Source of the DNA: Weissella diestrammenae
GTDB taxonomy: Bacteria > Bacillota > Bacilli > Lactobacillales > Lactobacillaceae
Direction: 5' to 3'
Assembly (NCBI RefSeq): GCF_014397255.1
Contig: NZ_CP060724.1
Location: 1,488,001-1,552,000 of the forward strand
DNA length: 64,000 bases
This document shows, in pieces, positions 1 through 64,000 of this stretch. The position numbers were made by a program, and so were the translations under genes. The notes under the pieces are model-generated. The model worked only from the letters and a program-made list of their open reading frames with translations. It did not search any database and was not told where the DNA came from. Positions within the stretch are counted from its first letter, which is position 1. Each line of letters starts with the position of its first letter.

Positions 1-166
1 TACTGTTCGTAGAATGAAGAACAGATATTATTATCAAATACTAATAAAATTTAAACATGATACAGGTTTAGAAAAAGCATTAACAGAACTGATGGCGGAT
101 GCTCAAAATTTGTCAAAGGATGGTATTCAATTGGCGATTGATCGGGAACCTGTAAGTTTAATATGA
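1..166 (+). CDS. priA: Primosomal protein N' (PriA helicase), C-terminal end only
   Basis: The reading frame is open from base 2 to the TGA at 164-166 and encodes the last 54 residues. The stretch RMKNRYYYQILIKFK followed by an ending of the type AIDREPVSLI matches the C-terminal domain of PriA, the 3'-5' helicase that restarts stalled replication forks. Everything upstream, including the helicase motifs and zinc site, lies outside the window. It ends 9 bases before fmt, the usual priA-fmt order in Firmicutes, so the two are probably cotranscribed. The call rests on this short tail plus context. Confidence 0.8.
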   Translation, partial: TVRRMKNRYYYQILIKFKHDTGLEKALTELMADAQNLSKDGIQLAIDREPVSLI

Positions 167-175
167 GGGAATATA

Positions 176-1129
176 ATGAAGACAAAAATAATTTTTATGG
201 GGACACCGCAATTTTCAGTTGGTATCCTACAAGCACTAGTTGCACACAACGACTATGAAGTAATTGCTGTGTTAACGCAACCAGATCGGCCAGTGGGTCG
301 GAAAAGAGTATTAAAGCCATCACCAGTGAAAGAAGCAGCGTTGGCTGCTAATATACCGGTATTTCAACCAGCTAAATTAAGTGGTTCTGATGAGTTGTTA
401 CAAATGATCGCCCTTGAGCCTGATATTATTATTACGGCGGCTTATGGTCAGTTTTTACCAGCTAAACTATTAAATGCTGCAAAAATTGGCGCAATTAACG
501 TTCACGCATCGCTACTACCAAAATATCGTGGTGGCGCACCCATTCAATATGCATTATTAAATGGGGATGCCAAGACTGGTGTATCAATTATGTATATGGT
601 TAAGGAGATGGATGCTGGTGACGTGTTGGCACAGTCTGAACTACCGATCGAGCCTGAAGATAATACTGGGACATTATTTGAAAAGTTATCGGTGTTAGGT
701 CGGGATTTACTGCTTAAAACGCTGCCCAGTTTGATCGACGGTACTAATGAAGCAGTGCCACAGGATATAACACAGGTAACTTTTTCGCCAACTATTCAAC
801 CAAATGAAGAAATAATCGATTTTTCAAAATCAGCTAATCAAATTATCAATCAAGTTCGTGCGCTATATCCAGCACCAATTGCACATACTATGATCAAGAA
901 TGTACGGACAAAAATTCAAAAAGCACATTTGATTGATGAAACCACGACACTTCCTGCAGGCAGTGTCGTAAAAAAAGATAAAAGGCAATTGTGGTTGGCA
1001 ACTGGTGATGGACACATTATTGCGATAGATGAAATTCAACCGGCCGGAAAAGCAAAAATGCCGATATCTGCCTATTTAAATGGCCATGCTAATTTTACTG
1101 AAGGTGAGCAAGTGATAACAAATGAGTAA
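176..1129 (+). CDS. fmt: Methionyl-tRNA formyltransferase
   Basis: Formylates the initiator Met-tRNA using 10-formyltetrahydrofolate in the cytoplasm. The 317-residue length is normal. The N-terminal fold begins IIFMGTPQFSV. The active-site region contains N108 and H110 in the stretch INVHASLLPKYRGGAPIQ, with the catalytic Asp at about 146 in EMDAGD. A C-terminal OB-like domain follows from about residue 205. The ATG at 176 follows a GAGGGA purine stretch. The end overlaps rsmB by 8 bases, indicating translational coupling. The family assignment is secure. Confidence 0.97.
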   Translation: MKTKIIFMGTPQFSVGILQALVAHNDYEVIAVLTQPDRPVGRKRVLKPSPVKEAALAANIPVFQPAKLSGSDELLQMIALEPDIIITAAYGQFLPAKLLNAAKIGAINVHASLLPKYRGGAPIQYALLNGDAKTGVSIMYMVKEMDAGDVLAQSELPIEPEDNTGTLFEKLSVLGRDLLLKTLPSLIDGTNEAVPQDITQVTFSPTIQPNEEIIDFSKSANQIINQVRALYPAPIAHTMIKNVRTKIQKAHLIDETTTLPAGSVVKKDKRQLWLATGDGHIIAIDEIQPAGKAKMPISAYLNGHANFTEGEQVITNE

Positions 1130-2489
1130 AGGGAATAATACAAAAATTGCAACTTGGGAGATGACTAACGCACGTGCAATGGCTATTCGCGCGTTAGAGA
1201 AAGTGCGTCAAGGTGCGTACTCAAATCTTCAATTGAATCAAGTGATTCAAACCGCAAAACTAGATGAACGGGACGTCCATTTATTAACAACGCTTGTTTA
1301 TGGCGTGATTCAACATCGTTTAACTTTAGAATACTGGTTGGCCCCATTTGTTCGGGGAAAAATTGATCCTTGGGTCAAAGAATTGTTGATGAGTGCAGTC
1401 TTTCAAATGGAATATTTGGATAAAGTGCCAACACATGCAATTTTTGATGAAGCAATTCAAATCGCAAAACGCCGTGGACATGATGGTGTTCGAAAATTTG
1501 TAACCGGTGTATTGCACGCAATTGAACGTCAAGGATTAGCTGATTTGAATGAAATTGAGGACCCAATTGAACGTTTATCAATTCAGGCGTCACTCCCAAT
1601 TTGGTTGATTAATCAATTGCAGTTAGAGCTTGGAATGGAAAAGACAGTTTCAATCACTGAGAAAATTAATCAAGCCCCTGCACAATCGGCTCGAGTCAAT
1701 TTGGCGCTTACAACACCAGAGTTGGCTACTGAGCAATTAAAAAAAGAGGGTTTTGAAGTAACACCATCTCAGGTCTCGCCTGATGCATTACGGTTAAATC
1801 ATGCTCACGTTGCATCTTCTCAAGCGTTTATTAATGGGTTAGTGACATTACAGGATGAATCGGCAATGTTGATGGTACCTAATTTAGGTTTGACACCTAA
1901 TTCGGTGGTTCTCGATGCGGCAGCTGCGCCTGGAGGAAAAACAACTCAAATTGCAACGTATTTATCAGCTGAGCTTGGTGGACGGGTTGATGCACTTGAT
2001 ATTCATGATCATAAAGTACAATTAATTATGCAAAATGCTGAGCGCCTGAAAGTGGCTGATCGCGTATTTGCTCAAAAATTAGACGCCAGACAAGTATCAA
2101 CTAAATTTGTGGATAATGTATTTGATGCTATCCTCGTTGATGCACCTTGTTCAGGATTTGGTTTACTCAGACGTAAGCCTGAAATTAGATATGAAAAAAC
2201 CTATGCGGATAGCCAGAAATTGCATCAAATCCAAGTTGACATCTTAAATGCAGTGGCACCAACGTTGAAGGTAGGCGGAATGCTAGTTTATGGCACGTGT
2301 ACAATTCTCAAATCTGAAAATGAAGATGTCATTGATGAATTCTTGGCACAACATCCTGATTTTGAAATTTGCGAAACTAAGACTGCCTTTGATTTGAAAG
2401 GTATCGATGCACGGGGAATGTTACACATATTTCCAGACGATTACGATTCTGATGGCTTTTTTATTGCAACTTTAAGAAAAAATCAGTAA
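1122..2489 (+). CDS. rsmB: 16S rRNA (cytosine-967-C5)-methyltransferase RsmB
   Basis: SAM-dependent methyltransferase acting on C967 of 16S rRNA. The 455-residue protein has an N-terminal NusB-like RNA-binding domain (about residues 15-140, ARAMAIRALEKVRQGAYSN) and a C-terminal Rossmann methyltransferase domain. Visible motifs are DAAAAPGGKTTQ for SAM binding, DAPCSGFG and the second catalytic cysteine in YGTCTIL. The ATG at 1122 lies inside the end of fmt. An internal ATG at codon 14 (MTNARAMAIRAL) is an alternative start closer to the family norm. It lies in the fmt-rsmB-stp-prkC-rsgA run common in Firmicutes. Confidence 0.95.
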   Translation: MSKGNNTKIATWEMTNARAMAIRALEKVRQGAYSNLQLNQVIQTAKLDERDVHLLTTLVYGVIQHRLTLEYWLAPFVRGKIDPWVKELLMSAVFQMEYLDKVPTHAIFDEAIQIAKRRGHDGVRKFVTGVLHAIERQGLADLNEIEDPIERLSIQASLPIWLINQLQLELGMEKTVSITEKINQAPAQSARVNLALTTPELATEQLKKEGFEVTPSQVSPDALRLNHAHVASSQAFINGLVTLQDESAMLMVPNLGLTPNSVVLDAAAAPGGKTTQIATYLSAELGGRVDALDIHDHKVQLIMQNAERLKVADRVFAQKLDARQVSTKFVDNVFDAILVDAPCSGFGLLRRKPEIRYEKTYADSQKLHQIQVDILNAVAPTLKVGGMLVYGTCTILKSENEDVIDEFLAQHPDFEICETKTAFDLKGIDARGMLHIFPDDYDSDGFFIATLRKNQ

Positions 2490-2524
2490 TATGTACTATA
2501 TATTGCGGTTAGAGAGGAATAGTT

Positions 2525-3268
2525 ATGAAACTTGCTTTTGCAACCGATCGTGGCACTGAGCGAACTGAAAATCAAGATTATGTTGATGTTTTTGTTAACC
2601 AAGAAGGGCTTCAATTAGCGATTGTAGCTGATGGTGTCGGGGGGCAAAATGCAGGGGATGTTGCTGCGACAATGGCTGTATCACATATTGGAAATGATTG
2701 GGTAAACACTGATATCGTCACCATCGATGACGTAAAGTCTTGGCTATTTGAGCAAACAGCACAAGAAAATCGAACTATTTTACAAACGGCTAATCGCTAC
2801 CGAACATTACGAGGTATGGCAACAACGCTAGTTTTAGCAGTCATTCTACCTAATTCATTAGTTATTGCAAATTTAGGTGACTCAAGAGCTTATCTTTTAC
2901 GGCGCGACAGTATTCTACAGTTGACGCAAGATCATAACTTGGCTAGTGAATTACTTCGTCGTGGTGCAATTACCACTGAAGAGGCAAAAAATCATCCTGG
3001 ACGGCATATGATTACACGTCAATTAGGGGCTAATCGAGAGGTTAAACCAGATGTGCGAAATATGAGCATTGAAGAGGGTGATTTATTGTTATTAACAACC
3101 GATGGTTTGGGCAAATCAGTGTCAGACCATGAGATTGTTCAAATTATTCAGGAATCAGATAACATATCGGTCGCAGTTGCTAAATTAATTGCAGTTGCAA
3201 ACAATCATGGTACACCTGATAATTTGACTGTTCTATTAGGTGTTCAAGAAGGGAATGGAAATAAATAA
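2525..3268 (+). CDS. stp: PP2C-type Ser/Thr protein phosphatase, partner of PrkC
   Basis: Metal-dependent phosphatase that reverses phosphorylation by the PASTA kinase encoded next to it. The 247-residue protein carries the PPM metal-ligand motifs in order: TDRGTERTENQD near the N-terminus, VADGVGGQNAGD, GDSRAY, TTDGLGKSV and the terminal PDNLTVLL. No transmembrane segment is seen, so it is cytosolic. The ATG at 2525 follows the purine-rich sequence AGAGAGGAATAGTT. The stop overlaps the prkC start (TAATG), so the pair is tightly coupled. It probably helps control cell-wall synthesis and division. Confidence 0.96.
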   Translation: MKLAFATDRGTERTENQDYVDVFVNQEGLQLAIVADGVGGQNAGDVAATMAVSHIGNDWVNTDIVTIDDVKSWLFEQTAQENRTILQTANRYRTLRGMATTLVLAVILPNSLVIANLGDSRAYLLRRDSILQLTQDHNLASELLRRGAITTEEAKNHPGRHMITRQLGANREVKPDVRNMSIEEGDLLLLTTDGLGKSVSDHEIVQIIQESDNISVAVAKLIAVANNHGTPDNLTVLLGVQEGNGNK

Positions 3269-5241
3269 TGCAACCAAACGAGTTGATAGCTGGTCGATAT
3301 CAAATTATTGAGCCCCTCGGCGAAGGCGGAATGGCTAACGTTTATCGAGCACATGATCAGATTTTGGATCGAGATGTCTCCGTCAAATTATTACGACTAG
3401 ATTTAAGAGATGATGACAGCGTCCGTCAGCGTTTTGTTAATGAAATTGCTGCTTCGACTGAATTAGTTCATCCAAATATTATTCAGGTTTACGACTTCGG
3501 TGAAACAAATCAATTGCAGTATTTAGTGACTGAGTATGTTGCAGGTGAAGATTTGAAACAATATATTTCAAGTCATCATCCATTAACTATCACGCGAACT
3601 TTGGAAATTATGTCAGATATTCTGGCTGGTGTGGCTATGGCACATAGTCATAATATTATTCATCGAGATTTGAAGCCGCAAAATATTTTAATTGATCATG
3701 ATGGTCGGGCAAAAATCACTGATTTTGGTATTGCGACAGCACAATCAAGTTTAGGATTAACTAAGGCAGATGTTGCGATTGGTTCCATCCATTACATGTC
3801 GCCAGAACAAGTTAAGGGTGGGATGGCAACAACTAGGAGCGATATTTATGCTTTAGGAATTATGCTGTATGAAATGTTGGTTGGCACAGTGCCTTTTGAT
3901 GCACCGGAAGCAGTCAGTGTTGCATTAATGCATTCGACTGAAGCGATGCCATTTGTCCGTGATACAGATCCAAGAATTCCGCAAGCATTAGAAAATGTCA
4001 TTCTGAAAGCAACACAAAAGAATGCACTCAATCGTTATAGCTCAGTAGAAGAAATGCGCGATGATTTATCAACGGTTATGTCACCTGAACGTTTGAGCGA
4101 ACCACGATTCAGTACAGATGAACAGCCCGAAGTTGCAGGTGGGGCAACCAAGATTGTACCCGAAACTGTTGTTGGGGCAGCTGCGGCTAGCTTAATGAAC
4201 GAAACTGAGCAACATCAAAGTGTGAAGACTGCAAAATCTGATCAACCTGTGAAACGCGATAAATATGGTCATATCATTAAGTATGATAAAAAAGGCCGGC
4301 CAATTAAGATGAAAAAAAACGGTAAACCTAAGTCTAAACTGCGGTTCTTATGGTGGTTAATTGGGGGCGTTGCAGCTGTATTAGCGCTATTCTTGCTTAT
4401 TGGTGCATTTACACCCGATAAGGTGACGATTTCTAATTTCTCTAGTGGTGATGTCAGCGCTGCTAAATTAGCGTTAAAGCAAGATGGGTTGAAAGTCGGT
4501 ACGGTGTATTATCAGTCAAGCGAAACCGTCAAAAAAGACTATGTAATCAAGACAAATCCTAAGGCCGGGCAAAAAGTAACTACTGGTAGTAAGGTTGATA
4601 TATATGTGTCAACTGGCTTAAAAAAGGTTCGGTTTGGTGATTATGCAGGTGAAAAATATTCACGGGTTGCGTCTAAACTTCGAACAAAGGGTTACCGAGT
4701 GAAAGAAGTTAAACAGTATAGTGATGATGTGCCTGAAGGGTATATCATTTCTCAAAGTCTTGATGCTGAAGAAAATGTTGCGCCAAGTAAAACGGAGGTA
4801 ACATTTACGGTTTCACAGGGACAAAAAATGGTTGTGATTGAGGACTTTAGCAATAAAACACGTGATTATGTGAATACCTGGGCTAAGAATAATGGGGTTA
4901 TTGTGTCGTTTAACGAAACGGCTTCTGATTCAGTTGCGGAGAACCATGTAATCAGTCAGTCAGTCAAGTCTGGAACGAAAATAACTGATAAAGACGTGGT
5001 GACGATTACGATTTCTACGGGATCTGATTCAGTTGAAGTACCCGATTTTAGTGGTAAAACACTAGATAATGTTAATGATTGGGCACAAAAGAATGGGGTT
5101 AATATACAAGCTAAATCTGACGTGACATCCTTAGCGGATGCTGGGAAGATTACAAGTCAGAGTGTTGTTGGTGGTGATCGAATGCCAAAGGGTAACACGT
5201 TAACGGTTACTGTGTCTGCTAAAACAAAAACGAGTAATTAG
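3268..5241 (+). CDS. prkC: PASTA-domain Ser/Thr protein kinase
   Basis: Membrane kinase that senses muropeptides or lipid II and phosphorylates cell-wall and division proteins. The cytosolic kinase domain (about 10-275) shows the glycine loop LGEGGMANVYRA, K40 in VSVKLL, HRDLKPQN with D134, and DFGIAT. A Lys-rich linker (about 325-355) precedes one membrane helix (LWWLIGGVAAVLALFLLIG). Four PASTA-like repeats follow to the C-terminus, each ending in a pattern of the type VTFTVSQG or VTITISTG. Length is 657 residues. It is directly coupled to stp and precedes rsgA by a few bases. Confidence 0.96.
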   Translation: MQPNELIAGRYQIIEPLGEGGMANVYRAHDQILDRDVSVKLLRLDLRDDDSVRQRFVNEIAASTELVHPNIIQVYDFGETNQLQYLVTEYVAGEDLKQYISSHHPLTITRTLEIMSDILAGVAMAHSHNIIHRDLKPQNILIDHDGRAKITDFGIATAQSSLGLTKADVAIGSIHYMSPEQVKGGMATTRSDIYALGIMLYEMLVGTVPFDAPEAVSVALMHSTEAMPFVRDTDPRIPQALENVILKATQKNALNRYSSVEEMRDDLSTVMSPERLSEPRFSTDEQPEVAGGATKIVPETVVGAAAASLMNETEQHQSVKTAKSDQPVKRDKYGHIIKYDKKGRPIKMKKNGKPKSKLRFLWWLIGGVAAVLALFLLIGAFTPDKVTISNFSSGDVSAAKLALKQDGLKVGTVYYQSSETVKKDYVIKTNPKAGQKVTTGSKVDIYVSTGLKKVRFGDYAGEKYSRVASKLRTKGYRVKEVKQYSDDVPEGYIISQSLDAEENVAPSKTEVTFTVSQGQKMVVIEDFSNKTRDYVNTWAKNNGVIVSFNETASDSVAENHVISQSVKSGTKITDKDVVTITISTGSDSVEVPDFSGKTLDNVNDWAQKNGVNIQAKSDVTSLADAGKITSQSVVGGDRMPKGNTLTVTVSAKTKTSN

Positions 5242-5249
5242 GAGAATTG

Positions 5250-6164
5250 ATGACAACTTTTCATGGACAAATTCATTTATCCTTGGCTGGATTTTTCGAT
5301 GTTTTGACTGATGATGGTCAAATGAAGCGAACACGTGCACGTGGTAATTTTCGTAAGCGAGGAATGACGCCATTGGTAGGTGATTTCGTCGAGTTTTCTG
5401 CTGAAACGGGTCAAGAGGGGTATATTTTAGCTATTGACCGGCGACGGAATAGTCTTGTGCGGCCACCAATCGCAAATATTGACCAAGCCATATTGGTGAC
5501 GGCAGTTAAAATGCCTGATTTTTCTGACAATCTTTTAGATCGACAGTTAGTTACGCTAGAATCTGATGGTATCGAGCCAATTATTTATTTTACAAAAACT
5601 GATTTATTAACCTCGGACGAATTCCAAGAATTAGAACGAGTTGCAATTGGTTACCGAAATTCAGGATATGAAGTTATTCTGCCCGAAAAAGCCTTTGCGG
5701 AAAATAGTCTAGCACAACTACAAACCATGCTAGATCATAAATTTAGCGTGGTAATGGGGCAAACGGGTGCAGGTAAATCCACTTTACTGAATCATTTGGT
5801 GCCTGAATTAGAGCTCAAAACCGATGAAGTATCACAAGCCTTAAGTCGTGGTAAACATACTACACGACAAGTGAGCATGATGGCCGTTGGTGCAGGTTGG
5901 GTGGCGGATACGCCTGGTTTTTCAACGTTTGAAGTCTTTAATATGCCAGCACGTGAATTATCCCATTATTTCCGTGATATTAGTGCTTTTGCGCAACATT
6001 GTCGTTTCCGTGGCTGTGTGCATTTAAATGAACCAGATTGTGCAGTGAAACAGGCAGTGGTACAGGGTGAAATCATGCAAAGTCGTTATGACAATTACAA
6101 ATTATTTTATGATTTGATTGAAGGGCGTCGTCCGGTATATAATAAACACGATAAGAAACATTAA
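5250..6164 (+). CDS. rsgA: Ribosome small-subunit-dependent GTPase RsgA
   Basis: Circularly permuted GTPase that assists late 30S assembly. An N-terminal OB domain (RGNFRKRGMTPLVGDFVEF) is followed by the G4 motif TKTDL, then the P-loop GQTGAGKST, then DTPGF, which is the permuted order. A C-terminal zinc site is visible in CRFRGCVHLNEPDC. The AGGAG box at 5240-5244 is properly spaced for the ATG at 5250. The in-frame TTG at 5247 is too close to it and is rejected. The protein is 304 residues and is followed by a clear terminator. Confidence 0.95.
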   Translation: MTTFHGQIHLSLAGFFDVLTDDGQMKRTRARGNFRKRGMTPLVGDFVEFSAETGQEGYILAIDRRRNSLVRPPIANIDQAILVTAVKMPDFSDNLLDRQLVTLESDGIEPIIYFTKTDLLTSDEFQELERVAIGYRNSGYEVILPEKAFAENSLAQLQTMLDHKFSVVMGQTGAGKSTLLNHLVPELELKTDEVSQALSRGKHTTRQVSMMAVGAGWVADTPGFSTFEVFNMPARELSHYFRDISAFAQHCRFRGCVHLNEPDCAVKQAVVQGEIMQSRYDNYKLFYDLIEGRRPVYNKHDKKH

Positions 6165-6180
6165 GGTTTCAAATTGTGAG

Positions 6181-6217
6181 AACACCTTTAGGATTCTCTC
6201 CTAAGGGTGTTTTGTTT
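6181..6217 (+). terminator. Rho-independent terminator after rsgA
   Basis: Left arm 6181-6193 (AACACCTTTAGGA) pairs with 6199-6211 (TCCTAAGGGTGTT) over 13 bp with one G-U pair and a 5-base loop. It runs into a T-rich tract (TTTTGTTTT). It closes the fmt-rsgA run and separates it from rpe. Confidence 0.9.
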
Positions 6218-6241
6218 TAAAAAGGAAATGGGGAAAGATAT

Positions 6242-6898
6242 ATGTCAATTAAAGTTGCACCATCAATTTTGGCGGCTGATTATTTGAATTTGGAACGTGA
6301 TGTGGCGCTTGTCGAGGCAGCAGGTGCGGAATATTTACACATTGATGTGATGGACGGTATGTTTGTACCATCTATTTCGTATGGCCCAAATTGGGTTAAA
6401 GCGTTAAAAAAGACTTCAAAGATGGTCATGGATGTTCATTTGATGGTTGAACAACCTGAACGTTATATTGATGTGTTTGCAGAAGCTGGTGCTGATATCA
6501 TTGGTGTGCACTATGAAGCAACGCAACATTTGCACCGAGCATTACAAATGATTAATAATCATGGGGTGAAAGCCGAAGTTGTTATTAACCCTGCAACCCC
6601 AGTTTCAGTGATTGAACCTGTATTACACATGGTTGGCCAAGTTTTGGTAATGACTGTTAATCCTGGCTTTGGTGGGCAAAAGTTCTTACCTGAAACTGTG
6701 GATAAGATTGCGCAATTAGCTGCTTATAAGACTGAACATGGTCTTGATTTCGATATTGAAATTGATGGTGGTGCAAATGATGAAACGACTGTGTTAGCTT
6801 ATCAGGCAGGGGCGACAGTTGCCGTTGCTGGTTCGTATGTCTTTGATCAAGTTGACCCTGCAGCCAAAGTTGCACGTTTGAAGGCAGTAACGAAGTAA
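6242..6898 (+). CDS. rpe: Ribulose-phosphate 3-epimerase
   Basis: Interconverts ribulose 5-phosphate and xylulose 5-phosphate. In heterofermenters this feeds phosphoketolase, so it is central to carbon flow. The 218-residue TIM-barrel protein shows the metal and catalytic motifs HIDVMDGMFVP, DVHLMV, VNPGFGGQ and IDGG. The start is an ATG with the upstream purine run AAAGGAAATGGGGAAAG. It stands 13-40 bases from thiN and is likely cotranscribed with it. Confidence 0.97.
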   Translation: MSIKVAPSILAADYLNLERDVALVEAAGAEYLHIDVMDGMFVPSISYGPNWVKALKKTSKMVMDVHLMVEQPERYIDVFAEAGADIIGVHYEATQHLHRALQMINNHGVKAEVVINPATPVSVIEPVLHMVGQVLVMTVNPGFGGQKFLPETVDKIAQLAAYKTEHGLDFDIEIDGGANDETTVLAYQAGATVAVAGSYVFDQVDPAAKVARLKAVTK

Positions 6899-6935
6899 GC
6901 GCTATTTAGCATTGTGTAGAAGGGAAGTAACTGAT

Positions 6936-7637
6936 TTGGAAGCATTAATTGATAAAGTGCCAATTATGCGTCTTTTGGTTGGTGGTCCGAAAAGCGAATG
7001 GCCAGATGAGTTGAAAAACGGTCAATTAAAAGGGCCATGGGCAGCTGCCGACCGAGGTGCACTTCGATTATTGAAGATGAACATCACGCCAGTGCTAGCT
7101 TTAGGTGATTTTGATTCAATTCAAACGAATGAACGGCAAGCGGTTTTAAATCAATTAACCAATTTCATTGCTAAGACTGATCAAATTCAAACTGATACAC
7201 AAGCCCTTTTGACCGCGGTAGAAAGTCAGTATGCACCGGATATAATTGAAATTTACGGGGCAACTGGTGGTCGAATTGACCACTTATTATCAAACCTGTT
7301 TATATTTACACAGGCGCATTTTAAGAAAATAGCCTCAAAAGTGAAAATTATCGACCGATCAAATGTCATTACGTTTTATTTACCTGGAAACCATGTCATT
7401 CATAAGTTATCTGACATGAAATATTTAGGCTTTATGGTACTTGAACCAACGAAAGAATTGGTGTTAGTTGATGAAAAATATCCATTACATTGGAGCGGTA
7501 ATCCAATGTCTTGGTCGTCGAATGAGTTCATGGGGGACACTAATCATTTTTCTTTTGAATCTGGTATGATTGCGGTTATTCAGTCGAAAGATGCTGAAAA
7601 TGGTGACCTGTCACAGCAAAAAAATGATGTAAAGTAA
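6936..7637 (+). CDS. thiN: Thiamine pyrophosphokinase
   Basis: Transfers pyrophosphate from ATP to thiamine, giving thiamine pyrophosphate, the cofactor of phosphoketolase. Conserved family motifs are [11 protein letters not shown] near the start, [18 protein letters not shown], the D-T-Q-A segment of [10 protein letters not shown] and [10 protein letters not shown] chose the TTG at 6936 because the AGAAGGGAAG box (6918-6927) is well spaced for it. The TTG at 6912 lies upstream of that box, and the ATG at 6966, where many homologues begin, has no visible ribosome site. Length is 233 residues from this start. Confidence 0.9.
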
Positions 7638-7649
7638 AAATACTTTACA
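7628..7649. promoter_or_regulatory. Palindrome upstream of the rpmB promoter (operator-like)
   Basis: TGTAAAG (7628-7634) and CTTTACA (7643-7649) are separated by exactly 8 bases; the inner TA/TA extends the pairing. No T-run follows, so this is not a terminator. The same 7-8-7 element, with only two spacer differences, overlaps the rpsP promoter at 56253-56274. It ends 8 bases before the -35 box of rpmB and overlaps the thiN stop codon. I infer a regulator-binding site. Confidence 0.55.
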
Positions 7650-7657
7650 CAAAGTAC

Positions 7658-7686
7658 TTGCATATTGTGGCTGGCTTTGTTAATAT
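7658..7686 (+). promoter_or_regulatory. Promoter of rpmB
   Basis: TTGCAT at 7658-7663 and TAATAT at 7681-7686 are separated by an optimal 17 bases. The expected transcription start is near 7693, giving a leader of about 50 bases before the rpmB ATG at 7742. Confidence 0.75.
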
Positions 7687-7741
7687 TATTCAAGTAAATA
7701 AAAGCACTGAAATAGAGAGCTTAAGATGGGAGGGTCACACC

Positions 7742-7942
7742 ATGGCAGTTGATGCAGTCAACGGAAAGCGTACGCGCTTTGGAAACCAACGTTCACACGC
7801 CCTTAACTCAAGCCGTCGTAGCTGGAAGCCAAACTTGCAAAAGGTTACCGTTAAAATTAACGGAGCAGCACCTAAGAAAGTTTACTTATCAGCCCGTACT
7901 TTAAAGGCTGGGTTGAAGAACGGTTCAATTGAACGAGTTTAA
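7742..7942 (+). CDS. rpmB: 50S ribosomal protein L28
   Basis: Basic 66-residue large-subunit protein. It starts [20 protein letters not shown] and ends LKNGSIERV, as in Leuconostocaceae L28. No CxxC zinc pair is present, so it is the zinc-independent form. The ATG at 7742 is preceded by a strong GGGAGGG box at 7728-7734. Any reading frame extending further upstream would cross the promoter and is not credible. It is a single-gene transcript with its own promoter and terminator. Confidence 0.96.
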
Positions 7943-7960
7943 AACGCAAATAAGATTGTA

Positions 7961-7986
7961 GCTGCCAATTTTGGTGGCTTTTTCTT
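7961..7986 (+). terminator. Terminator after rpmB
   Basis: GCTGCCAA (7961-7968) pairs with TTGGTGGC (7971-7978), including two G-U pairs, with a tight loop and a following TTTTTCTTTTT tract. Confidence 0.75.
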
Positions 7987-8039
7987 TTTAAGAATCTAAT
8001 TATTCTGTTAATAAGGGAATAATTTTGAGTTATAGCATA

Positions 8040-8068
8040 TTTAGTGCAACTTAAATCTGTGGTAAAAT
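8040..8068 (+). promoter_or_regulatory. Probable promoter of the Asp23/fakA pair
   Basis: A TAAAAT -10 box at 8063-8068 lies 17 bases downstream of TTTAGT (8040-8045), a poor -35 match. It sits between the rpmB terminator and the Asp23 gene, where a promoter is required. Confidence 0.45.
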
Positions 8069-8100
8069 AGATATTATGAATTTCTTAGGGGGTCATTGAC

Positions 8101-8463
8101 ATGGCAGTAAAAATTCAAACTGAACAAGGTATTGTTCAAATCGAGAATGACGTCATTGCAAAAATTGTTGGTGGCGCAGCAACTGATAATTATGGTGTTG
8201 TTGGTATGGCAAGTCAAAATCCACTACGTGATGGGATAAACCAAGCGTTAAGTGGCGACAACTTTGCCAAAGGTGTTGTTGTTCGTCAACAAGATAATGC
8301 AGTTACAGTTGATGTGCATATTATTGTTGGATATGGCATGAAAATTTCAGAAATTTCAAAAAGTGTACAAGCACGTGTGAAAAATGATCTTAATAGTATG
8401 TTGGGCATCGTTGCAGAAGAAGTTAATGTGATTGTTCAGGGTGTACGTGTTCTGGGCGAATAA
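8101..8463 (+). CDS. Asp23/Gls24 family envelope-stress protein (YloU type)
   Basis: A 120-residue soluble protein of the Asp23/Gls24 family. The core is IVQIENDVIAKIVGGAATDNYGVVGMA, and VDVHIIVGYGMKISEISKSVQ and VNVIVQGVRV lie in the C-terminal half. Family members oligomerise at the membrane and are linked to envelope stress. The ATG at 8101 follows an AGGGGG box at 8088-8094. It directly precedes fakA, the standard yloU-yloV arrangement in Firmicutes. The molecular role is not established by the sequence. Confidence 0.9.
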   Translation: MAVKIQTEQGIVQIENDVIAKIVGGAATDNYGVVGMASQNPLRDGINQALSGDNFAKGVVVRQQDNAVTVDVHIIVGYGMKISEISKSVQARVKNDLNSMLGIVAEEVNVIVQGVRVLGE

Positions 8464-8497
8464 AAGATAATACCCGATTATCTCGGAGGAAAAAACT

Positions 8498-10186
8498 GTG
8501 GAAGTTGTTACAGAAATTACCAATATTGAATTTGGTAAAATGATTAACGCGGCAGCAAATGCGTTAAAGGATAATGCTGATAAAATTAATAAGTTGAATG
8601 TGTTCCCAGTGCCAGATGGTGATACTGGAACAAATATGACACTATCAATGGCATCTGGCGCTGAATATGAACGCGATGAAATGGACACTAAATTAGGTGT
8701 TTTAGCACAAGCAACATCAAAAGGATTATTGATGGGAGCCCGTGGTAATTCTGGGGTTATCTTGTCCCAAATTTTCCGTGGCTTTGCGCATGCGGTGAAA
8801 GATCAAGAGACATTATCAGCACGTAGCTTTGCGGACGGCTTGATGGGCGGTGCAGAAACTGCTTATAAGGCTGTGATGAAACCAACAGAGGGGACCATAT
8901 TGACTGTCATCCGAGAGGCTGCATCTGCGGCTAATCAGGTAGCAAAGAAATCTGATGATGTTGTAATTGTCGCCCAAGCTGCTTATGAAGCTGCTGAAAA
9001 AGCGTTAGCAACAACGCCAGATTTGCTACCTGTTTTGAAGGAAGTAGGCGTTGTGGATTCTGGGGGGCAAGGATTGGTCATTGTTCTTGAAGCTTTCTTT
9101 GCAGTTCTTTCAGGCCAAGAAGTTAATCATCAAGCAGTAGATAATGCTGGTCTTGAAGCGATGATTAAAGAAATGCACAATACTGGCGTTCAAGGAGAAC
9201 TTAATCCCGCTAGCATCGAATATGGTTATTGTACTGAAATGATGGTGGACCTTGGCATTGGTACGACTTTTGAAAATGAATTTGATTATGAAACTTTCTA
9301 TAACTATTTGGCCGAATTAGGTGATTCATTGTTAGTCATTAACGATGATGAGGTTGTAAAAGTCCATGTGCATACTGAACACCCTGGACAAGTCTTTGAA
9401 TGGGGCTTGAAGTATGGTTCATTGCGGAAAACCAAAGTTGACAATATGCGTAATCAACAAGCAGAGGCAGCAGAAGCAGCTAACCAGGCCCGTCGTGAAG
9501 AAAGTAAGCAGATTAATGCTGAACCAATTGAAATGGCTGTTATTGCCGTTGCTTCAGGTAATGGTGTTTCTGAATTATTTAAATCATCAGGTGCTAATCT
9601 TGTGATTGACGGTAGCCAAGCCCCATCCACTGCAGATATTGTTGCGGCTATCGAAAAAAGTGGTGCTAGCAATGTTATCATTTTGCCTAATGATTCTAAT
9701 ATTTTCATGGCGGCGGATCAGGCAAAGCAGATTGCAGACGTACCAGTTGAGATAATTAAAAGCCGTACAATTCAACAAGGCTTAACGGCCTTGTTAGTTG
9801 GCTTTAATCCAGATGCTGATCTGGCCGAGAATACTGAGACCATGACCGAAGCAATGACAGAGGTTAAGTCGGGCTCAGTGACGGTTTCAGTACGTGACAC
9901 CACGTTAAATGGACTTGAGATTCATTCTGGTGATGCGATTGGTATTTTTGATAGCAACATTGTGGTTGCTGAACCTCAGGCTAATATTGATCAAGCTGCT
10001 GTTTCGTTAATGCATAAAATGCTAGACGATGAATCAGAGATTATCACCATTATTTATGGTGCAGAGTCAAGTCAGGCGCAAGCTGAAAAGTTAGCAGAAG
10101 CAATCAATGAAATTGATGATGAACTTGAAGTTGAGATTCATGATGGCGGACAGCCATTGTATCCATTGTTTATTTCAGTTGAGTAG
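8498..10186 (+). CDS. fakA: Fatty acid kinase ATP-binding subunit FakA (DAK2/DegV-like)
   Basis: FakA phosphorylates fatty acids bound to FakB, so that exogenous fatty acids enter phospholipid synthesis through PlsX/PlsY. The 562-residue protein starts with a DAK2 ATP-binding domain (about 10-200) carrying VPDGDTGTNMTLSM and GARGNSGVILSQ. A middle domain contains VVKVHVHTEHPGQVFEWGL, and a C-terminal domain ends YPLFISVE. It starts with GTG at 8498 behind a CGGAGGA box. In many relatives recG follows immediately; here recG is about 31.7 kb away. Confidence 0.93.
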   Translation: MEVVTEITNIEFGKMINAAANALKDNADKINKLNVFPVPDGDTGTNMTLSMASGAEYERDEMDTKLGVLAQATSKGLLMGARGNSGVILSQIFRGFAHAVKDQETLSARSFADGLMGGAETAYKAVMKPTEGTILTVIREAASAANQVAKKSDDVVIVAQAAYEAAEKALATTPDLLPVLKEVGVVDSGGQGLVIVLEAFFAVLSGQEVNHQAVDNAGLEAMIKEMHNTGVQGELNPASIEYGYCTEMMVDLGIGTTFENEFDYETFYNYLAELGDSLLVINDDEVVKVHVHTEHPGQVFEWGLKYGSLRKTKVDNMRNQQAEAAEAANQARREESKQINAEPIEMAVIAVASGNGVSELFKSSGANLVIDGSQAPSTADIVAAIEKSGASNVIILPNDSNIFMAADQAKQIADVPVEIIKSRTIQQGLTALLVGFNPDADLAENTETMTEAMTEVKSGSVTVSVRDTTLNGLEIHSGDAIGIFDSNIVVAEPQANIDQAAVSLMHKMLDDESEIITIIYGAESSQAQAEKLAEAINEIDDELEVEIHDGGQPLYPLFISVE

Positions 10187-10240
10187 TAAGATCAGTGAAT
10201 TAAAAAATGTTATTAATAATTAGACAGGGGTGTACTTGAA

Positions 10241-11122
10241 ATGAAAGGTATTATTTTAGCAGGCGGATCTGGAACGCGACTATATCCAATTACTAAAGCG
10301 ACGAGTAAACAATTGGTACCAATTTATGATAAGCCAATGATTTATTATCCTATGTCGGTTTTGATGTTGGCAGGAATACGTGATATTTTATTGATTTCTA
10401 CGCCTGAATTTATTTCGCAATTCGAGGATTTATTTGGAGATGGTCATAATTTGGGGTTAAACATTGAATATATGATTCAAGAACAACCTAATGGATTGGC
10501 CGAGGCATTCATTCTTGGTGAAACATTTATCGGTCAGGATTCTGTGGCGTTAGTTCTTGGAGATAATATTTTTTATGGTGCTGGGCTGTCTCAAATGTTG
10601 ATGGATGCATCTTCAAAATCCGACGGTGCGACTGTTTTCGGTTATCAAGTACATGATCCTGAACGTTTCGGAGTAATCGAGTTTAATGCGGAACAAAAAG
10701 CTGTCTCAATTGAAGAGAAGCCAAAGAAACCAAAAAGCAACTTTGCAGTAACTGGTTTGTATTTTTATGATAATGATGTTGTTGAGATTGCAAAAAAAGT
10801 GAAGCCTTCTGATAGGGGAGAACTTGAAATTTCAACAATAAATCAAGAGTATTTGGATCGAGGGAAACTCGATGTTAAATTAATGGGCCGAGGTTATGCA
10901 TGGCTGGATACTGGCACACATGATTCGCTACTTGAAGCATCAAATTTCATTGCAACTATTCAAAAACAACAAAATCTAAAGGTTGCTTCCCTAGAAGAAA
11001 TTGCCTATCGCATGAATTATATTTCTGCGGATCAGCTACTTGAATTAGCACAACCTTTAAAGAAAAATGATTATGGACAATATCTATTGCGGGTCGTTAA
11101 TGAAGAAATGATGGGTAAATAG
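10241..11122 (+). CDS. rfbA: Glucose-1-phosphate thymidylyltransferase (RmlA)
   Basis: Makes dTDP-glucose from dTTP and glucose 1-phosphate, the entry step of dTDP-deoxysugar synthesis. The 293 residues show the nucleotidyltransferase signature [27 protein letters not shown] (split here: GGSGTRLYP then [12 protein letters not shown]), GDNIFYG and VEEKP-like [11 protein letters not shown]. The ATG at 10241 follows CAGGGGTG. It opens the surface-sugar locus. No terminator is visible between fakA and this gene, so partial readthrough from fakA is possible. Confidence 0.96.
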
Positions 11123-11140
11123 GTAGCTTGGAGAACTAAG

Positions 11141-11563
11141 TTGAAATTAGAAGAATTAATGAAAAAATTTTTGCGGGATGAGCGGGTGCGCTTTTTAGCA
11201 GTTGGCGGATTCAATACAGTTTTTGGATTCGTCCTTTTTGCGTTATTTGAAAGACTGCTAAAAAATCTATCTGGTGGATATATGTATGCACTAGTTATCG
11301 CGCAAGTTATTTCACTTTTTGTTGCATATTGGATGCATCGTACTTTGACATTTAAAGTTAAGGGACATTTTTGGCGTGATCTTTTCCGATTTACTATGGT
11401 AAATGCAGTTGGTTATGGTATTAACTTAGTTGCTTTGCCTTTATTTGTAAATTTACTACACATGGAACCGTTAATTGCACAATTTATTATTTTACTTGTG
11501 ACAACGGTTATAAGTTATGTCGGACACAAAATGTTTTCGTTTAGGAGGAACCAGAATGGTTGA
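11141..11563 (+). CDS. GtrA-family membrane protein (lipid-linked sugar flippase candidate)
   Basis: A 140-residue protein with four predicted membrane helices, typical of GtrA. FLAVGGFNTVFGFVLFALFE, YALVIAQVISLFVAYWMHRTLTFK, an FRFTMVNAVGYGINLVALPLFV segment and FIILLVTTVISYVGHKMFSFRR are in the family order. GtrA proteins are thought to flip undecaprenyl-phosphate sugars across the membrane. The start is TTG at 11141, supported by TTGGAG seven bases upstream; an ATG at 11159 has no such site. The end overlaps the next gene by 8 bases. Confidence 0.88.
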   Translation: MKLEELMKKFLRDERVRFLAVGGFNTVFGFVLFALFERLLKNLSGGYMYALVIAQVISLFVAYWMHRTLTFKVKGHFWRDLFRFTMVNAVGYGINLVALPLFVNLLHMEPLIAQFIILLVTTVISYVGHKMFSFRRNQNG

Positions 11564-12377
11564 TGTATCGGTTGTCATTCCAGCGTACAAATCTAGTAAT
11601 TTTATAGAAGAGACAGTGCAATCGGTTTTGACTCAAAAGGGTGTTGATTTTGAGGTGATTGTCTCGTTACAAGGTCCAGAAGACGGATCACGTGAAATTT
11701 TAAATAACTTGCAACAAAAGTACGATGTTTTAAAAGTACTTGATGCACCTGAAGGGGCGGCTAAAGAAAACTTTACTTTTGTTTCCAATCAAGCAATGGG
11801 TAAATATATTAAATTATTACCTTCTGATGATGTTTTGTTACCTGGAATATTAAAACGACAATTTGACTTACTGGAATCGCACTCTGGTTCAGTAGTTACA
11901 GCCTCGCTACGAGAAATTATTGATGAAAACAATCAAGTGATTAAAAAATCATGGGGCTTAATGGGACTATCTCATCCTATGCCTGGTGCGGTTGTGATGC
12001 GGAAAGTTATCGCTTCGGGCATTAATGTTCTGGGTGAGCCTGGTGGCGTAACTATGTTGAAATCAGCTTTTGATCAAGCAGGGGGATGGGATTTCACTAG
12101 GCCATATACAATGGACCTAGAAACATATTTACATGTTTTAGCATTCGGTGATTTTGTTCCAGATCGTCAGGTTGGTGTCAAGTTTAGAATAAGCTCGGGT
12201 CAATGGACAGCTGCCTTGCAAGATGTTCAAGCTAAAAATGTGAAGGATATGAATGCTGATATGGCAAGAAGATGGCCTGAAATAGTTACTAAAAGTGTTG
12301 TGATTCGTGGGAACATTATGGCTGATTTAATGCAATTTGCACGAGGCATGGTGTTTAAATTGAGGAGAATTGAGTAA
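11556..12377 (+). CDS. Family 2 glycosyltransferase
   Basis: A GT-A fold transferase of 273 residues. The N-terminus VSVVIPAYKSSNFIEETVQSVLTQ and the acidic metal site LLPSDDVLLPG are typical of GT2. No membrane helices are evident. The ATG at 11556 has a perfect AGGAGG at 11543-11548; the longer frame starting inside gtrA is rejected. Its donor and acceptor cannot be read from sequence. Its place between the GtrA protein and the large membrane protein suggests that it builds the decorated surface glycan. Confidence 0.87.
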   Translation: MVDVSVVIPAYKSSNFIEETVQSVLTQKGVDFEVIVSLQGPEDGSREILNNLQQKYDVLKVLDAPEGAAKENFTFVSNQAMGKYIKLLPSDDVLLPGILKRQFDLLESHSGSVVTASLREIIDENNQVIKKSWGLMGLSHPMPGAVVMRKVIASGINVLGEPGGVTMLKSAFDQAGGWDFTRPYTMDLETYLHVLAFGDFVPDRQVGVKFRISSGQWTAALQDVQAKNVKDMNADMARRWPEIVTKSVVIRGNIMADLMQFARGMVFKLRRIE

Positions 12378-14593
12378 TGAATATGAGAAAAGAACGGCAA
12401 TCAGGTTGGATTTATAATTTGATTTTTATCGTCTCGGTCTTTTTAATAGCATTGATTCCTTTGATTTTTTTTAAAGATTTTTATTTCTTAGACGACAGTC
12501 AACGCGCAGCAGCGGGACAATGGTACGAGGTTGGTAGAGAAATTTCCAATGGTCATTTGCCAGTTTTAAATATAGCTGCACAAGGATCTGGTAACTATTT
12601 AGCTGAAGGTCAATGGGGGACGTTTAGCCCATTGCAATGGCTTATCGGGTTGGCGGTTTATCATTCAAATAATTTTGCATTTACGATTAGTTTTCTAAAG
12701 GTCATAACGTTAATTGTTTTTGCAATGGGGGTTCGACAACTTGCTACGTCATTTGGTGCAAAACGTGAATGGGCTTTTTTGGCTGGTATCACGGCGCCTT
12801 TTGTTGGGTTTACACTTTTTGCGGGTGGAGGATCGTGGGTAACCGATTTACTTGTGTCTGCTATGTTACCTTGGTTCTGGCTTGCATTACGACAGTTCTT
12901 AATTCGACGAAAATATATTGTAATGACGTTCATCGTGGGATACTCGATTATCACGATAGGCTATGTATTTGGCACATTAATGATGGTTGCTGTAATGTTT
13001 GGTATCATTATCCAATCATTAGTTTTAAAAGATTGGCAGACGTTAAGAAGAAATATATTAATCGGTATCCCACTTGGATTGATTGCAGTTGCAGTTTATT
13101 TACCAGGCATTTTGGTTTCGCATGTTACTATGCGTAGTGCTACGGATATTGTTAATGATAACTTTTTGTCACCTAATTTAGGAGAATTGGTGACCGCTTA
13201 TTCGCCTGTTCATTATCCAGAATTAAGCACATGGTGGGCTACTGGGAATGTTACTTATATGCCTTTGACTTATATAAGTTGGATTCTTCTTTTTGTGTCT
13301 TTTGTTAATTTAAGTCGATTATCTCAATTTATTAAGACACATAAGGCAGATTTATTACAATTAGGCTTTCCAACGATAATTAGTTTTATATTTTTGTTTG
13401 GACCAAGTGCCATTGGACCACTACGCTTTCCAATTAGACATTTTGCATATTTTGGACAGTTTACAATTATTATTGTGGCTGTCGTTATATCTCAAATGGG
13501 GATTGTCTTTTCACGTAGGCGAGTTGTTGCATTCTCTATATTTTCTTTATTAGGGGGATACCTTCAATATGCAAGCACACCGGAAAGAGTAAAAACCATT
13601 TTATTCACAAATATTGGTATCTTTATTGGTGTGTTATTGATGACGTGGATTATCGATGGGCATGCACAAAAAATCTCTCGATATGCAACTAGCGCTTTCA
13701 TAACTATAGCTATTTTGCTCACAGCTTCTGTGACTTTAATTCAGCAACGAGTAGTGGGACGAGCCGCTGATGTTAATTCAGAAAATTCTGTCGTAACCTA
13801 CCATTATCCTAAGTTTAATATGCCAACAACTAAGGAAAAGGTTGATGAGCAAGCTAAGTATTTCGTAGGAAACTCACTAGTTCTTGGTAATTCGCAAAAA
13901 ACAATTGTCGGAAACAATTGGTACATTGCTCAAAAACCATCTATTAATGTTTATTCCCCAGTAGGTTTTCAATCATTTGCTGAGGATGTTCGTAGTGGTG
14001 ACCCGACTTTTGTTCCGAATAGCACTTATAAAAAGTTGTTTTCATATGATAAGAAAACACATGAGAAAATAGTTGATTTGCTGTCAATTAGAACGGTTGG
14101 TATATCGAAATCAACAACTGATCATATTTATTCAGATATTGTTAATAAAAAAATAATTCCTGAGGGCTGGCATATTAATCATGTTGATGATGAATTAGTT
14201 GTTATTACGAGAAATCATTCAGTAGAAAAGGCGGGCTCAGTTGTTTGGACGAGTCAAAATCATGTCACCTATAAAGAACAAAATAATGGAAACTTTACTT
14301 TACGTGTGCCTGCTAGTAATAAGGCGACGCAAGTTGTGTTATCAAGAATGAATTGGCCTGGGTATGAAATTAGCAAAGGCCATGCAAATGTAGGAAGTGC
14401 ATTGCGGAAATATCTGTTAACTATAAATGTTAATGCATCTAATAAAGAGCAAACAATTGAGGTGAAATATCATGCACCTGGATTTAGTATTGCATGTATC
14501 CTAATTGCTGTATCATTTGGAATGATAATTTTATTAGCATTAGTTAAAAGTTTCTCCTGGAAATTAAATAAAAGATACTTAGTTGAGAAATGA
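12377..14593 (+). CDS. Polytopic membrane protein, probable GT-C glycosyltransferase (YfhO-like)
   Basis: A 738-residue protein with about a dozen hydrophobic helices in the first 450 residues, a long extracytoplasmic region (about 450-690) and one C-terminal helix (FSIACILIAVSFGMIILLALV). An acidic pair, FLDDSQRA, sits just after the first helix, where GT-C enzymes carry their catalytic Asp. The C-terminal beta-rich part (VVLSRMNWPGYEIS and KEQTIEVKYHAPG) resembles the YfhO family. I infer transfer of an undecaprenyl-phosphate sugar to a surface polymer. The start overlaps the GT2 stop by one base; GAGGAG lies upstream. Confidence 0.75.
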   Translation: MNMRKERQSGWIYNLIFIVSVFLIALIPLIFFKDFYFLDDSQRAAAGQWYEVGREISNGHLPVLNIAAQGSGNYLAEGQWGTFSPLQWLIGLAVYHSNNFAFTISFLKVITLIVFAMGVRQLATSFGAKREWAFLAGITAPFVGFTLFAGGGSWVTDLLVSAMLPWFWLALRQFLIRRKYIVMTFIVGYSIITIGYVFGTLMMVAVMFGIIIQSLVLKDWQTLRRNILIGIPLGLIAVAVYLPGILVSHVTMRSATDIVNDNFLSPNLGELVTAYSPVHYPELSTWWATGNVTYMPLTYISWILLFVSFVNLSRLSQFIKTHKADLLQLGFPTIISFIFLFGPSAIGPLRFPIRHFAYFGQFTIIIVAVVISQMGIVFSRRRVVAFSIFSLLGGYLQYASTPERVKTILFTNIGIFIGVLLMTWIIDGHAQKISRYATSAFITIAILLTASVTLIQQRVVGRAADVNSENSVVTYHYPKFNMPTTKEKVDEQAKYFVGNSLVLGNSQKTIVGNNWYIAQKPSINVYSPVGFQSFAEDVRSGDPTFVPNSTYKKLFSYDKKTHEKIVDLLSIRTVGISKSTTDHIYSDIVNKKIIPEGWHINHVDDELVVITRNHSVEKAGSVVWTSQNHVTYKEQNNGNFTLRVPASNKATQVVLSRMNWPGYEISKGHANVGSALRKYLLTINVNASNKEQTIEVKYHAPGFSIACILIAVSFGMIILLALVKSFSWKLNKRYLVEK

Positions 14594-14603
14594 GGAAGTG
14601 ATT

Positions 14604-16620
<2,017 letters not shown>

Positions 16621-16665
16621 TGGTTGGAATCCGGCATAGCTTCTGTTCAAAAAAGAGGTCTTAGA

Positions 16666-17496
16666 ATGAAAATTTTAGTTACCGGTGCGAATGGCTTCTT
16701 GGGTCGCGGCATTGTTTCTCAACTATTAAATTTAGGCAATGAGGTTGTTGCAACTGATCGCTCAACACAATTAGTGACAGATTTAGCACAGAGAGTCGAT
16801 GCAGATTTGTTTTCTGTCGACGATCCATACAATTTCTTTGGGCAACCAGATGCTGTATTACATCTGGCGTATCGTAATGGATTTGTGCTAAATGCGGAAA
16901 CACATTTAGAGGACTTGGCCTTGCATGCTAACTTCATCAAGTTACTTGTTGAAGGTGGTATTAAAAAGGTTGCCATTATGGGTACAATGCATGAAATTGG
17001 GTTTCATGAAGGAAGCGTTGATGAAACAACACCAACCAATCCAATGAATTTTTATGGAATTGCAAAAAATGCATTACGTGACTATACAAAAATTGTGACG
17101 AACCAAGCTGGCGTTCAAATGCAGTGGTTACGGGCGTATTATATTGTTGAAAACACAGCGTATGGTAATTCGATCTTTTCCAAATTATATCAGGCTGATG
17201 AAAATGGTGATTCTGAATTTCCATTTACATCAGGCAAAACACAGTATGATTTCTTAGACTATGCTGATTTTGCTAATTATGTTGCACATGTGGTTAGTCA
17301 AAATGATATTGATGGCATTATTAATATTTCCTCAGGAGAACCAGTTTCTTTGTCAAGTCGAGTCGAACGTTTTATTAAAGAAAATAATCTGACAATTAAA
17401 TTGGCTTATGGTAAGTTTCCAGATCGTCCTTTTGATCCAAAGGCAATTTGGGGAAATAATCAAAAACTTAACATGATTATGAATGAGGAAAATTGA
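16666..17496 (+). CDS. NAD-dependent epimerase/dehydratase family SDR, probable 4-ketoreductase
   Basis: A 276-residue extended SDR. It shows the Rossmann motif ILVTGANGFLGRGI and the catalytic Tyr-Lys pair in NFYGIAKNALRDY. An active-site Ser is not obvious; the equivalent segment reads IMGTMHEIG. It sits between rfbB and rfbC where rfbD would be expected, but it does not look like a canonical RmlD. By position it could reduce the 4-keto group of a dTDP-4-keto-deoxyhexose, as EryBIV or the deoxytalose reductase Tll do. The ATG at 16666 follows AGAGG at 16654-16658. The exact product is unknown. Confidence 0.8.
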   Translation: MKILVTGANGFLGRGIVSQLLNLGNEVVATDRSTQLVTDLAQRVDADLFSVDDPYNFFGQPDAVLHLAYRNGFVLNAETHLEDLALHANFIKLLVEGGIKKVAIMGTMHEIGFHEGSVDETTPTNPMNFYGIAKNALRDYTKIVTNQAGVQMQWLRAYYIVENTAYGNSIFSKLYQADENGDSEFPFTSGKTQYDFLDYADFANYVAHVVSQNDIDGIINISSGEPVSLSSRVERFIKENNLTIKLAYGKFPDRPFDPKAIWGNNQKLNMIMNEEN

Positions 17497-17498
17497 AT

Positions 17499-18074
17499 AT
17501 GACAAAATATAATGTAATAGATACAAAACTTCAGGATGTTAAAATACTGGAACAGCCATATTTTGGTGATAGTCGTGGTTTTCTAACTGAAGATTATTCG
17601 GTTAAAGATTTATTATCTGCAGGAATTGATATCAATGTTGTATTGGAATTTCATTCGTACACTGCCAATGCTGGTACTCTACGTGGATTGCATATTCAGG
17701 ATGGTATACATTCTCAGGCTAAGCTGGTCCGTGTTATTACCGGCGTTGTTTACGATGTATTAGTAGATGTTCGAAAAGGGTCACCAACATTTGGACATTG
17801 GCAAAGTTTTATTCTTTCTGAGAGTAATGGCCGTCAATTATATGTACCTCGGGGATTTGCTCATGGTTGGTTGGCATTGTCTGATAATGTTAACTTTACT
17901 TATAAGGTTGATAATTACTATGCGCCTGAATCTGAAACACCAATTGCATTTGATGACCCAATGTTTAACATCGAATGGCCAATTGCACCAGAGAAAATGA
18001 TTCTTTCGGATAAAGACCGTCACAATCCAAACTATGTAGATGCCGGTATTACGGCAATTTATGGTGAAATTTAA
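17499..18074 (+). CDS. rfbC: dTDP-4-keto-6-deoxyhexose 3,5-(or 5-)epimerase, RmlC family
   Basis: A 191-residue cupin of the RmlC family. The catalytic base H65 is in TLRGLHIQ and the catalytic Tyr135 is in NFTYKVDNYYAPESE, with the usual 70-residue separation. FVPRGFAHG-like YVPRGFAHGW is also present. The family inverts C5 alone or C3 and C5, turning D-sugars into L-sugars. The ATG at 17499 has GAGGAA upstream and lies 2 bases after the SDR stop. Whether it acts on the 6-deoxy or the 2,6-dideoxy intermediate (as EryBVII does) cannot be read from sequence. Confidence 0.9.
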   Translation: MTKYNVIDTKLQDVKILEQPYFGDSRGFLTEDYSVKDLLSAGIDINVVLEFHSYTANAGTLRGLHIQDGIHSQAKLVRVITGVVYDVLVDVRKGSPTFGHWQSFILSESNGRQLYVPRGFAHGWLALSDNVNFTYKVDNYYAPESETPIAFDDPMFNIEWPIAPEKMILSDKDRHNPNYVDAGITAIYGEI

Positions 18075-18080
18075 AGGTAA

Positions 18081-18107
18081 AAGGATGGAACATTAAGCTC
18101 CATCCTT
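18081..18107 (+). terminator. Stem-loop after rfbC (weak terminator or attenuator)
   Basis: AAGGATGGA (18081-18089) pairs perfectly with TCCATCCTT (18099-18107). The following sequence, ATTTTGAAG, is only weakly T-rich. It may partly terminate transcription before the 2,3-dehydratase gene, whose start lies 24 bases downstream. Confidence 0.55.
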
Positions 18108-18130
18108 ATTTTGAAGATATGGAGACTTTG

Positions 18131-19525
18131 ATGACAGAAAAATTAACACAAGACATTCTAAGGTCTTGGCAATGTGAAGAAGGCAATGTTAATTCGTATC
18201 AAGATATTCTTAATTGGATTACAGACCGGAATAAAAAAACAACTGTTGAGGTAAATCCAATTACTTTGGATCAATCGAATAGTTGGTATCATGATCAAAA
18301 GAACGGCTATATTACGAATGTTAATCATGGTTTTTTTCAAATTTCTGGTATTCAACTATTTGAAGATCAAGAATTAGTAAAAGAGCAACCAATCATCTTA
18401 CAAACTGAAATTGGCTTTTTGGGAATGATTATTAAAAAAGTTGATGGGGTTCTTAATTTTTTGATGCAAGCTAAAATTGAGCCTGGTAATATTAATGCTG
18501 TGCAATTGTCGCCAACTATTCAAGCAACAAAAAGCAATTTCACTGCAAAACATGGTGGGAAAAAGCCGGCATATCTGGATTATTTTTTAAATTCTGAGAA
18601 TTATCAAGTTCTTTATGATCAAATTCAGTCAGAACAAAGTGGACGTTTTTATAAGAAACGTAACCGAAATATGATTGTTTTTGTTGAAGATGAGATTGAA
18701 TTGTTACCAAATTTTAAATGGATGACATTAGGACAAATTAAAAAAATGTTAGACGAGCCTAATCTTATCAATATGGATACACGTACGGTTATTTCTGGCA
18801 TTCCTTTTCAAACGCGTCATTATTCTGATAAAGATTTGGAACTTTTATCGGAAACATTTACAGATATAAGTATGTTCAACTCTATATTTATTAGTGAACC
18901 TAGTGATTATTTACCTCAGATTACAAAAAAAATAAATGATTATAAAATGTTTACAAACTGCTGGACCCGAATAGTGCCTATATCAGAGATGAAGTCTTGG
19001 CGACTTAATCAGAACGGGATAAAAAGTTATACTAGTGATAATTTCTCCGTGGGTTATTTTGAGGTTGCAATTGAAGGTCGTGAAATTACAAGTTGGACGC
19101 AACCTTTGATTGTTGCTGAAGGTATTGCAGAATTAGGACTTATTTTGCGAAATCATCACGGTACAAAAGAAATTTTGATTAAGTTAACGCCTGAAATTGG
19201 GACAATGGATGCTATTGAATTAGGACCGACAATTCAATGGGAATCACTTGAACGTGGTGAAGCGCACAACAATGTTGAAAAATTATATTTGGATAACCTA
19301 GAACATAACGATCGCATCTTGCGACACGTTATGCTTTCTGAAGAGGGCGGCCGTTTTTACCACGAACAAAACTTAAATGTAATTATGGAAATTGGAAATG
19401 ATGATTTGCAATCATTACCAGAAAACTATATTTGGGTTAGTTACAGTGCCTTGAACTATTTAATCCAAAGTAATAATGTATTAAATATACAATTACGTAA
19501 TTTACTTTCAATGTTAATGATTTAA
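18131..19525 (+). CDS. NDP-hexose 2,3-dehydratase (EryBVI/TylX3/EvaA family)
   Basis: Removes water across C2-C3 of dTDP-4-keto-6-deoxyglucose, the committed step to 2,6-dideoxysugars. At 464 residues it matches the family length. It shows the known internal duplication. Half one has LMQAKIEPGNINAVQLSP, TIQATKSNF, HGGKKPAYLDYF and SEQSGRFYKKRNRN. Half two has VGYFEVAIEGREITSWTQPL, LTPEIGTMDAIELGPTIQW and SEEGGRFYHEQNLN. GGAG at 18121-18124 supports the ATG at 18131 rather than the ATG at 18119. I recognise the family from these motifs; substrate and product are inferred. Such genes are best known from actinomycete antibiotic clusters. Confidence 0.9.
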   Translation: MTEKLTQDILRSWQCEEGNVNSYQDILNWITDRNKKTTVEVNPITLDQSNSWYHDQKNGYITNVNHGFFQISGIQLFEDQELVKEQPIILQTEIGFLGMIIKKVDGVLNFLMQAKIEPGNINAVQLSPTIQATKSNFTAKHGGKKPAYLDYFLNSENYQVLYDQIQSEQSGRFYKKRNRNMIVFVEDEIELLPNFKWMTLGQIKKMLDEPNLINMDTRTVISGIPFQTRHYSDKDLELLSETFTDISMFNSIFISEPSDYLPQITKKINDYKMFTNCWTRIVPISEMKSWRLNQNGIKSYTSDNFSVGYFEVAIEGREITSWTQPLIVAEGIAELGLILRNHHGTKEILIKLTPEIGTMDAIELGPTIQWESLERGEAHNNVEKLYLDNLEHNDRILRHVMLSEEGGRFYHEQNLNVIMEIGNDDLQSLPENYIWVSYSALNYLIQSNNVLNIQLRNLLSMLMI

Positions 19526-19539
19526 GAAGGGATGAAGTT

Positions 19540-20469
19540 ATGGAGTATATGACATTGGGTTGTTCTGAATTGAATGTTTCCAAAGTTGGGTTAGGTGCGA
19601 TGCGCATGGGAAATCGTAACGCTAGTGAAAACTTGGAAACTGTCAATTTTGCGTTAGATCAAGGTATTAATTTTTTTGATTCTGCTGATGTATATGGTAA
19701 AGGACAGTCTTCCATAAATTTGGGCCAGGCGTTAAAAGCAAGTGGAATTAGTAGGAATCAAGTAATTATCCAATCAAAAGGTGGTATCGTAAGAACACCA
19801 AGTGGTAATCGAGTGGACTTTTCAACACGTCAGATAATTAATTCAGTGGAAGAAGAATTAAGACGGTTACAAGTAGAATACTTGGATGTATTTTTGCTCC
19901 ATAGACCCGATGCATTAGTTGAACCATTTGAGGTGGCTGAAGCATTTAATATCCTAGTTGAGCAAGGTAAAGTTCGTTATTTTGGGGTATCAAATCAAAA
20001 TTCTGGACAAATTGATTTACTTAAAACAGCTATTAGTCAACCATTGGTAACAAATCAACTGCAATTTGGTTTGATGCATTCAGGCATTGTCGATGAAGGT
20101 ATGCGAGTTAATATGACAGGAGACATGGCGGCAAGTCATGATGGTGGCATCTTAAACTATAGTCGGATTCACAAAATGACAATTCAAACGTGGTCTCCAT
20201 TACAGATTGGCTATTTTGGTGGCGTGTTCATCGATAATCCTGAATATGTAACTTTAAACAAAAAACTTGAAGAGATTGCGGACAGGCACAACACGAATAA
20301 AAGCGCCGTGGCTATCGCTTGGACTTTACGTCATCCGAGTCAAATGCAAGTTATTTCTGGATCAATGAGTAATACGCACATTCAAGAGATGTCTGAAGGC
20401 AGTGAAATTAAATTATCGCGACAAGAGTGGTATGATTTATATCAATCGGCTGGCAATCAAGTGTTATGA
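19540..20469 (+). CDS. Aldo-keto reductase, YdhF-like; probable deoxysugar ketoreductase
   Basis: A 309-residue TIM-barrel oxidoreductase with the AKR tetrad D47 and Y52 (FFDSADVYG), K80 (IQSKGG) and H121 (LLHRPD). The closest family I recognise is E. coli YdhF. It starts 14 bases after the 2,3-dehydratase stop with its own AAGGGATG site, so the two are cotranscribed. AKR enzymes such as EryBII/TylC1 reduce the unstable 3,4-diketo product of 2,3-dehydratases, so a 3-ketoreductase role is the natural inference. A general-purpose reductase is the alternative. Confidence 0.82.
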   Translation: MEYMTLGCSELNVSKVGLGAMRMGNRNASENLETVNFALDQGINFFDSADVYGKGQSSINLGQALKASGISRNQVIIQSKGGIVRTPSGNRVDFSTRQIINSVEEELRRLQVEYLDVFLLHRPDALVEPFEVAEAFNILVEQGKVRYFGVSNQNSGQIDLLKTAISQPLVTNQLQFGLMHSGIVDEGMRVNMTGDMAASHDGGILNYSRIHKMTIQTWSPLQIGYFGGVFIDNPEYVTLNKKLEEIADRHNTNKSAVAIAWTLRHPSQMQVISGSMSNTHIQEMSEGSEIKLSRQEWYDLYQSAGNQVL

Positions 20470-20698
20470 GTTTGATGCCTGTGACAGTAAAATGAGCATT
20501 CCGAGTTTTAGCTGTATGCTTACATGGATGTGTGCTGTTACACGAATAATTCATCCAGTATAATCAAAAAGGAAAAAACATGGTTCTAAATGCTTTTAGA
20601 TGGGTATTTTAGGGCTTTTTTTGTTGCAAAACTAAATTAAAATGTGTTATATTTTTAACGAATTTATAGTTATTATTATTTATGAATATGGAGTAAAA
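20470..20698 (+). promoter_or_regulatory. Intergenic region with promoter for the downstream wall genes
   Basis: A TTGCAA (20624-20629) and TATATT (20648-20653) pair with an 18-base spacer gives a good promoter before the gene at 20699. A TATAAT at 20559-20564 without a good -35 is a weaker candidate. A small TCTAAA/TTTAGA hairpin near 20585-20600, followed later by seven Ts, may be the terminator of the deoxysugar operon, but the stem does not abut the T-run. No gene is seen. Confidence 0.5.
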
Positions 20699-21148
20699 AT
20701 GAAAGCATCAAAAAAAATTTTGTGCAAACTAATTTTGATTATTGTCGCAGTCGGTGGGGCGTATAAGATTGGCACAATTCGTGATAATAGGCAAGACCAA
20801 GCTAGCAGTTCACACCAGGTTGAATTAAATTCAAGTAAAAAGGCTAAGTCGAATGTCACTAGCAAAGATACCGACAAGAATTTGCCAGATAAATCATCAT
20901 CGTCGTTTCTTTCTGGTGGTGAAGCTAGTGAAGCCTCATCAGAACTAGAAACTTTAATGAAATCAACATCAGGTATTAGCATCACAAAAGAAAATGTTCA
21001 GGAAGCTAGAAATCAAATTCGTGCACAAGGAATTAACGATGGTGATTTTTCAGACCTTGATATAGCTAAAGTAATTGATAAGGCTAATCAATCCAGTTTG
21101 GATTATAAGTCGGCCATTAAGTCAATATATCCTCATTATTTTGATTGA
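20699..21148 (+). CDS. Ser/Lys-rich membrane-anchored extracellular protein of unknown function
   Basis: A 149-residue protein I do not recognise. A positively charged start (MKASKKILCK) is followed by one hydrophobic helix (LILIIVAVGGAYKIG). A low-complexity linker rich in Ser, Lys, Asp and Ala (about 35-90) and a folded-looking C-terminal segment (about 90-149, ITKENVQEARNQIRAQGI) follow. It therefore probably projects outside the cell. GGAG at 20690-20693 supports the ATG at 20699 over an upstream frame start. It precedes the amidase by 41 bases and may be cotranscribed with it. Confidence 0.75.
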   Translation: MKASKKILCKLILIIVAVGGAYKIGTIRDNRQDQASSSHQVELNSSKKAKSNVTSKDTDKNLPDKSSSSFLSGGEASEASSELETLMKSTSGISITKENVQEARNQIRAQGINDGDFSDLDIAKVIDKANQSSLDYKSAIKSIYPHYFD

Positions 21149-21189
21149 GGAGTCTAGTTATTGTTAAGTGTAAGTAGGAGATTAGTATT

Positions 21190-22881
21190 ATGAAACTATG
21201 GCAGTATGTCATACTTTTTACAGGTTGTATCGTCGGCTTTGAAACGACACAACAAGAAAACGTTAGCGCGAACAGTGTTAATGATTATATCTATTCGAAG
21301 AATTTTCAGGCGAAAAATAGTTCCAATTATATTCAACAATGGTTGAACAATCCGAATTGGGAAGGTGTTGATATGAATTATCGACATGGCAGTCCAGAAG
21401 GTGTTTTGGTTCATGAAACAGCAAATAGCAGTGATAAAAATAACCCTAACGCAATTTGGAATGAAATTAATTATATGTTAGGTCATGCTGAATCGGCATT
21501 TGTTCATTCATTTGTAGATGATTCAAGTGCGATTGAAATTGCGAATCCATCATTTAAGTCATGGGGAGCAGGTGCAGAAGGAAATAGACGTTTTATTCAA
21601 ACTGAGCAAGTTCAGGTTGAAGGAAAAGAGGCTTTTGCTCAAGAATTATTCAATTTGGCTGTTCTTCAGTCCCGATACTTAGCGACTTATAATTTGAGAC
21701 CTAGTCTCGGAAATACAGTGTGGAGCCATGCGATGGTTTCACAACAGCTTGGCGGTACAAATCATACAGATCCAGATGGATATTGGGCGGACATGGCAGC
21801 TAGGTTCTATGGTACAACGTATACAATGAATGATTATGAGTCCTTATTGGAGAACGTATATAATAAAATTACCCCGCATGTGACTTATGCTAGACCGGTT
21901 GATTATGTGGCGACAATTTCTGTTGAGAATTCAAGTGGCGCTGGGATTGATAAAAATCAGCCCTATCTCATTCCAGGTTCGGAACATTTTGGTTGGGCTA
22001 AAGATTATAATCATCAATTAGTTCATATTACGCAGGAAATGACAACGTCAAATACTGAAGTTGTGTGGGTGTCGTTTAAGTTGAATGGCATAACCGTATA
22101 TATGCAAAAAGATTTGGTTAAACCAGGGGCTTTCATTTTAGAAACCAAACCAGTGAATTATACGGCTCATATTGACGGCATTAATAGCGGCTCTGGTATC
22201 GATGAATTCCAACCTTATCAAGTTGCAGGCTCACAACACTTTGGCTATGCGCGTGACTATGCGGGTCAAGAAATCAAGGTTGTCAATGAGATAAAAACGT
22301 CACATCAAAATGTGACGTGGGTTGAATTTGAATTGAATGGTCACCGTGTCTATATGGATAAGGCAAGTATTAGTCAAAACGATTATATCGTGTCATATAA
22401 ACCAGTGAATTATACAACCAAAATAATTGGTGATAATGCTACTGCTGGAATTGATACAGTTAAGCCTTGGCGAATTGATGGGTCACAACGTTTTGGGTAC
22501 GTTGGACAGTATAAAAATCAAGAGATTACAGTGACCGCTGAAATTAGAACGGCATATAATGACGTCACGTGGGTTGAATTCAAGTTGAATGGGCAGACAG
22601 TGTATACAGACATAGCCAATTTGAAACGCTATGCAACGATTACACAGTCAGTTGATGTCAATTATACGGCTACGATTCAAGCTAAAAATAGTAATCAAGG
22701 TATTGACACCGTACAACCATATAATGTTGCAGGTTCACAACACTTTGGTTGGGCACGTGATTATGATGGGAAACTAATTACAGTTACAAAAGAAATTACG
22801 ACAACAGATAATGTTACTTGGGTACAATTTAATTTGAATGGTACAACTGTATTTATGGATAAAAGAGTTTTGATAGTTTAA
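21190..22881 (+). CDS. N-acetylmuramoyl-L-alanine amidase with four GW-like repeats (autolysin)
   Basis: Secreted wall hydrolase of 563 residues. A signal peptide-like N-terminus (MKLWQYVILFTGCIVGFE) precedes an amidase_2 domain (about 45-220): EGVLVHETAN supplies a zinc His, WSHAMVSQQLGG another, and HTDPDGYW the third region. From about residue 235 there are four repeats of about 80 residues of the GW wall-binding type, each ending in a variant of WVEFKLNGQTVYMDK. Repeats 2-4 are almost identical in DNA to two blocks in the next gene. The ATG at 21190 follows TAGGAG. It probably cleaves the peptide stem from MurNAc. Confidence 0.9.
   Translation: MKLWQYVILFTGCIVGFETTQQENVSANSVNDYIYSKNFQAKNSSNYIQQWLNNPNWEGVDMNYRHGSPEGVLVHETANSSDKNNPNAIWNEINYMLGHAESAFVHSFVDDSSAIEIANPSFKSWGAGAEGNRRFIQTEQVQVEGKEAFAQELFNLAVLQSRYLATYNLRPSLGNTVWSHAMVSQQLGGTNHTDPDGYWADMAARFYGTTYTMNDYESLLENVYNKITPHVTYARPVDYVATISVENSSGAGIDKNQPYLIPGSEHFGWAKDYNHQLVHITQEMTTSNTEVVWVSFKLNGITVYMQKDLVKPGAFILETKPVNYTAHIDGINSGSGIDEFQPYQVAGSQHFGYARDYAGQEIKVVNEIKTSHQNVTWVEFELNGHRVYMDKASISQNDYIVSYKPVNYTTKIIGDNATAGIDTVKPWRIDGSQRFGYVGQYKNQEITVTAEIRTAYNDVTWVEFKLNGQTVYTDIANLKRYATITQSVDVNYTATIQAKNSNQGIDTVQPYNVAGSQHFGWARDYDGKLITVTKEITTTDNVTWVQFNLNGTTVFMDKRVLIV
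22081..22864 (+). repeat. GW-module repeat block, copy 1 (in the amidase gene)
   Basis: A 784-bp stretch encoding GW repeats 2-4 and their left linker. It matches copy 3 (24540-25323) at all but three bases by my reading, with no gaps. Its inner 22136-22841 part appears identical to copy 2 (23842-24547). Confidence 0.93.
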
Positions 22882-23015
22882 AACTATGTGACATTCAATA
22901 AGAAAGAGTAATGAACGGATTAGTTTAGTTCAATTCGATTCTGCATTTAATGTATAGTTAATTTTTAATGTGATAATGATAAGCTAGCTGTAGGAAATGA
23001 AAGAAAGGAGTTGTA
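22882..23015 (+). promoter_or_regulatory. Spacer between the two autolysin genes, possible promoter
   Basis: No hairpin terminator is visible. A TG-extended -10 (TGTGATAAT near 22968) could drive the glucosaminidase gene, but no good -35 is found. An AAAGGAG ribosome site precedes the ATG at 23016. Confidence 0.35.
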
Positions 23016-25613
23016 ATGAAAAGTAAACATAATATATCACCACTGAAATACTTGTTGATATTATTTCTCTTACCTGTGATACTTGGGTTATTTAAGCCAA
23101 CCGTTCAAGCCGATACGATTAGCAATTTTAAGAATTGGGTAGCACCAGGTGTTCGATCATCAGCGACAAGGTATAATACTTGGGGATCAGTCATGATGGC
23201 ACAAGCTGCGCTTGAATCTGGTTGGGGACAATCGGCTTTATCAACACAGGCAAATAACTTTTTTGGTATCAAAGGAACTTATAATGGGCAGTATGTGACT
23301 ATGCGGACTGCCGAGTATGATGCAAACGGAAATATTTATTACGTCAATGCACAGTTTCGAAAATACCCTTCACCTGAGCAATCAATGGATGACAATGGTA
23401 GTTTAATTAGAAATGGATTAAGTTGGAATCACGCTTATTACTCACAATCGTGGAAAGAAAATGCAAAAACTTATCAAGATGCTGCAAGAGCATTAGTAGG
23501 TAAGTATGCGACTGATCCGAATTATGGTAGTAAACTAATTGACTTAATTTCACAGAATGGTTTTGATAAATTAGTTGATGGTAATTATATTACGTATGCA
23601 CGTGATGTGAATTACGATGCAAAAATTATCGATAATAATAGTGGTGCAGGAATTGATAAAAATCAGCCCTATCTCATTCCAGGTTCGGAACATTTTGGTT
23701 GGGTACGTGATTATAAAGGTCAAATTATTCATATTAAACGTGAATTAACAACATCCAACACTAACGTCGTTTGGGTAGAATTCTCGTTAGATGGGCAAAT
23801 ATTGTACATGCAAAAAGATTATGCTATGCAAGGTATGTTCGTTTTAGAAACCAAACCAGTGAATTATACGGCTCATATTGACGGCATTAATAGCGGCTCT
23901 GGTATCGATGAATTCCAACCTTATCAAGTTGCAGGCTCACAACACTTTGGCTATGCGCGTGACTATGCGGGTCAAGAAATCAAGGTTGTCAATGAGATAA
24001 AAACGTCACATCAAAATGTGACGTGGGTTGAATTTGAATTGAATGGTCACCGTGTCTATATGGATAAGGCAAGTATTAGTCAAAACGATTATATCGTGTC
24101 ATATAAACCAGTGAATTATACAACCAAAATAATTGGTGATAATGCTACTGCTGGAATTGATACAGTTAAGCCTTGGCGAATTGATGGGTCACAACGTTTT
24201 GGGTACGTTGGACAGTATAAAAATCAAGAGATTACAGTGACCGCTGAAATTAGAACGGCATATAATGACGTCACGTGGGTTGAATTCAAGTTGAATGGGC
24301 AGACAGTGTATACAGACATAGCCAATTTGAAACGCTATGCAACGATTACACAGTCAGTTGATGTCAATTATACGGCTACGATTCAAGCTAAAAATAGTAA
24401 TCAAGGTATTGACACCGTACAACCATATAATGTTGCAGGTTCACAACACTTTGGTTGGGCACGTGATTATGATGGGAAACTAATTACAGTTACAAAAGAA
24501 ATTACGACAACAGATAATGTTACTTGGGTACAATTTAATTTGAATGGCATAACCGTATATATGCAAAAAGATTTGGTTAAACCAGGGGCTTTCATTTTAG
24601 AAACCAAACCAGTGAATTATACGGCTCATATTGACGGCATTAATAGCGGCTCTGGTATCGATGAATTCCAACCTTATCAAGTTGCAGGCTCACAACACTT
24701 TGGCTATGCGCGTGACTATGCGGGTCAAGAAATCAAGGTTGTCAATGAGATAAAAACGTCACATCAAAATGTGACGTGGGTTGAATTTGAATTGAATAGT
24801 CACCGTGTCTATATGGATAAGGCAAGTATTAGTCAAAACGATTATATCGTGTCATATAAACCAGTGAATTATACAACCAAAATAATTGGTGATAATGCTA
24901 CTGCTGGAATTGATACAGTTAAGCCTTGGCGAATTGATGGGTCACAACGTTTTGGGTACGTTGGACAGTATAAAAATCAAGAGATTACAGTGACCGCTGA
25001 AATTAGAACGGCATATAATGACGTCACGTGGGTTGAATTCAAGTTGAATGGGCAGACAGTGTATACAGACATAGCCAATTTGAAACGCTATGCAACGATT
25101 ACACAGTCAGTTGATGTCAATTATACGGCTACGATTCAAGCTAAAAATAGTAATCAAGGTATTGACACCGTACAACCATATAATGTTGCAGGTTCACAAC
25201 ACTTTGGTTGGGCACGTGATTATGATGGGAAGCTAATTACAGTTACAAAAGAAATTACGACAACAGATAATGTTACTTGGGTACAATTTAATTTGAATGG
25301 TACAACTGTGTTTATGGATAAAACGCTGTTGCTTCAACAACAAAATCAAGAAGTAACGGTTATTAATCGCAAGGTTGTTAACTACAATGCAACAATAATT
25401 GTAGATCAATCAAGCGGACAGGGAATTAATGCTAACCAACCTTATTTGGTACCTGGTTCAACTTTTTATGGCTGGGCAAATCAGTATTCTGGTCAAAAGA
25501 TACAAGTGATTGCAGAGTTGGTGACTTCGAATGCACCTGATATTGTTTGGATTGAATTTAAATTAAATAATACGATTGTATTTATTGACAAAAGTTGTGT
25601 TATTGTTGGCTAA
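23016..25613 (+). CDS. Endo-beta-N-acetylglucosaminidase (GH73) with eight GW-like repeats (autolysin)
   Basis: Secreted wall hydrolase of 865 residues. A signal peptide ends VQA-DT near residue 32. The GH73 domain (about 35-190) shows MMAQAALESGWGQSALS with the catalytic Glu, NNFFGIKGTYNG and YVNAQFRKYPS. Eight GW-type repeats follow: one divergent, two tandem triplets, one divergent. The two triplets are nearly identical DNA 753 bp apart, and the second resembles the amidase gene on its left flank. It should cut GlcNAc-MurNAc strands, with the repeats binding wall polymers. A strong terminator follows directly. Confidence 0.9.
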   Translation: MKSKHNISPLKYLLILFLLPVILGLFKPTVQADTISNFKNWVAPGVRSSATRYNTWGSVMMAQAALESGWGQSALSTQANNFFGIKGTYNGQYVTMRTAEYDANGNIYYVNAQFRKYPSPEQSMDDNGSLIRNGLSWNHAYYSQSWKENAKTYQDAARALVGKYATDPNYGSKLIDLISQNGFDKLVDGNYITYARDVNYDAKIIDNNSGAGIDKNQPYLIPGSEHFGWVRDYKGQIIHIKRELTTSNTNVVWVEFSLDGQILYMQKDYAMQGMFVLETKPVNYTAHIDGINSGSGIDEFQPYQVAGSQHFGYARDYAGQEIKVVNEIKTSHQNVTWVEFELNGHRVYMDKASISQNDYIVSYKPVNYTTKIIGDNATAGIDTVKPWRIDGSQRFGYVGQYKNQEITVTAEIRTAYNDVTWVEFKLNGQTVYTDIANLKRYATITQSVDVNYTATIQAKNSNQGIDTVQPYNVAGSQHFGWARDYDGKLITVTKEITTTDNVTWVQFNLNGITVYMQKDLVKPGAFILETKPVNYTAHIDGINSGSGIDEFQPYQVAGSQHFGYARDYAGQEIKVVNEIKTSHQNVTWVEFELNSHRVYMDKASISQNDYIVSYKPVNYTTKIIGDNATAGIDTVKPWRIDGSQRFGYVGQYKNQEITVTAEIRTAYNDVTWVEFKLNGQTVYTDIANLKRYATITQSVDVNYTATIQAKNSNQGIDTVQPYNVAGSQHFGWARDYDGKLITVTKEITTTDNVTWVQFNLNGTTVFMDKTLLLQQQNQEVTVINRKVVNYNATIIVDQSSGQGINANQPYLVPGSTFYGWANQYSGQKIQVIAELVTSNAPDIVWIEFKLNNTIVFIDKSCVIVG
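23842..24547 (+). repeat. GW-module repeat block, copy 2 (in the glucosaminidase gene)
   Basis: 706 bp that appear identical to 22136-22841 in the amidase gene. The left flank (encoding ILYMQKDYAMQGMF) differs from copies 1 and 3. Confidence 0.93.
24540..25323 (+). repeat. GW-module repeat block, copy 3 (tandem with copy 2)
   Basis: 784 bp aligned without gaps to copy 1. By eye there are three substitutions: one changes a Gly to Ser in ELNSHRVYMD and two are silent. The left flank is that of the amidase gene, not that of copy 2. Confidence 0.93.
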
Positions 25614-25617
25614 AAAA

Positions 25618-25653
25618 GCACCTAGAAAGTTAAATTTCTAGGTGCTTTTTTTT
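25618..25653 (+). terminator. Terminator after the glucosaminidase gene
   Basis: GCACCTAGAAA (25618-25628) pairs perfectly with TTTCTAGGTGC (25635-25645) around a 6-base loop. A flanking A-run and T8 make it effective in both directions. Confidence 0.95.
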
Positions 25654-25679
25654 GATTGAAAACAAGCAAAAAAATGCTA

Positions 25680-25688
25680 TGGTATACT
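25680..25688 (+). promoter_or_regulatory. Extended -10 promoter of the phosphoglucomutase gene
   Basis: TGGTATACT (TATACT at 25683-25688 with an upstream TG). The only -35 candidate, TTGAAA at 25656, has a 21-base spacer, so the extended -10 is probably decisive. Confidence 0.6.
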
Positions 25689-25738
25689 ATTGAAAGAGAT
25701 TAAATTAATTACGATGAAAAGTGATAGGAGATAATAAA

Positions 25739-27466
25739 ATGTCTTGGGAAGATAATTATCAAGTTTGGGCAAATAAGACTGACTTACCTAAAAACTTACA
25801 AACAAATTTAGAACAAATGGCAAATGATGATGCAGCCAAGGAAGATGCTTTTTATGCACCATTAAGTTTTGGTACTGCCGGCATGCGTGGCTTGTTGGGT
25901 GCAGGTATTAATCGCATGAACATTTATACGGTTCGCCAAGCAACAGAAGGCTTAGCACGTTTAATTGATTCTTTAAATGATGAATCAATTAAGGCTCGTG
26001 GCGTAGCGATTTCATATGATTCACGGCACTTTTCTGCAGAATTTGCTTCTGAAGCTGGACGAGTGTTGGGTGCGCATGGTATTAAAGCGTATGTTTTTGA
26101 AGCATTACGGCCGACACCAGAGTTATCATTTGCTGTTCGGTATTTGCACGCTTATGCTGGTATCATGATTACTGCATCACATAATCCCAAAGCCTATAAT
26201 GGGTATAAGATTTATGGGGAAGATGGTGGACAAATGCCACCGAAGGAATCAGATATTATTACTGAATCAATTCGTCAAGCCAATATGTTTGACGTGCCAG
26301 TTGGTGAGTTGGAACAACTAAAATCAGCAGGGTTATATCAAGTAATCGGTCAGGTAGTTGATGATGCATATTTGGCAGAATTAAAAACTGTTTCTGTTGA
26401 CCAGAAATTAATCAATACCGTTGGAAAGGATATGAAATTGATTTATTCTCCTTTGCACGGTACGGGTGCGTTAATTGCTGGGCAAGCCTTGCGTAACGCT
26501 GGGTTTGAAAATGTTATGATGGTACCAGAGCAAATGGCGCCAAATGGCGATTTTCCAACGGTTGAATTACCAAATCCTGAAGCCCCAGAAGCACTGGCAA
26601 TGGGTATTGAATTAGCTAAGAAAGAAAAAGCAGATGTCGTGATTGCGGTTGATCCAGATGCTGATCGTATGGGAACCGCAGTGCGACAGCCGTCTGGCGA
26701 TTATGTGTTATTGACTGGTAATCAAATTGGTGCGGTTCTGATGCACTATTTGTTGACTGCCAAGCGGGCGACGGGTACTTTGCCAGAAAATGGTGTATTA
26801 GTTAAATCAATCGTTTCTTCAGAATTTGCGGCAAATATTGCTGAAAGCTTTGGCGTTGAGACAATCAATGTTTTGACGGGCTTTAAGTATATTGCTGAAC
26901 AAATTCAAAATTATGAACAAACTGCCGCACACACATTCTTGTTTGGTTTTGAAGAGTCATACGGTTACTTAGTAAAACCATTTGTTCGCGATAAGGACTC
27001 AATTCAAGCAACCGTCCTTATGGCGGAAGTGGCAGCATACTATAAGTCATTAGGAAAGACTGTTTACGATGGTGTCCAAGAGCTATTCCAACAATATGGA
27101 TATTTTGTTGAAAATACGAAGTCATTAACTTTTGCTGGTGTTGATGGAAAAGACAAAATTGCAGCCTTGATTGCAAAGTTCCGTGCACAAACACCGGCAC
27201 AATTTGGCGGGATCGAAGTTGTTCGTGTGGAAGACTTTGCCAATGCGACTGATAAAGATGTTGCAACAGGTCAAGTTACACAAATTACATTACCAAAGGC
27301 TGAGGTGCTGAAGTATTGGCTATCTGATGGGTCTTGGGTTGCCGTACGACCTTCAGGAACAGAGCCTAAGATTAAATTCTACGTTGGTACGAAGGGTGAA
27401 ACAGAACAAGTCGCAAATGATAAATTAGCTGCAATTCAGGCGACAATTTCAGAATATATTGATTAG
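25739..27466 (+). CDS. pgm: Phospho-sugar mutase (phosphoglucomutase/phosphomannomutase family)
   Basis: Interconverts glucose 6-phosphate and glucose 1-phosphate, the precursor for RfbA upstream. The 575-residue alpha-D-phosphohexomutase has its four domains marked by GTAGMRGLLG, the phosphoserine loop TASHNPKAYNGYKIYG, the metal loop DPDADRMG, the sugar loop GFEESYGY and the phosphate loop RPSGTEPKIKFY. AGGAG at 25726-25730 fits the ATG at 25739; a GTG at 25721 lies upstream of that site. A mannose-phosphate activity cannot be excluded. Confidence 0.93.
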   Translation: MSWEDNYQVWANKTDLPKNLQTNLEQMANDDAAKEDAFYAPLSFGTAGMRGLLGAGINRMNIYTVRQATEGLARLIDSLNDESIKARGVAISYDSRHFSAEFASEAGRVLGAHGIKAYVFEALRPTPELSFAVRYLHAYAGIMITASHNPKAYNGYKIYGEDGGQMPPKESDIITESIRQANMFDVPVGELEQLKSAGLYQVIGQVVDDAYLAELKTVSVDQKLINTVGKDMKLIYSPLHGTGALIAGQALRNAGFENVMMVPEQMAPNGDFPTVELPNPEAPEALAMGIELAKKEKADVVIAVDPDADRMGTAVRQPSGDYVLLTGNQIGAVLMHYLLTAKRATGTLPENGVLVKSIVSSEFAANIAESFGVETINVLTGFKYIAEQIQNYEQTAAHTFLFGFEESYGYLVKPFVRDKDSIQATVLMAEVAAYYKSLGKTVYDGVQELFQQYGYFVENTKSLTFAGVDGKDKIAALIAKFRAQTPAQFGGIEVVRVEDFANATDKDVATGQVTQITLPKAEVLKYWLSDGSWVAVRPSGTEPKIKFYVGTKGETEQVANDKLAAIQATISEYID

Positions 27467-27512
27467 TCGGATTGCTTTGTAAAGGACGACATTTTAGATA
27501 GGGAGACAGACA

Positions 27513-28082
27513 ATGACATTATTAATTTTAGTTGCTGTAGTTGTGGTGCTAGTGATAGCTTATATCAGTATTTACAATGGTTTAATTAAAAGCCGTATGA
27601 ATACAAAAGAAGCATGGTCTCAAATTGATGTGCAATTGAAGCGGCGGAATGATTTGATTCCGAATTTGATTGAAACCGTTAAGGGTTATGCAAAATTTGA
27701 ACAAGGTACTCTAGAGAAAGTGATTAGCTTACGAAATCAATTAGTTTCAGCCCCTAGTGATGACCAGAATGCAACAATGCAGATTTCTGATCAATTATCT
27801 TCAAGCTTAAAATCAATTTTTGCAGTTGCAGAGTCATATCCTGATTTAAAAGCCAACCAACAATACGCAAAGTTAATGGAAGAGTTAGCTAATACCGAAA
27901 ATAAGATTGCATATTCGCGTCAATTGTTTAACACAACAACGGCCACTTACAATGCAAAACTACAGATGTTCCCAACCTCTATTGTGGCTAATCTAGGACA
28001 TTTTCAACCTGCAACGTTCCTAGAAACACCAGAAGAAGAAAAAAAGACACCAGTTGTATCTTTTGATGAAAACGGGTTATAA
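27513..28082 (+). CDS. lemA: LemA family membrane protein
   Basis: A 189-residue protein with one N-terminal helix ([22 protein letters not shown]). A LemA coiled-coil domain follows, with the signature [31 protein letters not shown] (shown in part) and [14 protein letters not shown] near the end. The function of LemA is poorly known. It is commonly paired with HtpX in lactic acid bacteria, as here, 13 bases apart. Confidence 0.93.
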
Positions 28083-28095
28083 GGAGTGTTAAGGC

Positions 28096-28989
28096 ATGCT
28101 GTTTGATCAGATTGCTAAAAATAAGCGTAAAACAATTGGCTTGTTTGTTGGTTTTTTCTTGTTTATGGCAGTGGTAGGCGCAGCGCTTGGTTATTTTATG
28201 TGGCGTTCAGTTGAAACAGGGCTTGTCATTGCATTAGTTGTTGGTATTGTTTATGCCGGTTATATGTATGGTCAATCTACTGACGTTGTCATGAGTATGA
28301 ATCATGCACATGAACTAACTGGGCCTGATGAAAACCCAGAATTATGGCATATTGTTGAAGACATGGCGCTTGTGGCTCAAGTGCCGATGCCACGTGTTTT
28401 CATTATTGATGATGCATCACCGAATGCATTTGCGACAGGTAATGATCCACAACATGCAGCTGTTGCTGCTACAACAGGTATTTTAGATCGATTAAATCGA
28501 AGTGAACTTGAAGGTGTTATGGCACATGAGATGACACACGTCCGTAACTACGACATTAGATTGCAGACAATTGCTGTAGCGTTAACCTCAGCCATTGCAT
28601 TACTGGCAAATTTTGGTACCAATTTTATGTTTTGGGGTGGTGGACGTCGTAGTGATAATGATCGCGAAAGTAATAATGTTGTTGGTATCATCTTATCGTT
28701 ACTAGTGCTGGTTCTAGCGCCAATTATGGCAAGTATTGTGCAGCTTGCCATCTCAAGAAATCGAGAATATTTGGCTGATGCTGGTGCTGTTGAATTAACA
28801 AGAAATCCGGAAGGGCTTATATCAGCTCTTCAAAAAATTTCTAATAGTGAACCAATGTCAGAACAGAATGTTGCACCTTCCAGTGCTGGTTTATACATTA
28901 GTAATCCATTGAAATTAAATGGCATGAATGAATTATTTGCGACTCATCCGCCAATGGATAAACGAATCGCTGCTTTACGACAACTATAG
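28096..28989 (+). CDS. htpX: Membrane zinc metalloprotease HtpX
   Basis: M48 protease for quality control of membrane proteins. The 297 residues include two N-terminal helices ([23 protein letters not shown] and a second at about 40-60), the zinc motif HEMTH in [13 protein letters not shown], and the third-ligand region [16 protein letters not shown]. Two further hydrophobic segments flank a Gly/Arg/Asp-rich loop. The start is the ATG at 28096 with AAGGAGTGTTAAGGC upstream. A terminator follows. Confidence 0.95.
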
Positions 28990-28998
28990 TCCATTTAG

Positions 28999-29030
28999 CG
29001 CATATTACGTCTTTGTAATGTGCGTTTTTT
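28999..29030 (+). terminator. Terminator after htpX
   Basis: CGCATATTAC (28999-29008) pairs with GTAATGTGCG (29015-29024), with one G-U pair and a 6-base loop, followed by T6. Confidence 0.9.
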
Positions 29031-29301
29031 GATGTTGGAAATTAAAATTTTGTTCACCTATAGATAAAGTCATATCAATCTATTGATGTCTATTCATCTT
29101 AAAAGTATGGTACATTAATATTATTAAATCTGTTGATAATGTTCAAAGTGATGCATAAATTGAACACTTGAAACTAATAAGTTGAATTGAGATAGATGAG
29201 GCATTGATTGCCAAATACAAGTAGTTAATTCTTAAACGATGAACATTGACATTGAGATTAAATTTCTTGCGTATAAATAAGTTATTGGTAAAGGAAATGA
29301 A
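29031..29301. other. AT-rich intergenic region
   Basis: About 270 bases without a credible gene. A TTGACA at 29246-29251 and TATAAA at 29272-29277 lie 20 bases apart, a suboptimal promoter for the next gene. An 18-base sequence at 29228-29245 recurs exactly at 29490-29507 inside that gene. Confidence 0.5.
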
Positions 29302-30876
29302 ATGAGATTTTTTAATAGGCACGTGGATTGGTTCGCCTTTTTGACAGAACACTATTTTGCTTTTGGACAACGTGGGCATAATCCGTACACGCGTTCGCTA
29401 CATTTGAATGAAGATGGACGAATTCATTTTGGGGTTAATGAAGATAGCCGCAATGAATATTATTGGCGGTTGAATGACCGTGAGTTATTATTCTTAAACG
29501 ATGAACAAGAAGTGACTACGAGTTATACATTACCTAATAGTTTACAGGAACCGATGATTGGGAATTTTATTTTAGATGATGTCATTGAACACGAGTTGCG
29601 GCCAGTCAGTTTGGTAACGGCAACAGATGAGTTAACAGCTAAACAAACAGCCTTTGTAAAATCACGTTTTTTTGAATTAAAACAATCAGTGACTGATGCT
29701 TCTAGACGCAGTATGAGTGTCACACATCATCGCTTGATTCGCGTTGGGTTCATTTTAAACGCGGTTGAAACCTTGGATGCGTCAATTCCATTAATTCGTG
29801 CTTTGCAAAATGATGAACGCTTTGAGGTGAAAGTTGTTACGTTGAATCGCATTTTTAGGGGACAAGAACAAGCTGAAACACGTCAATTATTAGAAACTAA
29901 GTTGACCCATTTAGAAATCCCTTTTGTGAGAACAGAGGGATCCAATTCATACGATGTTGCAGCCCGATTAAAAGACTGGGCACCTGAATTTATTTTTAGG
30001 CAATCAGAGTGGGATCAAGATTTCCCGAGTGAATTCTCAATTCGTCAATTATATTGGACACGCGTAGGACATATTTCGTATGTGATTACTGAAAATTTAG
30101 TAAAAACCCCAAATATCGATTTACCATTTTTCATGCTAGATTATTATGAAAAAATATGGCGATACTTTGTGGCAAATGAGCTAACAAATGAAAGTAAAAA
30201 ATTATTAGCACAAACATTTATTTCAGAAGATGTTTTCGCGCCAATTGGGTCAATCAAAGCAATTCAGATTAGAGACATTGCGCCTCATTGGCCAGTAGAA
30301 ACACAAGCTAAGAAGGTCATTTGGATGCCGCATCATTCGATTGGGAATGAGTGGTTTGCTTTTGGCACATTTGATATGAATTATGAAATGATTTATGAAT
30401 GGGCTAAGGCCCATCCAGAAATCTCGATTGTGTTAAATCCACATCCAAGTTTACCGGCAGTGATCGAAGCGGGAACGGGAGATATAACTTTCGAAGAATT
30501 CGAGGCTTTCTTGGAAAAGTGGGAAGCATTGCCAAATACGACTTACTTTATTCATCAGGAAAGTTATTCTGCTGTCGCAGCGGGTGATGTCATTTTGACA
30601 GATGGCATCTCAGTGCTTTATGAGGCACAAATTTTAAGGAAACCAATTGTTTACTTGGAGAATCAGGCGCATGTTGAATTGACAGAATTTGGAGAACAAC
30701 TGATTCGTGGCGTACATCGACAGCCTATTTTTGAAGAGGCTTTGAAACAAGTTATGACGTTGCTCGACACACCGGATCCGTTATTACCATACCAAGTTGA
30801 AAATACAGCACCGTGGTTAGCTAATGAACATCCAGAAAATGCAATTATTGACGCAATGATTGACGAATTACGTTAA
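29302..30876 (+). CDS. TagF-like (CDP-glycerol glycerophosphotransferase family) GT-B protein
   Basis: A 524-residue cytosolic protein without membrane helices. The C-terminal half resembles the teichoic-acid polymerase family: VIWMPHHSI, ISIVLNPHPSLPAV and GDVILTDGISVLYEAQILRKPIVY correspond to the H-H and D-x-S-S donor-site segments. The N-terminal 130 residues (FAFGQRGHNPYTRSLH, YYWRLNDRELLFLNDE) are unlike TagF. The canonical D-x-x-S-S is replaced by DGISVLY. A role in adding glycerol-phosphate or a sugar to a wall polymer is inference. It starts with ATG at 29302 after GGAAATGAA. Confidence 0.7.
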   Translation: MRFFNRHVDWFAFLTEHYFAFGQRGHNPYTRSLHLNEDGRIHFGVNEDSRNEYYWRLNDRELLFLNDEQEVTTSYTLPNSLQEPMIGNFILDDVIEHELRPVSLVTATDELTAKQTAFVKSRFFELKQSVTDASRRSMSVTHHRLIRVGFILNAVETLDASIPLIRALQNDERFEVKVVTLNRIFRGQEQAETRQLLETKLTHLEIPFVRTEGSNSYDVAARLKDWAPEFIFRQSEWDQDFPSEFSIRQLYWTRVGHISYVITENLVKTPNIDLPFFMLDYYEKIWRYFVANELTNESKKLLAQTFISEDVFAPIGSIKAIQIRDIAPHWPVETQAKKVIWMPHHSIGNEWFAFGTFDMNYEMIYEWAKAHPEISIVLNPHPSLPAVIEAGTGDITFEEFEAFLEKWEALPNTTYFIHQESYSAVAAGDVILTDGISVLYEAQILRKPIVYLENQAHVELTEFGEQLIRGVHRQPIFEEALKQVMTLLDTPDPLLPYQVENTAPWLANEHPENAIIDAMIDELR

Positions 30877-30983
30877 TCTGATTGCCAGTTAGGGTTAGAA
30901 AACGTGTGATTTTTTTGACTGTTATCAAACCTGATATTTAGTTGGAAATTTCCAAAAGATAATTGAATATTGTAAAATGTTGG

Positions 30984-31026
30984 ACTGCTATTTATGGTAA
31001 AATTAACCATAAATAGCAGTTTTTTT
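30984..31026 (+). terminator. Terminator after the TagF-like gene
   Basis: Perfect 15-bp stem: ACTGCTATTTATGGT (30984-30998) with ACCATAAATAGCAGT (31006-31020), a 7-base loop and T6. Confidence 0.95.
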
Positions 31027-31057
31027 GTTATGCACTTATAAATCAAGGACGAGCAAG

Positions 31058-32352
31058 ATGACCGATCAAGAAGAGTATCAAAAAATTATTTTAAAAATTA
31101 ACGCTATGCCCCTGTGACACCTTCATTAGCGCGCGTAGGGATGATTCGTGAAATTTTATCGTGGCTTGGAAATCCAGATACTAAATTACGGATTATTCAT
31201 ATTGCTGGTACGAATGGTAAAGGTTCGACGGGCGCGATGTTAGCAAATGTATTGAATGAGAATGGCTATCGAGTGGGCCATTTTTCGGCACCTGCTGTCA
31301 ATGATGATCGTGATGTGATTACCATGGATGGGGCAGTTATAGCGATGAGTGACGTTGTGAGCATTGTCAAAGACATCATTACACAAGTAAAAAAACATGG
31401 TGGTAACTTTTCAACCTTGGGCAAGTTTGAATGGTGGGTTTTGATAGCGCTAGTTTATTTTGGCAAGCGTGAAAGTGATTTTGTTGTTTTAGAGGCTGGC
31501 CGTGGTGGTCATATCGACGCAACAAACGCCATTTTAAATCCATACATGGTTGTTTTCACAAAAATATCATTAGATAATATTGGGATTACAGGGAAAACTT
31601 TGGTTCAAGTTGCAAAAGATAAAGCTGAGATTATTAAGCCGGGTGCTCTCGTAGTGAGTTATCCTGGACAAGATTTAGATGTGTTGAAGATATTAAAGAA
31701 CAAAACAATTAGTGCAGGAGCAACTTGGAATCCACTTCAAACACCAACCATCACGGTTTTATCGAGTGAACCGCAAGGTTTACATTTAAATATTAATGAT
31801 CTTCAAGATTTATATCTATCACTCACAGGAAATTATCAAGCGAATAATTTAAATACAGTCGTTCAAGTCATTGACCTGTTACGCTCAAAGGGCTTTCGAC
31901 TGGCAAAAGATCGAACAGCAACGGCCTTAGCTCACGTGTCAATTCCAGGTCGCATGGAGTATAATGCAGACCGCAACATTTTGTATGATGGTGCTCATAA
32001 TCCAGAGGGAATGCGTGCTTTAGCAAACGCGATTCGTGCTTGGCACTTACCCTTTAAACCCACTTTTGTGCTTGGATTAATGGATGATAAGAACGCGCAT
32101 GAGATGATTGATGAAGTAACTGCTGTTGCGGCGACTATTATTGCTGTCACACCAGACCAAAAAGGGGCTATGACTGCTGATGAATTGGCTGCATACGTCG
32201 TCATGAATGCGAATGTTGACGTTGAAATTGCCGATGATCCAAGTGCTGCGGTGCAACTTGCTCGTCGGAATCGAGAATCATCTAAATCATTAATTGTTGT
32301 GACGGGATCGTTTTTCACACTACATGCAATTTTCAATGAAGACGAGGTGTAA
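31058..32352 (+). CDS. folC: Folylpolyglutamate synthase/dihydrofolate synthase, 5' frameshift
   Basis: Adds glutamates to folates. The ATP-binding loop HIAGTNGKGSTGAML, EAGRGGHIDATNA, the DGAHNPEGMRAL motif and VVTGSFF are present in the frame running to 32352. The open frame begins only at GTG 31114, which has no ribosome site. An ATG at 31058 with AGGA upstream encodes MTDQEEYQKIILKINAMP and then stops. Adding one base to the C4 run at 31109-31112 joins both parts as NAMPPVTPSLARV, exactly what the family shows. The gene is thus frameshifted by one missing C, or the sequence has an error. Full product would be about 431 residues. Confidence 0.88.
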
Positions 32353-32359
32353 AAAGCAC

Positions 32360-33892
32360 ATGGAATTATCATCTGAACAAATAACACATTTATTAGAATC
32401 TGAAGCGCTACTAAAAGCTGCGCCAAACTCAGAATTTAAGATTGAACATCTTGCCTATAATAGTAATGATGTCACAACTGGTACGTTGCTCTTTATTAAA
32501 GGAAATTTTAAGAGCGAATATCTGCAAAGTGCGATTGAAAAGGGTGTGCGAGCAATTGTCGCACCATCGACATTTGAACAATCATTCGAAGCGTTGCCAA
32601 CTTGGGTTGTTGATGACGTTGCGATGGCAATGAGTGTTGTAAGTATGGCTTTTTATGAGTATCCACAGAATCAATTGGCATTGATTGGAATTACGGGTAC
32701 TAAAGGTAAAACTTCGGCGGCTTATATGGCTTATGAAATTTTATCAGCCTCGACGGACAACAAAGTTGCCCTATCCTCTACGCTAAGCATTATTACTGGT
32801 AATGCACCAGAGTATCATTATCGAGCACATTTAACGACACCTGAATCACTTGACTTATATCGCTATATGCGAGAAGCAGTTAATAATGGCATGACACATA
32901 TGGTGATGGAAGTTTCATCTCAAGCATATAAAATGCAACGCGTTTATGGTTTGAGATATAATGTTGGTATTTTTTTGAATATTTCGCCCGATCACGTTGG
33001 CGAAAATGAACATCCAACTTTCGAAGATTATCTCCAACACAAAATGATGCTAATTGACCATTCTGAACAAATTATTTTAAATGTCGAAACCCAACATTTT
33101 CATGAGTTAATTGAACGTGCGGCACTTGATTTGCCACGTGATGGTATATGGTTGTATGGATCAGATGATGAGCGTCAAGAATTAAAACCTGATATTGCTT
33201 TTGAGACATTAACGTCTAATCTTCAAGGCTCAACATTTCGTTTGAGAGAAGTGGACCCACAAGCTAAGCGCTTAAATCTTGTCGCAGACTATCAACTAGA
33301 CATGCCAGGTGATTTTAATGAAAGTAATGCGACTGCGGTCGCCATTGCGACGCGTTTAGTGGGCGCTGATGTGGAGGCGATTCAAACTGGATTAGCAACG
33401 GTTAGGGTCCCTGGACGTATGCAAATGCTAACAAGTCACGCACATGGTACGATTTATGTCGATTATGCGCATAATTATGCGTCTATTACAGCACTATTAC
33501 AATTCGTACGACAAAACGAATCTGTTGATCGATTAATGTTGGTTGTCGGGGCACCGGGTAACAAAGGCGTTTCACGACGTCCAGGAATTGGAAAGGCAGC
33601 CAATGAAGGTGCGGATATTGTTTATTTGACATCTGATGACCCACAATATGAAGATCCCAATACGATTGCTGATGAAATTCAAGCTTATATTACACGCTCT
33701 GATGTTAAAGTGATGCGAGAGATGGATCGTCAAAAAGCAATTGCAGCAGCAATTACTGCTGCAGGTCCAAGAGATGTGGTTGTATTAGCAGCAAAGGGAT
33801 TGGATGAATATCAAAAAGTAAATGGGGTGGATACACCTTATAAAAATGACTGGCAGGCTGCGTGCGATATCATTGATAAACTAGAAAAATAG
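32360..33892 (+). CDS. murE: UDP-MurNAc-tripeptide synthetase, L-lysine type (MurE)
   Basis: Adds the third residue to UDP-MurNAc-L-Ala-D-Glu. The 510 residues contain the Mur ligase ATP loop ITGTKGKTSAAYMAY, the carbamoyl-Lys region VSSQAYKM and VDYAHNYASI. The specificity loop reads SDDPQYEDP rather than the DNPR of diaminopimelate enzymes, so L-lysine is the expected substrate. The ATG at 32360 has GAGGTG ten bases upstream; a longer frame starting inside folC is rejected. Confidence 0.92.
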   Translation: MELSSEQITHLLESEALLKAAPNSEFKIEHLAYNSNDVTTGTLLFIKGNFKSEYLQSAIEKGVRAIVAPSTFEQSFEALPTWVVDDVAMAMSVVSMAFYEYPQNQLALIGITGTKGKTSAAYMAYEILSASTDNKVALSSTLSIITGNAPEYHYRAHLTTPESLDLYRYMREAVNNGMTHMVMEVSSQAYKMQRVYGLRYNVGIFLNISPDHVGENEHPTFEDYLQHKMMLIDHSEQIILNVETQHFHELIERAALDLPRDGIWLYGSDDERQELKPDIAFETLTSNLQGSTFRLREVDPQAKRLNLVADYQLDMPGDFNESNATAVAIATRLVGADVEAIQTGLATVRVPGRMQMLTSHAHGTIYVDYAHNYASITALLQFVRQNESVDRLMLVVGAPGNKGVSRRPGIGKAANEGADIVYLTSDDPQYEDPNTIADEIQAYITRSDVKVMREMDRQKAIAAAITAAGPRDVVVLAAKGLDEYQKVNGVDTPYKNDWQAACDIIDKLEK

Positions 33893-33899
33893 GCATTTT

Positions 33900-33908
33900 T
33901 TTGGTATA
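33900..33908 (+). promoter_or_regulatory. Extended -10 promoter before the 33982 gene
   Basis: TTGGTATAAT immediately after murE: TATAAT at 33903-33908 with TGG upstream. No good -35 is seen. A CTTGC/GCAAG hairpin lies just downstream at about 33921-33936. Confidence 0.4.
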
Positions 33909-33981
33909 ATTGGCAGGTTGACTTGCTAGTTTTGCAAGACTTAATTATTTTATAAATATAAATAAAAGGGGGAAATACGTG

Positions 33982-34323
33982 ATGGCAAAGAAAGAACCTG
34001 CAGTGAATACATCTGAATTTGACTTAGGAGATTACGTTGAAGCACCGGCTTTTGCAAATTTTGAACATAAATTTAAAGGGATTGTTGAAAAAATTTACGA
34101 ACATGCCCTATTGGTTATGATCACCGAAAACGATCCAGAGGATGACGCAACGGTAGTTGAATATAACCGTCGTGCGATTACACGTATGTCTGAGACAAAG
34201 ATTCTTGTAAAGACTGATAATCCAGCACCACGTGATTTACCTAAAGATGAAGATGAAGAAGAATTACCTGAATCAATCCGATCAGAAGTTCAAGTTGATG
34301 AGCCTGAAGAGGAGGAAGAATAA
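33982..34323 (+). CDS. Small acidic protein, DUF2187/KOW-like, function unknown
   Basis: A 113-residue protein with a compact beta-type domain (about 12-70, GDYVEAPAFANFEHKFKGIV and ALLVMITENDPEDDATVVEYNRRAI) similar in layout to DUF2187. It ends in a very acidic tail (DEDEEELPE to DEPEEEEE). No enzyme motif is seen. AGGGGG at 33967-33972 fits the ATG at 33982; the GTG one codon earlier is less well spaced. The stop overlaps the argS start (TAATG), so it is translated together with argS. Confidence 0.75.
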   Translation: MAKKEPAVNTSEFDLGDYVEAPAFANFEHKFKGIVEKIYEHALLVMITENDPEDDATVVEYNRRAITRMSETKILVKTDNPAPRDLPKDEDEEELPESIRSEVQVDEPEEEEE

Positions 34324-36008
34324 TGAATTATAAAGCGCAAGTTGCTGATGCGCTGCATCAAGCCTTACCTGAAGTAGATCTTGACGCAATTAGTGCAAAA
34401 ATTGAAGTTCCAAAAGACACGGCAATGGGTGATTTTGCTTTCCCAACATTTATTTTGGCAAAGCAATTGCATCAAGCACCACAAGTGATTGCTGAAAACT
34501 TGGTTGATCAAATTGATGTTAAGCCGTTTAAACAAGTTGTGGCTAATGGCCCATATGTCAACTTTTTCTTAGATCAAGCTAATTTTGGGGCGACTGTCCT
34601 CAAGACAGTGCTGGAGACTGAAAATTACGGACATAATACGGATGGTGAAGCCGGGCACGTGACAATTGATATGTCATCGCCAAATATTGCCAAGCCAATG
34701 TCTATGGGACATTTACGCTCAACAGTTATTGGAAACTCGTTGGCTGAGATTGCAAATGCTAATGGGTATCAGCCAATTAAAATTAATCATTTGGGTGACT
34801 GGGGAACTCAATTTGGTAAGTTGATGGTTGCCTATAAGTTATGGGGATCAGCTGAAGAGGTTAGTCAGGATCCGATTAATACTTTGGTAAAGTATTATGT
34901 TCGCTTCCATGCAGAAGCCAAGGAGCATCCTGAGATGGATGACGAAGGTCGTGCATGGTTTAAACGCCTTGAAGATGGTGATGAAGAGGCACATGAATTG
35001 TGGCAATGGTTCCGTGATGAATCATTAAAAGAATTTATGGATTTGTACGATACATTAGATATCCAATTTGATTCATTTAATGGGGAAGCATTTTATAATG
35101 ACAAAATGGATGGTGTCATCGAAACACTTGAATCAAGGAATAAATTGGTGACGTCGCAAGGTGCGCAAGTCGTCAATTTGGATGACTATGGTTTGAATGT
35201 TGCTATGATTAAGCGAACTGATGGGGCAACGTTGTATATGACACGTGACCTAGCAGCCGCAGTTTTCCGTAAGAAAAACTACAACTTTGTGAAATCACTT
35301 TATGTTGTTGGTGGTGAGCAAAGAGAACATTTCCAACAGTTAAAAGCTGTTTTAAAGGAGATGGGGTACGAATGGGCAGATGACATTGAGCATATCCCAT
35401 TTGGTATGATTACGGTAGATGGCAAAAAGTTATCAACGCGTTCAGGGCGCATTATCTTGCTTAAAGATGTGTTAAATGATTCAGTTCAATTAGCCTTACA
35501 ACAAATTGATGAAAAGAATCCATCATTAGCCGATAAAGAAAAAATTGCGCATGAAGTTGGTACTGGCGCAGTCGTTTTCCATGATTTGATGAATGAACGA
35601 ACTTTGAATTTCGACTTTAAGCTTGAAGAAGTCGTCCGATTTGAAGGGGATACTGGACCATATGTTCAGTATGCTAATGCACGAGCACATTCAATTTTAC
35701 GGAAAGCTGGTCAATTAGAAATTGACTTTAACCAATTAACAATTTCGGATGAACATGTTTGGGAAACTGAAAAGCTATTAGCCGATTTTGAAGCGGTTAT
35801 TCGTCGTGCATGGCGGGATCGTGAACCATCAGTGATTGCTAAGTATGTATTAAATCTGGCACGTACATTTAATAAATATTATGCGAATTCGAAGATATTA
35901 AACGATGATAACGAAAGAAACGCACGATTAGCCTTAGTTTTAGCTGTTTCACAAGTTTTGACGGAATCACTCCGATTACTTGGCGTAAAAGCACCAGTAG
36001 AAATGTAG
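34323..36008 (+). CDS. argS: Arginyl-tRNA synthetase
   Basis: Class I synthetase of 561 residues that charges tRNA-Arg. An N-terminal Add-1 domain (about 1-110) precedes the HIGH-type motif SPNIAKPMSMGHLRSTVIG. LGDWGTQFGKL, TRDLAAAVFRK, the KMSKS equivalent KKLSTRSGR and a C-terminal anticodon-binding domain ending LLGVKAPVEM follow. The start overlaps the preceding stop by one base. Confidence 0.96.
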   Translation: MNYKAQVADALHQALPEVDLDAISAKIEVPKDTAMGDFAFPTFILAKQLHQAPQVIAENLVDQIDVKPFKQVVANGPYVNFFLDQANFGATVLKTVLETENYGHNTDGEAGHVTIDMSSPNIAKPMSMGHLRSTVIGNSLAEIANANGYQPIKINHLGDWGTQFGKLMVAYKLWGSAEEVSQDPINTLVKYYVRFHAEAKEHPEMDDEGRAWFKRLEDGDEEAHELWQWFRDESLKEFMDLYDTLDIQFDSFNGEAFYNDKMDGVIETLESRNKLVTSQGAQVVNLDDYGLNVAMIKRTDGATLYMTRDLAAAVFRKKNYNFVKSLYVVGGEQREHFQQLKAVLKEMGYEWADDIEHIPFGMITVDGKKLSTRSGRIILLKDVLNDSVQLALQQIDEKNPSLADKEKIAHEVGTGAVVFHDLMNERTLNFDFKLEEVVRFEGDTGPYVQYANARAHSILRKAGQLEIDFNQLTISDEHVWETEKLLADFEAVIRRAWRDREPSVIAKYVLNLARTFNKYYANSKILNDDNERNARLALVLAVSQVLTESLRLLGVKAPVEM

Positions 36009-36026
36009 TTTATAGTTGTATTGAAA

Positions 36027-36056
36027 GAAGGGGTTCATCCGAATCCCTTCTTTTTT
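36027..36056 (+). terminator. Terminator after argS
   Basis: GAAGGGGTTC (36027-36036) pairs with GAATCCCTTC (36041-36050), with one G-U pair and a 4-base loop, followed by T6. Confidence 0.92.
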
Positions 36057-36090
36057 GCATCGTTATGACGTTACATGAATTTTACGGAAT

Positions 36091-36120
36091 TTGACAGTTG
36101 AATGACAAAAGTGATAGAGT
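36091..36120 (+). promoter_or_regulatory. Promoter of the opuC operon
   Basis: Consensus TTGACA at 36091-36096 and TAGAGT at 36115-36120 with an 18-base spacer. The expected start is near 36127, leaving a leader of about 65 bases that holds a large inverted repeat. Confidence 0.7.
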
Positions 36121-36135
36121 AGGTATGACAACACT

Positions 36136-36169
36136 GACCAATGAGTCAGAAAGATTTGACTGATTGGTC
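36136..36169. promoter_or_regulatory. Inverted repeat in the opuC leader (operator or leader hairpin)
   Basis: GACCAATGAGTCA (36136-36148) and TGACTGATTGGTC (36157-36169) pair at 12 of 13 positions around 8 bases. No T-run follows. An outer AAAAGTGA (36107-36114) / TCACTTTT (36168-36175) pair also brackets the start region. Osmolyte transporters in this order are often controlled by GntR-type BusR regulators; whether this is such a site is not shown. Confidence 0.5.
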
Positions 36170-36191
36170 ACTTTTCATAGGAAGGGGACTT

Positions 36192-37343
36192 ATGAGTTAT
36201 TTAAAATATTCGCACATTACAAAACGTTATCAAAATGGTGCGATTGGCGTGAATGATGTGTCATTTGAAGCTGACGCTGGTGAATTTATCGTTCTCATCG
36301 GTACTTCTGGATCAGGTAAGACGACCTTATTACGAATGATTAATCGGTTAGTCACACCGACCAAAGGTGAATTGATTTTGGATGGCCAAAATATTAAAAA
36401 AATGGATGCCATTGCGCTTCGTCGAAAAATTGGGTATGTTGTTCAAAGTATTGGGCTAATGCCACATATGACAATTAGGCAGAATATGATGTTAGTGCCA
36501 AGTTTATTAAAGTGGTCAAAGGAACGTCAAGAAGAAAAGGCGACTGAATTAATTAAACTTGTTGATTTAGATGAGTCGATTCTTGATCGATTTCCGGCCC
36601 AGCTTTCGGGTGGTCAGCAACAACGGATTGGTGTCGCTAGAGCCCTGGCAGCTGAGCAAGATATTATTTTGATGGATGAACCTTTCGGTGCTTTGGACCC
36701 AATCACGCGTGAACATGTCCAACAATTAGTTAAAAAGTTACAGATGAAGTTAAAGAAGACGATTATCTTTGTGACGCACGATATGGACGAAGCACTAAAA
36801 TTAGCAACGCATATCGGGGTAATGGACCACGGTCAATTAATTCAGTATGCGACACCAAACGAGATTTTACAGCACCCTGCCAGTGAATTTGTTGCGAAGT
36901 TGATTGGAGAAGAGCGCTTATTGGCCGCACAACAACAGACGATGACCGTTACCGAATTGATGAAAACGCAACCGGCCACGGTACTACCAAGTGCTTCGAT
37001 TCGTCAAGCAATTGAGATTATGCAACAGCGATCTGTTGATACGTTATTAGTCGTTGATGAGACACATCACTTGTTAGGCGTTATGAGCTTGGCAATGTTA
37101 GATCAATCATTTGGACATGCAACAAGAGTTGCGGATATATATTCAGAAGACATTGAATCAGTATACAGTGATGATTTACTTAGAAGTATTGTCGGACGAT
37201 TATTGCAAAACGAACTGAACTATATTCCAGTGGTTAATCAAGAACATGTTTTATTAGGGCTAGTGACCCGAAGAAATTTAGTTGAGTTAATGTACAATAC
37301 GGTTTGGGGGACGCCAATCAATGAAAATGAGGTGAAGTCATGA
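36192..37343 (+). CDS. opuCA: Osmolyte (glycine betaine/carnitine/choline) ABC transporter, ATPase subunit
   Basis: Energises uptake of compatible solutes. The 383-residue protein has Walker A GTSGSGKTT, signature LSGGQQQRIGVARALA and Walker B IILMDEPFGALD in an ABC domain (about 1-240). A CBS pair follows (about 255-375, TVTELMKTQPATVLP and VADIYSEDIES), as in OpuCA/OpuAA, where CBS domains sense ionic strength or c-di-AMP. AGGAAGGGG precedes the ATG at 36192; the longer frame from 36141 overlaps the leader hairpin and is rejected. Confidence 0.94.
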   Translation: MSYLKYSHITKRYQNGAIGVNDVSFEADAGEFIVLIGTSGSGKTTLLRMINRLVTPTKGELILDGQNIKKMDAIALRRKIGYVVQSIGLMPHMTIRQNMMLVPSLLKWSKERQEEKATELIKLVDLDESILDRFPAQLSGGQQQRIGVARALAAEQDIILMDEPFGALDPITREHVQQLVKKLQMKLKKTIIFVTHDMDEALKLATHIGVMDHGQLIQYATPNEILQHPASEFVAKLIGEERLLAAQQQTMTVTELMKTQPATVLPSASIRQAIEIMQQRSVDTLLVVDETHHLLGVMSLAMLDQSFGHATRVADIYSEDIESVYSDDLLRSIVGRLLQNELNYIPVVNQEHVLLGLVTRRNLVELMYNTVWGTPINENEVKS

Positions 37344-37978
37344 CTTTTTTGAATGAACACTTCATACCAGTCATTAATAAGATTGGTCAGCAATTATGGT
37401 TAGTAATCATCGCAACGTGCTTGGGGATTTTAATTGCTTTGCCCCTTGGTATTTTGGTCAGTCGCAATAAACGAGTTGCTAGAATTGTCATGCCGGTTGT
37501 GATTACATTACAAACAATCCCTTCACTTGCGTTATTAGCATTGCTTGTACCATTTATGGGGATTGGTGCTAAAACGGCCATCTTTGCATTAGCGTTGTAT
37601 GCATTGCTACCGATTTTACAGAATACGGTTGTTGGGATTCAACAGGTACCGGCCAGTCTCAACGATGTAGCCTTAGCCTTAGGCTTAACACCACTCCAAC
37701 GTTTGATAAAAGTATCGCTACCATTAGCATTGCCATTGATTATGCAGGGGATTCGGCTATCAACTGTCTACGTTATTTCTTGGTCAACTTTGGCAGCTTA
37801 CATTGGTGCAGGTGGATTAGGTGATTATATATTTGCCGGCCTAAATTTGTATGATCCCAAGTTAATTTTGTTGGGCACATTGCCACTAATGCTTCTAGCA
37901 ATTTTTGCAGATTCTTTGCTAAAACTAGCAACTCGAATTTTGGTGAAACGTTTCCACGTTGATGAGGTGATTGCATGA
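37340..37978 (+). CDS. opuCB: Osmolyte ABC transporter permease
   Basis: A 212-residue BPD-type permease with about six helices. The EAA-like loop lies in DVALALGLTPLQRLIKVSLPLALP. The segments LVIIATCLGILIALPLGILVSR and QTIPSLALLALLVPFMGIG are typical of OpuCB/OpuBB. It overlaps opuCA by 4 bases and opuCC by 4 bases, so the subunits are translationally coupled. Confidence 0.93.
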   Translation: MTFLNEHFIPVINKIGQQLWLVIIATCLGILIALPLGILVSRNKRVARIVMPVVITLQTIPSLALLALLVPFMGIGAKTAIFALALYALLPILQNTVVGIQQVPASLNDVALALGLTPLQRLIKVSLPLALPLIMQGIRLSTVYVISWSTLAAYIGAGGLGDYIFAGLNLYDPKLILLGTLPLMLLAIFADSLLKLATRILVKRFHVDEVIA

Positions 37979-38907
37979 AAACAAAAAAGAAATGGGTGAT
38001 TTTGGGGCTGTTTGCAATTGGAATTGGTGTTTTACTGGCCAGTCAGAATTTATTTTCCAATCAACGTCAGTCCAAAAATGAAGTTATTAAAATTGGAACC
38101 ATGAATACCACTGAGTCTCAAATTGTTGGTAATATTATCAGTGAATTAATGACACATCGTTCGACACAAAAAACAATGATGGTTAACAATCTGGGGTCAT
38201 CATCAGTTGCACATCAAGCGATGCTACGTGGTGATATTGATATCTCAGCTACTCGGTATACAGGTACCGAAATTGCGGCAACGCTGAATCAACCGGCAAT
38301 TTTTAATCAACAGGAAGCACAGAAAGTTGTAAAGAAAGCATTTACTGAGCGCTTTAATCAGACCTGGTTTGATACATATGGCTTTTCAAACACATATGTT
38401 CTGTTGGTCACACCAAAAGTTGCAGAAAAATATCATTTGAAAACAATCAGTGACTTGGCGAAAGTTAGCTCAAAATTAACGATGGCCGTTGATTCATCTT
38501 GGTTTGAGAAGTCAGGGGATGGTTATGATGCATTTGTAAAGAAATACCAGACGAATTTTAAGCGTATTTTACCGATGCAGATTGGTCTAGTATACCCATC
38601 AGTTTCTAAAGGCAATGTTGACGTTGCTATGGGATACTCAACTGATAGCCGTATTATGAGCAGTCATCTTGTGATGTTAAAAGATGATTTACATTTTTTC
38701 CCAGCATATGATACTAGTATGGTTGTGTCAAATGAGCTGCTTAAACGTCAGCCACAACTGAAAGCTACTTTAAATAAGCTAATTGGACAAATCAACTTGG
38801 AAGAAATGCAAAAATTAAATTATCAAGTTGATCATCAAGGATTAGCACCTGAGAAAGTGGCACATGATTATTTAATGGAAAATAATTACTTTCAAGGGGG
38901 TAAATAA
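37975..38907 (+). CDS. opuCC: Osmolyte ABC transporter substrate-binding protein
   Basis: A 310-residue quaternary-amine binding protein of the OpuAC type, with IKIGTMNTTESQIVGNIISELM, DISATRYTGTE and VYPSVSKGNVDVAMGYSTD. The N-terminus has a hydrophobic helix (WVILGLFAIGIGVLLASQNLF) but no lipobox cysteine: LLASQ stands where LxxC is expected. It is probably tethered by an uncleaved signal anchor or released, unlike lipoprotein OpuCC. Substrates could be betaine, carnitine or choline. Confidence 0.91.
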   Translation: MKTKKKWVILGLFAIGIGVLLASQNLFSNQRQSKNEVIKIGTMNTTESQIVGNIISELMTHRSTQKTMMVNNLGSSSVAHQAMLRGDIDISATRYTGTEIAATLNQPAIFNQQEAQKVVKKAFTERFNQTWFDTYGFSNTYVLLVTPKVAEKYHLKTISDLAKVSSKLTMAVDSSWFEKSGDGYDAFVKKYQTNFKRILPMQIGLVYPSVSKGNVDVAMGYSTDSRIMSSHLVMLKDDLHFFPAYDTSMVVSNELLKRQPQLKATLNKLIGQINLEEMQKLNYQVDHQGLAPEKVAHDYLMENNYFQGGK

Positions 38908-39549
38908 ATGACAACTGGATTGATTGGACAAGTTTTTCACTATTATGTCGTCAATGGCATGTCAATTTTAGAAGCTATGGGACGGCAACTATTGATGACC
39001 TTTGATGGCGTTATGTTAGCTGTTATCATTGGATTACCACTTGGCATATTAGCGCAGCGTTTTAAGAAAATTGGGGCAGGGATTATTACAATCACTAATT
39101 TATTACAGATTATGCCTGGCTTGGCGCTGATGTCACTGTTGATGATTGTTTTTGGATTAGGTAGCCGAACTGTTATTATCACGATTTTTTTGTATTCACT
39201 GCTACCCATCATCGGCAATACTTTGTCTGGGCTATTGGCAGTTCCTAAAAGCTTGGAAGATGTTGGTAAAGGTTTGGGGATGACGCGTTGGCAAATCCTA
39301 TTAAAAATCAATTTACCAATGGCACTTCCCGCCATTATGACTGGTATTCGGAATGCATTAATTGTTTCGATTAGTATCGCAACTTTAGGTGCATTCATTG
39401 GTGGTGGCGGATTGGGGGATTTAATTATTCGCGGGTTAAATGCAAGTGATGGTGGCGTCATTATTATTGCTGGTGTTTTACCAACAATTATTATTGCTGT
39501 GCTCGGTGATTTTTTGATACAGAAATTAACACAGTACTTACAAGTATAA
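38908..39549 (+). CDS. opuCD: Osmolyte ABC transporter permease, second subunit
   Basis: A 213-residue permease paralogous to OpuCB. Helices include LLMTFDGVMLAVIIGLPLGILAQ and ITNLLQIMPGLALMSLLMIVFGLG, and the EAA loop is DVGKGLGMTRWQILLKINLPMALP. It begins directly after the opuCC stop. It is the last gene of the four-gene opuC operon and is followed by a terminator. Confidence 0.93.
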   Translation: MTTGLIGQVFHYYVVNGMSILEAMGRQLLMTFDGVMLAVIIGLPLGILAQRFKKIGAGIITITNLLQIMPGLALMSLLMIVFGLGSRTVIITIFLYSLLPIIGNTLSGLLAVPKSLEDVGKGLGMTRWQILLKINLPMALPAIMTGIRNALIVSISIATLGAFIGGGGLGDLIIRGLNASDGGVIIIAGVLPTIIIAVLGDFLIQKLTQYLQV

Positions 39550-39552
39550 ACG

Positions 39553-39590
39553 GACTAGACGTTGAGGCTAACGTGTCTAGTCTTTTTTTA
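39553..39590 (+). terminator. Terminator after opuCD
   Basis: GACTAGAC (39553-39560) pairs with GTCTAGTC (39575-39582), with further GTT/AAC pairing inside, followed by T7. Confidence 0.9.
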
Positions 39591-39733
39591 TCTCAATTCC
39601 CAGATTAATTATGTATGATGCCATCGACGGTAAAACTTAAATAGCTGATGATTTAATTAATATTATCAAATTCAATGTTAATTGATTGAGAATAAGTATG
39701 CATTATCGAGTCACTCGAGAAATGATTTATTTC

Positions 39734-39762
39734 TTGACGTGGGAAATAGTTAGGGGTAGAGT
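39734..39762 (+). promoter_or_regulatory. Promoter of the purine permease transcription unit
   Basis: TTGACG at 39734-39739 and TAGAGT at 39757-39762 with a 17-base spacer. The start is expected near 39769, well upstream of the structured leader. Confidence 0.65.
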
Positions 39763-39768
39763 AAAATC

Positions 39769-39928
39769 TATTATTTCAAATATTTTTTGTCGTTAACGTG
39801 TTTCGCCACAGACTTAAGATGGAAAGCAATGGGTTTGAGGGCGACGTGAGATCAGAAGACTTTTCTGCGTCGTTTTCTCTTTAATTGCGTCTTAATGTGG
39901 TTGTTACCCGTTAAGACGCATTTTTTTA
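39769..39928 (+). ncRNA. Structured leader with terminator: candidate riboswitch
   Basis: An approximately 160-base leader. Possible helices are P1 of ACGT (39796-39799) plus CGCC (39804-39807) against GGCGACGT (39840-39847), an internal CTTAA/TTGAG hairpin, and CAGAA/TTCTG closed by GACG/CGTC (about 39843-39880). A perfect terminator follows: TGCGTCTTAA (39886-39895) with TTAAGACGCA (39911-39920) and T7. The upstream TTAAGA and GACG could pair with the terminator's left arm, which would give a switch. I do not see the conserved purine-riboswitch core, so the ligand is unknown. Confidence 0.55.
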
Positions 39929-39942
39929 AGGGAGTGGTTGGG

Positions 39943-41399
39943 GTGTTAGAAAATTTTTTAAGCTGTCAGAAAATGGTACAACGGTTCGAACAGAAGTCAT
40001 TGCGGGATTAACAACCTTTGTGGCAATGGCGTATATTGTTTTCCTTAATCCAGCAGTTTTGTCATTAACTGGTATGCCTAGTCAAGGTGTGTTCTTGGCA
40101 ACGATTTTTACAGCAGTTGTTGGTACATTAATTACAGGCCTTTTTGCGAATTTGCCATATGCTTTAGCACCATCAATCGGGATGCAAGCAATGTTTACCT
40201 ATACCATTGTTTTTGGTTTAGGATTTACATGGCAACAGGCATTGGGAATGGTATTTTTGGTTGGTGTTGTTGATATTATTATCACGCTGACTAAATTGCG
40301 TTCGGCCATTGTCAAAGGTATTCCAGAACAATTAAAACATGCCATTGCTGCTGGTATTGGGTTGTTTATTGCATATATTGGTTTAAAAAATGCTGGCTTT
40401 TTAAATTTTATTGTGGATCCTGCAAATATTACTAAGCTAAATGGCGCACCTTTCCATGTGGGACAAGGGGCAAAGACAATTAGTTCAATTCTTGCAAATG
40501 GCGGTACAACCCCAGAAATTGCAAATTTTAATCAACCAGCACTGTTATTAGCATTAATTGGATTGATTATTTTGGTTGTGCTAGTTGTATTAAATGTGCC
40601 AGGTGCCTTTTTGATCTCAGTTGGCGTAACAACTTTGATTGGGATACCAATGGGTGTTACCAACACACATATGGATGTCATGGCATCATTTCAAAAAACA
40701 TTTCATGAATTTGGACAAGTATTTGGTGCTGGATTAGGCCGTGATGGCCTGTGGTCAATGTTCACGACGCCTAAACACATTTTAGTAGTTATCTTGACGG
40801 TGTTCTCAATGGGTTTGTCTGGCTTATTTGATGCAATCGGTACCTTTATTGGAACTGGTATGACTACAGGGATTTTCTCAGAAAAAGATCAACGCGAATT
40901 TTATGAAGGGCGTGGGTTTAAATCTAAGATGGACCGTGGATTAGTTGCGGATACCTTTGCGACAATGATGGCGGGTGTTTTTGGGACATCAAATACCACA
41001 ACGTTTATCGAATCGGCTTCAGGTATTAAAGCAGGCGGTCGAACCGGTTTAACGTCAGTTGTTATTGCAGCAGGCTTTTTATTAGCTATTTTTGCGGCAC
41101 CACTCGTTGGTGTCATTCCAACGGCAGCAACCGCACCGATTCTCATTATTGTTGGTATTATGATGATGAATGAATTCAAAATGATTGATTGGAATGATAT
41201 TGAAATTGCCATTCCAGCTTTCTTCACATCTGCATTTATGGCATTTTCATACTCAATTTCATACGGAATTGCAGCAGGATTTATCTTCTTTATTGTTGTT
41301 AAGGTTGTCCGGAGAAAGTGGCGACAAATTAGCCCTATTTTATGGGTTGTATCGCTACTATTCTTATTGAATTTTATTTCATTGGCTGTGAATAATTAA
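39943..41399 (+). CDS. NCS2/AzgA-type purine (guanine/hypoxanthine) permease, 5' frameshift
   Basis: Polytopic uptake protein. FVAMAYIVFLNPAVLS, ALAPSIGMQAMFTYT, GLSGLFDAIGTFIGTG and GVFGTSNTTTFIESASGI are AzgA/PbuG-type motifs. The main frame opens only at GTG 40020. Upstream, a GTG at 39943 behind GGGAG encodes VLENF and then goes out of frame at a T6 run (39954-39959). One more T would give LENFFKLSENGTTVRTEVIAGL (shown for comparison), the normal family N-terminus. The gene is frameshifted, slips at the run, or the base call is wrong. The intact protein would be about 485 residues. Confidence 0.88.
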
Positions 41400-41406
41400 A
41401 TAATTT

Positions 41407-41428
41407 AATGCCGTGAAACAGGCATTTT
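41407..41428 (+). terminator. Short stem-loop after the purine permease
   Basis: AATGCC (41407-41412) pairs with GGCATT (41421-41426) around 8 bases, followed by TTTCC. A weak terminator, backed up by a stronger one at 41467. Confidence 0.5.
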
Positions 41429-41466
41429 CCTGATTAACGTATATATGTACGATGAATTAATGAACT

Positions 41467-41515
41467 GATTAGTAAAAATTTACGGTATAGCCCGAATTTT
41501 TCTAATCGGTTTTTT
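41467..41515 (+). terminator. Second, stronger terminator downstream of the purine permease
   Basis: GATTAGTAAAAATT (41467-41480) pairs with AATTTTTCTAATC (41495-41507), with one bulged base and a 14-base loop, followed by GG and T6. Confidence 0.75.
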
Positions 41516-41873
41516 ATATTAATGCTGACGCTTAAATGGTTCTGGGTAAGGCGTATATTCAGTTTAAGTGCGAATGGCAAAGGGTGATCTGTTAGTAATC
41601 ATTGCTAACAGAATCTTGGTGGTCTGCCCGAATGAGTGGACGGTTTAGTTTTCATGTTTCGCATGGTTGATAGTGTTGATAGTATAGTATTTGCCATAGT
41701 TATCATACGCTTGATACAGATTTACCCGGTAGTGTGGTTAAAAATGTTCAATGCAATGATAGGCATCAAGAAAGGACTGTTGGTATCGTTTGCGGATAAC
41801 TCAAAATGGTAGTTATTTATGTGGCATCGAATTGATTATTCAGAGCCAGTTTAATCTAGGCTTGTTTTTCTTG
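41516..41873. other. Gene-free region upstream of recG
   Basis: About 360 bases with no supported gene. It contains a perfect 8-bp hairpin, TCTGTTAG (41588-41595) / CTAACAGA (41605-41612). Short protein-like stretches on the minus strand (about 41640-41830) are broken by stops and frame changes, so it may hold the remains of a decayed gene of unrecognised family. Confidence 0.4.
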
Positions 41874-41879
41874 TATAAT
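41851..41879 (+). promoter_or_regulatory. Promoter of recG
   Basis: Consensus TATAAT at 41874-41879 with a poor -35 (TTAATC at 41851-41856, 17-base spacer). The recG ATG lies 33 bases downstream. Confidence 0.6.
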
Positions 41880-41912
41880 AACAAATAGAGAACGAAGCGA
41901 GGAGGATAACTT

Positions 41913-43946
41913 ATGCAGACGCTAAATGATCAAATTAGTGTCTTGAGTGGCGTTGGTGAAAAAAGAGAACAGGCTTTAAATGCGTTGGGTATTTTTACTA
42001 TTTATGATTTACTCACTTATTATCCAGTCCGCTACAGCGATTTGGCCGTCAAGACGCCAGCAATAACTGCCGACGGTGAAAAGGTGACTTTCAAAGGTGT
42101 CGTTTCATCGGAACCAGTGGTTTCACGGTTTGGTTATCGGAAAATGCGAGTCAATTTCAGAGTGTTAGTTGAACATGATAACATTATGGTGACTTTTTTT
42201 AATCAACCATGGATTCAAGACCGTGTTCACTTAGGTGAAGAGATTGCTGTGTATGGTACTTATCAGAAAGCACGCCAGTCATTATCTGGTATAAAAGTAT
42301 TGACACACGGTCGTGAAGATGAACTTGAAGCGACATATCCATCATCAAAACAGGTACAACAAAAAACAATCAAAGCATTGATTGAACAAGCATTAGGTAA
42401 GTATCAGCATCAAATTGTTGACTTAATTCCCGAAAATATTCGGCGTCGCTATCAATTACTGAATAAACACGATATGATTTTTGGCATGCATGTGCCAAAA
42501 GATGGACAGGAAGCACAAACTGCGCGCCGCAGTGCGTCATTTGAAGAATTTTTCTTATTTCAATTACGCTTGCAAGTCCTAAAAATGATGGACAAAAAGA
42601 ATCAAGGCCGTGCAATTCAGTTTGATAATCAACGCTTAAAACAATTTATCACCACGCTACCTTTTGAGTTAACTACTGCGCAAAAAAAGGTGGTCAATGA
42701 AATTGTATTAGATATGAAACGGCCAATTCATATGAATCGCTTATTACAAGGTGATGTTGGTTCTGGTAAAACCGTAGTCGCAGCTTTAGCAATGTATGCC
42801 ACGATCACGGCAGGGATGCAAGCAACATTGATGGCACCAACTGAGATATTAGCACAACAACATGCAAAAACATTAGGCCAATTTTTTCAACCGCAAGAAG
42901 TCCGGGTGGAAATTCTAACTGGTGCAACGAAAGCTTCAATTCGGCGACAAATTCTAGAAGATGTTCGTGATGGGGCTGTCGATATTTTAATTGGGACGCA
43001 CGCACTGATTCAACCAGACATCGCGTTTCATAATTTAGGCTTAGCAGTGATTGATGAACAACATCGTTTTGGTGTTAAACAGCGCGCTTTATTGCGAAAA
43101 ATCGGGATGAATCCTGATATTTTAGCTATGACCGCAACACCAATACCAAGAACCTTAGCTATTACTGCATATGGTGAAATGGACGTGTCAATTATTGATC
43201 AATTACCTGCAGGTCGGAAACCAATTCAAACACAGTGGTTACGGGGCAATGAGTTTGAAGAAGCGATTCGATTTATACGAACCCAATTAACACATGGAGC
43301 CCAAGCATACGTCGTGACACCATTGATTGAAGAATCAGAGACGTTAGATGTACAAAATGCGCTTGCAGTTTATGAAGAATTATTACAACATTTTGCACCT
43401 GATTACCAGGTGGGATTATTACATGGTCGTCTAGCTAATGCAGAAAAAGATGATGTGATGGCGAGATTTAAGGCAAATGAATTTCAAGTCTTGGTAGCTA
43501 CGACCGTTATTGAAGTAGGTGTCGACGTCCCGAATGCAACTGTGATGTTGATTTTAGACGCAGATCGATTTGGGTTAGCGCAATTACATCAGTTACGAGG
43601 GCGTGTTGGCCGAGGTGAGCGACAATCATATACGTTCTTGATTGCCGACCCCAAAACACAACAAGGCATTGAACGGATGACAGCCATGGTCGAAACTACA
43701 GATGGTTTTGTCTTGGCACAAAAAGATTTAGAATTGCGGGGTTCAGGCGATATTTTGGGTAACCGACAATCGGGCGTGCCGGAATTTAAGGTGGGCGATC
43801 CAGTGAGAGATATGGTCATGATGAATGCTGCACAACAGTCTGCGATTGAAATTGTGAGTACGCCAGGTTGGGATACCGCCGATCAAAATACGCATTTAGT
43901 CAATTATTTATCTGAGACAATGGCAGCATATCGTCATTTTGATTAA
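41913..43946 (+). CDS. recG: ATP-dependent DNA helicase RecG
   Basis: Branch-migration helicase that processes Holliday junctions and stalled forks. The 677 residues contain the N-terminal wedge OB domain (about 60-150), Walker A GDVGSGKTVVA, DEXQ-type DEQHRFG, TATPIPRT, and the C-terminal motif QLRGRVGRGE followed by the TRG region GSGDILGNRQSG. GAGGAGG precedes the ATG at 41913. In many relatives recG directly follows fakA and precedes plsX; here both junctions carry inserted genes. Confidence 0.97.
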   Translation: MQTLNDQISVLSGVGEKREQALNALGIFTIYDLLTYYPVRYSDLAVKTPAITADGEKVTFKGVVSSEPVVSRFGYRKMRVNFRVLVEHDNIMVTFFNQPWIQDRVHLGEEIAVYGTYQKARQSLSGIKVLTHGREDELEATYPSSKQVQQKTIKALIEQALGKYQHQIVDLIPENIRRRYQLLNKHDMIFGMHVPKDGQEAQTARRSASFEEFFLFQLRLQVLKMMDKKNQGRAIQFDNQRLKQFITTLPFELTTAQKKVVNEIVLDMKRPIHMNRLLQGDVGSGKTVVAALAMYATITAGMQATLMAPTEILAQQHAKTLGQFFQPQEVRVEILTGATKASIRRQILEDVRDGAVDILIGTHALIQPDIAFHNLGLAVIDEQHRFGVKQRALLRKIGMNPDILAMTATPIPRTLAITAYGEMDVSIIDQLPAGRKPIQTQWLRGNEFEEAIRFIRTQLTHGAQAYVVTPLIEESETLDVQNALAVYEELLQHFAPDYQVGLLHGRLANAEKDDVMARFKANEFQVLVATTVIEVGVDVPNATVMLILDADRFGLAQLHQLRGRVGRGERQSYTFLIADPKTQQGIERMTAMVETTDGFVLAQKDLELRGSGDILGNRQSGVPEFKVGDPVRDMVMMNAAQQSAIEIVSTPGWDTADQNTHLVNYLSETMAAYRHFD

Positions 43947-43960
43947 TTAAGACATGTGAG

Positions 43961-43991
43961 AAACAAACTAGGTGCCTAGTTTGTTTTTTTT
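43961..43991 (+). terminator. Terminator after recG
   Basis: AAACAAACTAGG (43961-43972) pairs with CCTAGTTTGTTT (43975-43986), followed by more Ts. It is symmetrical enough to work from either side. Confidence 0.93.
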
Positions 43992-44045
43992 GTAACGTTT
44001 CGTAAATTTATACGTACTAAAAACGAACAAATCAAAAATCAGGGG

Positions 44046-44074
44046 TTGATTTATACGGAAGAATATTTTAAACT
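44046..44074 (+). promoter_or_regulatory. Promoter of the GH43/sugar symporter operon
   Basis: TTGATT (44046-44051) and TAAACT (44069-44074) with a 17-base spacer. The expected transcription start falls at about 44081, inside the cre element. Confidence 0.6.
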
Positions 44075-44080
44075 GTATTT

Positions 44081-44094
44081 TGTAAACGTTTACA
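44081..44094. promoter_or_regulatory. cre site (CcpA operator)
   Basis: TGTAAACGTTTACA is a perfect 14-bp palindrome and matches the catabolite-responsive-element consensus TGWAANCGNTNWCA at every position. Lying at the predicted start of transcription, it should give CcpA-dependent repression in glucose. Confidence 0.88.
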
Positions 44095-44135
44095 TTGCTA
44101 TTATCATAATAATATATATCAAAGGGTTAGAAAAC

Positions 44136-45104
44136 ATGACAAACTATGCACCTTTAATTATTCAACGTGCTGATCCATTTATCTATCGACATTCAGATGG
44201 GTATTATTACTTCACAGCATCAGTACCAGCTTATAACAGAATTGAACTACGGCGCTCTAAAACAATTGCTGGTCTGGCACATGCCATGCCACGAACCATT
44301 TGGCGTAAGCATGAGAGCAATAGTGGCGAAGAAAGTGAGCTCATTTGGGCACCAGAAATCCATTTTATTAATAATGCCTGGTATATTTACTTTGCAGCTG
44401 CTGAAACCACAGCTTTTGATGACAATGGGATGTTCCAACACCGTATGTTTGCGCTGGAATGCTTAAATGACGATCCAATGAGATCAGAAGAAGACTGGGT
44501 CGAAAAAGGGCAGATTAAGACGCCGATGTCGACTTTTGCATTAGATGCAACGGTGCTTCAACGAGCAGATCAACTTTATTATATTTGGGCGCAAAAGGAT
44601 CCTGAAATATTTGGGAATACAAATTTGTATATCGCGGAAATGAGCAATCCTTGGACGCTGAAATCAGTGCCAACATTATTGTCTAAACCTGAATTTGAGT
44701 GGGAAACACGTATTTTTGCTGTGAATGAAGGACCAGCAATTCTACATCGAAATGGTCGTTATTTCTTAACCTACTCTGGAAGTGCAACGGATGAAAACTA
44801 TTGTATGGGGATGCTGATTGCCGATGAAAACGCAGACTTACTTGATGCGAATAGTTGGCACAAATTAAGTCAACCGGTCTTTCAATCTGACGTGGCACAT
44901 CATTTACTGGGACCCGGTCATAATTCCTTTACAGTATCTGAAGATGGCCAGACCGATTTGTTAGTCTATCATATCCGAAATTATTCAGATATTAAGGGCG
45001 ATCCATTGTATGATCCGAATCGGCACACAATGGTTCAAGCATTTGACTATGATGAATCTGGGGTACCCGTCTTTGGTAAACCAGTTCGTTTTACTGAAGA
45101 ATAG
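44136..45104 (+). CDS. Glycoside hydrolase family 43 (arabinosidase/xylosidase-like)
   Basis: A 322-residue single-domain five-bladed propeller. It has the catalytic base D13 in IIQRADPFIYRHSDG, the pKa-setting Asp in FALDATVL and the acid Glu in NEGPAILHRNG. There is no signal peptide, so it acts in the cytosol on imported oligosaccharides. The ATG at 44136 has AAAGGG upstream; a longer frame starting at 44046 would run through the promoter and cre site and is rejected. It is 12 bases from the symporter gene. Activity on arabino- or xylo-oligosaccharides is inference. Confidence 0.88.
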   Translation: MTNYAPLIIQRADPFIYRHSDGYYYFTASVPAYNRIELRRSKTIAGLAHAMPRTIWRKHESNSGEESELIWAPEIHFINNAWYIYFAAAETTAFDDNGMFQHRMFALECLNDDPMRSEEDWVEKGQIKTPMSTFALDATVLQRADQLYYIWAQKDPEIFGNTNLYIAEMSNPWTLKSVPTLLSKPEFEWETRIFAVNEGPAILHRNGRYFLTYSGSATDENYCMGMLIADENADLLDANSWHKLSQPVFQSDVAHHLLGPGHNSFTVSEDGQTDLLVYHIRNYSDIKGDPLYDPNRHTMVQAFDYDESGVPVFGKPVRFTEE

Positions 45105-45116
45105 GAGGACTAACAC

Positions 45117-46361
45117 ATGGAAACTTCAAAACAAAATAAGGGAATGTTCTGGTCATTTCCAATTTCACATTTTTCGTATTTCTTTATTTGGGCTATCGTA
45201 GCGGGTTATCTAACGCTTTGGTTAGAACAAGTTGCTAAATTAAATGGGAGTCAGGCTGGGATTATCTTCTCGATGATGGCTGCTATGTCATTGATTTTTC
45301 AACCGATTTTTGGCTATTTTTCAGACCGATTGGTGATGAAGAAAACACTTGTCTTTATTATCTTAGGTGCAGGTGCATTAATTGGGCCATATTTTCAATG
45401 GTTATTCATGCCAATTCTTGATGAAACAAATTCATTTGTCGTTGCAATTATAACCGGTATTTATTTATCTTTTGTTTTAAATGGTGGTGTTTCAGTTATT
45501 GAGCAGTACATTCAACGTGCATCAGTGACAAATCATTTTGAATTTGGCCATTCTCGAATTGGTGGATCTGTTGCTGGTGCAGTGGCAGCCTTTGTCGGCG
45601 GTCGACTCTTTTTGTGGCAACCAAACTCGATTTTTTGGGCAGCAACAGTGACGGCATTGATTGCCATCATCATGTTCGCATTTTTTGATAAGATTAATGA
45701 TGATAATTCAACGCATATCGCAGATGCGTCAGAAAAAATTTCAATGCGTGATGTACGGCACATCTTTAAATTAAGAAACTTCTGGGTATTAGGCATCTTT
45801 TATATGGGTGCTTCAGCATTGTATGACGTCTTTGATCAACAATTCGTTATTTTCTTTCAGACATTTTTCCATTCTGTTAGTGCTGCGACCACCGTTTATT
45901 CAAACACGACGACAATTCAAATGTTCATCGAAATGATTTTGATGATTCCAATGCCGTATTTGATTAATAAAATTGGTGCACGGAATGGCTTACTGATTTA
46001 TGGCTTTATCACTGCCTTACGCATTATTGGAACTGCACTAGCGCCAAATTGGATTTTTATCGTCGTTTTGCGATTGCTCGCAGGATTTGAAATGCCACTT
46101 GTATTAATATCAATTATGAAATATATCGCTGGTAGTTTTGATAATAAGCTCTACGCAACAGTTTATGCCTTAGCTGCTAACTTTATGAAACAAGTGTCTG
46201 TTTTCGCGTTTTCGGCACTAGCTGGAAATTTCTATGATTCACTTGGCTTTCAAACCACATACCTCATTATGGGGAGCTTCGTTTTGGTTGTGACAATCTT
46301 TGCGGCAATTTTCCTGGAAAAAGATCGAATTAAAAATCAAACAACAGTTAGTATGGAATAG
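45117..46361 (+). CDS. MFS oligosaccharide:H+ symporter (LacY/OHS type)
   Basis: A 414-residue protein with twelve predicted helices. It begins MFWSFPISHFSYFFIWAIVAGYLTLWLEQVA and has the MFS loop GYFSDRLVMKK, as in LacY, RafB and CscB. The segment EFGHSRIGGSVAGAVAAF resembles the LacY substrate-side helix region. GGAGG precedes the ATG at 45117. Cotranscription with the GH43 gene under cre control indicates import of an oligosaccharide that GH43 then cleaves inside the cell. Confidence 0.88.
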   Translation: METSKQNKGMFWSFPISHFSYFFIWAIVAGYLTLWLEQVAKLNGSQAGIIFSMMAAMSLIFQPIFGYFSDRLVMKKTLVFIILGAGALIGPYFQWLFMPILDETNSFVVAIITGIYLSFVLNGGVSVIEQYIQRASVTNHFEFGHSRIGGSVAGAVAAFVGGRLFLWQPNSIFWAATVTALIAIIMFAFFDKINDDNSTHIADASEKISMRDVRHIFKLRNFWVLGIFYMGASALYDVFDQQFVIFFQTFFHSVSAATTVYSNTTTIQMFIEMILMIPMPYLINKIGARNGLLIYGFITALRIIGTALAPNWIFIVVLRLLAGFEMPLVLISIMKYIAGSFDNKLYATVYALAANFMKQVSVFAFSALAGNFYDSLGFQTTYLIMGSFVLVVTIFAAIFLEKDRIKNQTTVSME

Positions 46362-46382
46362 TGAAAATCAAAATTACAGTTA

Positions 46383-46417
46383 AAAAACCATGCTGTGGGC
46401 GACACAACATGGTTTTT
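46383..46417 (+). terminator. Terminator after the symporter gene
   Basis: AAAAACCATG (46383-46392) pairs with CATGGTTTTT (46408-46417), with an inner TGTG/CACA helix. Confidence 0.9.
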
Positions 46418-46484
46418 AATTGGATATTTTAGTAGTGGCTAGCAGTAAGCATAAGATATTGTTTTTTAGATTTATTAGGTTAAG

Positions 46485-46513
46485 TTTGAGGCAATGTGCT
46501 AGAATTGTAGAAT
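46485..46513 (+). promoter_or_regulatory. Possible promoter of plsX
   Basis: TTTGAG (46485-46490) and TAGAAT (46508-46513), spacer 17 bases. A second TAGAAT at 46500-46505 has no -35. No FapR or FabT site was recognised. Confidence 0.45.
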
Positions 46514-46542
46514 ACTAAATTATAAAAACAAAGGTGAGTGAC

Positions 46543-47583
46543 ATGTTTAAAATTGCGGTTGATGCCATGGGCGGTGACAATGCACCGGAAGCAATCGTTC
46601 AAGGAATTGAAATTGCGCGTGATTCGTTACCAAACGTTGAATTTTTGTTATACGGTCAAACAGATAAAGTTTTGCCATTAATTCAAGATGACACGCGTAT
46701 ATCAGTGATGCAAGCTGATGATGTCATTGCAATGGCTGACGAACCTGTAAAATCAGTGCGGTCTCGTAAACAAAGTTCTTTAGTACTTGCAGCAAATGCT
46801 GTTAAATCTGGCCAGGCTGATGCGTTGTTTTCTGCAGGTAATACGGGTGCTTTATTAGCTGCCGGTATTTTCTTAGTCGGACGTATTAAGGGCATTAGCC
46901 GACCAGCATTGATGACAGTTTTACCAGCAATGGCGGGCGATCATGATTCATTTGTCATGATGGATGTCGGAGCAAATGCTGAAAATCGGGCTACGCATCT
47001 CTATGAATATGGAATTTTGGGGTCGTTTTATGCTAAAGAAATCCTCGGTTACTCGACACCACGCGTTGGATTGCTGAACAACGGTGGTGAAGAAGATAAG
47101 GGCGATGCTGTGCATAAAGAGGCACATCAATTGTTGAAATCTGGTAGTGCAGCTGGCTTTATTAATTTTATCGGGAATGTCGAATCCCGTGAAATATTAC
47201 AAGGACCAGCAGATGTCGTTGTTGCGGATGGTTTCTCCGGTAATGCGACCCTCAAAGCGATTGAGGGAACGGCGTTGTCATTGATGAAAATGATTAAGCA
47301 AACAATCATGAATGCTGGGGTTATTGGTAAACTAGGTGGCGCAATGTTAAAACCAGCGTTAAAACAAGTTGCCGGCCGTTTAGATCCTGAGCAATACGGC
47401 GGGGCAGTAGTGTTAGGGGTTAAAGCACCTGTAGTCAAGACACATGGCGCATCTGGGCCTGAAGCTGTTGCCGGGACCATGCGACAAATTAATACTATGT
47501 TAGAAACCCAGCTCATTGAAAAAGTAGAAACATTTGTTTCTGCGCATAAAGATGATTTAGCTGCTCGTGAGACAGAGGAATAG
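46543..47583 (+). CDS. plsX: Phosphate acyltransferase PlsX
   Basis: Converts acyl-ACP to acyl-phosphate for phospholipid synthesis, and also receives acyl-phosphate from the Fak system encoded upstream. The 346 residues begin FKIAVDAMGGDNAPEAIVQG and include FSAGNTGALLAAG, DVGANAENRATHLYEYG and VADGFSGNATLKAIEG. AGGTG fits the ATG at 46543 better than the GTG three codons earlier. acpP follows 20 bases later, the usual plsX-acpP order. Confidence 0.95.
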   Translation: MFKIAVDAMGGDNAPEAIVQGIEIARDSLPNVEFLLYGQTDKVLPLIQDDTRISVMQADDVIAMADEPVKSVRSRKQSSLVLAANAVKSGQADALFSAGNTGALLAAGIFLVGRIKGISRPALMTVLPAMAGDHDSFVMMDVGANAENRATHLYEYGILGSFYAKEILGYSTPRVGLLNNGGEEDKGDAVHKEAHQLLKSGSAAGFINFIGNVESREILQGPADVVVADGFSGNATLKAIEGTALSLMKMIKQTIMNAGVIGKLGGAMLKPALKQVAGRLDPEQYGGAVVLGVKAPVVKTHGASGPEAVAGTMRQINTMLETQLIEKVETFVSAHKDDLAARETEE

Positions 47584-47603
47584 AAAGTTAAAAGGATAGA
47601 AAA

Positions 47604-47850
47604 ATGGAAAAAAAAAGCAATTTATGACCGCGTTGTAACAATCGTGACCGATCACTTCGAATTAGAGCCTGAAAAAGTTACTGGAGATTTAAACTTCTTA
47701 ACAGATATTGATGCCGATTCAATTGATTTTGTAGAACTTGTGTTAGAAATGGAAGACGAATTTGGTGCCGAAATTTCTGATGAAGCAGCTGAAACGTTGG
47801 TAACAATCAACAGTACAGTTGACTATATCTATAATCACCAAAGTAAATAA
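47604..47850 (+). CDS. acpP: Acyl carrier protein, 5' frameshift at an A9 run
   Basis: Carries fatty-acyl chains on phosphopantetheine. The main frame contains the attachment motif DADSIDFVELVLEMEDEFG. It is open only from GTG 47644, too short and without a ribosome site. An ATG at 47604 behind AAAGGAT reads MEKKSNL and stops. Removing one A from the A9 run (47608-47616) restores MEKKAIYDRVVTIVTDHFEL, a normal 81-residue ACP. An error or polymerase slippage at A9 is likely, since AcpP is normally essential. Confidence 0.87.
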
Positions 47851-47863
47851 ATCTTTTAAAAGT

Positions 47864-47898
47864 AGCTATCAAAGCAGGAAAGTTGATAGCTTTTTTTG
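47864..47898 (+). terminator. Terminator after acpP
   Basis: AGCTATCAA (47864-47872) pairs perfectly with TTGATAGCT (47883-47891) around a 10-base loop, followed by T7. Confidence 0.93.
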
Positions 47899-48150
47899 AA
47901 CTACAATGCTGCATTATCGCAGAATCAGTGGATGACATTAAAAACGATAATGATTAGATTCATTGATTTGCGGACTAATGCGGTAATCACAAAGTGTATT
48001 TATGATTGACAGATTAGACTGGCAAATATTCGTTGATCGAAAAATTACAGGTTATTAGCGCTGAATTAAGTTGATTTAAAAGAAACCAAACGCAAATGCG
48101 CTTGGTTTTTTGGTATACTAAACTAAGTATCAAAATGAGGGAGAGTGAAA
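47899..48150 (+). promoter_or_regulatory. Region between acpP and rnc: orphan terminator and rnc promoter
   Basis: No gene is seen in about 180 bases. A strong hairpin, AAACCAA-CGCA (48084-48094) with TGCG-TTGGTTT (48097-48108) and a T-run, is a terminator with no gene before it. Directly after it, TGGTATACT (48111-48119) is an extended -10 for rnc, the same sequence as at the phosphoglucomutase gene. A TTGACA at about 48006 could start a short unannotated RNA that ends at the terminator. Confidence 0.5.
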
Positions 48151-48846
48151 ATGTTTGCTCAGTTACAAGCAGAAATCGCACAAAAATACGATATTCATTT
48201 TAATAATTTAGCACTTTTAGAAGAAGCACTAACACAAGCCAACTATATTAATGAACATCCTGAATATCAAGGACGTGATTATCAACGTTTGGAATTTTTA
48301 GGTGATGCCATCATGCAACAATCATCAGCGGTCTATTTATTCAAAAAATATCCCGATTGGGATGAGGGACGTTTAACTGAATTACGAATTTTAATGGTTC
48401 AGACGCGCTCTTTTGCAGCCTTATCACGTGAATTACATTTAGATCGATATGTTCAACTTGGACGAGGAGAAGAATTATCAGGCGCGCGGAATCGTGAATC
48501 TTTACTTGAAGATTTATGGGAAGCATTCATTGGCGCACTTTATTTGGATCAAGGACAAGCAGTGGTCATGCGGTTATTAGATCTGGTCTTTTTTTCAAAA
48601 ATTGAAACTGGGTTCTATGATCGGTTTGTGGATTATAAATCAAAATTGCAAGAATTATTGCAAAAAAATGGGACAGTTGATATTAATTACGAAAAAATTG
48701 CTGAACAGCAAATTGAAAATAATGAACAATTGTTTACTGTTTCTGTTGCCCTTAATGGTCAGAAATTGGCTGAAGGGACCGGAAAATCAACTAAGGATGC
48801 AGAAAAGGCCGCTGCACGCATCGCTTATCAAAATTTAACGAAGTAG
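48151..48846 (+). CDS. rnc: Ribonuclease III
   Basis: Cuts double-stranded RNA in rRNA maturation and mRNA turnover. The 231 residues contain the catalytic signature QRLEFLGDAIMQ, a second acidic site in ESLLEDLWEAFIGALYLD, and a C-terminal dsRNA-binding domain (about 158-228, YKSKLQELLQKNG and GTGKSTKDAEKAAARIAYQ). GAGGGAGA at 48137-48144 favours the ATG at 48151 over the GTG at 48145. It precedes smc by 13 bases, as in most Firmicutes. Confidence 0.96.
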   Translation: MFAQLQAEIAQKYDIHFNNLALLEEALTQANYINEHPEYQGRDYQRLEFLGDAIMQQSSAVYLFKKYPDWDEGRLTELRILMVQTRSFAALSRELHLDRYVQLGRGEELSGARNRESLLEDLWEAFIGALYLDQGQAVVMRLLDLVFFSKIETGFYDRFVDYKSKLQELLQKNGTVDINYEKIAEQQIENNEQLFTVSVALNGQKLAEGTGKSTKDAEKAAARIAYQNLTK

Positions 48847-48859
48847 TCGGGAATTTAGA

Positions 48860-51800
48860 ATGAAGCTTAAGACACTTGAGATTAGTGGATTTAAATCATT
48901 TGCTAATCGCACAAAAATTGAATTCATGCCAGGAATAACTGGTGTTGTCGGACCAAATGGTTCGGGTAAATCAAATATTATCGAATCGATTCGTTGGGTG
49001 ATGGGCGAGACATCTGCTAAAGGGTTACGTGGTGACAAAATGGCAGATGTTATTTTTGGTGGTACAAATACACGAGCACCATTGAACCGGGCAGAAGTCT
49101 CAATCACATTCGACAATACCGACCATTATTTAAATTCTGAATATTCTGAAATTAGAATTACGCGAACGCTTTACCGTTCGGGTGAATCTAAGTATCAAAT
49201 TAATGGTCAGACAGTACGCTTACGTGACGTACATGAGTTATTTATGGATTCAGGACTTGGACGTGAGAGTTTCTCGATTATTTCTCAGGGCCGAGTAGAA
49301 AGTATTTTTTCTGCTAAGCCAATTGAGCGACGTTCGATTATTGAGGATGTGGCGGGTGTCTATAAATATAAGCAGAATAAAGAACAGGCCGAAAAGGAAC
49401 TACAAGAGACAGTCGATAATTTACATCGTGTCCAAGATATATTATTTGAACTAGAGAACCGGATTGAACCGCTAGCGCAACAAGCATCAAGAGCATCAGA
49501 CTACTTAACCACTAAAGAAAAATTTGACCAATTAGATCAGGCACGATTGGTCATTGAATTAGATGATTTGTTTTTAGATCAGACCAAGATTGCAAAACAA
49601 CTACTTGAATTAGAGCAACAAAATTCAAATGGCAAGCAGCAGTTAGAGACACAAAACCACGCATTATCAGAATTGAAAGTGCAAAGAATAGCTCTTGAGA
49701 CATTGAGAGATAAGTATCAGGCGCAGATTGTCACACTGACTCAAAAGGTTGAACAATTAACCGGTGAGAAGCGACTTGAAGCTGAGCGAATGGCTAATCG
49801 AACACAGTCTGGACGTGATTTAAAAATGCGTCTGGAACAGGTCCAGCAGATACTAACAGAATTACAAAATAATCAAAAACAAAGACAAATTGAATTTGAA
49901 AAAGAAGATGCAAACGTTCATACTGCGCAAGCAACGCTTGAAACGACAACGGAGCACGCTGATCGACAGGTATTAGAAGAACATGAGGCAGTTATTTCAG
50001 AAGTTCGGAATAAACTCGTGGACGCTATGCAAGCCTTAACTTCGGCCAAAAATGAACAGACTTATTTAACTAAATCTAATCAGCAAAATGATGCTAATTT
50101 GGAACGATTAAATCTGAAATTATCCGATTTAAAGGCCAAAAATGCAGCACAGGCAACTTCAATTAGTGAAAAAGAAACGCGTTATCAAACATTAAGTCAA
50201 CAATATACGATTCAGAAAAATGAGATTGAAAAGGCTAAGGTAGCGGGACAAAAACTTGAGCACGATCAAAAAATAGCCCGTAAAAATTGGTTTGACGCGT
50301 TAGAAAAGCAAGAACGGGCGACATCACGCTTGCAGTCGTTACAAAGATTATCGCAAAGTTATGATGGTTACTTTCAAGGCGTGAAAAATTTGATGCGTGC
50401 TAAAAACCAATTCACCGGCATTCAAGGCGTTGTGGCCGAATTGATTCAACTAGATGCAAGTAATGCATTAGCGATTGAAACGGCTTTAGGCGGCGCATTG
50501 CAGAGTGTGGTAGTTGATAATGAACAAACTGCGAAAAACGCCATTCAATATTTGACACGTCAAAGATTGGGGCGCGTGACATTTTTGCCAGTTTCGACGA
50601 TTCAATCACGGCATCTATCTGCGCAACAGATACAGTTGGCGCAAAATCAAGCAGGCTTTATTGGTGTTGCAGCCGATTTGGTGACAGTAGCAAGTACACA
50701 ACGCGCTATTATCCAAAATCTGTTAGGGACAACGTTGATTGTTGGCAATTTAGATCATGCTCAAATGCTTGCTAATCGTCTTCAACATCGCGTACGAGTG
50801 ATTACACTAGATGGCCAAGTCATTAATGCGGGTGGTTCGATGGTTGGTGGCGCTAATCGGCAAACGGGTAATGGGCTTTTGGCACAACAAACGGAGATTG
50901 ATCAGTTAACGCTTGAGTTGAAACAGCTTTCTCAAACAACAACAACGTATGAGGCACAAACGCGTCAGCTAGAACAACAGTTACAGGAAGTAACCCAAAA
51001 TTTTCAAGCTTTACAACAAGCAGCGACCGCGTGCAATGAACAAGTACAGGCAGCTGCCGGTGAATTACATCTCGCACAGAATGTGGCAAATCAAATGTCT
51101 CGAGACTTTGAGGCCATGCAGTTTGAAATTAAACAATCCAGTGATGGAACAATTGACCACGCGACTCGAGTGACGGAGAATCGTCAGCAAATCCAAATGC
51201 ATGATCAAGCAGTTCATCGGTTACAAACCCAACTGGATGAATTAACGCAACAACGCACTGATTTACAAACTAAGGTTGTTGCAGCTGAGCAATCAGCTAC
51301 GGCATTACAAATTAAATTAGCAACGGTTCAAGCCGGAAGAGATAATGCTCGCGTTCGTTTAGACGATATTAATGAACGAATTCAAGCAGAAACGTCGTTA
51401 GCTGAAAGTTTGCATGAACAGTTGGCTGCACTTGATAGCAATCAGACCGATCGACAATCTGAAATCAGTATTAGTCTCGACAAATTGGAAACAGACTTAG
51501 CGCAAGTAAAAGAAACGGTTGCCGAAAAAGGAACCGAATTGACGAAAGTCGTACAATCTATTGAGATTGCAGAAGCTAATTTACAACTGGTACAAGATTC
51601 ACAAACAAAGAATTTACAGGCGTTATCTGATGTTAAAGCACGTCAGGCTGAATTGGCACAAAAAATTAAACAAAATGAGAGTTTGTTACTTCAGACATAT
51701 GAAACAACTTATGATGACTCAAAACAAACGATGCAAACAATTGATACGACTGACTTGAAAACACAGCTTAAACTGTTGAAACTAACCTTGAACGATATTG

Positions 51801-52402
51801 GAACAGTCAATATTGGTGCCATTGATGAGTATCAAGAAGTAAAAACACGTTATGATTTCCTTAATCAACAACAGGCCGATTTGTTAGATGCGCAGAATAA
51901 TTTACAGACGACAATGTCAGAAATGGATCAAGAAGTTATAACACGCTTTAAGACAACATTTGATGCAATTGCTGAGCACTTCACCTATATTTTTGAAAAG
52001 ATGTTTGGTGGTGGGAAAGCAGTCCTAGAATTAACAGACCCAGAGCATTTATTGACGACAGGTGTTGATATCAAGGCCCAGCCACCAGGAAAAAAATTCC
52101 AACAAATGAGTTTGTTATCAGGTGGAGAAAAAGCACTGACGGCAATCAGTTTGTTATTTGCCATTTTAGAAGTACGACCAGTACCTTTTGCTGTGTTGGA
52201 TGAGACAGAAGCTGCCTTGGATGAAGCTAATGTTGATCGTTTTGCCGAATACTTGCATGAAGTAAACGAACGAACACAATTTATTGTCATTACCCACCGT
52301 AAAGGGACGATGAATCATGCAGATGTATTGTATGGTGTTACAATGCAGGAACCTGGTATTTCAACGATGGTTTCTGTGAATTTGGAAACCATTGATAGTT
52401 AG
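48860..52402 (+). CDS. smc: Chromosome segregation ATPase SMC
   Basis: Condensin subunit for chromosome organisation. The 1180-residue protein has the N-terminal head with Walker A VVGPNGSGKSNIIE, two long Gln-rich coiled coils (about 170-500 and 670-1000), a hinge (about 505-660, IQGVVAELIQLDASNALAIE and INAGGSMVGGA), and the C-terminal head with signature LLSGGEKALTAISLLFAI and Walker B FAVLDETEAALDEANV. Length is typical. It lies in the rnc-smc-ftsY cluster. Confidence 0.97.
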   Translation: MKLKTLEISGFKSFANRTKIEFMPGITGVVGPNGSGKSNIIESIRWVMGETSAKGLRGDKMADVIFGGTNTRAPLNRAEVSITFDNTDHYLNSEYSEIRITRTLYRSGESKYQINGQTVRLRDVHELFMDSGLGRESFSIISQGRVESIFSAKPIERRSIIEDVAGVYKYKQNKEQAEKELQETVDNLHRVQDILFELENRIEPLAQQASRASDYLTTKEKFDQLDQARLVIELDDLFLDQTKIAKQLLELEQQNSNGKQQLETQNHALSELKVQRIALETLRDKYQAQIVTLTQKVEQLTGEKRLEAERMANRTQSGRDLKMRLEQVQQILTELQNNQKQRQIEFEKEDANVHTAQATLETTTEHADRQVLEEHEAVISEVRNKLVDAMQALTSAKNEQTYLTKSNQQNDANLERLNLKLSDLKAKNAAQATSISEKETRYQTLSQQYTIQKNEIEKAKVAGQKLEHDQKIARKNWFDALEKQERATSRLQSLQRLSQSYDGYFQGVKNLMRAKNQFTGIQGVVAELIQLDASNALAIETALGGALQSVVVDNEQTAKNAIQYLTRQRLGRVTFLPVSTIQSRHLSAQQIQLAQNQAGFIGVAADLVTVASTQRAIIQNLLGTTLIVGNLDHAQMLANRLQHRVRVITLDGQVINAGGSMVGGANRQTGNGLLAQQTEIDQLTLELKQLSQTTTTYEAQTRQLEQQLQEVTQNFQALQQAATACNEQVQAAAGELHLAQNVANQMSRDFEAMQFEIKQSSDGTIDHATRVTENRQQIQMHDQAVHRLQTQLDELTQQRTDLQTKVVAAEQSATALQIKLATVQAGRDNARVRLDDINERIQAETSLAESLHEQLAALDSNQTDRQSEISISLDKLETDLAQVKETVAEKGTELTKVVQSIEIAEANLQLVQDSQTKNLQALSDVKARQAELAQKIKQNESLLLQTYETTYDDSKQTMQTIDTTDLKTQLKLLKLTLNDIGTVNIGAIDEYQEVKTRYDFLNQQQADLLDAQNNLQTTMSEMDQEVITRFKTTFDAIAEHFTYIFEKMFGGGKAVLELTDPEHLLTTGVDIKAQPPGKKFQQMSLLSGGEKALTAISLLFAILEVRPVPFAVLDETEAALDEANVDRFAEYLHEVNERTQFIVITHRKGTMNHADVLYGVTMQEPGISTMVSVNLETIDS

Positions 52403-52429
52403 AAATTGGATAGAAAGTGAGTGGATAAC

Positions 52430-53668
52430 ATGGGATTATTTGATTCAATTAGGAAAGCTTTCTCAGTGGATGATGCGATTGAAACAGCGCGAAATCAACG
52501 TCAAAATCATGCATCGATTACTGTGGAAACATTATATCCAGCACAAACGGTACCGACTGTTCAATCAGAAGAAATTGATAAACCTCAAAATGATATTACA
52601 GTTGGCGTAGAAGCAGAAATCAGTCATACTTACTCAGAAACAGAAACAGAAACAGAAACAGAAACAGAAACAGAAACAGAAACAGAAACAGAAACAGAAA
52701 CAGAAACAGAAACAGAAACAGAAAGCCAATCGCAATTAGACTCAGGACTAGATGAAACTAAAAAGTCTTGGGCATCACGTTGGCAGCATTTCATTGCCAA
52801 TTTTCGAAGTGTCGATGAAGACTTTTTTGATGATCTAGAAGAGACTTTAATTAAAGCAGACGTTGGGGCAGCAACCGCATTGCAATTAACAGATGAATTG
52901 CGTGATGAGGTTAAATTACAAAATGCAAAGAGTAAACAAGCAGTATCAGAAGTCATTTTAGAAAAATTAGTGAACCATTACGAAGCACAGGGCATCAACG
53001 AAGATACGGCTATGCATTTTGCGCAAAATGGACCAACTGTTATTTTGTTTGTTGGTGTGAATGGCGTTGGAAAAACCACAACAATCGGTAAGCTGGCAGC
53101 GCGTTATAAAGGTGAAGGTAAAAAAGTGCTCCTTGCGGCTGGGGATACATTCCGAGCAGGTGCTACGCAACAATTGCAGGTTTGGGGAGAACGCGATGGT
53201 GTTGAAGTCGTTGCGGGCGCACCAAATTCAGATCCGGCTTCAGTCGTATATGATGGTGTTCGTGCGGCAATTGATCAACAGGCCGATATCTTGTTTGTTG
53301 ATACCGCAGGCCGCTTACAAAATAATGTTAATTTGATGCAAGAATTGGAAAAAATGAAGCGCATTATTAGTCGTGAATTACCTGAACAACCAGCAGAAGT
53401 GCTATTAGTTTTGGATGCAACAACTGGACAAAATGCACTTCAACAAGCGAAATTGTTTAAAGACTCAACTGATGTTACCGGTATTGTACTAACTAAGTTA
53501 GATGGTACGGCCAAAGGTGGCATTATATTACCAATCCGTAATGAATTACATTTACCAGTTAAGTGGATTGGTTTGGGTGAGCAAGTGAATGATTTACAGC
53601 CGTTTGTTGCAAATGATTTTGCAAAGAGCCTGTTTGGTCAGCTATTGGAGATACGAGATGGAGATTGA
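52430..53668 (+). CDS. ftsY: Signal recognition particle receptor FtsY, with variable ET repeat
   Basis: GTPase that docks the SRP-ribosome complex at the SecYEG translocon. An N-terminal acidic A domain (about 1-105) includes a run of 14 Glu-Thr pairs encoded by a hexanucleotide repeat. The NG domain follows, with [47 protein letters not shown] and [23 protein letters not shown] at the ATG 52430 is the usual FtsY start; the GTG at 52421 is rejected. Length is 412 residues. It overlaps ylxM by 11 bases. Confidence 0.96.
52637..52720 (+). repeat. Hexanucleotide microsatellite (GAAACA) x14 inside ftsY
   Basis: 84 bp of perfect GAAACA units, in frame, encoding Glu-Thr pairs in the acidic domain of FtsY. 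Gain or loss of units keeps the frame. Confidence 0.98.
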
Positions 53669-53999
53669 AAAAAGTACGCGGTTAAACATTCTTTTTGATT
53701 TCTACCGCACGTTATTGACCGATAAGCAAAATGATTATTTAACGCTTTATTATGCTGATGATTATTCACTTGGTGAAATTGCTGAGACGTTTGCTGTTTC
53801 ACGCCAGGCTGTGTATGATAATTTAAAACGTAGTACACAATTACTTGAAGACTATGAAGCAAAATTACAATTATTTTCAGACTACCAACGACGTCAAGTG
53901 ATTGCTGAAAAAATCGCAGCGTATACACAAGAAAAATACCCGACCGATCTACAATTACAATCGATGATTGAGCAGTTAGTAACAATAGAAGAGGAGTAA
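53658..53999 (+). CDS. ylxM: SRP-associated DNA-binding protein YlxM (UPF0122)
   Basis: A 113-residue helix-turn-helix protein of the sigma-70 region-4 type. The N-terminus [24 protein letters not shown] and the HTH segment [23 protein letters not shown] are diagnostic. It is found between ftsY and ffh across Firmicutes and is linked to SRP function. The ATG at 53658 has GGAG at 53647-53650 and overlaps ftsY by 11 bases; the longer frame from 53589 is rejected. ffh starts 4 bases after the stop. Confidence 0.93.
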
Positions 54000-54003
54000 A
54001 ATT

Positions 54004-55467
54004 ATGGCTTTTGAAGGATTAACAGAACGTCTTCAATCTGCACTCAGTGGCTTGCGACGTAAGGGAAAGGTCTCTGAATCGGATTTACGAGATACGATGC
54101 GCGAAATCCGAATGGCATTATTGGAAGCGGACGTCAATTTTGGGGTTGTGAAAGACTTTGTACGCGATGTTCGTGAAAAAGCGGCTGGTGAAAAAGTTCT
54201 CGAAGGGTTAAATCCCGCCCAACAAATTGTTAAAATTGTGAATGACGAATTGACAAAAATGATGGGGGAACAGGATGTTCCGTTGAACCAATCACCTAAA
54301 ATTCCGACGGTTATTATGATGGTTGGACTGCAAGGTGCTGGAAAAACGACCACTGCAGGAAAATTAGCATTAAAACTCAAAAATGAAAAAAACGCTCGGC
54401 CATTAATGATCGCAGCTGATATTTATCGTCCAGCGGCCATTGATCAATTAGAGACATTGGGACAGCAAATTGATGTCCCTGTGTTTTCAATGGGAACTGA
54501 TGCTGATCCACGAGAAATTGTTAGACAAGGGCTAATTAGAGCAAATGAAATCAAAGCGGATTATGTCTTTATTGATGCGGCTGGACGGTTACAAATCGAT
54601 GAAGCATTAATGCAAGAGTTGGCAGATATCAAAGATATTGCAGAACCAAATGAAATATTATTGGTTGTAGATGCAATGACTGGACAAAACGCTACAGAGA
54701 CAGCCGAAGGGTTTAATAATCGACTCGGTATTACTGGTGTGGTCCTAACAAAACTTGATGGTGATACTCGTGGTGGAGCAGCTTTGTCAATTCGAGCTGT
54801 GACCCAAAAACCAATCAAATTTGTTGGACAAGGTGAAAAGATGACTGATTTGGATACGTTCTATCCAGATCGTATGGCTTCACGTATTCTTGGCATGGGT
54901 GATTTGCTGACGTTGATCGAGCGAGCACAAAAAGACGTTGATGAAGAAAAAGCTGCTGCACAGGCAGAAAAGATGCGTCAAAATACATTCGATTTCAATG
55001 ACTTTATTGACCAAATGGAACAAGTTAGTAATATGGGTGGCATTGAATCAATTATGAAAATGCTGCCTGGTATGGCAAACAATCCACAAGTAGCGGCTAT
55101 GCAAGCTCAAATGGATCCTAAACAAATCGATCATATTAAAGCGATTGTCATGTCGATGACACCACAAGAGCGTGAACAACCTGAAATCATTAACCCCTCA
55201 CGTCGTCGTCGTTTAGCGGCAGGTGCTGGACGGCCAATCGTCGAGGTTAATCGCATGTTAAAGCAATTTAACGAAATGAAGACTATGATGAGTAAAGCGA
55301 TGAATGGTAATACAGCTCAAATGGAACAGATGATGGGTGCTTTGCAGGGTGGTGGAATGCCTGGTATGCCTTCAATGGGTGGTAAAGGACTTGGTCAAAA
55401 GATGCAGAATATGGCAATGAAGCGGATGGCACGTCAAATTCAAAAAAATAAGAAGAAACGCCGCTAA
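54004..55467 (+). CDS. ffh: Signal recognition particle protein Ffh (SRP54)
   Basis: Binds 4.5S RNA and signal peptides and targets ribosomes to FtsY. The 487 residues comprise an N domain (about 1-95), a G domain with GLQGAGKTTTAGKLA, AADIYRPAAIDQL, TKLDGDTRGGAA and GQGEKMTDLDTF, and a Met-rich M domain (about 300-487) ending in a basic tail (KRMARQIQKNKKKRR). The G3 motif reads DAAGR instead of the usual DTAGR, a tolerated variant. Confidence 0.97.
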   Translation: MAFEGLTERLQSALSGLRRKGKVSESDLRDTMREIRMALLEADVNFGVVKDFVRDVREKAAGEKVLEGLNPAQQIVKIVNDELTKMMGEQDVPLNQSPKIPTVIMMVGLQGAGKTTTAGKLALKLKNEKNARPLMIAADIYRPAAIDQLETLGQQIDVPVFSMGTDADPREIVRQGLIRANEIKADYVFIDAAGRLQIDEALMQELADIKDIAEPNEILLVVDAMTGQNATETAEGFNNRLGITGVVLTKLDGDTRGGAALSIRAVTQKPIKFVGQGEKMTDLDTFYPDRMASRILGMGDLLTLIERAQKDVDEEKAAAQAEKMRQNTFDFNDFIDQMEQVSNMGGIESIMKMLPGMANNPQVAAMQAQMDPKQIDHIKAIVMSMTPQEREQPEIINPSRRRRLAAGAGRPIVEVNRMLKQFNEMKTMMSKAMNGNTAQMEQMMGALQGGGMPGMPSMGGKGLGQKMQNMAMKRMARQIQKNKKKRR

Positions 55468-55522
55468 TTTAGCAAATTTTGAATGGCCTATCATGCACGG
55501 TTTGTTAACAACTTGAGTTCTT

Positions 55523-55551
55523 TTGACATTTGAAAGCTACGCTTATTTAAA
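55523..55551 (+). promoter_or_regulatory. Possible promoter for the Ham1-like gene
   Basis: TTGACA (55523-55528) and TTTAAA (55546-55551), spacer 17 bases. The -35 is consensus and the -10 poor. No terminator after ffh is visible. Confidence 0.4.
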
Positions 55552-55595
55552 GGCATATCGTCTATAAATAACGTTAAAATGGAGAGGTCAATCAG

Positions 55596-56204
55596 ATGAC
55601 ACGAGTAGTAATTGCATCAAATAATACGCATAAAACGAAAGAAATCCTTCAGTATTTGCAATTATTTAAAATAACGGCGGTTAATTATCGTGACTTACAT
55701 GCGAGGATTGAATTTCCGGTGGAAACCACAGATAACATGAAGGTGAATGCTGCTCAAAAATCAAGTGCCATTCATCAATTGCTTCCAGACGAATTTGTTT
55801 TAGCTGATGATTCGGCGCTCTTTGTTCCGGCAATTCCAGATCATTTTGGTGTGACAACGATGCGCGAGTTTAAATCACAGCAGTTGAAGACTGATAGCGA
55901 GATTAATCGCTATGTGTTAGCACAACTGTTGCCAGGTACGTCTCGCAAGGCATATTTAGCTGCCTATTTTACATTAATCACGCCACAGAATGATTATGTT
56001 GAAATTACAACGACTGGTGGTGAATCTTTAGCAATGGCGCCTAGGGGGAATGAATCCGGATTGGATGCCATTGTCATGGCGGAAAATGGCTTGACGTTAG
56101 CTGAAATGTCTATTGCGGAGCGAATCCATTATTCTCATCGTGGTCGAGCAGTGATAAAATTACATCAATATTTAGTTAATCATACTGAATGGCCTAAGTC
56201 ATAG
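55596..56204 (+). CDS. Divergent Ham1/RdgB-type nucleoside triphosphate pyrophosphatase
   Basis: A 202-residue protein with the Ham1 layout: VVIASNNTHKTKEI at the start, LADDSALFVPAI in the middle, and IHYSHRGRAVIKL at the end. RdgB removes ITP and XTP from the nucleotide pool. Several key positions differ: the conserved SNNxGK has His for Gly, the GFGYDP segment is replaced by GNESGLDAIV, and the ENAxxKA helix reads VNAAQKS. It may have altered specificity or be a paralogue of a true RdgB elsewhere. GGAGAGG lies upstream of the ATG. Confidence 0.8.
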   Translation: MTRVVIASNNTHKTKEILQYLQLFKITAVNYRDLHARIEFPVETTDNMKVNAAQKSSAIHQLLPDEFVLADDSALFVPAIPDHFGVTTMREFKSQQLKTDSEINRYVLAQLLPGTSRKAYLAAYFTLITPQNDYVEITTTGGESLAMAPRGNESGLDAIVMAENGLTLAEMSIAERIHYSHRGRAVIKLHQYLVNHTEWPKS

Positions 56205-56251
56205 GCCTTGAAATAATGGATTTTATCTAAGTTAGAATCATTAATTTTAAT

Positions 56252-56275
56252 GTGTAAAGGAAAAACACTTTACAC
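56252..56275. promoter_or_regulatory. Palindrome overlapping the rpsP promoter (operator-like)
   Basis: GTGTAAAG (56252-56259) and CTTTACAC (56268-56275) are separated by 8 bases. The right arm contains the -35 box of rpsP. The element is nearly identical to the one before rpmB (7628-7649). No T-run follows, so it is not a terminator. Confidence 0.6.
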
Positions 56276-56297
56276 CAGCAAATTTGTCTGTTAATAT
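56269..56297 (+). promoter_or_regulatory. Promoter of rpsP
   Basis: TTTACA (56269-56274) and TAATAT (56292-56297) with a 17-base spacer. The -10 is the same as at rpmB. Confidence 0.75.
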
Positions 56298-56331
56298 ATT
56301 AAGAGTAGAAAAATACTGGAGGAAATTAAAT

Positions 56332-56604
56332 ATGGCTGTTAAAATTCGCTTGAAGCGTATGGGATCAAAGAAGCGCCCATTTTATCGTGTTGTTGTTGCA
56401 GATTCACGTTCACCACGTGATGGTCGATTCATTGAAACAGTTGGTACTTACAACCCATTGGTTGAGCCAGCTGAAGTTAAATTAAATGAAGAATCAATTG
56501 TTGCTTGGTTAAACAATGGTGCGCAACCATCTGATACAGTTAAGAACTTGTTATCAAATGCTGGTATCATGAAGAAGTTCCACGAAGCAAAGTTCTCAAA
56601 GTAA
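56332..56604 (+). CDS. rpsP: 30S ribosomal protein S16
   Basis: A 90-residue small-subunit protein with the diagnostic start [20 protein letters not shown] and [13 protein letters not shown] in the middle. The ATG at 56332 has a perfect GGAGG at 56318-56322; the frame extension back to 56284 covers the promoter and is rejected. In many bacteria rpsP leads an operon with rimM and trmD; here a terminator and two unrelated genes intervene. Confidence 0.97.
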
Positions 56605-56638
56605 TAAAAAAGCATCCATGACTGGGTGCTTTTTTATT
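56604..56638 (+). terminator. Terminator after rpsP
   Basis: GCATCC (56612-56617) pairs with GGGTGC (56624-56629), with one G-U pair. It is extended by A6 on the left and T6 on the right, so it could work in both directions. Confidence 0.9.
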
Positions 56639-56666
56639 ACGTAAGTCGAAATAAATTGAGGGTAAC

Positions 56667-56996
56667 ATGTCAAAAAAGTATCCGACAGCACAACTAATTG
56701 GCGTTGTCATGCAACAAAATAGTAATGGTCAGTTTGTTCCTGAGAAATCCACACTATCATTAGCTGATTTTCATAGTTGGCGAGTTGGAAAACATACTAA
56801 AGGTAAACTAGGAAAACCAGGGCAATTGTTTTTAACCGAGAATCAATTAACAGTCATGTTGGTTATAGTTAAAGACTTGGGCTTTAATGATCGTCATCAG
56901 TTTGCAACCATGGGACGTTTCTTACAAAATAGTGTTGATGAAAAAGTGTACGATTCAATATTGTCAGCGTATAATGATTTAATATCAAATTCATAA
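56667..56996 (+). CDS. Small protein of unknown function
   Basis: A 109-residue soluble protein I do not recognise. A basic segment rich in Gly and Lys (WRVGKHTKGKLGKPGQLF) is followed by a mixed C-terminal half (LTVMLVIVKDLGFNDRHQF). No signal peptide or membrane helix is present. GAGGG lies at a good distance before the ATG, and codon use resembles the neighbours, so the gene is probably real. It sits alone between the rpsP terminator and the YhgE gene. Confidence 0.65.
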   Translation: MSKKYPTAQLIGVVMQQNSNGQFVPEKSTLSLADFHSWRVGKHTKGKLGKPGQLFLTENQLTVMLVIVKDLGFNDRHQFATMGRFLQNSVDEKVYDSILSAYNDLISNS

Positions 56997-57088
56997 TTAG
57001 TGACATCAGATTGGCGATTAAATAAAATATTGAATGAGTATGTTGAACTTAAATGGTTAATTCACGAAATAATCCGAAAAAAGTCAAG

Positions 57089-57124
57089 CATGACTTGAAA
57101 ATCGTCATGAAAATTTGTTATATT
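57089..57124 (+). promoter_or_regulatory. Promoter with operator-like palindrome before the YhgE/Pip gene
   Basis: TTGAAA (57095-57100) and TATATT (57119-57124) with an 18-base spacer. An inverted repeat CATGAC (57089-57094) / GTCATG (57104-57109) with 9 bases between covers the -35 box, as expected for a repressor site. The rest of 56997-57328 holds no other gene. Confidence 0.55.
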
Positions 57125-57328
57125 ATGTACTTACACAGTAAATCTTACGATGCTATATTAAGAATACATTTATTATCATTATTTATAATCAAATAACGTT
57201 TACATAATAATGGTCCAGTAGTTTGCATGATGAAGACAGAGAGTGGGGAAAACGTCATTCTATCATCAAGCATTCAAAATGATTTTAACGATGGCTTGGA
57301 CGATTTAAACAAAAAAGCGAGGGAATCA

Positions 57329-59461
57329 ATGTTAAAAGGAGAATGGAAATATTTTAAGGCGCACCCATTTTTAATGGTTGTTGCGGTAGTCTTATTGTTT
57401 GTACCATCAATTTATGCAGTGACGTTTTTAACGTCCTTATGGGATCCGTACGGTAAGCTAAACGATTTACCAGTAGCAATTGTCAATCAAGACCATGAAA
57501 TTAATTATCAAGGACAAGATTTAACGGTTGGTGCGGATTTGGCAGCACAGTTGAAAAAGTCAAAGGCAATGGATTTTAAATTCCCAACGGCTAAAAAGGC
57601 CGCAAGTGGGCTAAAAAGCGGCAAATACTATATGGTTGTCACAATACCAAAAGATTTTTCTGAAAATGTGACAACTATTACAGATAGGTCACCTAAGAAG
57701 TTGGATTTGGTCTATGAAACGTCATCTGGACACAGTTTTATCGCTGGTAAATTGACTTCTAGCGGCGCAGAAAAGATTAAAAACACTGTTGCTAGTGAAG
57801 TGCTTAAGAGCTATACAAAAACAATCATCAAACAAGTAAAAAAGATGACACCGGCACTGAGTCAAGCGGCATCAGCAAATCAACAGTTAGCTGATGGCAC
57901 GACAAAAATTAAGGCTGGGACTGATCAGTTGACTAATGGGCTGGCAACACTGGGAAATGGGACTAGTCAGTTACAAAGCGGTTCTTCAACACTATCATCT
58001 GGACTAGCAACATATACCAATGGCGTTAGTCAAGCTAATAGTGGGTCACAGCAATTGGCTGATGGATTAAACCAATTAAATCAAGCCATGAAATCGTCTG
58101 ATGTTGAAACGCAGTTAAGTAAAATTCAATCAAGTCTTAAGACGATAACGGATGGTATTGATAAAGTCAAACAAGATTTACCAGCGGGCACTGATCTCAA
58201 TCAAGAAATCGAAAAAATTGAACAAGTGTTAAAAGATATTGACACACTAAGTGCTGAATTAATTAAGATTCAAACGCAAATTGAAAATAGTCGCGATACT
58301 ATTAAGCAACAGATTGCAACCGAGGGTAAAAAAGCGGGTTTGTCTGATGATCAGATTAAGAAGTTACAAGACACAGTTGACCAAGCATATGATGATCCTG
58401 AGCTACAAAAAGCAATGGCTGACGTTAAACAAAAATTAACATTAGTTGAGGATAGTATCTCATTGATGCTGAATGTCTTACCAATCATTCAAAATACGGA
58501 TTTGAATCAAGTCAACAGTGAAATGAATCAATTAGCGCAGATTCCAGGTGCAATTAATCAATTGGCAGTTGGGGCTAACCAACTTAACAGTGGTCTAAGC
58601 ACATTGAATGCAAATAGCTCAGCTTTGAATGGTGGAGCACAACAGCTACAAGCTGGCTTAATGACCGCCAATGACGGTGTTAATCAATTGAGTACTGGTG
58701 CTAAACAAATCGGACCAGCATTGGATCAAGTTCACGATGGAAATCAGACATTAGCTGATAAATTAAAAGCCAGTATTAAGCAATTAAAGCTCTTACCAAC
58801 AGGTAAGAAGAATATCGACCAATTCACATCGGCTGTTGATGGTAAACATGTTGAACGGGATCATGTACCAAACAATGGTACTGGAATGGCACCTTATATG
58901 TTCTCAGTTGGTTTGTTCGTTGGTATGTTAGCCTTTAATCTCATGATGGATCTTGTCACACCAAGAGCTAAGATTAAAAATGTTTGGCACTGGATTAATA
59001 CTAAAGTTGGTTTGATGCTGGTATTTTCTGTTTTGGCGGGTTCAATTCTTTACGGATTATCATTACTGATTTTGAAGTTAGACCCAATTTATGTTGGACA
59101 AACATGGGGTGTTATTGTTCTAACATCAGTCATGAGTGGGGCAATCGTCAGCATGTTATATGTTTGGTTTGGAAAGGTTGGTGCGTTCTTAGCAATGGTC
59201 GCCTTGGTGCTCCAACTGAGTGGATCGGCCGGAACTTATCCAATTCAATTATCAAATCATTTCTTTGAAGCGATTCATCCATATTTGCCAATGACCTATT
59301 CAATCAATGCAATGCGTGAAACAATGATGATCGGTGATTCAGCATTACCTGATATAATAGTAATGATCTGTGTCACGCTTGTTGCCTTAGCATTGATGGT
59401 CTTATTCTATCTATCACATGTTAAGCAGATGCGACGTTTGAGCGATGTAACGGGTGAGTAA
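57329..59461 (+). CDS. YhgE/Pip family membrane protein
   Basis: A large protein with one N-terminal helix (HPFLMVVAVVLLFVPSIYAV) followed by the signature WDPYGKLNDLPVAIVNQD. A long extracellular coiled region (about 200-500) with many repeats of the type NQLxxGLxxLNxG follows, then five C-terminal helices (ABC-2-like). Relatives act in phage infection (Pip) or are linked to type VII-like export. I prefer the ATG at 57329 (MLKGEWKYFKAHP) because homologues start there and GAGGGA precedes it. The frame is open back to ATG 57227, which lacks a ribosome site. Confidence 0.85.
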   Translation: MLKGEWKYFKAHPFLMVVAVVLLFVPSIYAVTFLTSLWDPYGKLNDLPVAIVNQDHEINYQGQDLTVGADLAAQLKKSKAMDFKFPTAKKAASGLKSGKYYMVVTIPKDFSENVTTITDRSPKKLDLVYETSSGHSFIAGKLTSSGAEKIKNTVASEVLKSYTKTIIKQVKKMTPALSQAASANQQLADGTTKIKAGTDQLTNGLATLGNGTSQLQSGSSTLSSGLATYTNGVSQANSGSQQLADGLNQLNQAMKSSDVETQLSKIQSSLKTITDGIDKVKQDLPAGTDLNQEIEKIEQVLKDIDTLSAELIKIQTQIENSRDTIKQQIATEGKKAGLSDDQIKKLQDTVDQAYDDPELQKAMADVKQKLTLVEDSISLMLNVLPIIQNTDLNQVNSEMNQLAQIPGAINQLAVGANQLNSGLSTLNANSSALNGGAQQLQAGLMTANDGVNQLSTGAKQIGPALDQVHDGNQTLADKLKASIKQLKLLPTGKKNIDQFTSAVDGKHVERDHVPNNGTGMAPYMFSVGLFVGMLAFNLMMDLVTPRAKIKNVWHWINTKVGLMLVFSVLAGSILYGLSLLILKLDPIYVGQTWGVIVLTSVMSGAIVSMLYVWFGKVGAFLAMVALVLQLSGSAGTYPIQLSNHFFEAIHPYLPMTYSINAMRETMMIGDSALPDIIVMICVTLVALALMVLFYLSHVKQMRRLSDVTGE

Positions 59462-59484
59462 TTTAATCGAGGAGAAGGTTATCT

Positions 59485-60003
59485 ATGGCCCGATATAAAG
59501 TAGGCGATATTGTAAATACACATGGAATAAAAGGGGAAGTTCGCGTGATTGCCACGACGGACTTTCCAGAGTCACGTTTTGTTAAAGGACAGGTATTGTT
59601 TATTGATACAACACCAGCTGTGAAAGTCGAAATAGCAACCGTTCGTAAGCATAAACAATTTATTCTATTGAGTTTTGTTGATTATCAAAATATTAATTTG
59701 ATTGAAAAATTTAAGGGGACAAGCCTCTCAATTGATGGCGAAGACCTACAGGAACTTGCTGATGATGAATATTTTTACCATGAAATTGTCGGGCTTTCAG
59801 TCAAAGATAATGATAGTGGTCAGACGTTAGGAAAAGTAAAAGAGATTTTGCAACTACCGGCCAATGATGTTTGGGTGATTCAACGTGAAGATGATAAAGA
59901 CTTATTACTACCCTTTATTGAACAAGTAGTGACTGAAATTGATTTAAATCAGGGTGTTGCCTATGTTAATGTATTGGAAGAGTGGCAAGTAGATGAGAAT
60001 TGA
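59485..60003 (+). CDS. rimM: Ribosome maturation factor RimM
   Basis: Assists 30S head assembly near S19. The 172 residues comprise an N-terminal barrel beginning [19 protein letters not shown] and a C-terminal PRC barrel (about 95-170, [23 protein letters not shown]). GAGGAGAAGG precedes the ATG. It overlaps trmD by 11 bases, the usual coupled pair. Confidence 0.95.
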
Positions 60004-60733
60004 TGTATTAAGTATCTTTCCAAAAATGTTTGCTCCAATGCGCGAGTCAATTATGGGGAAAGTTATTGAACGTGGCCTGGTTGACTTTAATGTGATTGAT
60101 TTTCGTGATTTTACAACGAACAAACATCACAACGTTGATGATGTTATCTATGGTGGTGGACAGGGAATGCTGTTAATGCCACAACCAATCTTTGATGCGA
60201 TGGCACATGTTGAAGCCACCGCTGGCGATCGTGGGCGGGTGATTCTTTTGGATCCAGCTGGTCGAAAATTTGACCAACATGTGGCAGAAGAATTGGCCCA
60301 AGAATCGCATTTAACATTCATTGCTGGTCATTATGAAGGCTATGATGAACGTATTCGATCATTGGTGACAGATGAAATTTCGTTGGGAGATTTTGTCTTA
60401 ACTGGTGGTGAATTAGGGGCAATGGTGGTGATTGATGCCACTGTTCGGCTACTGGACGAAGCATTAGGAGATAAGATGTCTGCTGTTGACGATTCATTTT
60501 CAACCGGACTACTGGAATATCCGCAATATACGCGTCCAGCTGAATTTCGGGGCATGAAAGTGCCAGACGTTTTATTGAGCGGGCATCATGCTCATATAAA
60601 ATCATGGCGGTTAAAGGAATCATTACGTCGCACATATGAACGCCGACCTGATTTATTGGAGAATTATCAATTATCAGCTGAAGAACAGAAACTTTTGAAT
60701 GAAATTAAGGCAGAAAGTCAACTAAATGAATAG
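59993..60733 (+). CDS. trmD: tRNA (guanine-37-N1)-methyltransferase TrmD
   Basis: Methylates G37 next to the anticodon, which prevents frameshifting. The 246-residue SPOUT-knot enzyme shows [40 protein letters not shown] and [14 protein letters not shown]. The usual next gene, rplS (L19), is not found downstream in this window; a terminator follows instead. Confidence 0.97.
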
Positions 60734-60737
60734 TAAG

Positions 60738-60767
60738 AAAAAGGGTGATTTCAAATCGCCCTTTTTT
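60738..60767 (+). terminator. Terminator after trmD
   Basis: AAAAGGGTGAT (60739-60749) pairs with ATCGCCCTTTT (60755-60765), with one G-U pair and a 5-base loop, plus extra Ts. Confidence 0.93.
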
Positions 60768-61486
60768 CAATAGTGCTGAGTATTCAATTGTGTGTGTATT
60801 TTGAAATAACATTCGTTATTTGATACTAATTGCTAATTTTTTTTGGAATCAACCTCAAAACATTCAGTGATACAACGGCAATTGAGAATAAGTTATTATA
60901 TTTCCTTTTTATAATACTAATTATTTTGATATTAAATCAAGTCAAAATTCAACTCACATGTTATTAAGAATCCTAGAAATTATTTTGTACTAATTGAGAT
61001 CGAAAGCGTAAATAAATCGGATTTTGAGATTAAAAAAGGCGTAATGATTTTCAACTTTGTTAATGTCATTGATTATTTTTTAAAGTGACCAGAAAAAGGA
61101 ATTTGAATTATAAATTCTGTTTATAATCATCAGGTAGATATGAATATGCGGTATAAGTCGATGAGCACGAATTATCATTCAACTACGTATCAATTTCGCG
61201 TTATTAATAAGGTTACAACTATTCTTATAGCTGTTTTGAGCTATAATGGTAAATATAATGTTTACGTTAATGGTCAAGTCAGTAAAGCCAATAATCAATT
61301 GTCAGTTTAAAGTTTTGATATTCAAGACAGATGCCGTTGTTGTGTTAATAGATGAAAATCGAATGATTATTGTGGTAGATGACCTTAAAGTTGTAAAAAT
61401 TGGAAATATCATTTTGATTACCACGATTTTTTAATCTATTGATGTTACTAGTATTAGTGTTTTCATAAATAAGGTAGGCAGAGGCA
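60768..61486. other. AT-rich region of about 720 bases without a supported gene
   Basis: Base composition is more AT-rich than the flanks and stops are frequent in all frames. A 56-codon frame at 61140-61310 ends in a protein-like stretch (YNGKYNVYVNGQVSKAN), and an overlapping 62-codon frame lies at 61246-61434. Neither has a convincing ribosome site. The region may be gene decay or long regulatory DNA; no family is recognised. Confidence 0.45.
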
Positions 61487-62416
61487 GTGAAATTATCAAT
61501 TATTATTCCAGTATTAAATGAGCAAGAATCAATCCCATTATTTTACTCAGCTGTGACTCAAATTCAAAGCGAACAACTATCCGATATTGAATTTGAATAT
61601 TGGTTCATTGATGATGGGTCTACAGATGACACAATTTTGGCAATTAAGTCATTACAGTCAACAGATAGTGACGTACATTATGTTTCATTTTCAAGAAATT
61701 TTGGTAAGGAAGCAGCACTATTCTGTGGACTTCAATACGCGACTGGAGACTATGTGGCAGTTATGGATGTTGATTTACAAGATCCACCTGCGTTGTTACC
61801 AGACATGTTGGCGGGTGTTATATCTGGAGAATGGGATGTTGTCGGGACTCGGCGAAAAACTAGAAATGGTGAGCCGAAGATTCGAGCTTGGTTTAGTGAA
61901 TTGTTTTATAAAATAGTTAATCATACATCAGATAATCATATAGTCGAGGGCGCAAGAGATTATCGTGTCATGACGCGCCAAGTTGTTAACGCTATTTTGT
62001 CAATGAATGAATACAATCGTTTTTCTAAGGGAATATTTACATGGGTTGGCTTCAAACAAAAGTACATTGCTTATGAAAATAAGGCACGTGTTGCTGGAAA
62101 GACTTCGTGGCAATTTTTGAATCTCTTTAAATACTCCATTGATGGTATCGTTGCATTTTCTCAAACCCCTTTGGTCATTGTTTCGATTTTGGGACTAGTT
62201 ACTTTTTTGTTATCAGTGATTGGTGCTATATTCGTCTTTATCAGGGCAATAGTGGTGCCTAATACATCAGCATTTGGTTGGCCATCCATGGTGGTTATCA
62301 TGCTTGGTCTTGGTGGCGTTCAATTATTAAGTTTGGGGATTGTGGGACAGTACATTTCAAAAATCTATCTAGAGGTGAAAAAACGACCGTTGTATCTTAT
62401 AAAAGACAGCGAATGA
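61487..62416 (+). CDS. GtrB-type family 2 glycosyltransferase, second copy
   Basis: A 309-residue paralogue of the enzyme at 14604. The GT2 domain shows LSIIIPVLNEQESIPLFY, the metal site MDVDLQDPPALLPDM and FSRNFGKEAALFCGLQYA. Two C-terminal helices follow (TPLVIVSILGLVTFLLSVIGAIFVFI and VVIMLGLGGVQLLSLGIVGQYI). It probably makes an undecaprenyl-phosphate sugar. It starts with GTG at 61487 behind an AGAGGCA site. It is a single-gene unit with no GtrA or GT-C partner adjacent, so its partner must be encoded elsewhere or shared with the 11-15 kb locus. Confidence 0.88.
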   Translation: MKLSIIIPVLNEQESIPLFYSAVTQIQSEQLSDIEFEYWFIDDGSTDDTILAIKSLQSTDSDVHYVSFSRNFGKEAALFCGLQYATGDYVAVMDVDLQDPPALLPDMLAGVISGEWDVVGTRRKTRNGEPKIRAWFSELFYKIVNHTSDNHIVEGARDYRVMTRQVVNAILSMNEYNRFSKGIFTWVGFKQKYIAYENKARVAGKTSWQFLNLFKYSIDGIVAFSQTPLVIVSILGLVTFLLSVIGAIFVFIRAIVVPNTSAFGWPSMVVIMLGLGGVQLLSLGIVGQYISKIYLEVKKRPLYLIKDSE

Positions 62417-62468
62417 TATATTTACCAGTAATTAAAATTAAGAAATGTACTGAATAATTATCTAAAGA

Positions 62469-62502
62469 CTTGAGCTAGACTAATTCTGGTTCAAGCTTTT
62501 TT
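62469..62502 (+). terminator. Terminator after the 61487 glycosyltransferase
   Basis: CTTGAGCTAGA (62469-62479) pairs with TCTGGTTCAAG (62485-62495), with two G-U pairs, followed by C and T6. Confidence 0.85.
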
Positions 62503-62520
62503 ACAGATTGTGAAGTTTGA

Positions 62521-62561
62521 AACACGTTATATATACGTATAAATACGATTCGTGTTATAAT
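62521..62561 (+). promoter_or_regulatory. Extended -10 promoter of the acetyltransferase gene with flanking repeat
   Basis: TGTTATAAT (TATAAT at 62556-62561) is a consensus extended -10. AACACG (62521-62526) and CGTGTT (62551-62556) form an inverted repeat around alternating TA/CG sequence that would cover the -35 area. Confidence 0.5.
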
Positions 62562-62602
62562 CATGCCATAATTATATGTATAAATCTCAAAAGGGAGAAT
62601 GA

Positions 62603-63217
62603 ATGATGGCTCGGGTATTAGATGAAAAAGAATGCACACGATTACAGAAAAAAGACATTCAGGCAAAACTATTGGATGGTGATTGGTATCAGTATGCAAA
62701 AGAACCGACATTACAAGCAACCGTTAAGGCTAGTGCGCAAGCAATTCAAAAGATAAATGTGTTAGCTAATCAAGATTTTGATTTAGCAACGACTGCATTG
62801 CAGACGTTAGTGCCTGATTTATCTGAATCAGCCGAGGTATATTTTCCAGTTCGAACGATTGAGTATCCGAAACGTTTGAAAATTGGGGCACACACGTTTA
62901 TTAATGCTGGGTTACAAATATTGAGTGCAGGCCAAGTAACGATTGGCGCACATTGCTTCATTGGGCCTAATTGTGCGTTGTATACACCGAATCATCATCC
63001 GTTTGATAAGTTACTTCGGCGTGACGGTTGGCAGTATGACGCACCGATCACAATTGGTGATGATTGTTGGTTTGGGGGAGCAGTTATTATTTTGCCGGGC
63101 GTGACATTGGGAAATAATGTGGTTGTTGGCGCTGGAAGTGTCGTCACGAAAAGTTTTGGTGATAATGTCATGATTGCAGGAAATCCAGCTCGTCAGATCA
63201 AAACCTTACCAGCGTAA
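62603..63217 (+). CDS. Maltose/galactoside O-acetyltransferase family protein (left-handed beta-helix)
   Basis: A 204-residue acetyl-CoA-dependent sugar O-acetyltransferase of the Maa/LacA type. The N-terminal helical region is followed by hexapeptide turns (IGAHTFINAGLQIL, VTIGAHCFIGPNCALY). The catalytic His is in YTPNHHPFD, and ITIGDDCWFGGAVIILPGV and VAGNPAR-like IAGNPARQI close the protein. AAGGGAG is well placed for the ATG at 62603; a second ATG follows at once. The natural acceptor is unknown. Confidence 0.88.
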   Translation: MMARVLDEKECTRLQKKDIQAKLLDGDWYQYAKEPTLQATVKASAQAIQKINVLANQDFDLATTALQTLVPDLSESAEVYFPVRTIEYPKRLKIGAHTFINAGLQILSAGQVTIGAHCFIGPNCALYTPNHHPFDKLLRRDGWQYDAPITIGDDCWFGGAVIILPGVTLGNNVVVGAGSVVTKSFGDNVMIAGNPARQIKTLPA

Positions 63218-63327
63218 TTTTGAATCAGAAAGACTTATTTTAGGTTAGGTAAAGTTTGCTTTGTTAAAGTATATTACATTGTTGAAATGTAACCTGACAA
63301 ATAAGGATTTGAGGCGGAGAGAGTGAT

Positions 63328-64000
63328 ATGCAGGCATCACGGTTAAGCAAACATCGGAAAAGACACATTAATCGTTGGATTATTCGTGTCACTGTGACAA
63401 TTGTGCTCATAGTTGGTGGTGCTTTTTGGCTGAAGACGCATGAGGTAGACGCGCAACCCAATTTACAATATTTCACATTAGATGGGAATAAGGTGAAAAT
63501 TCAAGTAATTCAAGGATCACGTTATTTGATTAATGTTAAAACCAAGCAAAAAATATATGGGTTGCAAACCTTAAATAAGAAACAATATTATTTTGATCCA
63601 AAAACTGGCAAGATGCAATTTGGGTTACAGTCGATTGATGGTTATTATTATTATTTCAAAAAAAACGGGGTTGAAGATGAACAATTGGCCTATCAGAAGG
63701 TAAGTGCACAACTTGTCTCACAAAATAGCACGATTGAATCTGTGATAAAAAAAGGTAGCCAACTAATCGGCAAGAGTGAGTACCATTATGGTGGCGGGCG
63801 CACTTCTGATTCCATTGCAAAAAATGAATTTGATTGTTCATCCTTTGTCGCATGGTTTTATCGAAAAGCGGGACAGCCTTTGGTTTATCAGTATGCTGCC
63901 TCAACATCGTTATTGGCACAAACTGGTGAGGGCGTGACATGGAACGAGAAACAACGCGGTGATTTATTAGTTACACCCGATGAATATGATGTTGATCGAC
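63328..64000 (+). CDS. NlpC/P60 cell-wall endopeptidase, 3' end outside the window
   Basis: The open frame runs to the window edge (224 codons seen). A basic start and one hydrophobic helix (WIIRVTVTIVLIVGGAFWL) form a signal anchor. A short repeat region of the glucan/wall-binding type (YYFDPKTGKMQFGLQSIDGY) follows. The NlpC/P60 domain begins at about residue 145 with YHYGGGRTSDSI and the catalytic Cys in FDCSSFVAWFYRKAG. The catalytic His should lie beyond the end. GGAG lies before the ATG at 63328. It probably cuts muropeptide stems. Confidence 0.85.
   Translation, partial: MQASRLSKHRKRHINRWIIRVTVTIVLIVGGAFWLKTHEVDAQPNLQYFTLDGNKVKIQVIQGSRYLINVKTKQKIYGLQTLNKKQYYFDPKTGKMQFGLQSIDGYYYYFKKNGVEDEQLAYQKVSAQLVSQNSTIESVIKKGSQLIGKSEYHYGGGRTSDSIAKNEFDCSSFVAWFYRKAGQPLVYQYAASTSLLAQTGEGVTWNEKQRGDLLVTPDEYDVDR

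Follow-up and report, generated by a model that had tools for sequence, protein, structure and literature searches.

Within positions 10241-20469 of the window (the whole 64-kb stretch of DNA analysed), six sugar enzymes are encoded by intact ORFs on the + strand: RfbA, RfbB, an RfbC-type epimerase, an SDR, a 2,3-dehydratase and an AKR. Profile matches (TIGR01207, TIGR01181, TIGR01221, PF03559, PF00248 and PF01370) bear out an earlier note on this DNA, which had described the set as lying in one 10-kb run, although its genes are not consecutive: the genes of a GtrA-family protein (11141), a GT2 (11517), a 738-aa membrane protein (12377) and a GtrB/PgfS-like GT2 (14583) lie between rfbA and rfbB (Table 1). 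As the note had also stated, the gene set includes neither a C-methyltransferase nor an aminotransferase.

The true translation starts are likely 15580 for rfbB, 16666 for the SDR gene and 18119 or 18131 for the dehydratase gene. The rfbC and SDR genes overlap by 4 bp, and the gap from the dehydratase gene to the AKR gene is 14 bp. The hairpin between rfbC and the dehydratase gene was called computationally on the - strand, and its ATTTT tail is read on the + strand. It is possibly an attenuator or an old operon end, so that separate expression of the dehydratase and AKR genes is possible. Nothing in searches against plasmids, viruses and phage families pointed to a phage- or plasmid-borne cluster; two viral-contig matches had 38% identity. 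The amidase-like autolysin encoded downstream possibly has a neighbour function only.

Table 1 Features of the cluster and the adjoining part of the island
Feature	Position	Strand	Supporting evidence
rfbA/rmlA, glucose-1-phosphate thymidylyltransferase	10241..11122	+	TIGR01207 489 bits (cut-off 361); 81% to sister RmlA
GtrA-family putative flippase for undecaprenyl-P-sugar	11141..11563	+	PF04138 E 1e-24; three hydrophobic segments
GT2 glycosyltransferase a, soluble, TuaG-like	11517..12377	+	PF00535 E 4e-18; 64% to gene of sister's rhamnose cluster
738-aa polytopic membrane protein, presumed GT-C-type glycosyltransferase (putatively YfhO-like)	12377..14593	+	at least 10 hydrophobic segments; 44% to sister cluster protein
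GT2 glycosyltransferase b, GtrB/PgfS-like undecaprenyl-phosphate sugar transferase	14583..15554	+	PHROG 841 GtrB-like E 3e-89; two C-terminal TM segments
rfbB/rmlB, dTDP-glucose 4,6-dehydratase	15580..16620 (ATG 15580 chosen)	+	TIGR01181 439 bits (cut-off 365); 88% to sister
Extended SDR, proposed 4-ketoreductase in place of RmlD	16666..17496 (ATG 16666 chosen)	+	PF01370; GANGFLG, Thr, YGIAK motifs
rfbC-type dTDP-4-keto-6-deoxyhexose epimerase	17493..18074	+	TIGR01221 194 bits (cut-off 156); H67, K77, Y137, Y143, D175 kept
Terminator-like hairpin, then ATTTT, between rfbC and 2,3-dehydratase	18081..18107	+	fold -12.9 kcal/mol, z -2.5
NDP-hexose 2,3-dehydratase (EvaA/TylX3 family)	18119..19525	+	PF03559 E 1e-125; EvaA 4j7g E 3.5e-74
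Aldo/keto reductase, proposed 3-ketoreductase	19540..20469	+	PF00248 E 2e-53; D47, Y52, K80, H121 tetrad in sequence
168-aa protein, one N-terminal TM segment, same island	20642..21148	+	no Pfam/NCBIfam match of note
Amidase-like autolysin with GW repeats, same island	21190..22881	+	four GW domains; resembles Listeria Ami
Glucosaminidase with 8 GW repeats, same island, before pgm	23016..25613	+	PF01832 + PF13457

The 2,3-dehydratase and its distribution

The earlier note had named a lack of similarity to PF03559 in the protein read from 18131 as grounds for giving up its interpretation. The protein matches this family with 417 bits (cut-off 25) over two stretches that correspond to both repeats. 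EvaA is its sole relative with a solved structure, and residues E121 and E172, invariant in 54 sequences, align with E139 and E190 in pocket A of EvaA, which are essential according to mutagenesis (reviewed in PMC8987622). These features strongly suggest that the enzyme removes the C2 hydroxyl group to give a 3,4-diketo-2,6-dideoxy intermediate.

The likeness to EvaA and TylX3 of antibiotic pathways extends to the two-repeat PF03559 architecture and both essential glutamates, whereas the dehydratase of the window comes from a lactic acid bacterium and has a surface-glycan context. Might the sugar nevertheless end up on a small molecule that the cell secretes, in the manner of actinobacterial antibiotics? 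The characterised PF03559 enzymes covered by the review do serve antibiotic pathways (PMC8987622), but the 64-kb window contains no PKS or NRPS genes and no GT1-type transferase, and the transferases present are of the GtrB and GT2 types and accompanied by a flippase. With no aglycone pathway in the window, antibiotic glycosylation was rejected, and we regard a small-molecule target as highly improbable.

Matches to PF03559 above the cut-off were found in 1 of 301 genomes of the same family, 1 of 395 of the same order and 4 of 398 of the same phylum, each count including the window's own genome. No second PF03559 gene was found among 28 congeners, and matches in two genomes (G403 and G831) were discarded as falling below the cut-off. 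A contig scan with a single-sequence query revealed no close relatives, and an alignment-based scan revealed 270, the best 80 of which were mostly from Clostridia. The dehydratase falls within a Bacillota clade, with identities of 43-54% (~35% to actinobacterial dehydratases), and sits there on a long branch. This long branch, the solitary occurrence of the gene and the hairpin upstream of it would all suit recently acquired passengers, in which case the dehydratase and AKR genes would be unexpressed or non-functional and the wall sugar a plain 6-deoxyhexose. We consider this improbable, given that both ORFs are full-length, the catalytic residues are invariant and the AKR gene lies only 14 bp away.

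The reductases and the epimerase

A key question is which enzymes could process the diketo intermediate. The AKR had been labelled a TylC1/EryBII homologue, a label that sequence comparison does not support: it shares 50-55% identity with AKRs of most congeners and with a paralogue in its own genome, and ~50% with Enterococcus and Listeria AKRs, compared with 25-33% (the higher value from a partial alignment) to two actinobacterial AKRs located near 2,3-dehydratases, which served as stand-ins for TylC1 and EryBII themselves. By sequence, then, the AKR is a recruited reductase of a general Bacilli AKR family rather than a recognisable relative of TylC1/EryBII. In 75 of 80 clostridial loci, a Gfo/Idh/MocA reductase is encoded within 3 kb of the dehydratase, and some of these loci also encode an epimerase and an SDR; a C3-reductase partner is therefore the rule, and here the AKR is the sole candidate. 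No AKR was found near the dehydratase in any of these 80 loci, so the pairing of the two rests on this one genome. The operon position and intact tetrad of the AKR suggest that it reduces the 3-keto group. The clostridial clusters (e.g., L017 and L105) resemble the present one in being polysaccharide-type loci, often with an epimerase, an SDR and a GT2, but differ in their MocA-type C3-reductase candidate, in an SDR of another family and in the absence of an AKR.

No RmlD (TIGR01214) exceeds the cut-off in the whole genome, in which RfbB occurs as a single copy above its cut-off; among 28 congeners, 6 possess RmlD. The SDR scores 19-24 bits against TIGR01214 (cut-off 224) and is not an RmlD by profile. 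Its relatives at 54-59% identity are located in rfb clusters, and lactobacilli, Bacteroides and Alistipes carry relatives of it in rfbA/B/C clusters that often lack rfbD. The SDR is consequently not specific to 2,6-dideoxysugar pathways, contrary to its earlier assignment as a homologue from such a pathway. Its gene context points to an enzyme possibly of the 6-deoxy-L-talose type; in the present operon, it would stand in for RmlD and reduce the 4-keto group.

These data raise the possibility of two sugars, with RfbA, RfbB, RfbC and the SDR making dTDP-6-deoxy-L-talose or a donor of a similar 6-deoxy-L-hexose, the dehydratase and AKR making a second, 2-deoxy donor, and the two GT2s using different donors. 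Such a division agrees with the presence of relatives of the SDR in dehydratase-free rfb clusters and with the hairpin that separates rfbC from the dehydratase gene, and 6-deoxy-L-talose is known from Bifidobacterium EPS (PMC5033381) and from Pseudolactococcus walls, where an oxidoreductase that supplements rmlABCD lets it replace rhamnose (PMC12599335). However, a second sugar would still require a 4-ketoreductase, for which the cluster holds a single candidate, and the sister species carries both GT2 genes with rhamnose genes alone, so two GT2s need not mean two sugars. We consider this arrangement unlikely.

Another question concerns the epimerase, which would invert C5. RfbC shares 51-55% identity with congeneric and non-congeneric RmlCs alike, while the sister's RmlC and those of two congeners share 61-66%, and it may have drifted. 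The case for an unusual divergence of RfbC was weakened by a control, in which sister-versus-congener RmlC pairs share 33-66%. If RfbC were a remnant of the rhamnose pathway and the SDR or AKR acted before C5 epimerisation, a D-series 2,6-dideoxyhexose would result. This is improbable: all epimerase catalytic residues are kept, rfbC overlaps the SDR gene, and clostridial clusters with a PF03559 dehydratase often include an epimerase. The enzyme could instead act at C3 and C5 of its ordinary substrate, which counts against a dideoxysugar.

Probable transmembrane glycosylation genes and the proposed pathway

The cluster encodes both a GtrA-family flippase (PF04138) and a GtrB/CsbB-type polyprenyl-phosphate GT (PHROG 841; C-terminal TM pair), as expected of a multi-component transmembrane glycosylation system; against the PgfS model NF047588, GT2 b scores 239.7 bits, below the cut-off of 500. 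The 738-aa protein has a large soluble part ahead of its last hydrophobic segment, no Pfam match and a weak hhalign match to YfhO (P 30%, E 5e-4), and an AlphaFold model of the protein alone has a pLDDT of 44; tentatively, it may be a GT-C transferase. The system that it would form with the GtrA and GtrB proteins, which the earlier note had passed over, likely marks the sugar's destination.

The sister species (G311, locus L052) carries a single cluster of rmlA-C-B-D, GtrA, both GT2s and the same membrane protein, with identities of 81% (RfbA), 85-88% (RfbB), 69% (GT2 b), 64% (GT2 a), 58% (GtrA), 55% (RfbC) and 44% (membrane protein). The two clusters differ in gene order and chromosomal site (the FakA-pgm site occupied here is empty in the sister species, and an empty site was seen in two congeners) and in that the sister has RmlD, whereas the window has the SDR, 2,3-dehydratase and AKR instead. 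Pseudolactococcus laudensis, also a lactic acid bacterium, in which rml genes and an NAD-dependent oxidoreductase divert the rhamnose supply to a rarer sugar, 6-deoxy-L-talan being the wall polysaccharide, differs in keeping RmlD and lacking C2 deoxygenation (PMC12599335). The CsbB/GtcA/YfhO and Csd/CflA systems combine a GtrB-type GT and a GtrA flippase, as here, with a polytopic transferase, a role that the 738-aa protein may fill, but their sugars, in the rows of that source considered here, are Glc, Gal, GlcNAc or unknown (PMC8035078).

On these grounds, we propose, with a probability of roughly two in three, that the operon directs the synthesis of a dTDP-2,6-dideoxy-L-hexose and the attachment of this sugar to a surface polymer. 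RfbA and RfbB, whose family-level identification is strong, would form dTDP-glucose and dTDP-4-keto-6-deoxyglucose; after removal of the C2 hydroxyl by the dehydratase, the AKR would reduce the 3-keto group, the RfbC-type enzyme invert C5 and the SDR reduce the 4-keto group. By analogy with known three-component systems, the GtrB/PgfS-like GT2 would load the sugar on undecaprenyl phosphate, GtrA would flip it, and the 738-aa GT-C-like protein would pass it on to its acceptor, a wall polymer or surface protein. The operon would have evolved from a rhamnose-type decoration operon by exchange of RmlD for the SDR, 2,3-dehydratase and AKR, so that undecaprenyl phosphate would receive a 2,6-dideoxy-L-hexose from its dTDP donor rather than rhamnose. 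The fuller version, in which a wall polymer or surface protein bears a neutral 2,6-dideoxy-L-hexose through this system and the dehydratase is of clostridial type and the AKR recruited, appears to us evenly balanced.

The earlier pathway interpretation is thus supported in its gene set, which on paper would be enough to make a dTDP-2,6-dideoxyhexose, and in its dehydratase; the surface-glycan context and the absence of a rhamnose reductase above the cut-off in the genome agree with it. Its homology labels and its named product, L-digitoxose or L-olivose, are not supported. The C3 and C4 configuration is unreadable from sequence, and nothing fixes either sugar: an SDR of the 6-deoxy-L-talose kind would give L-oliose or L-boivinose, and an SDR of another kind L-olivose or L-digitoxose, and given the SDR family, the former pair appears as likely as the latter.

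To our knowledge, there is no earlier case of 2,6-dideoxysugar donor genes inside a multi-component transmembrane glycosylation operon. Acid-labile 2,6-dideoxysugars are mainly familiar from antibiotics and are unreported from lactic acid bacterial walls in the reviews consulted. If the proposal is correct, the operon would combine a 3-ketoreductase of AKR type that differs from those of actinobacteria with a wall sugar new to lactic acid bacteria. Such a sugar would alter what is likely a phage receptor and an immune epitope, and the usual acid hydrolysis of walls could miss it. The operon is small and tractable for studying how rhamnose decoration changes to another sugar, with the sister species as a natural rhamnose control.

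Gene content and relation to a rhamnose-type cluster

The cluster comprises ten ORFs in a row on the + strand, all of them intact, in which RfbA, RfbB, an RfbC-type epimerase, a PF03559 2,3-dehydratase, an SDR and an AKR were assigned by profiles. Intact ORFs and profile matches thus bear out the six-enzyme deoxysugar set proposed in the earlier note, which did not list the GtrA, the two GT2 enzymes (GT2a and GT2b) and the 738-aa polytopic protein encoded in the same run. The interpretation given there, synthesis of a dTDP-2,6-dideoxyhexose, holds in part: a pathway to such a product is probable and its L-configuration likely, but the sugar is not fixed as any one dideoxyhexose. The features are presented in the table.

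Features of the deoxysugar cluster and of other genes in the window
Feature	Position	Remark
Ten-ORF run	10241-20469	+ strand
GtrA	11141-11563	
GT2a	11517-12377	
738-aa membrane protein	12377-14593	polytopic
GT2b	14583-15554	GtrB/PgfS-like
SDR	16666-17496	candidate 4-ketoreductase
rfbC	17493-18074	
Hairpin	18081-18107	terminator-like, with ATTTT tail
2,3-dehydratase	18119-19525	PF03559
AKR	19540-20469	candidate 3-ketoreductase
Three further genes	20642-25613	168-aa one-TM protein; two GW-repeat autolysins (amidase-like, glucosaminidase)
524-aa protein	29302-30876	sole match a weak, sub-threshold Epimerase_2; Mur ligase-like genes next
GT2 and hexapeptide-repeat acyltransferase	61487-63217	another GT2; near the window end

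FakA and pgm are adjacent both in the sister species (G311), whose FakA matches that of the window at 85%, and in another congener (G055); compared with both genomes, the window therefore carries a 15.5-kb insertion between FakA and pgm. The same insertion carries the one-TM protein and autolysin genes, which are not found at the FakA-pgm site of either genome. At a different site in G311, rmlA-rmlC-rmlB-rmlD precede the same set of GtrA, GT2, GtrB-like GT2 and 738-aa protein. The identity between the window and G311 is 81% for RfbA, 85-88% for RfbB, 69% for GT2b, 64% for GT2a, 58% for GtrA, 44% for the membrane protein and 55% for RfbC, a lower value that a control comparison cautions against over-reading. 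RmlD is not present in the window and nothing in the whole genome reaches the RmlD cut-off, which is exceeded in 6 of the 28 congeners. Taken together, the genes shared with G311 and the lack of an above-cut-off RmlD in this genome make the cluster look like a rhamnose-type decoration cluster in which the last enzyme has been exchanged.

The hairpin between rfbC and the dehydratase gene lies inside the presumed operon. As a conjecture, it could act as an attenuator, or it could mark where an earlier operon ended before the dehydratase and AKR genes were added to it.

Identity, rarity and origin of the 2,3-dehydratase

The predicted dehydratase belongs to the PF03559 family beyond reasonable doubt, because both repeats are matched (417 bits) and EvaA is its single PDB relative. 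Mutation of E139 and E190 abolishes the activity of EvaA (PMC8987622), and their counterparts in the window protein, E121 and E172, are invariant across 54 aligned sequences. The window's genome is alone in carrying PF03559 above the cut-off among 301 same-family and among 395 same-order genomes, and a protein search of 28 same-genus genomes likewise recovered the family in this genome only; at the phylum level, it was present in 4 of 398 genomes, the window's included. In the tree, the dehydratase falls inside a Bacillota clade (support 100/100) and, on a long branch, adjoins a mainly lachnospiraceal group (99/96). The simplest reading would be transfer of the gene from a clostridial-type source.

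Candidate 3- and 4-ketoreductases

Among the best 80 of the 270 dehydratase relatives found, mostly from clostridial loci, a Gfo/Idh/MocA reductase is located within 3 kb of the dehydratase in 75, and a relative of the window AKR in none; several actinobacterial dehydratases are likewise flanked by MocA-type genes. The AKR family occurs in most congeners and also in Enterococcus and Listeria, and in the tree the window copy, on a long branch, does not group with the copies of its own genus, a placement that has modest support (84/77). From its position and intact tetrad, we infer that the AKR acts as the 3-ketoreductase. In several congeners (L184, L185 and L186; also L141 and L143-L145), rfbB (~70% identical) is directly followed by an AKR at ~51% to that of the window, with no rmlA, rmlC or rmlD recognised near the pair; in other congeners, the AKR adjoins galE.

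Relatives of the SDR, at 54-59% (about 50% in Bacteroidota), are located in rfb clusters, a context that fits a putative role as 4-ketoreductase. In Lactiplantibacillus plantarum, the relative lies beside rfbD; no rfbD was annotated within the stretch viewed at the Bacteroides and Alistipes loci, and none was recognised near the relative in four same-family genomes. In Pseudolactococcus (PMC12599335) and Bifidobacterium (PMC5033381), 6-deoxy-L-talose is produced by an rml cluster plus an extra oxidoreductase. The window SDR might have 6-deoxy-L-talose-type stereochemistry.

Destination of the sugar and wider occurrence

GT2b also matches PHROG 841, and the combination of GtrA, a GtrB/PgfS-like GT2 and a polytopic protein corresponds to the make-up of multi-component transmembrane glycosylation systems (PMC8035078). 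The 738-aa protein could tentatively be a GT-C transferase, and we infer that the sugar is used at the surface, where LTA, WTA, a polysaccharide or a protein would be candidate acceptors. GW domains bind teichoic-type polymers, and for this reason the GW-repeat autolysins of the same island may be relevant here.

A review from 2025 on glycans from non-pathogenic gut bacteria, including Lactobacillaceae, gives 24 residues, with 6-deoxytalose among them but, in the passages covered, no neutral 2,6-dideoxyhexose (PMC12413058); this concerns open-licence literature only and does not prove absence. In one Lachnospiraceae genome (RUG12564, locus L015), the dehydratase is accompanied by a MocA reductase, a DegT aminotransferase, two KAS III-like proteins, several SDRs and an acyl-adenylating enzyme (names assigned by eye from sequence), and the locus looks like a putative acyl-sugar or small-molecule cluster. 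Across gut and rumen Clostridia, the dehydratase is widely found paired with a Gfo/Idh/MocA reductase (L058-L137); therefore, 2,6-dideoxysugars may be common in the surface glycans of these bacteria.
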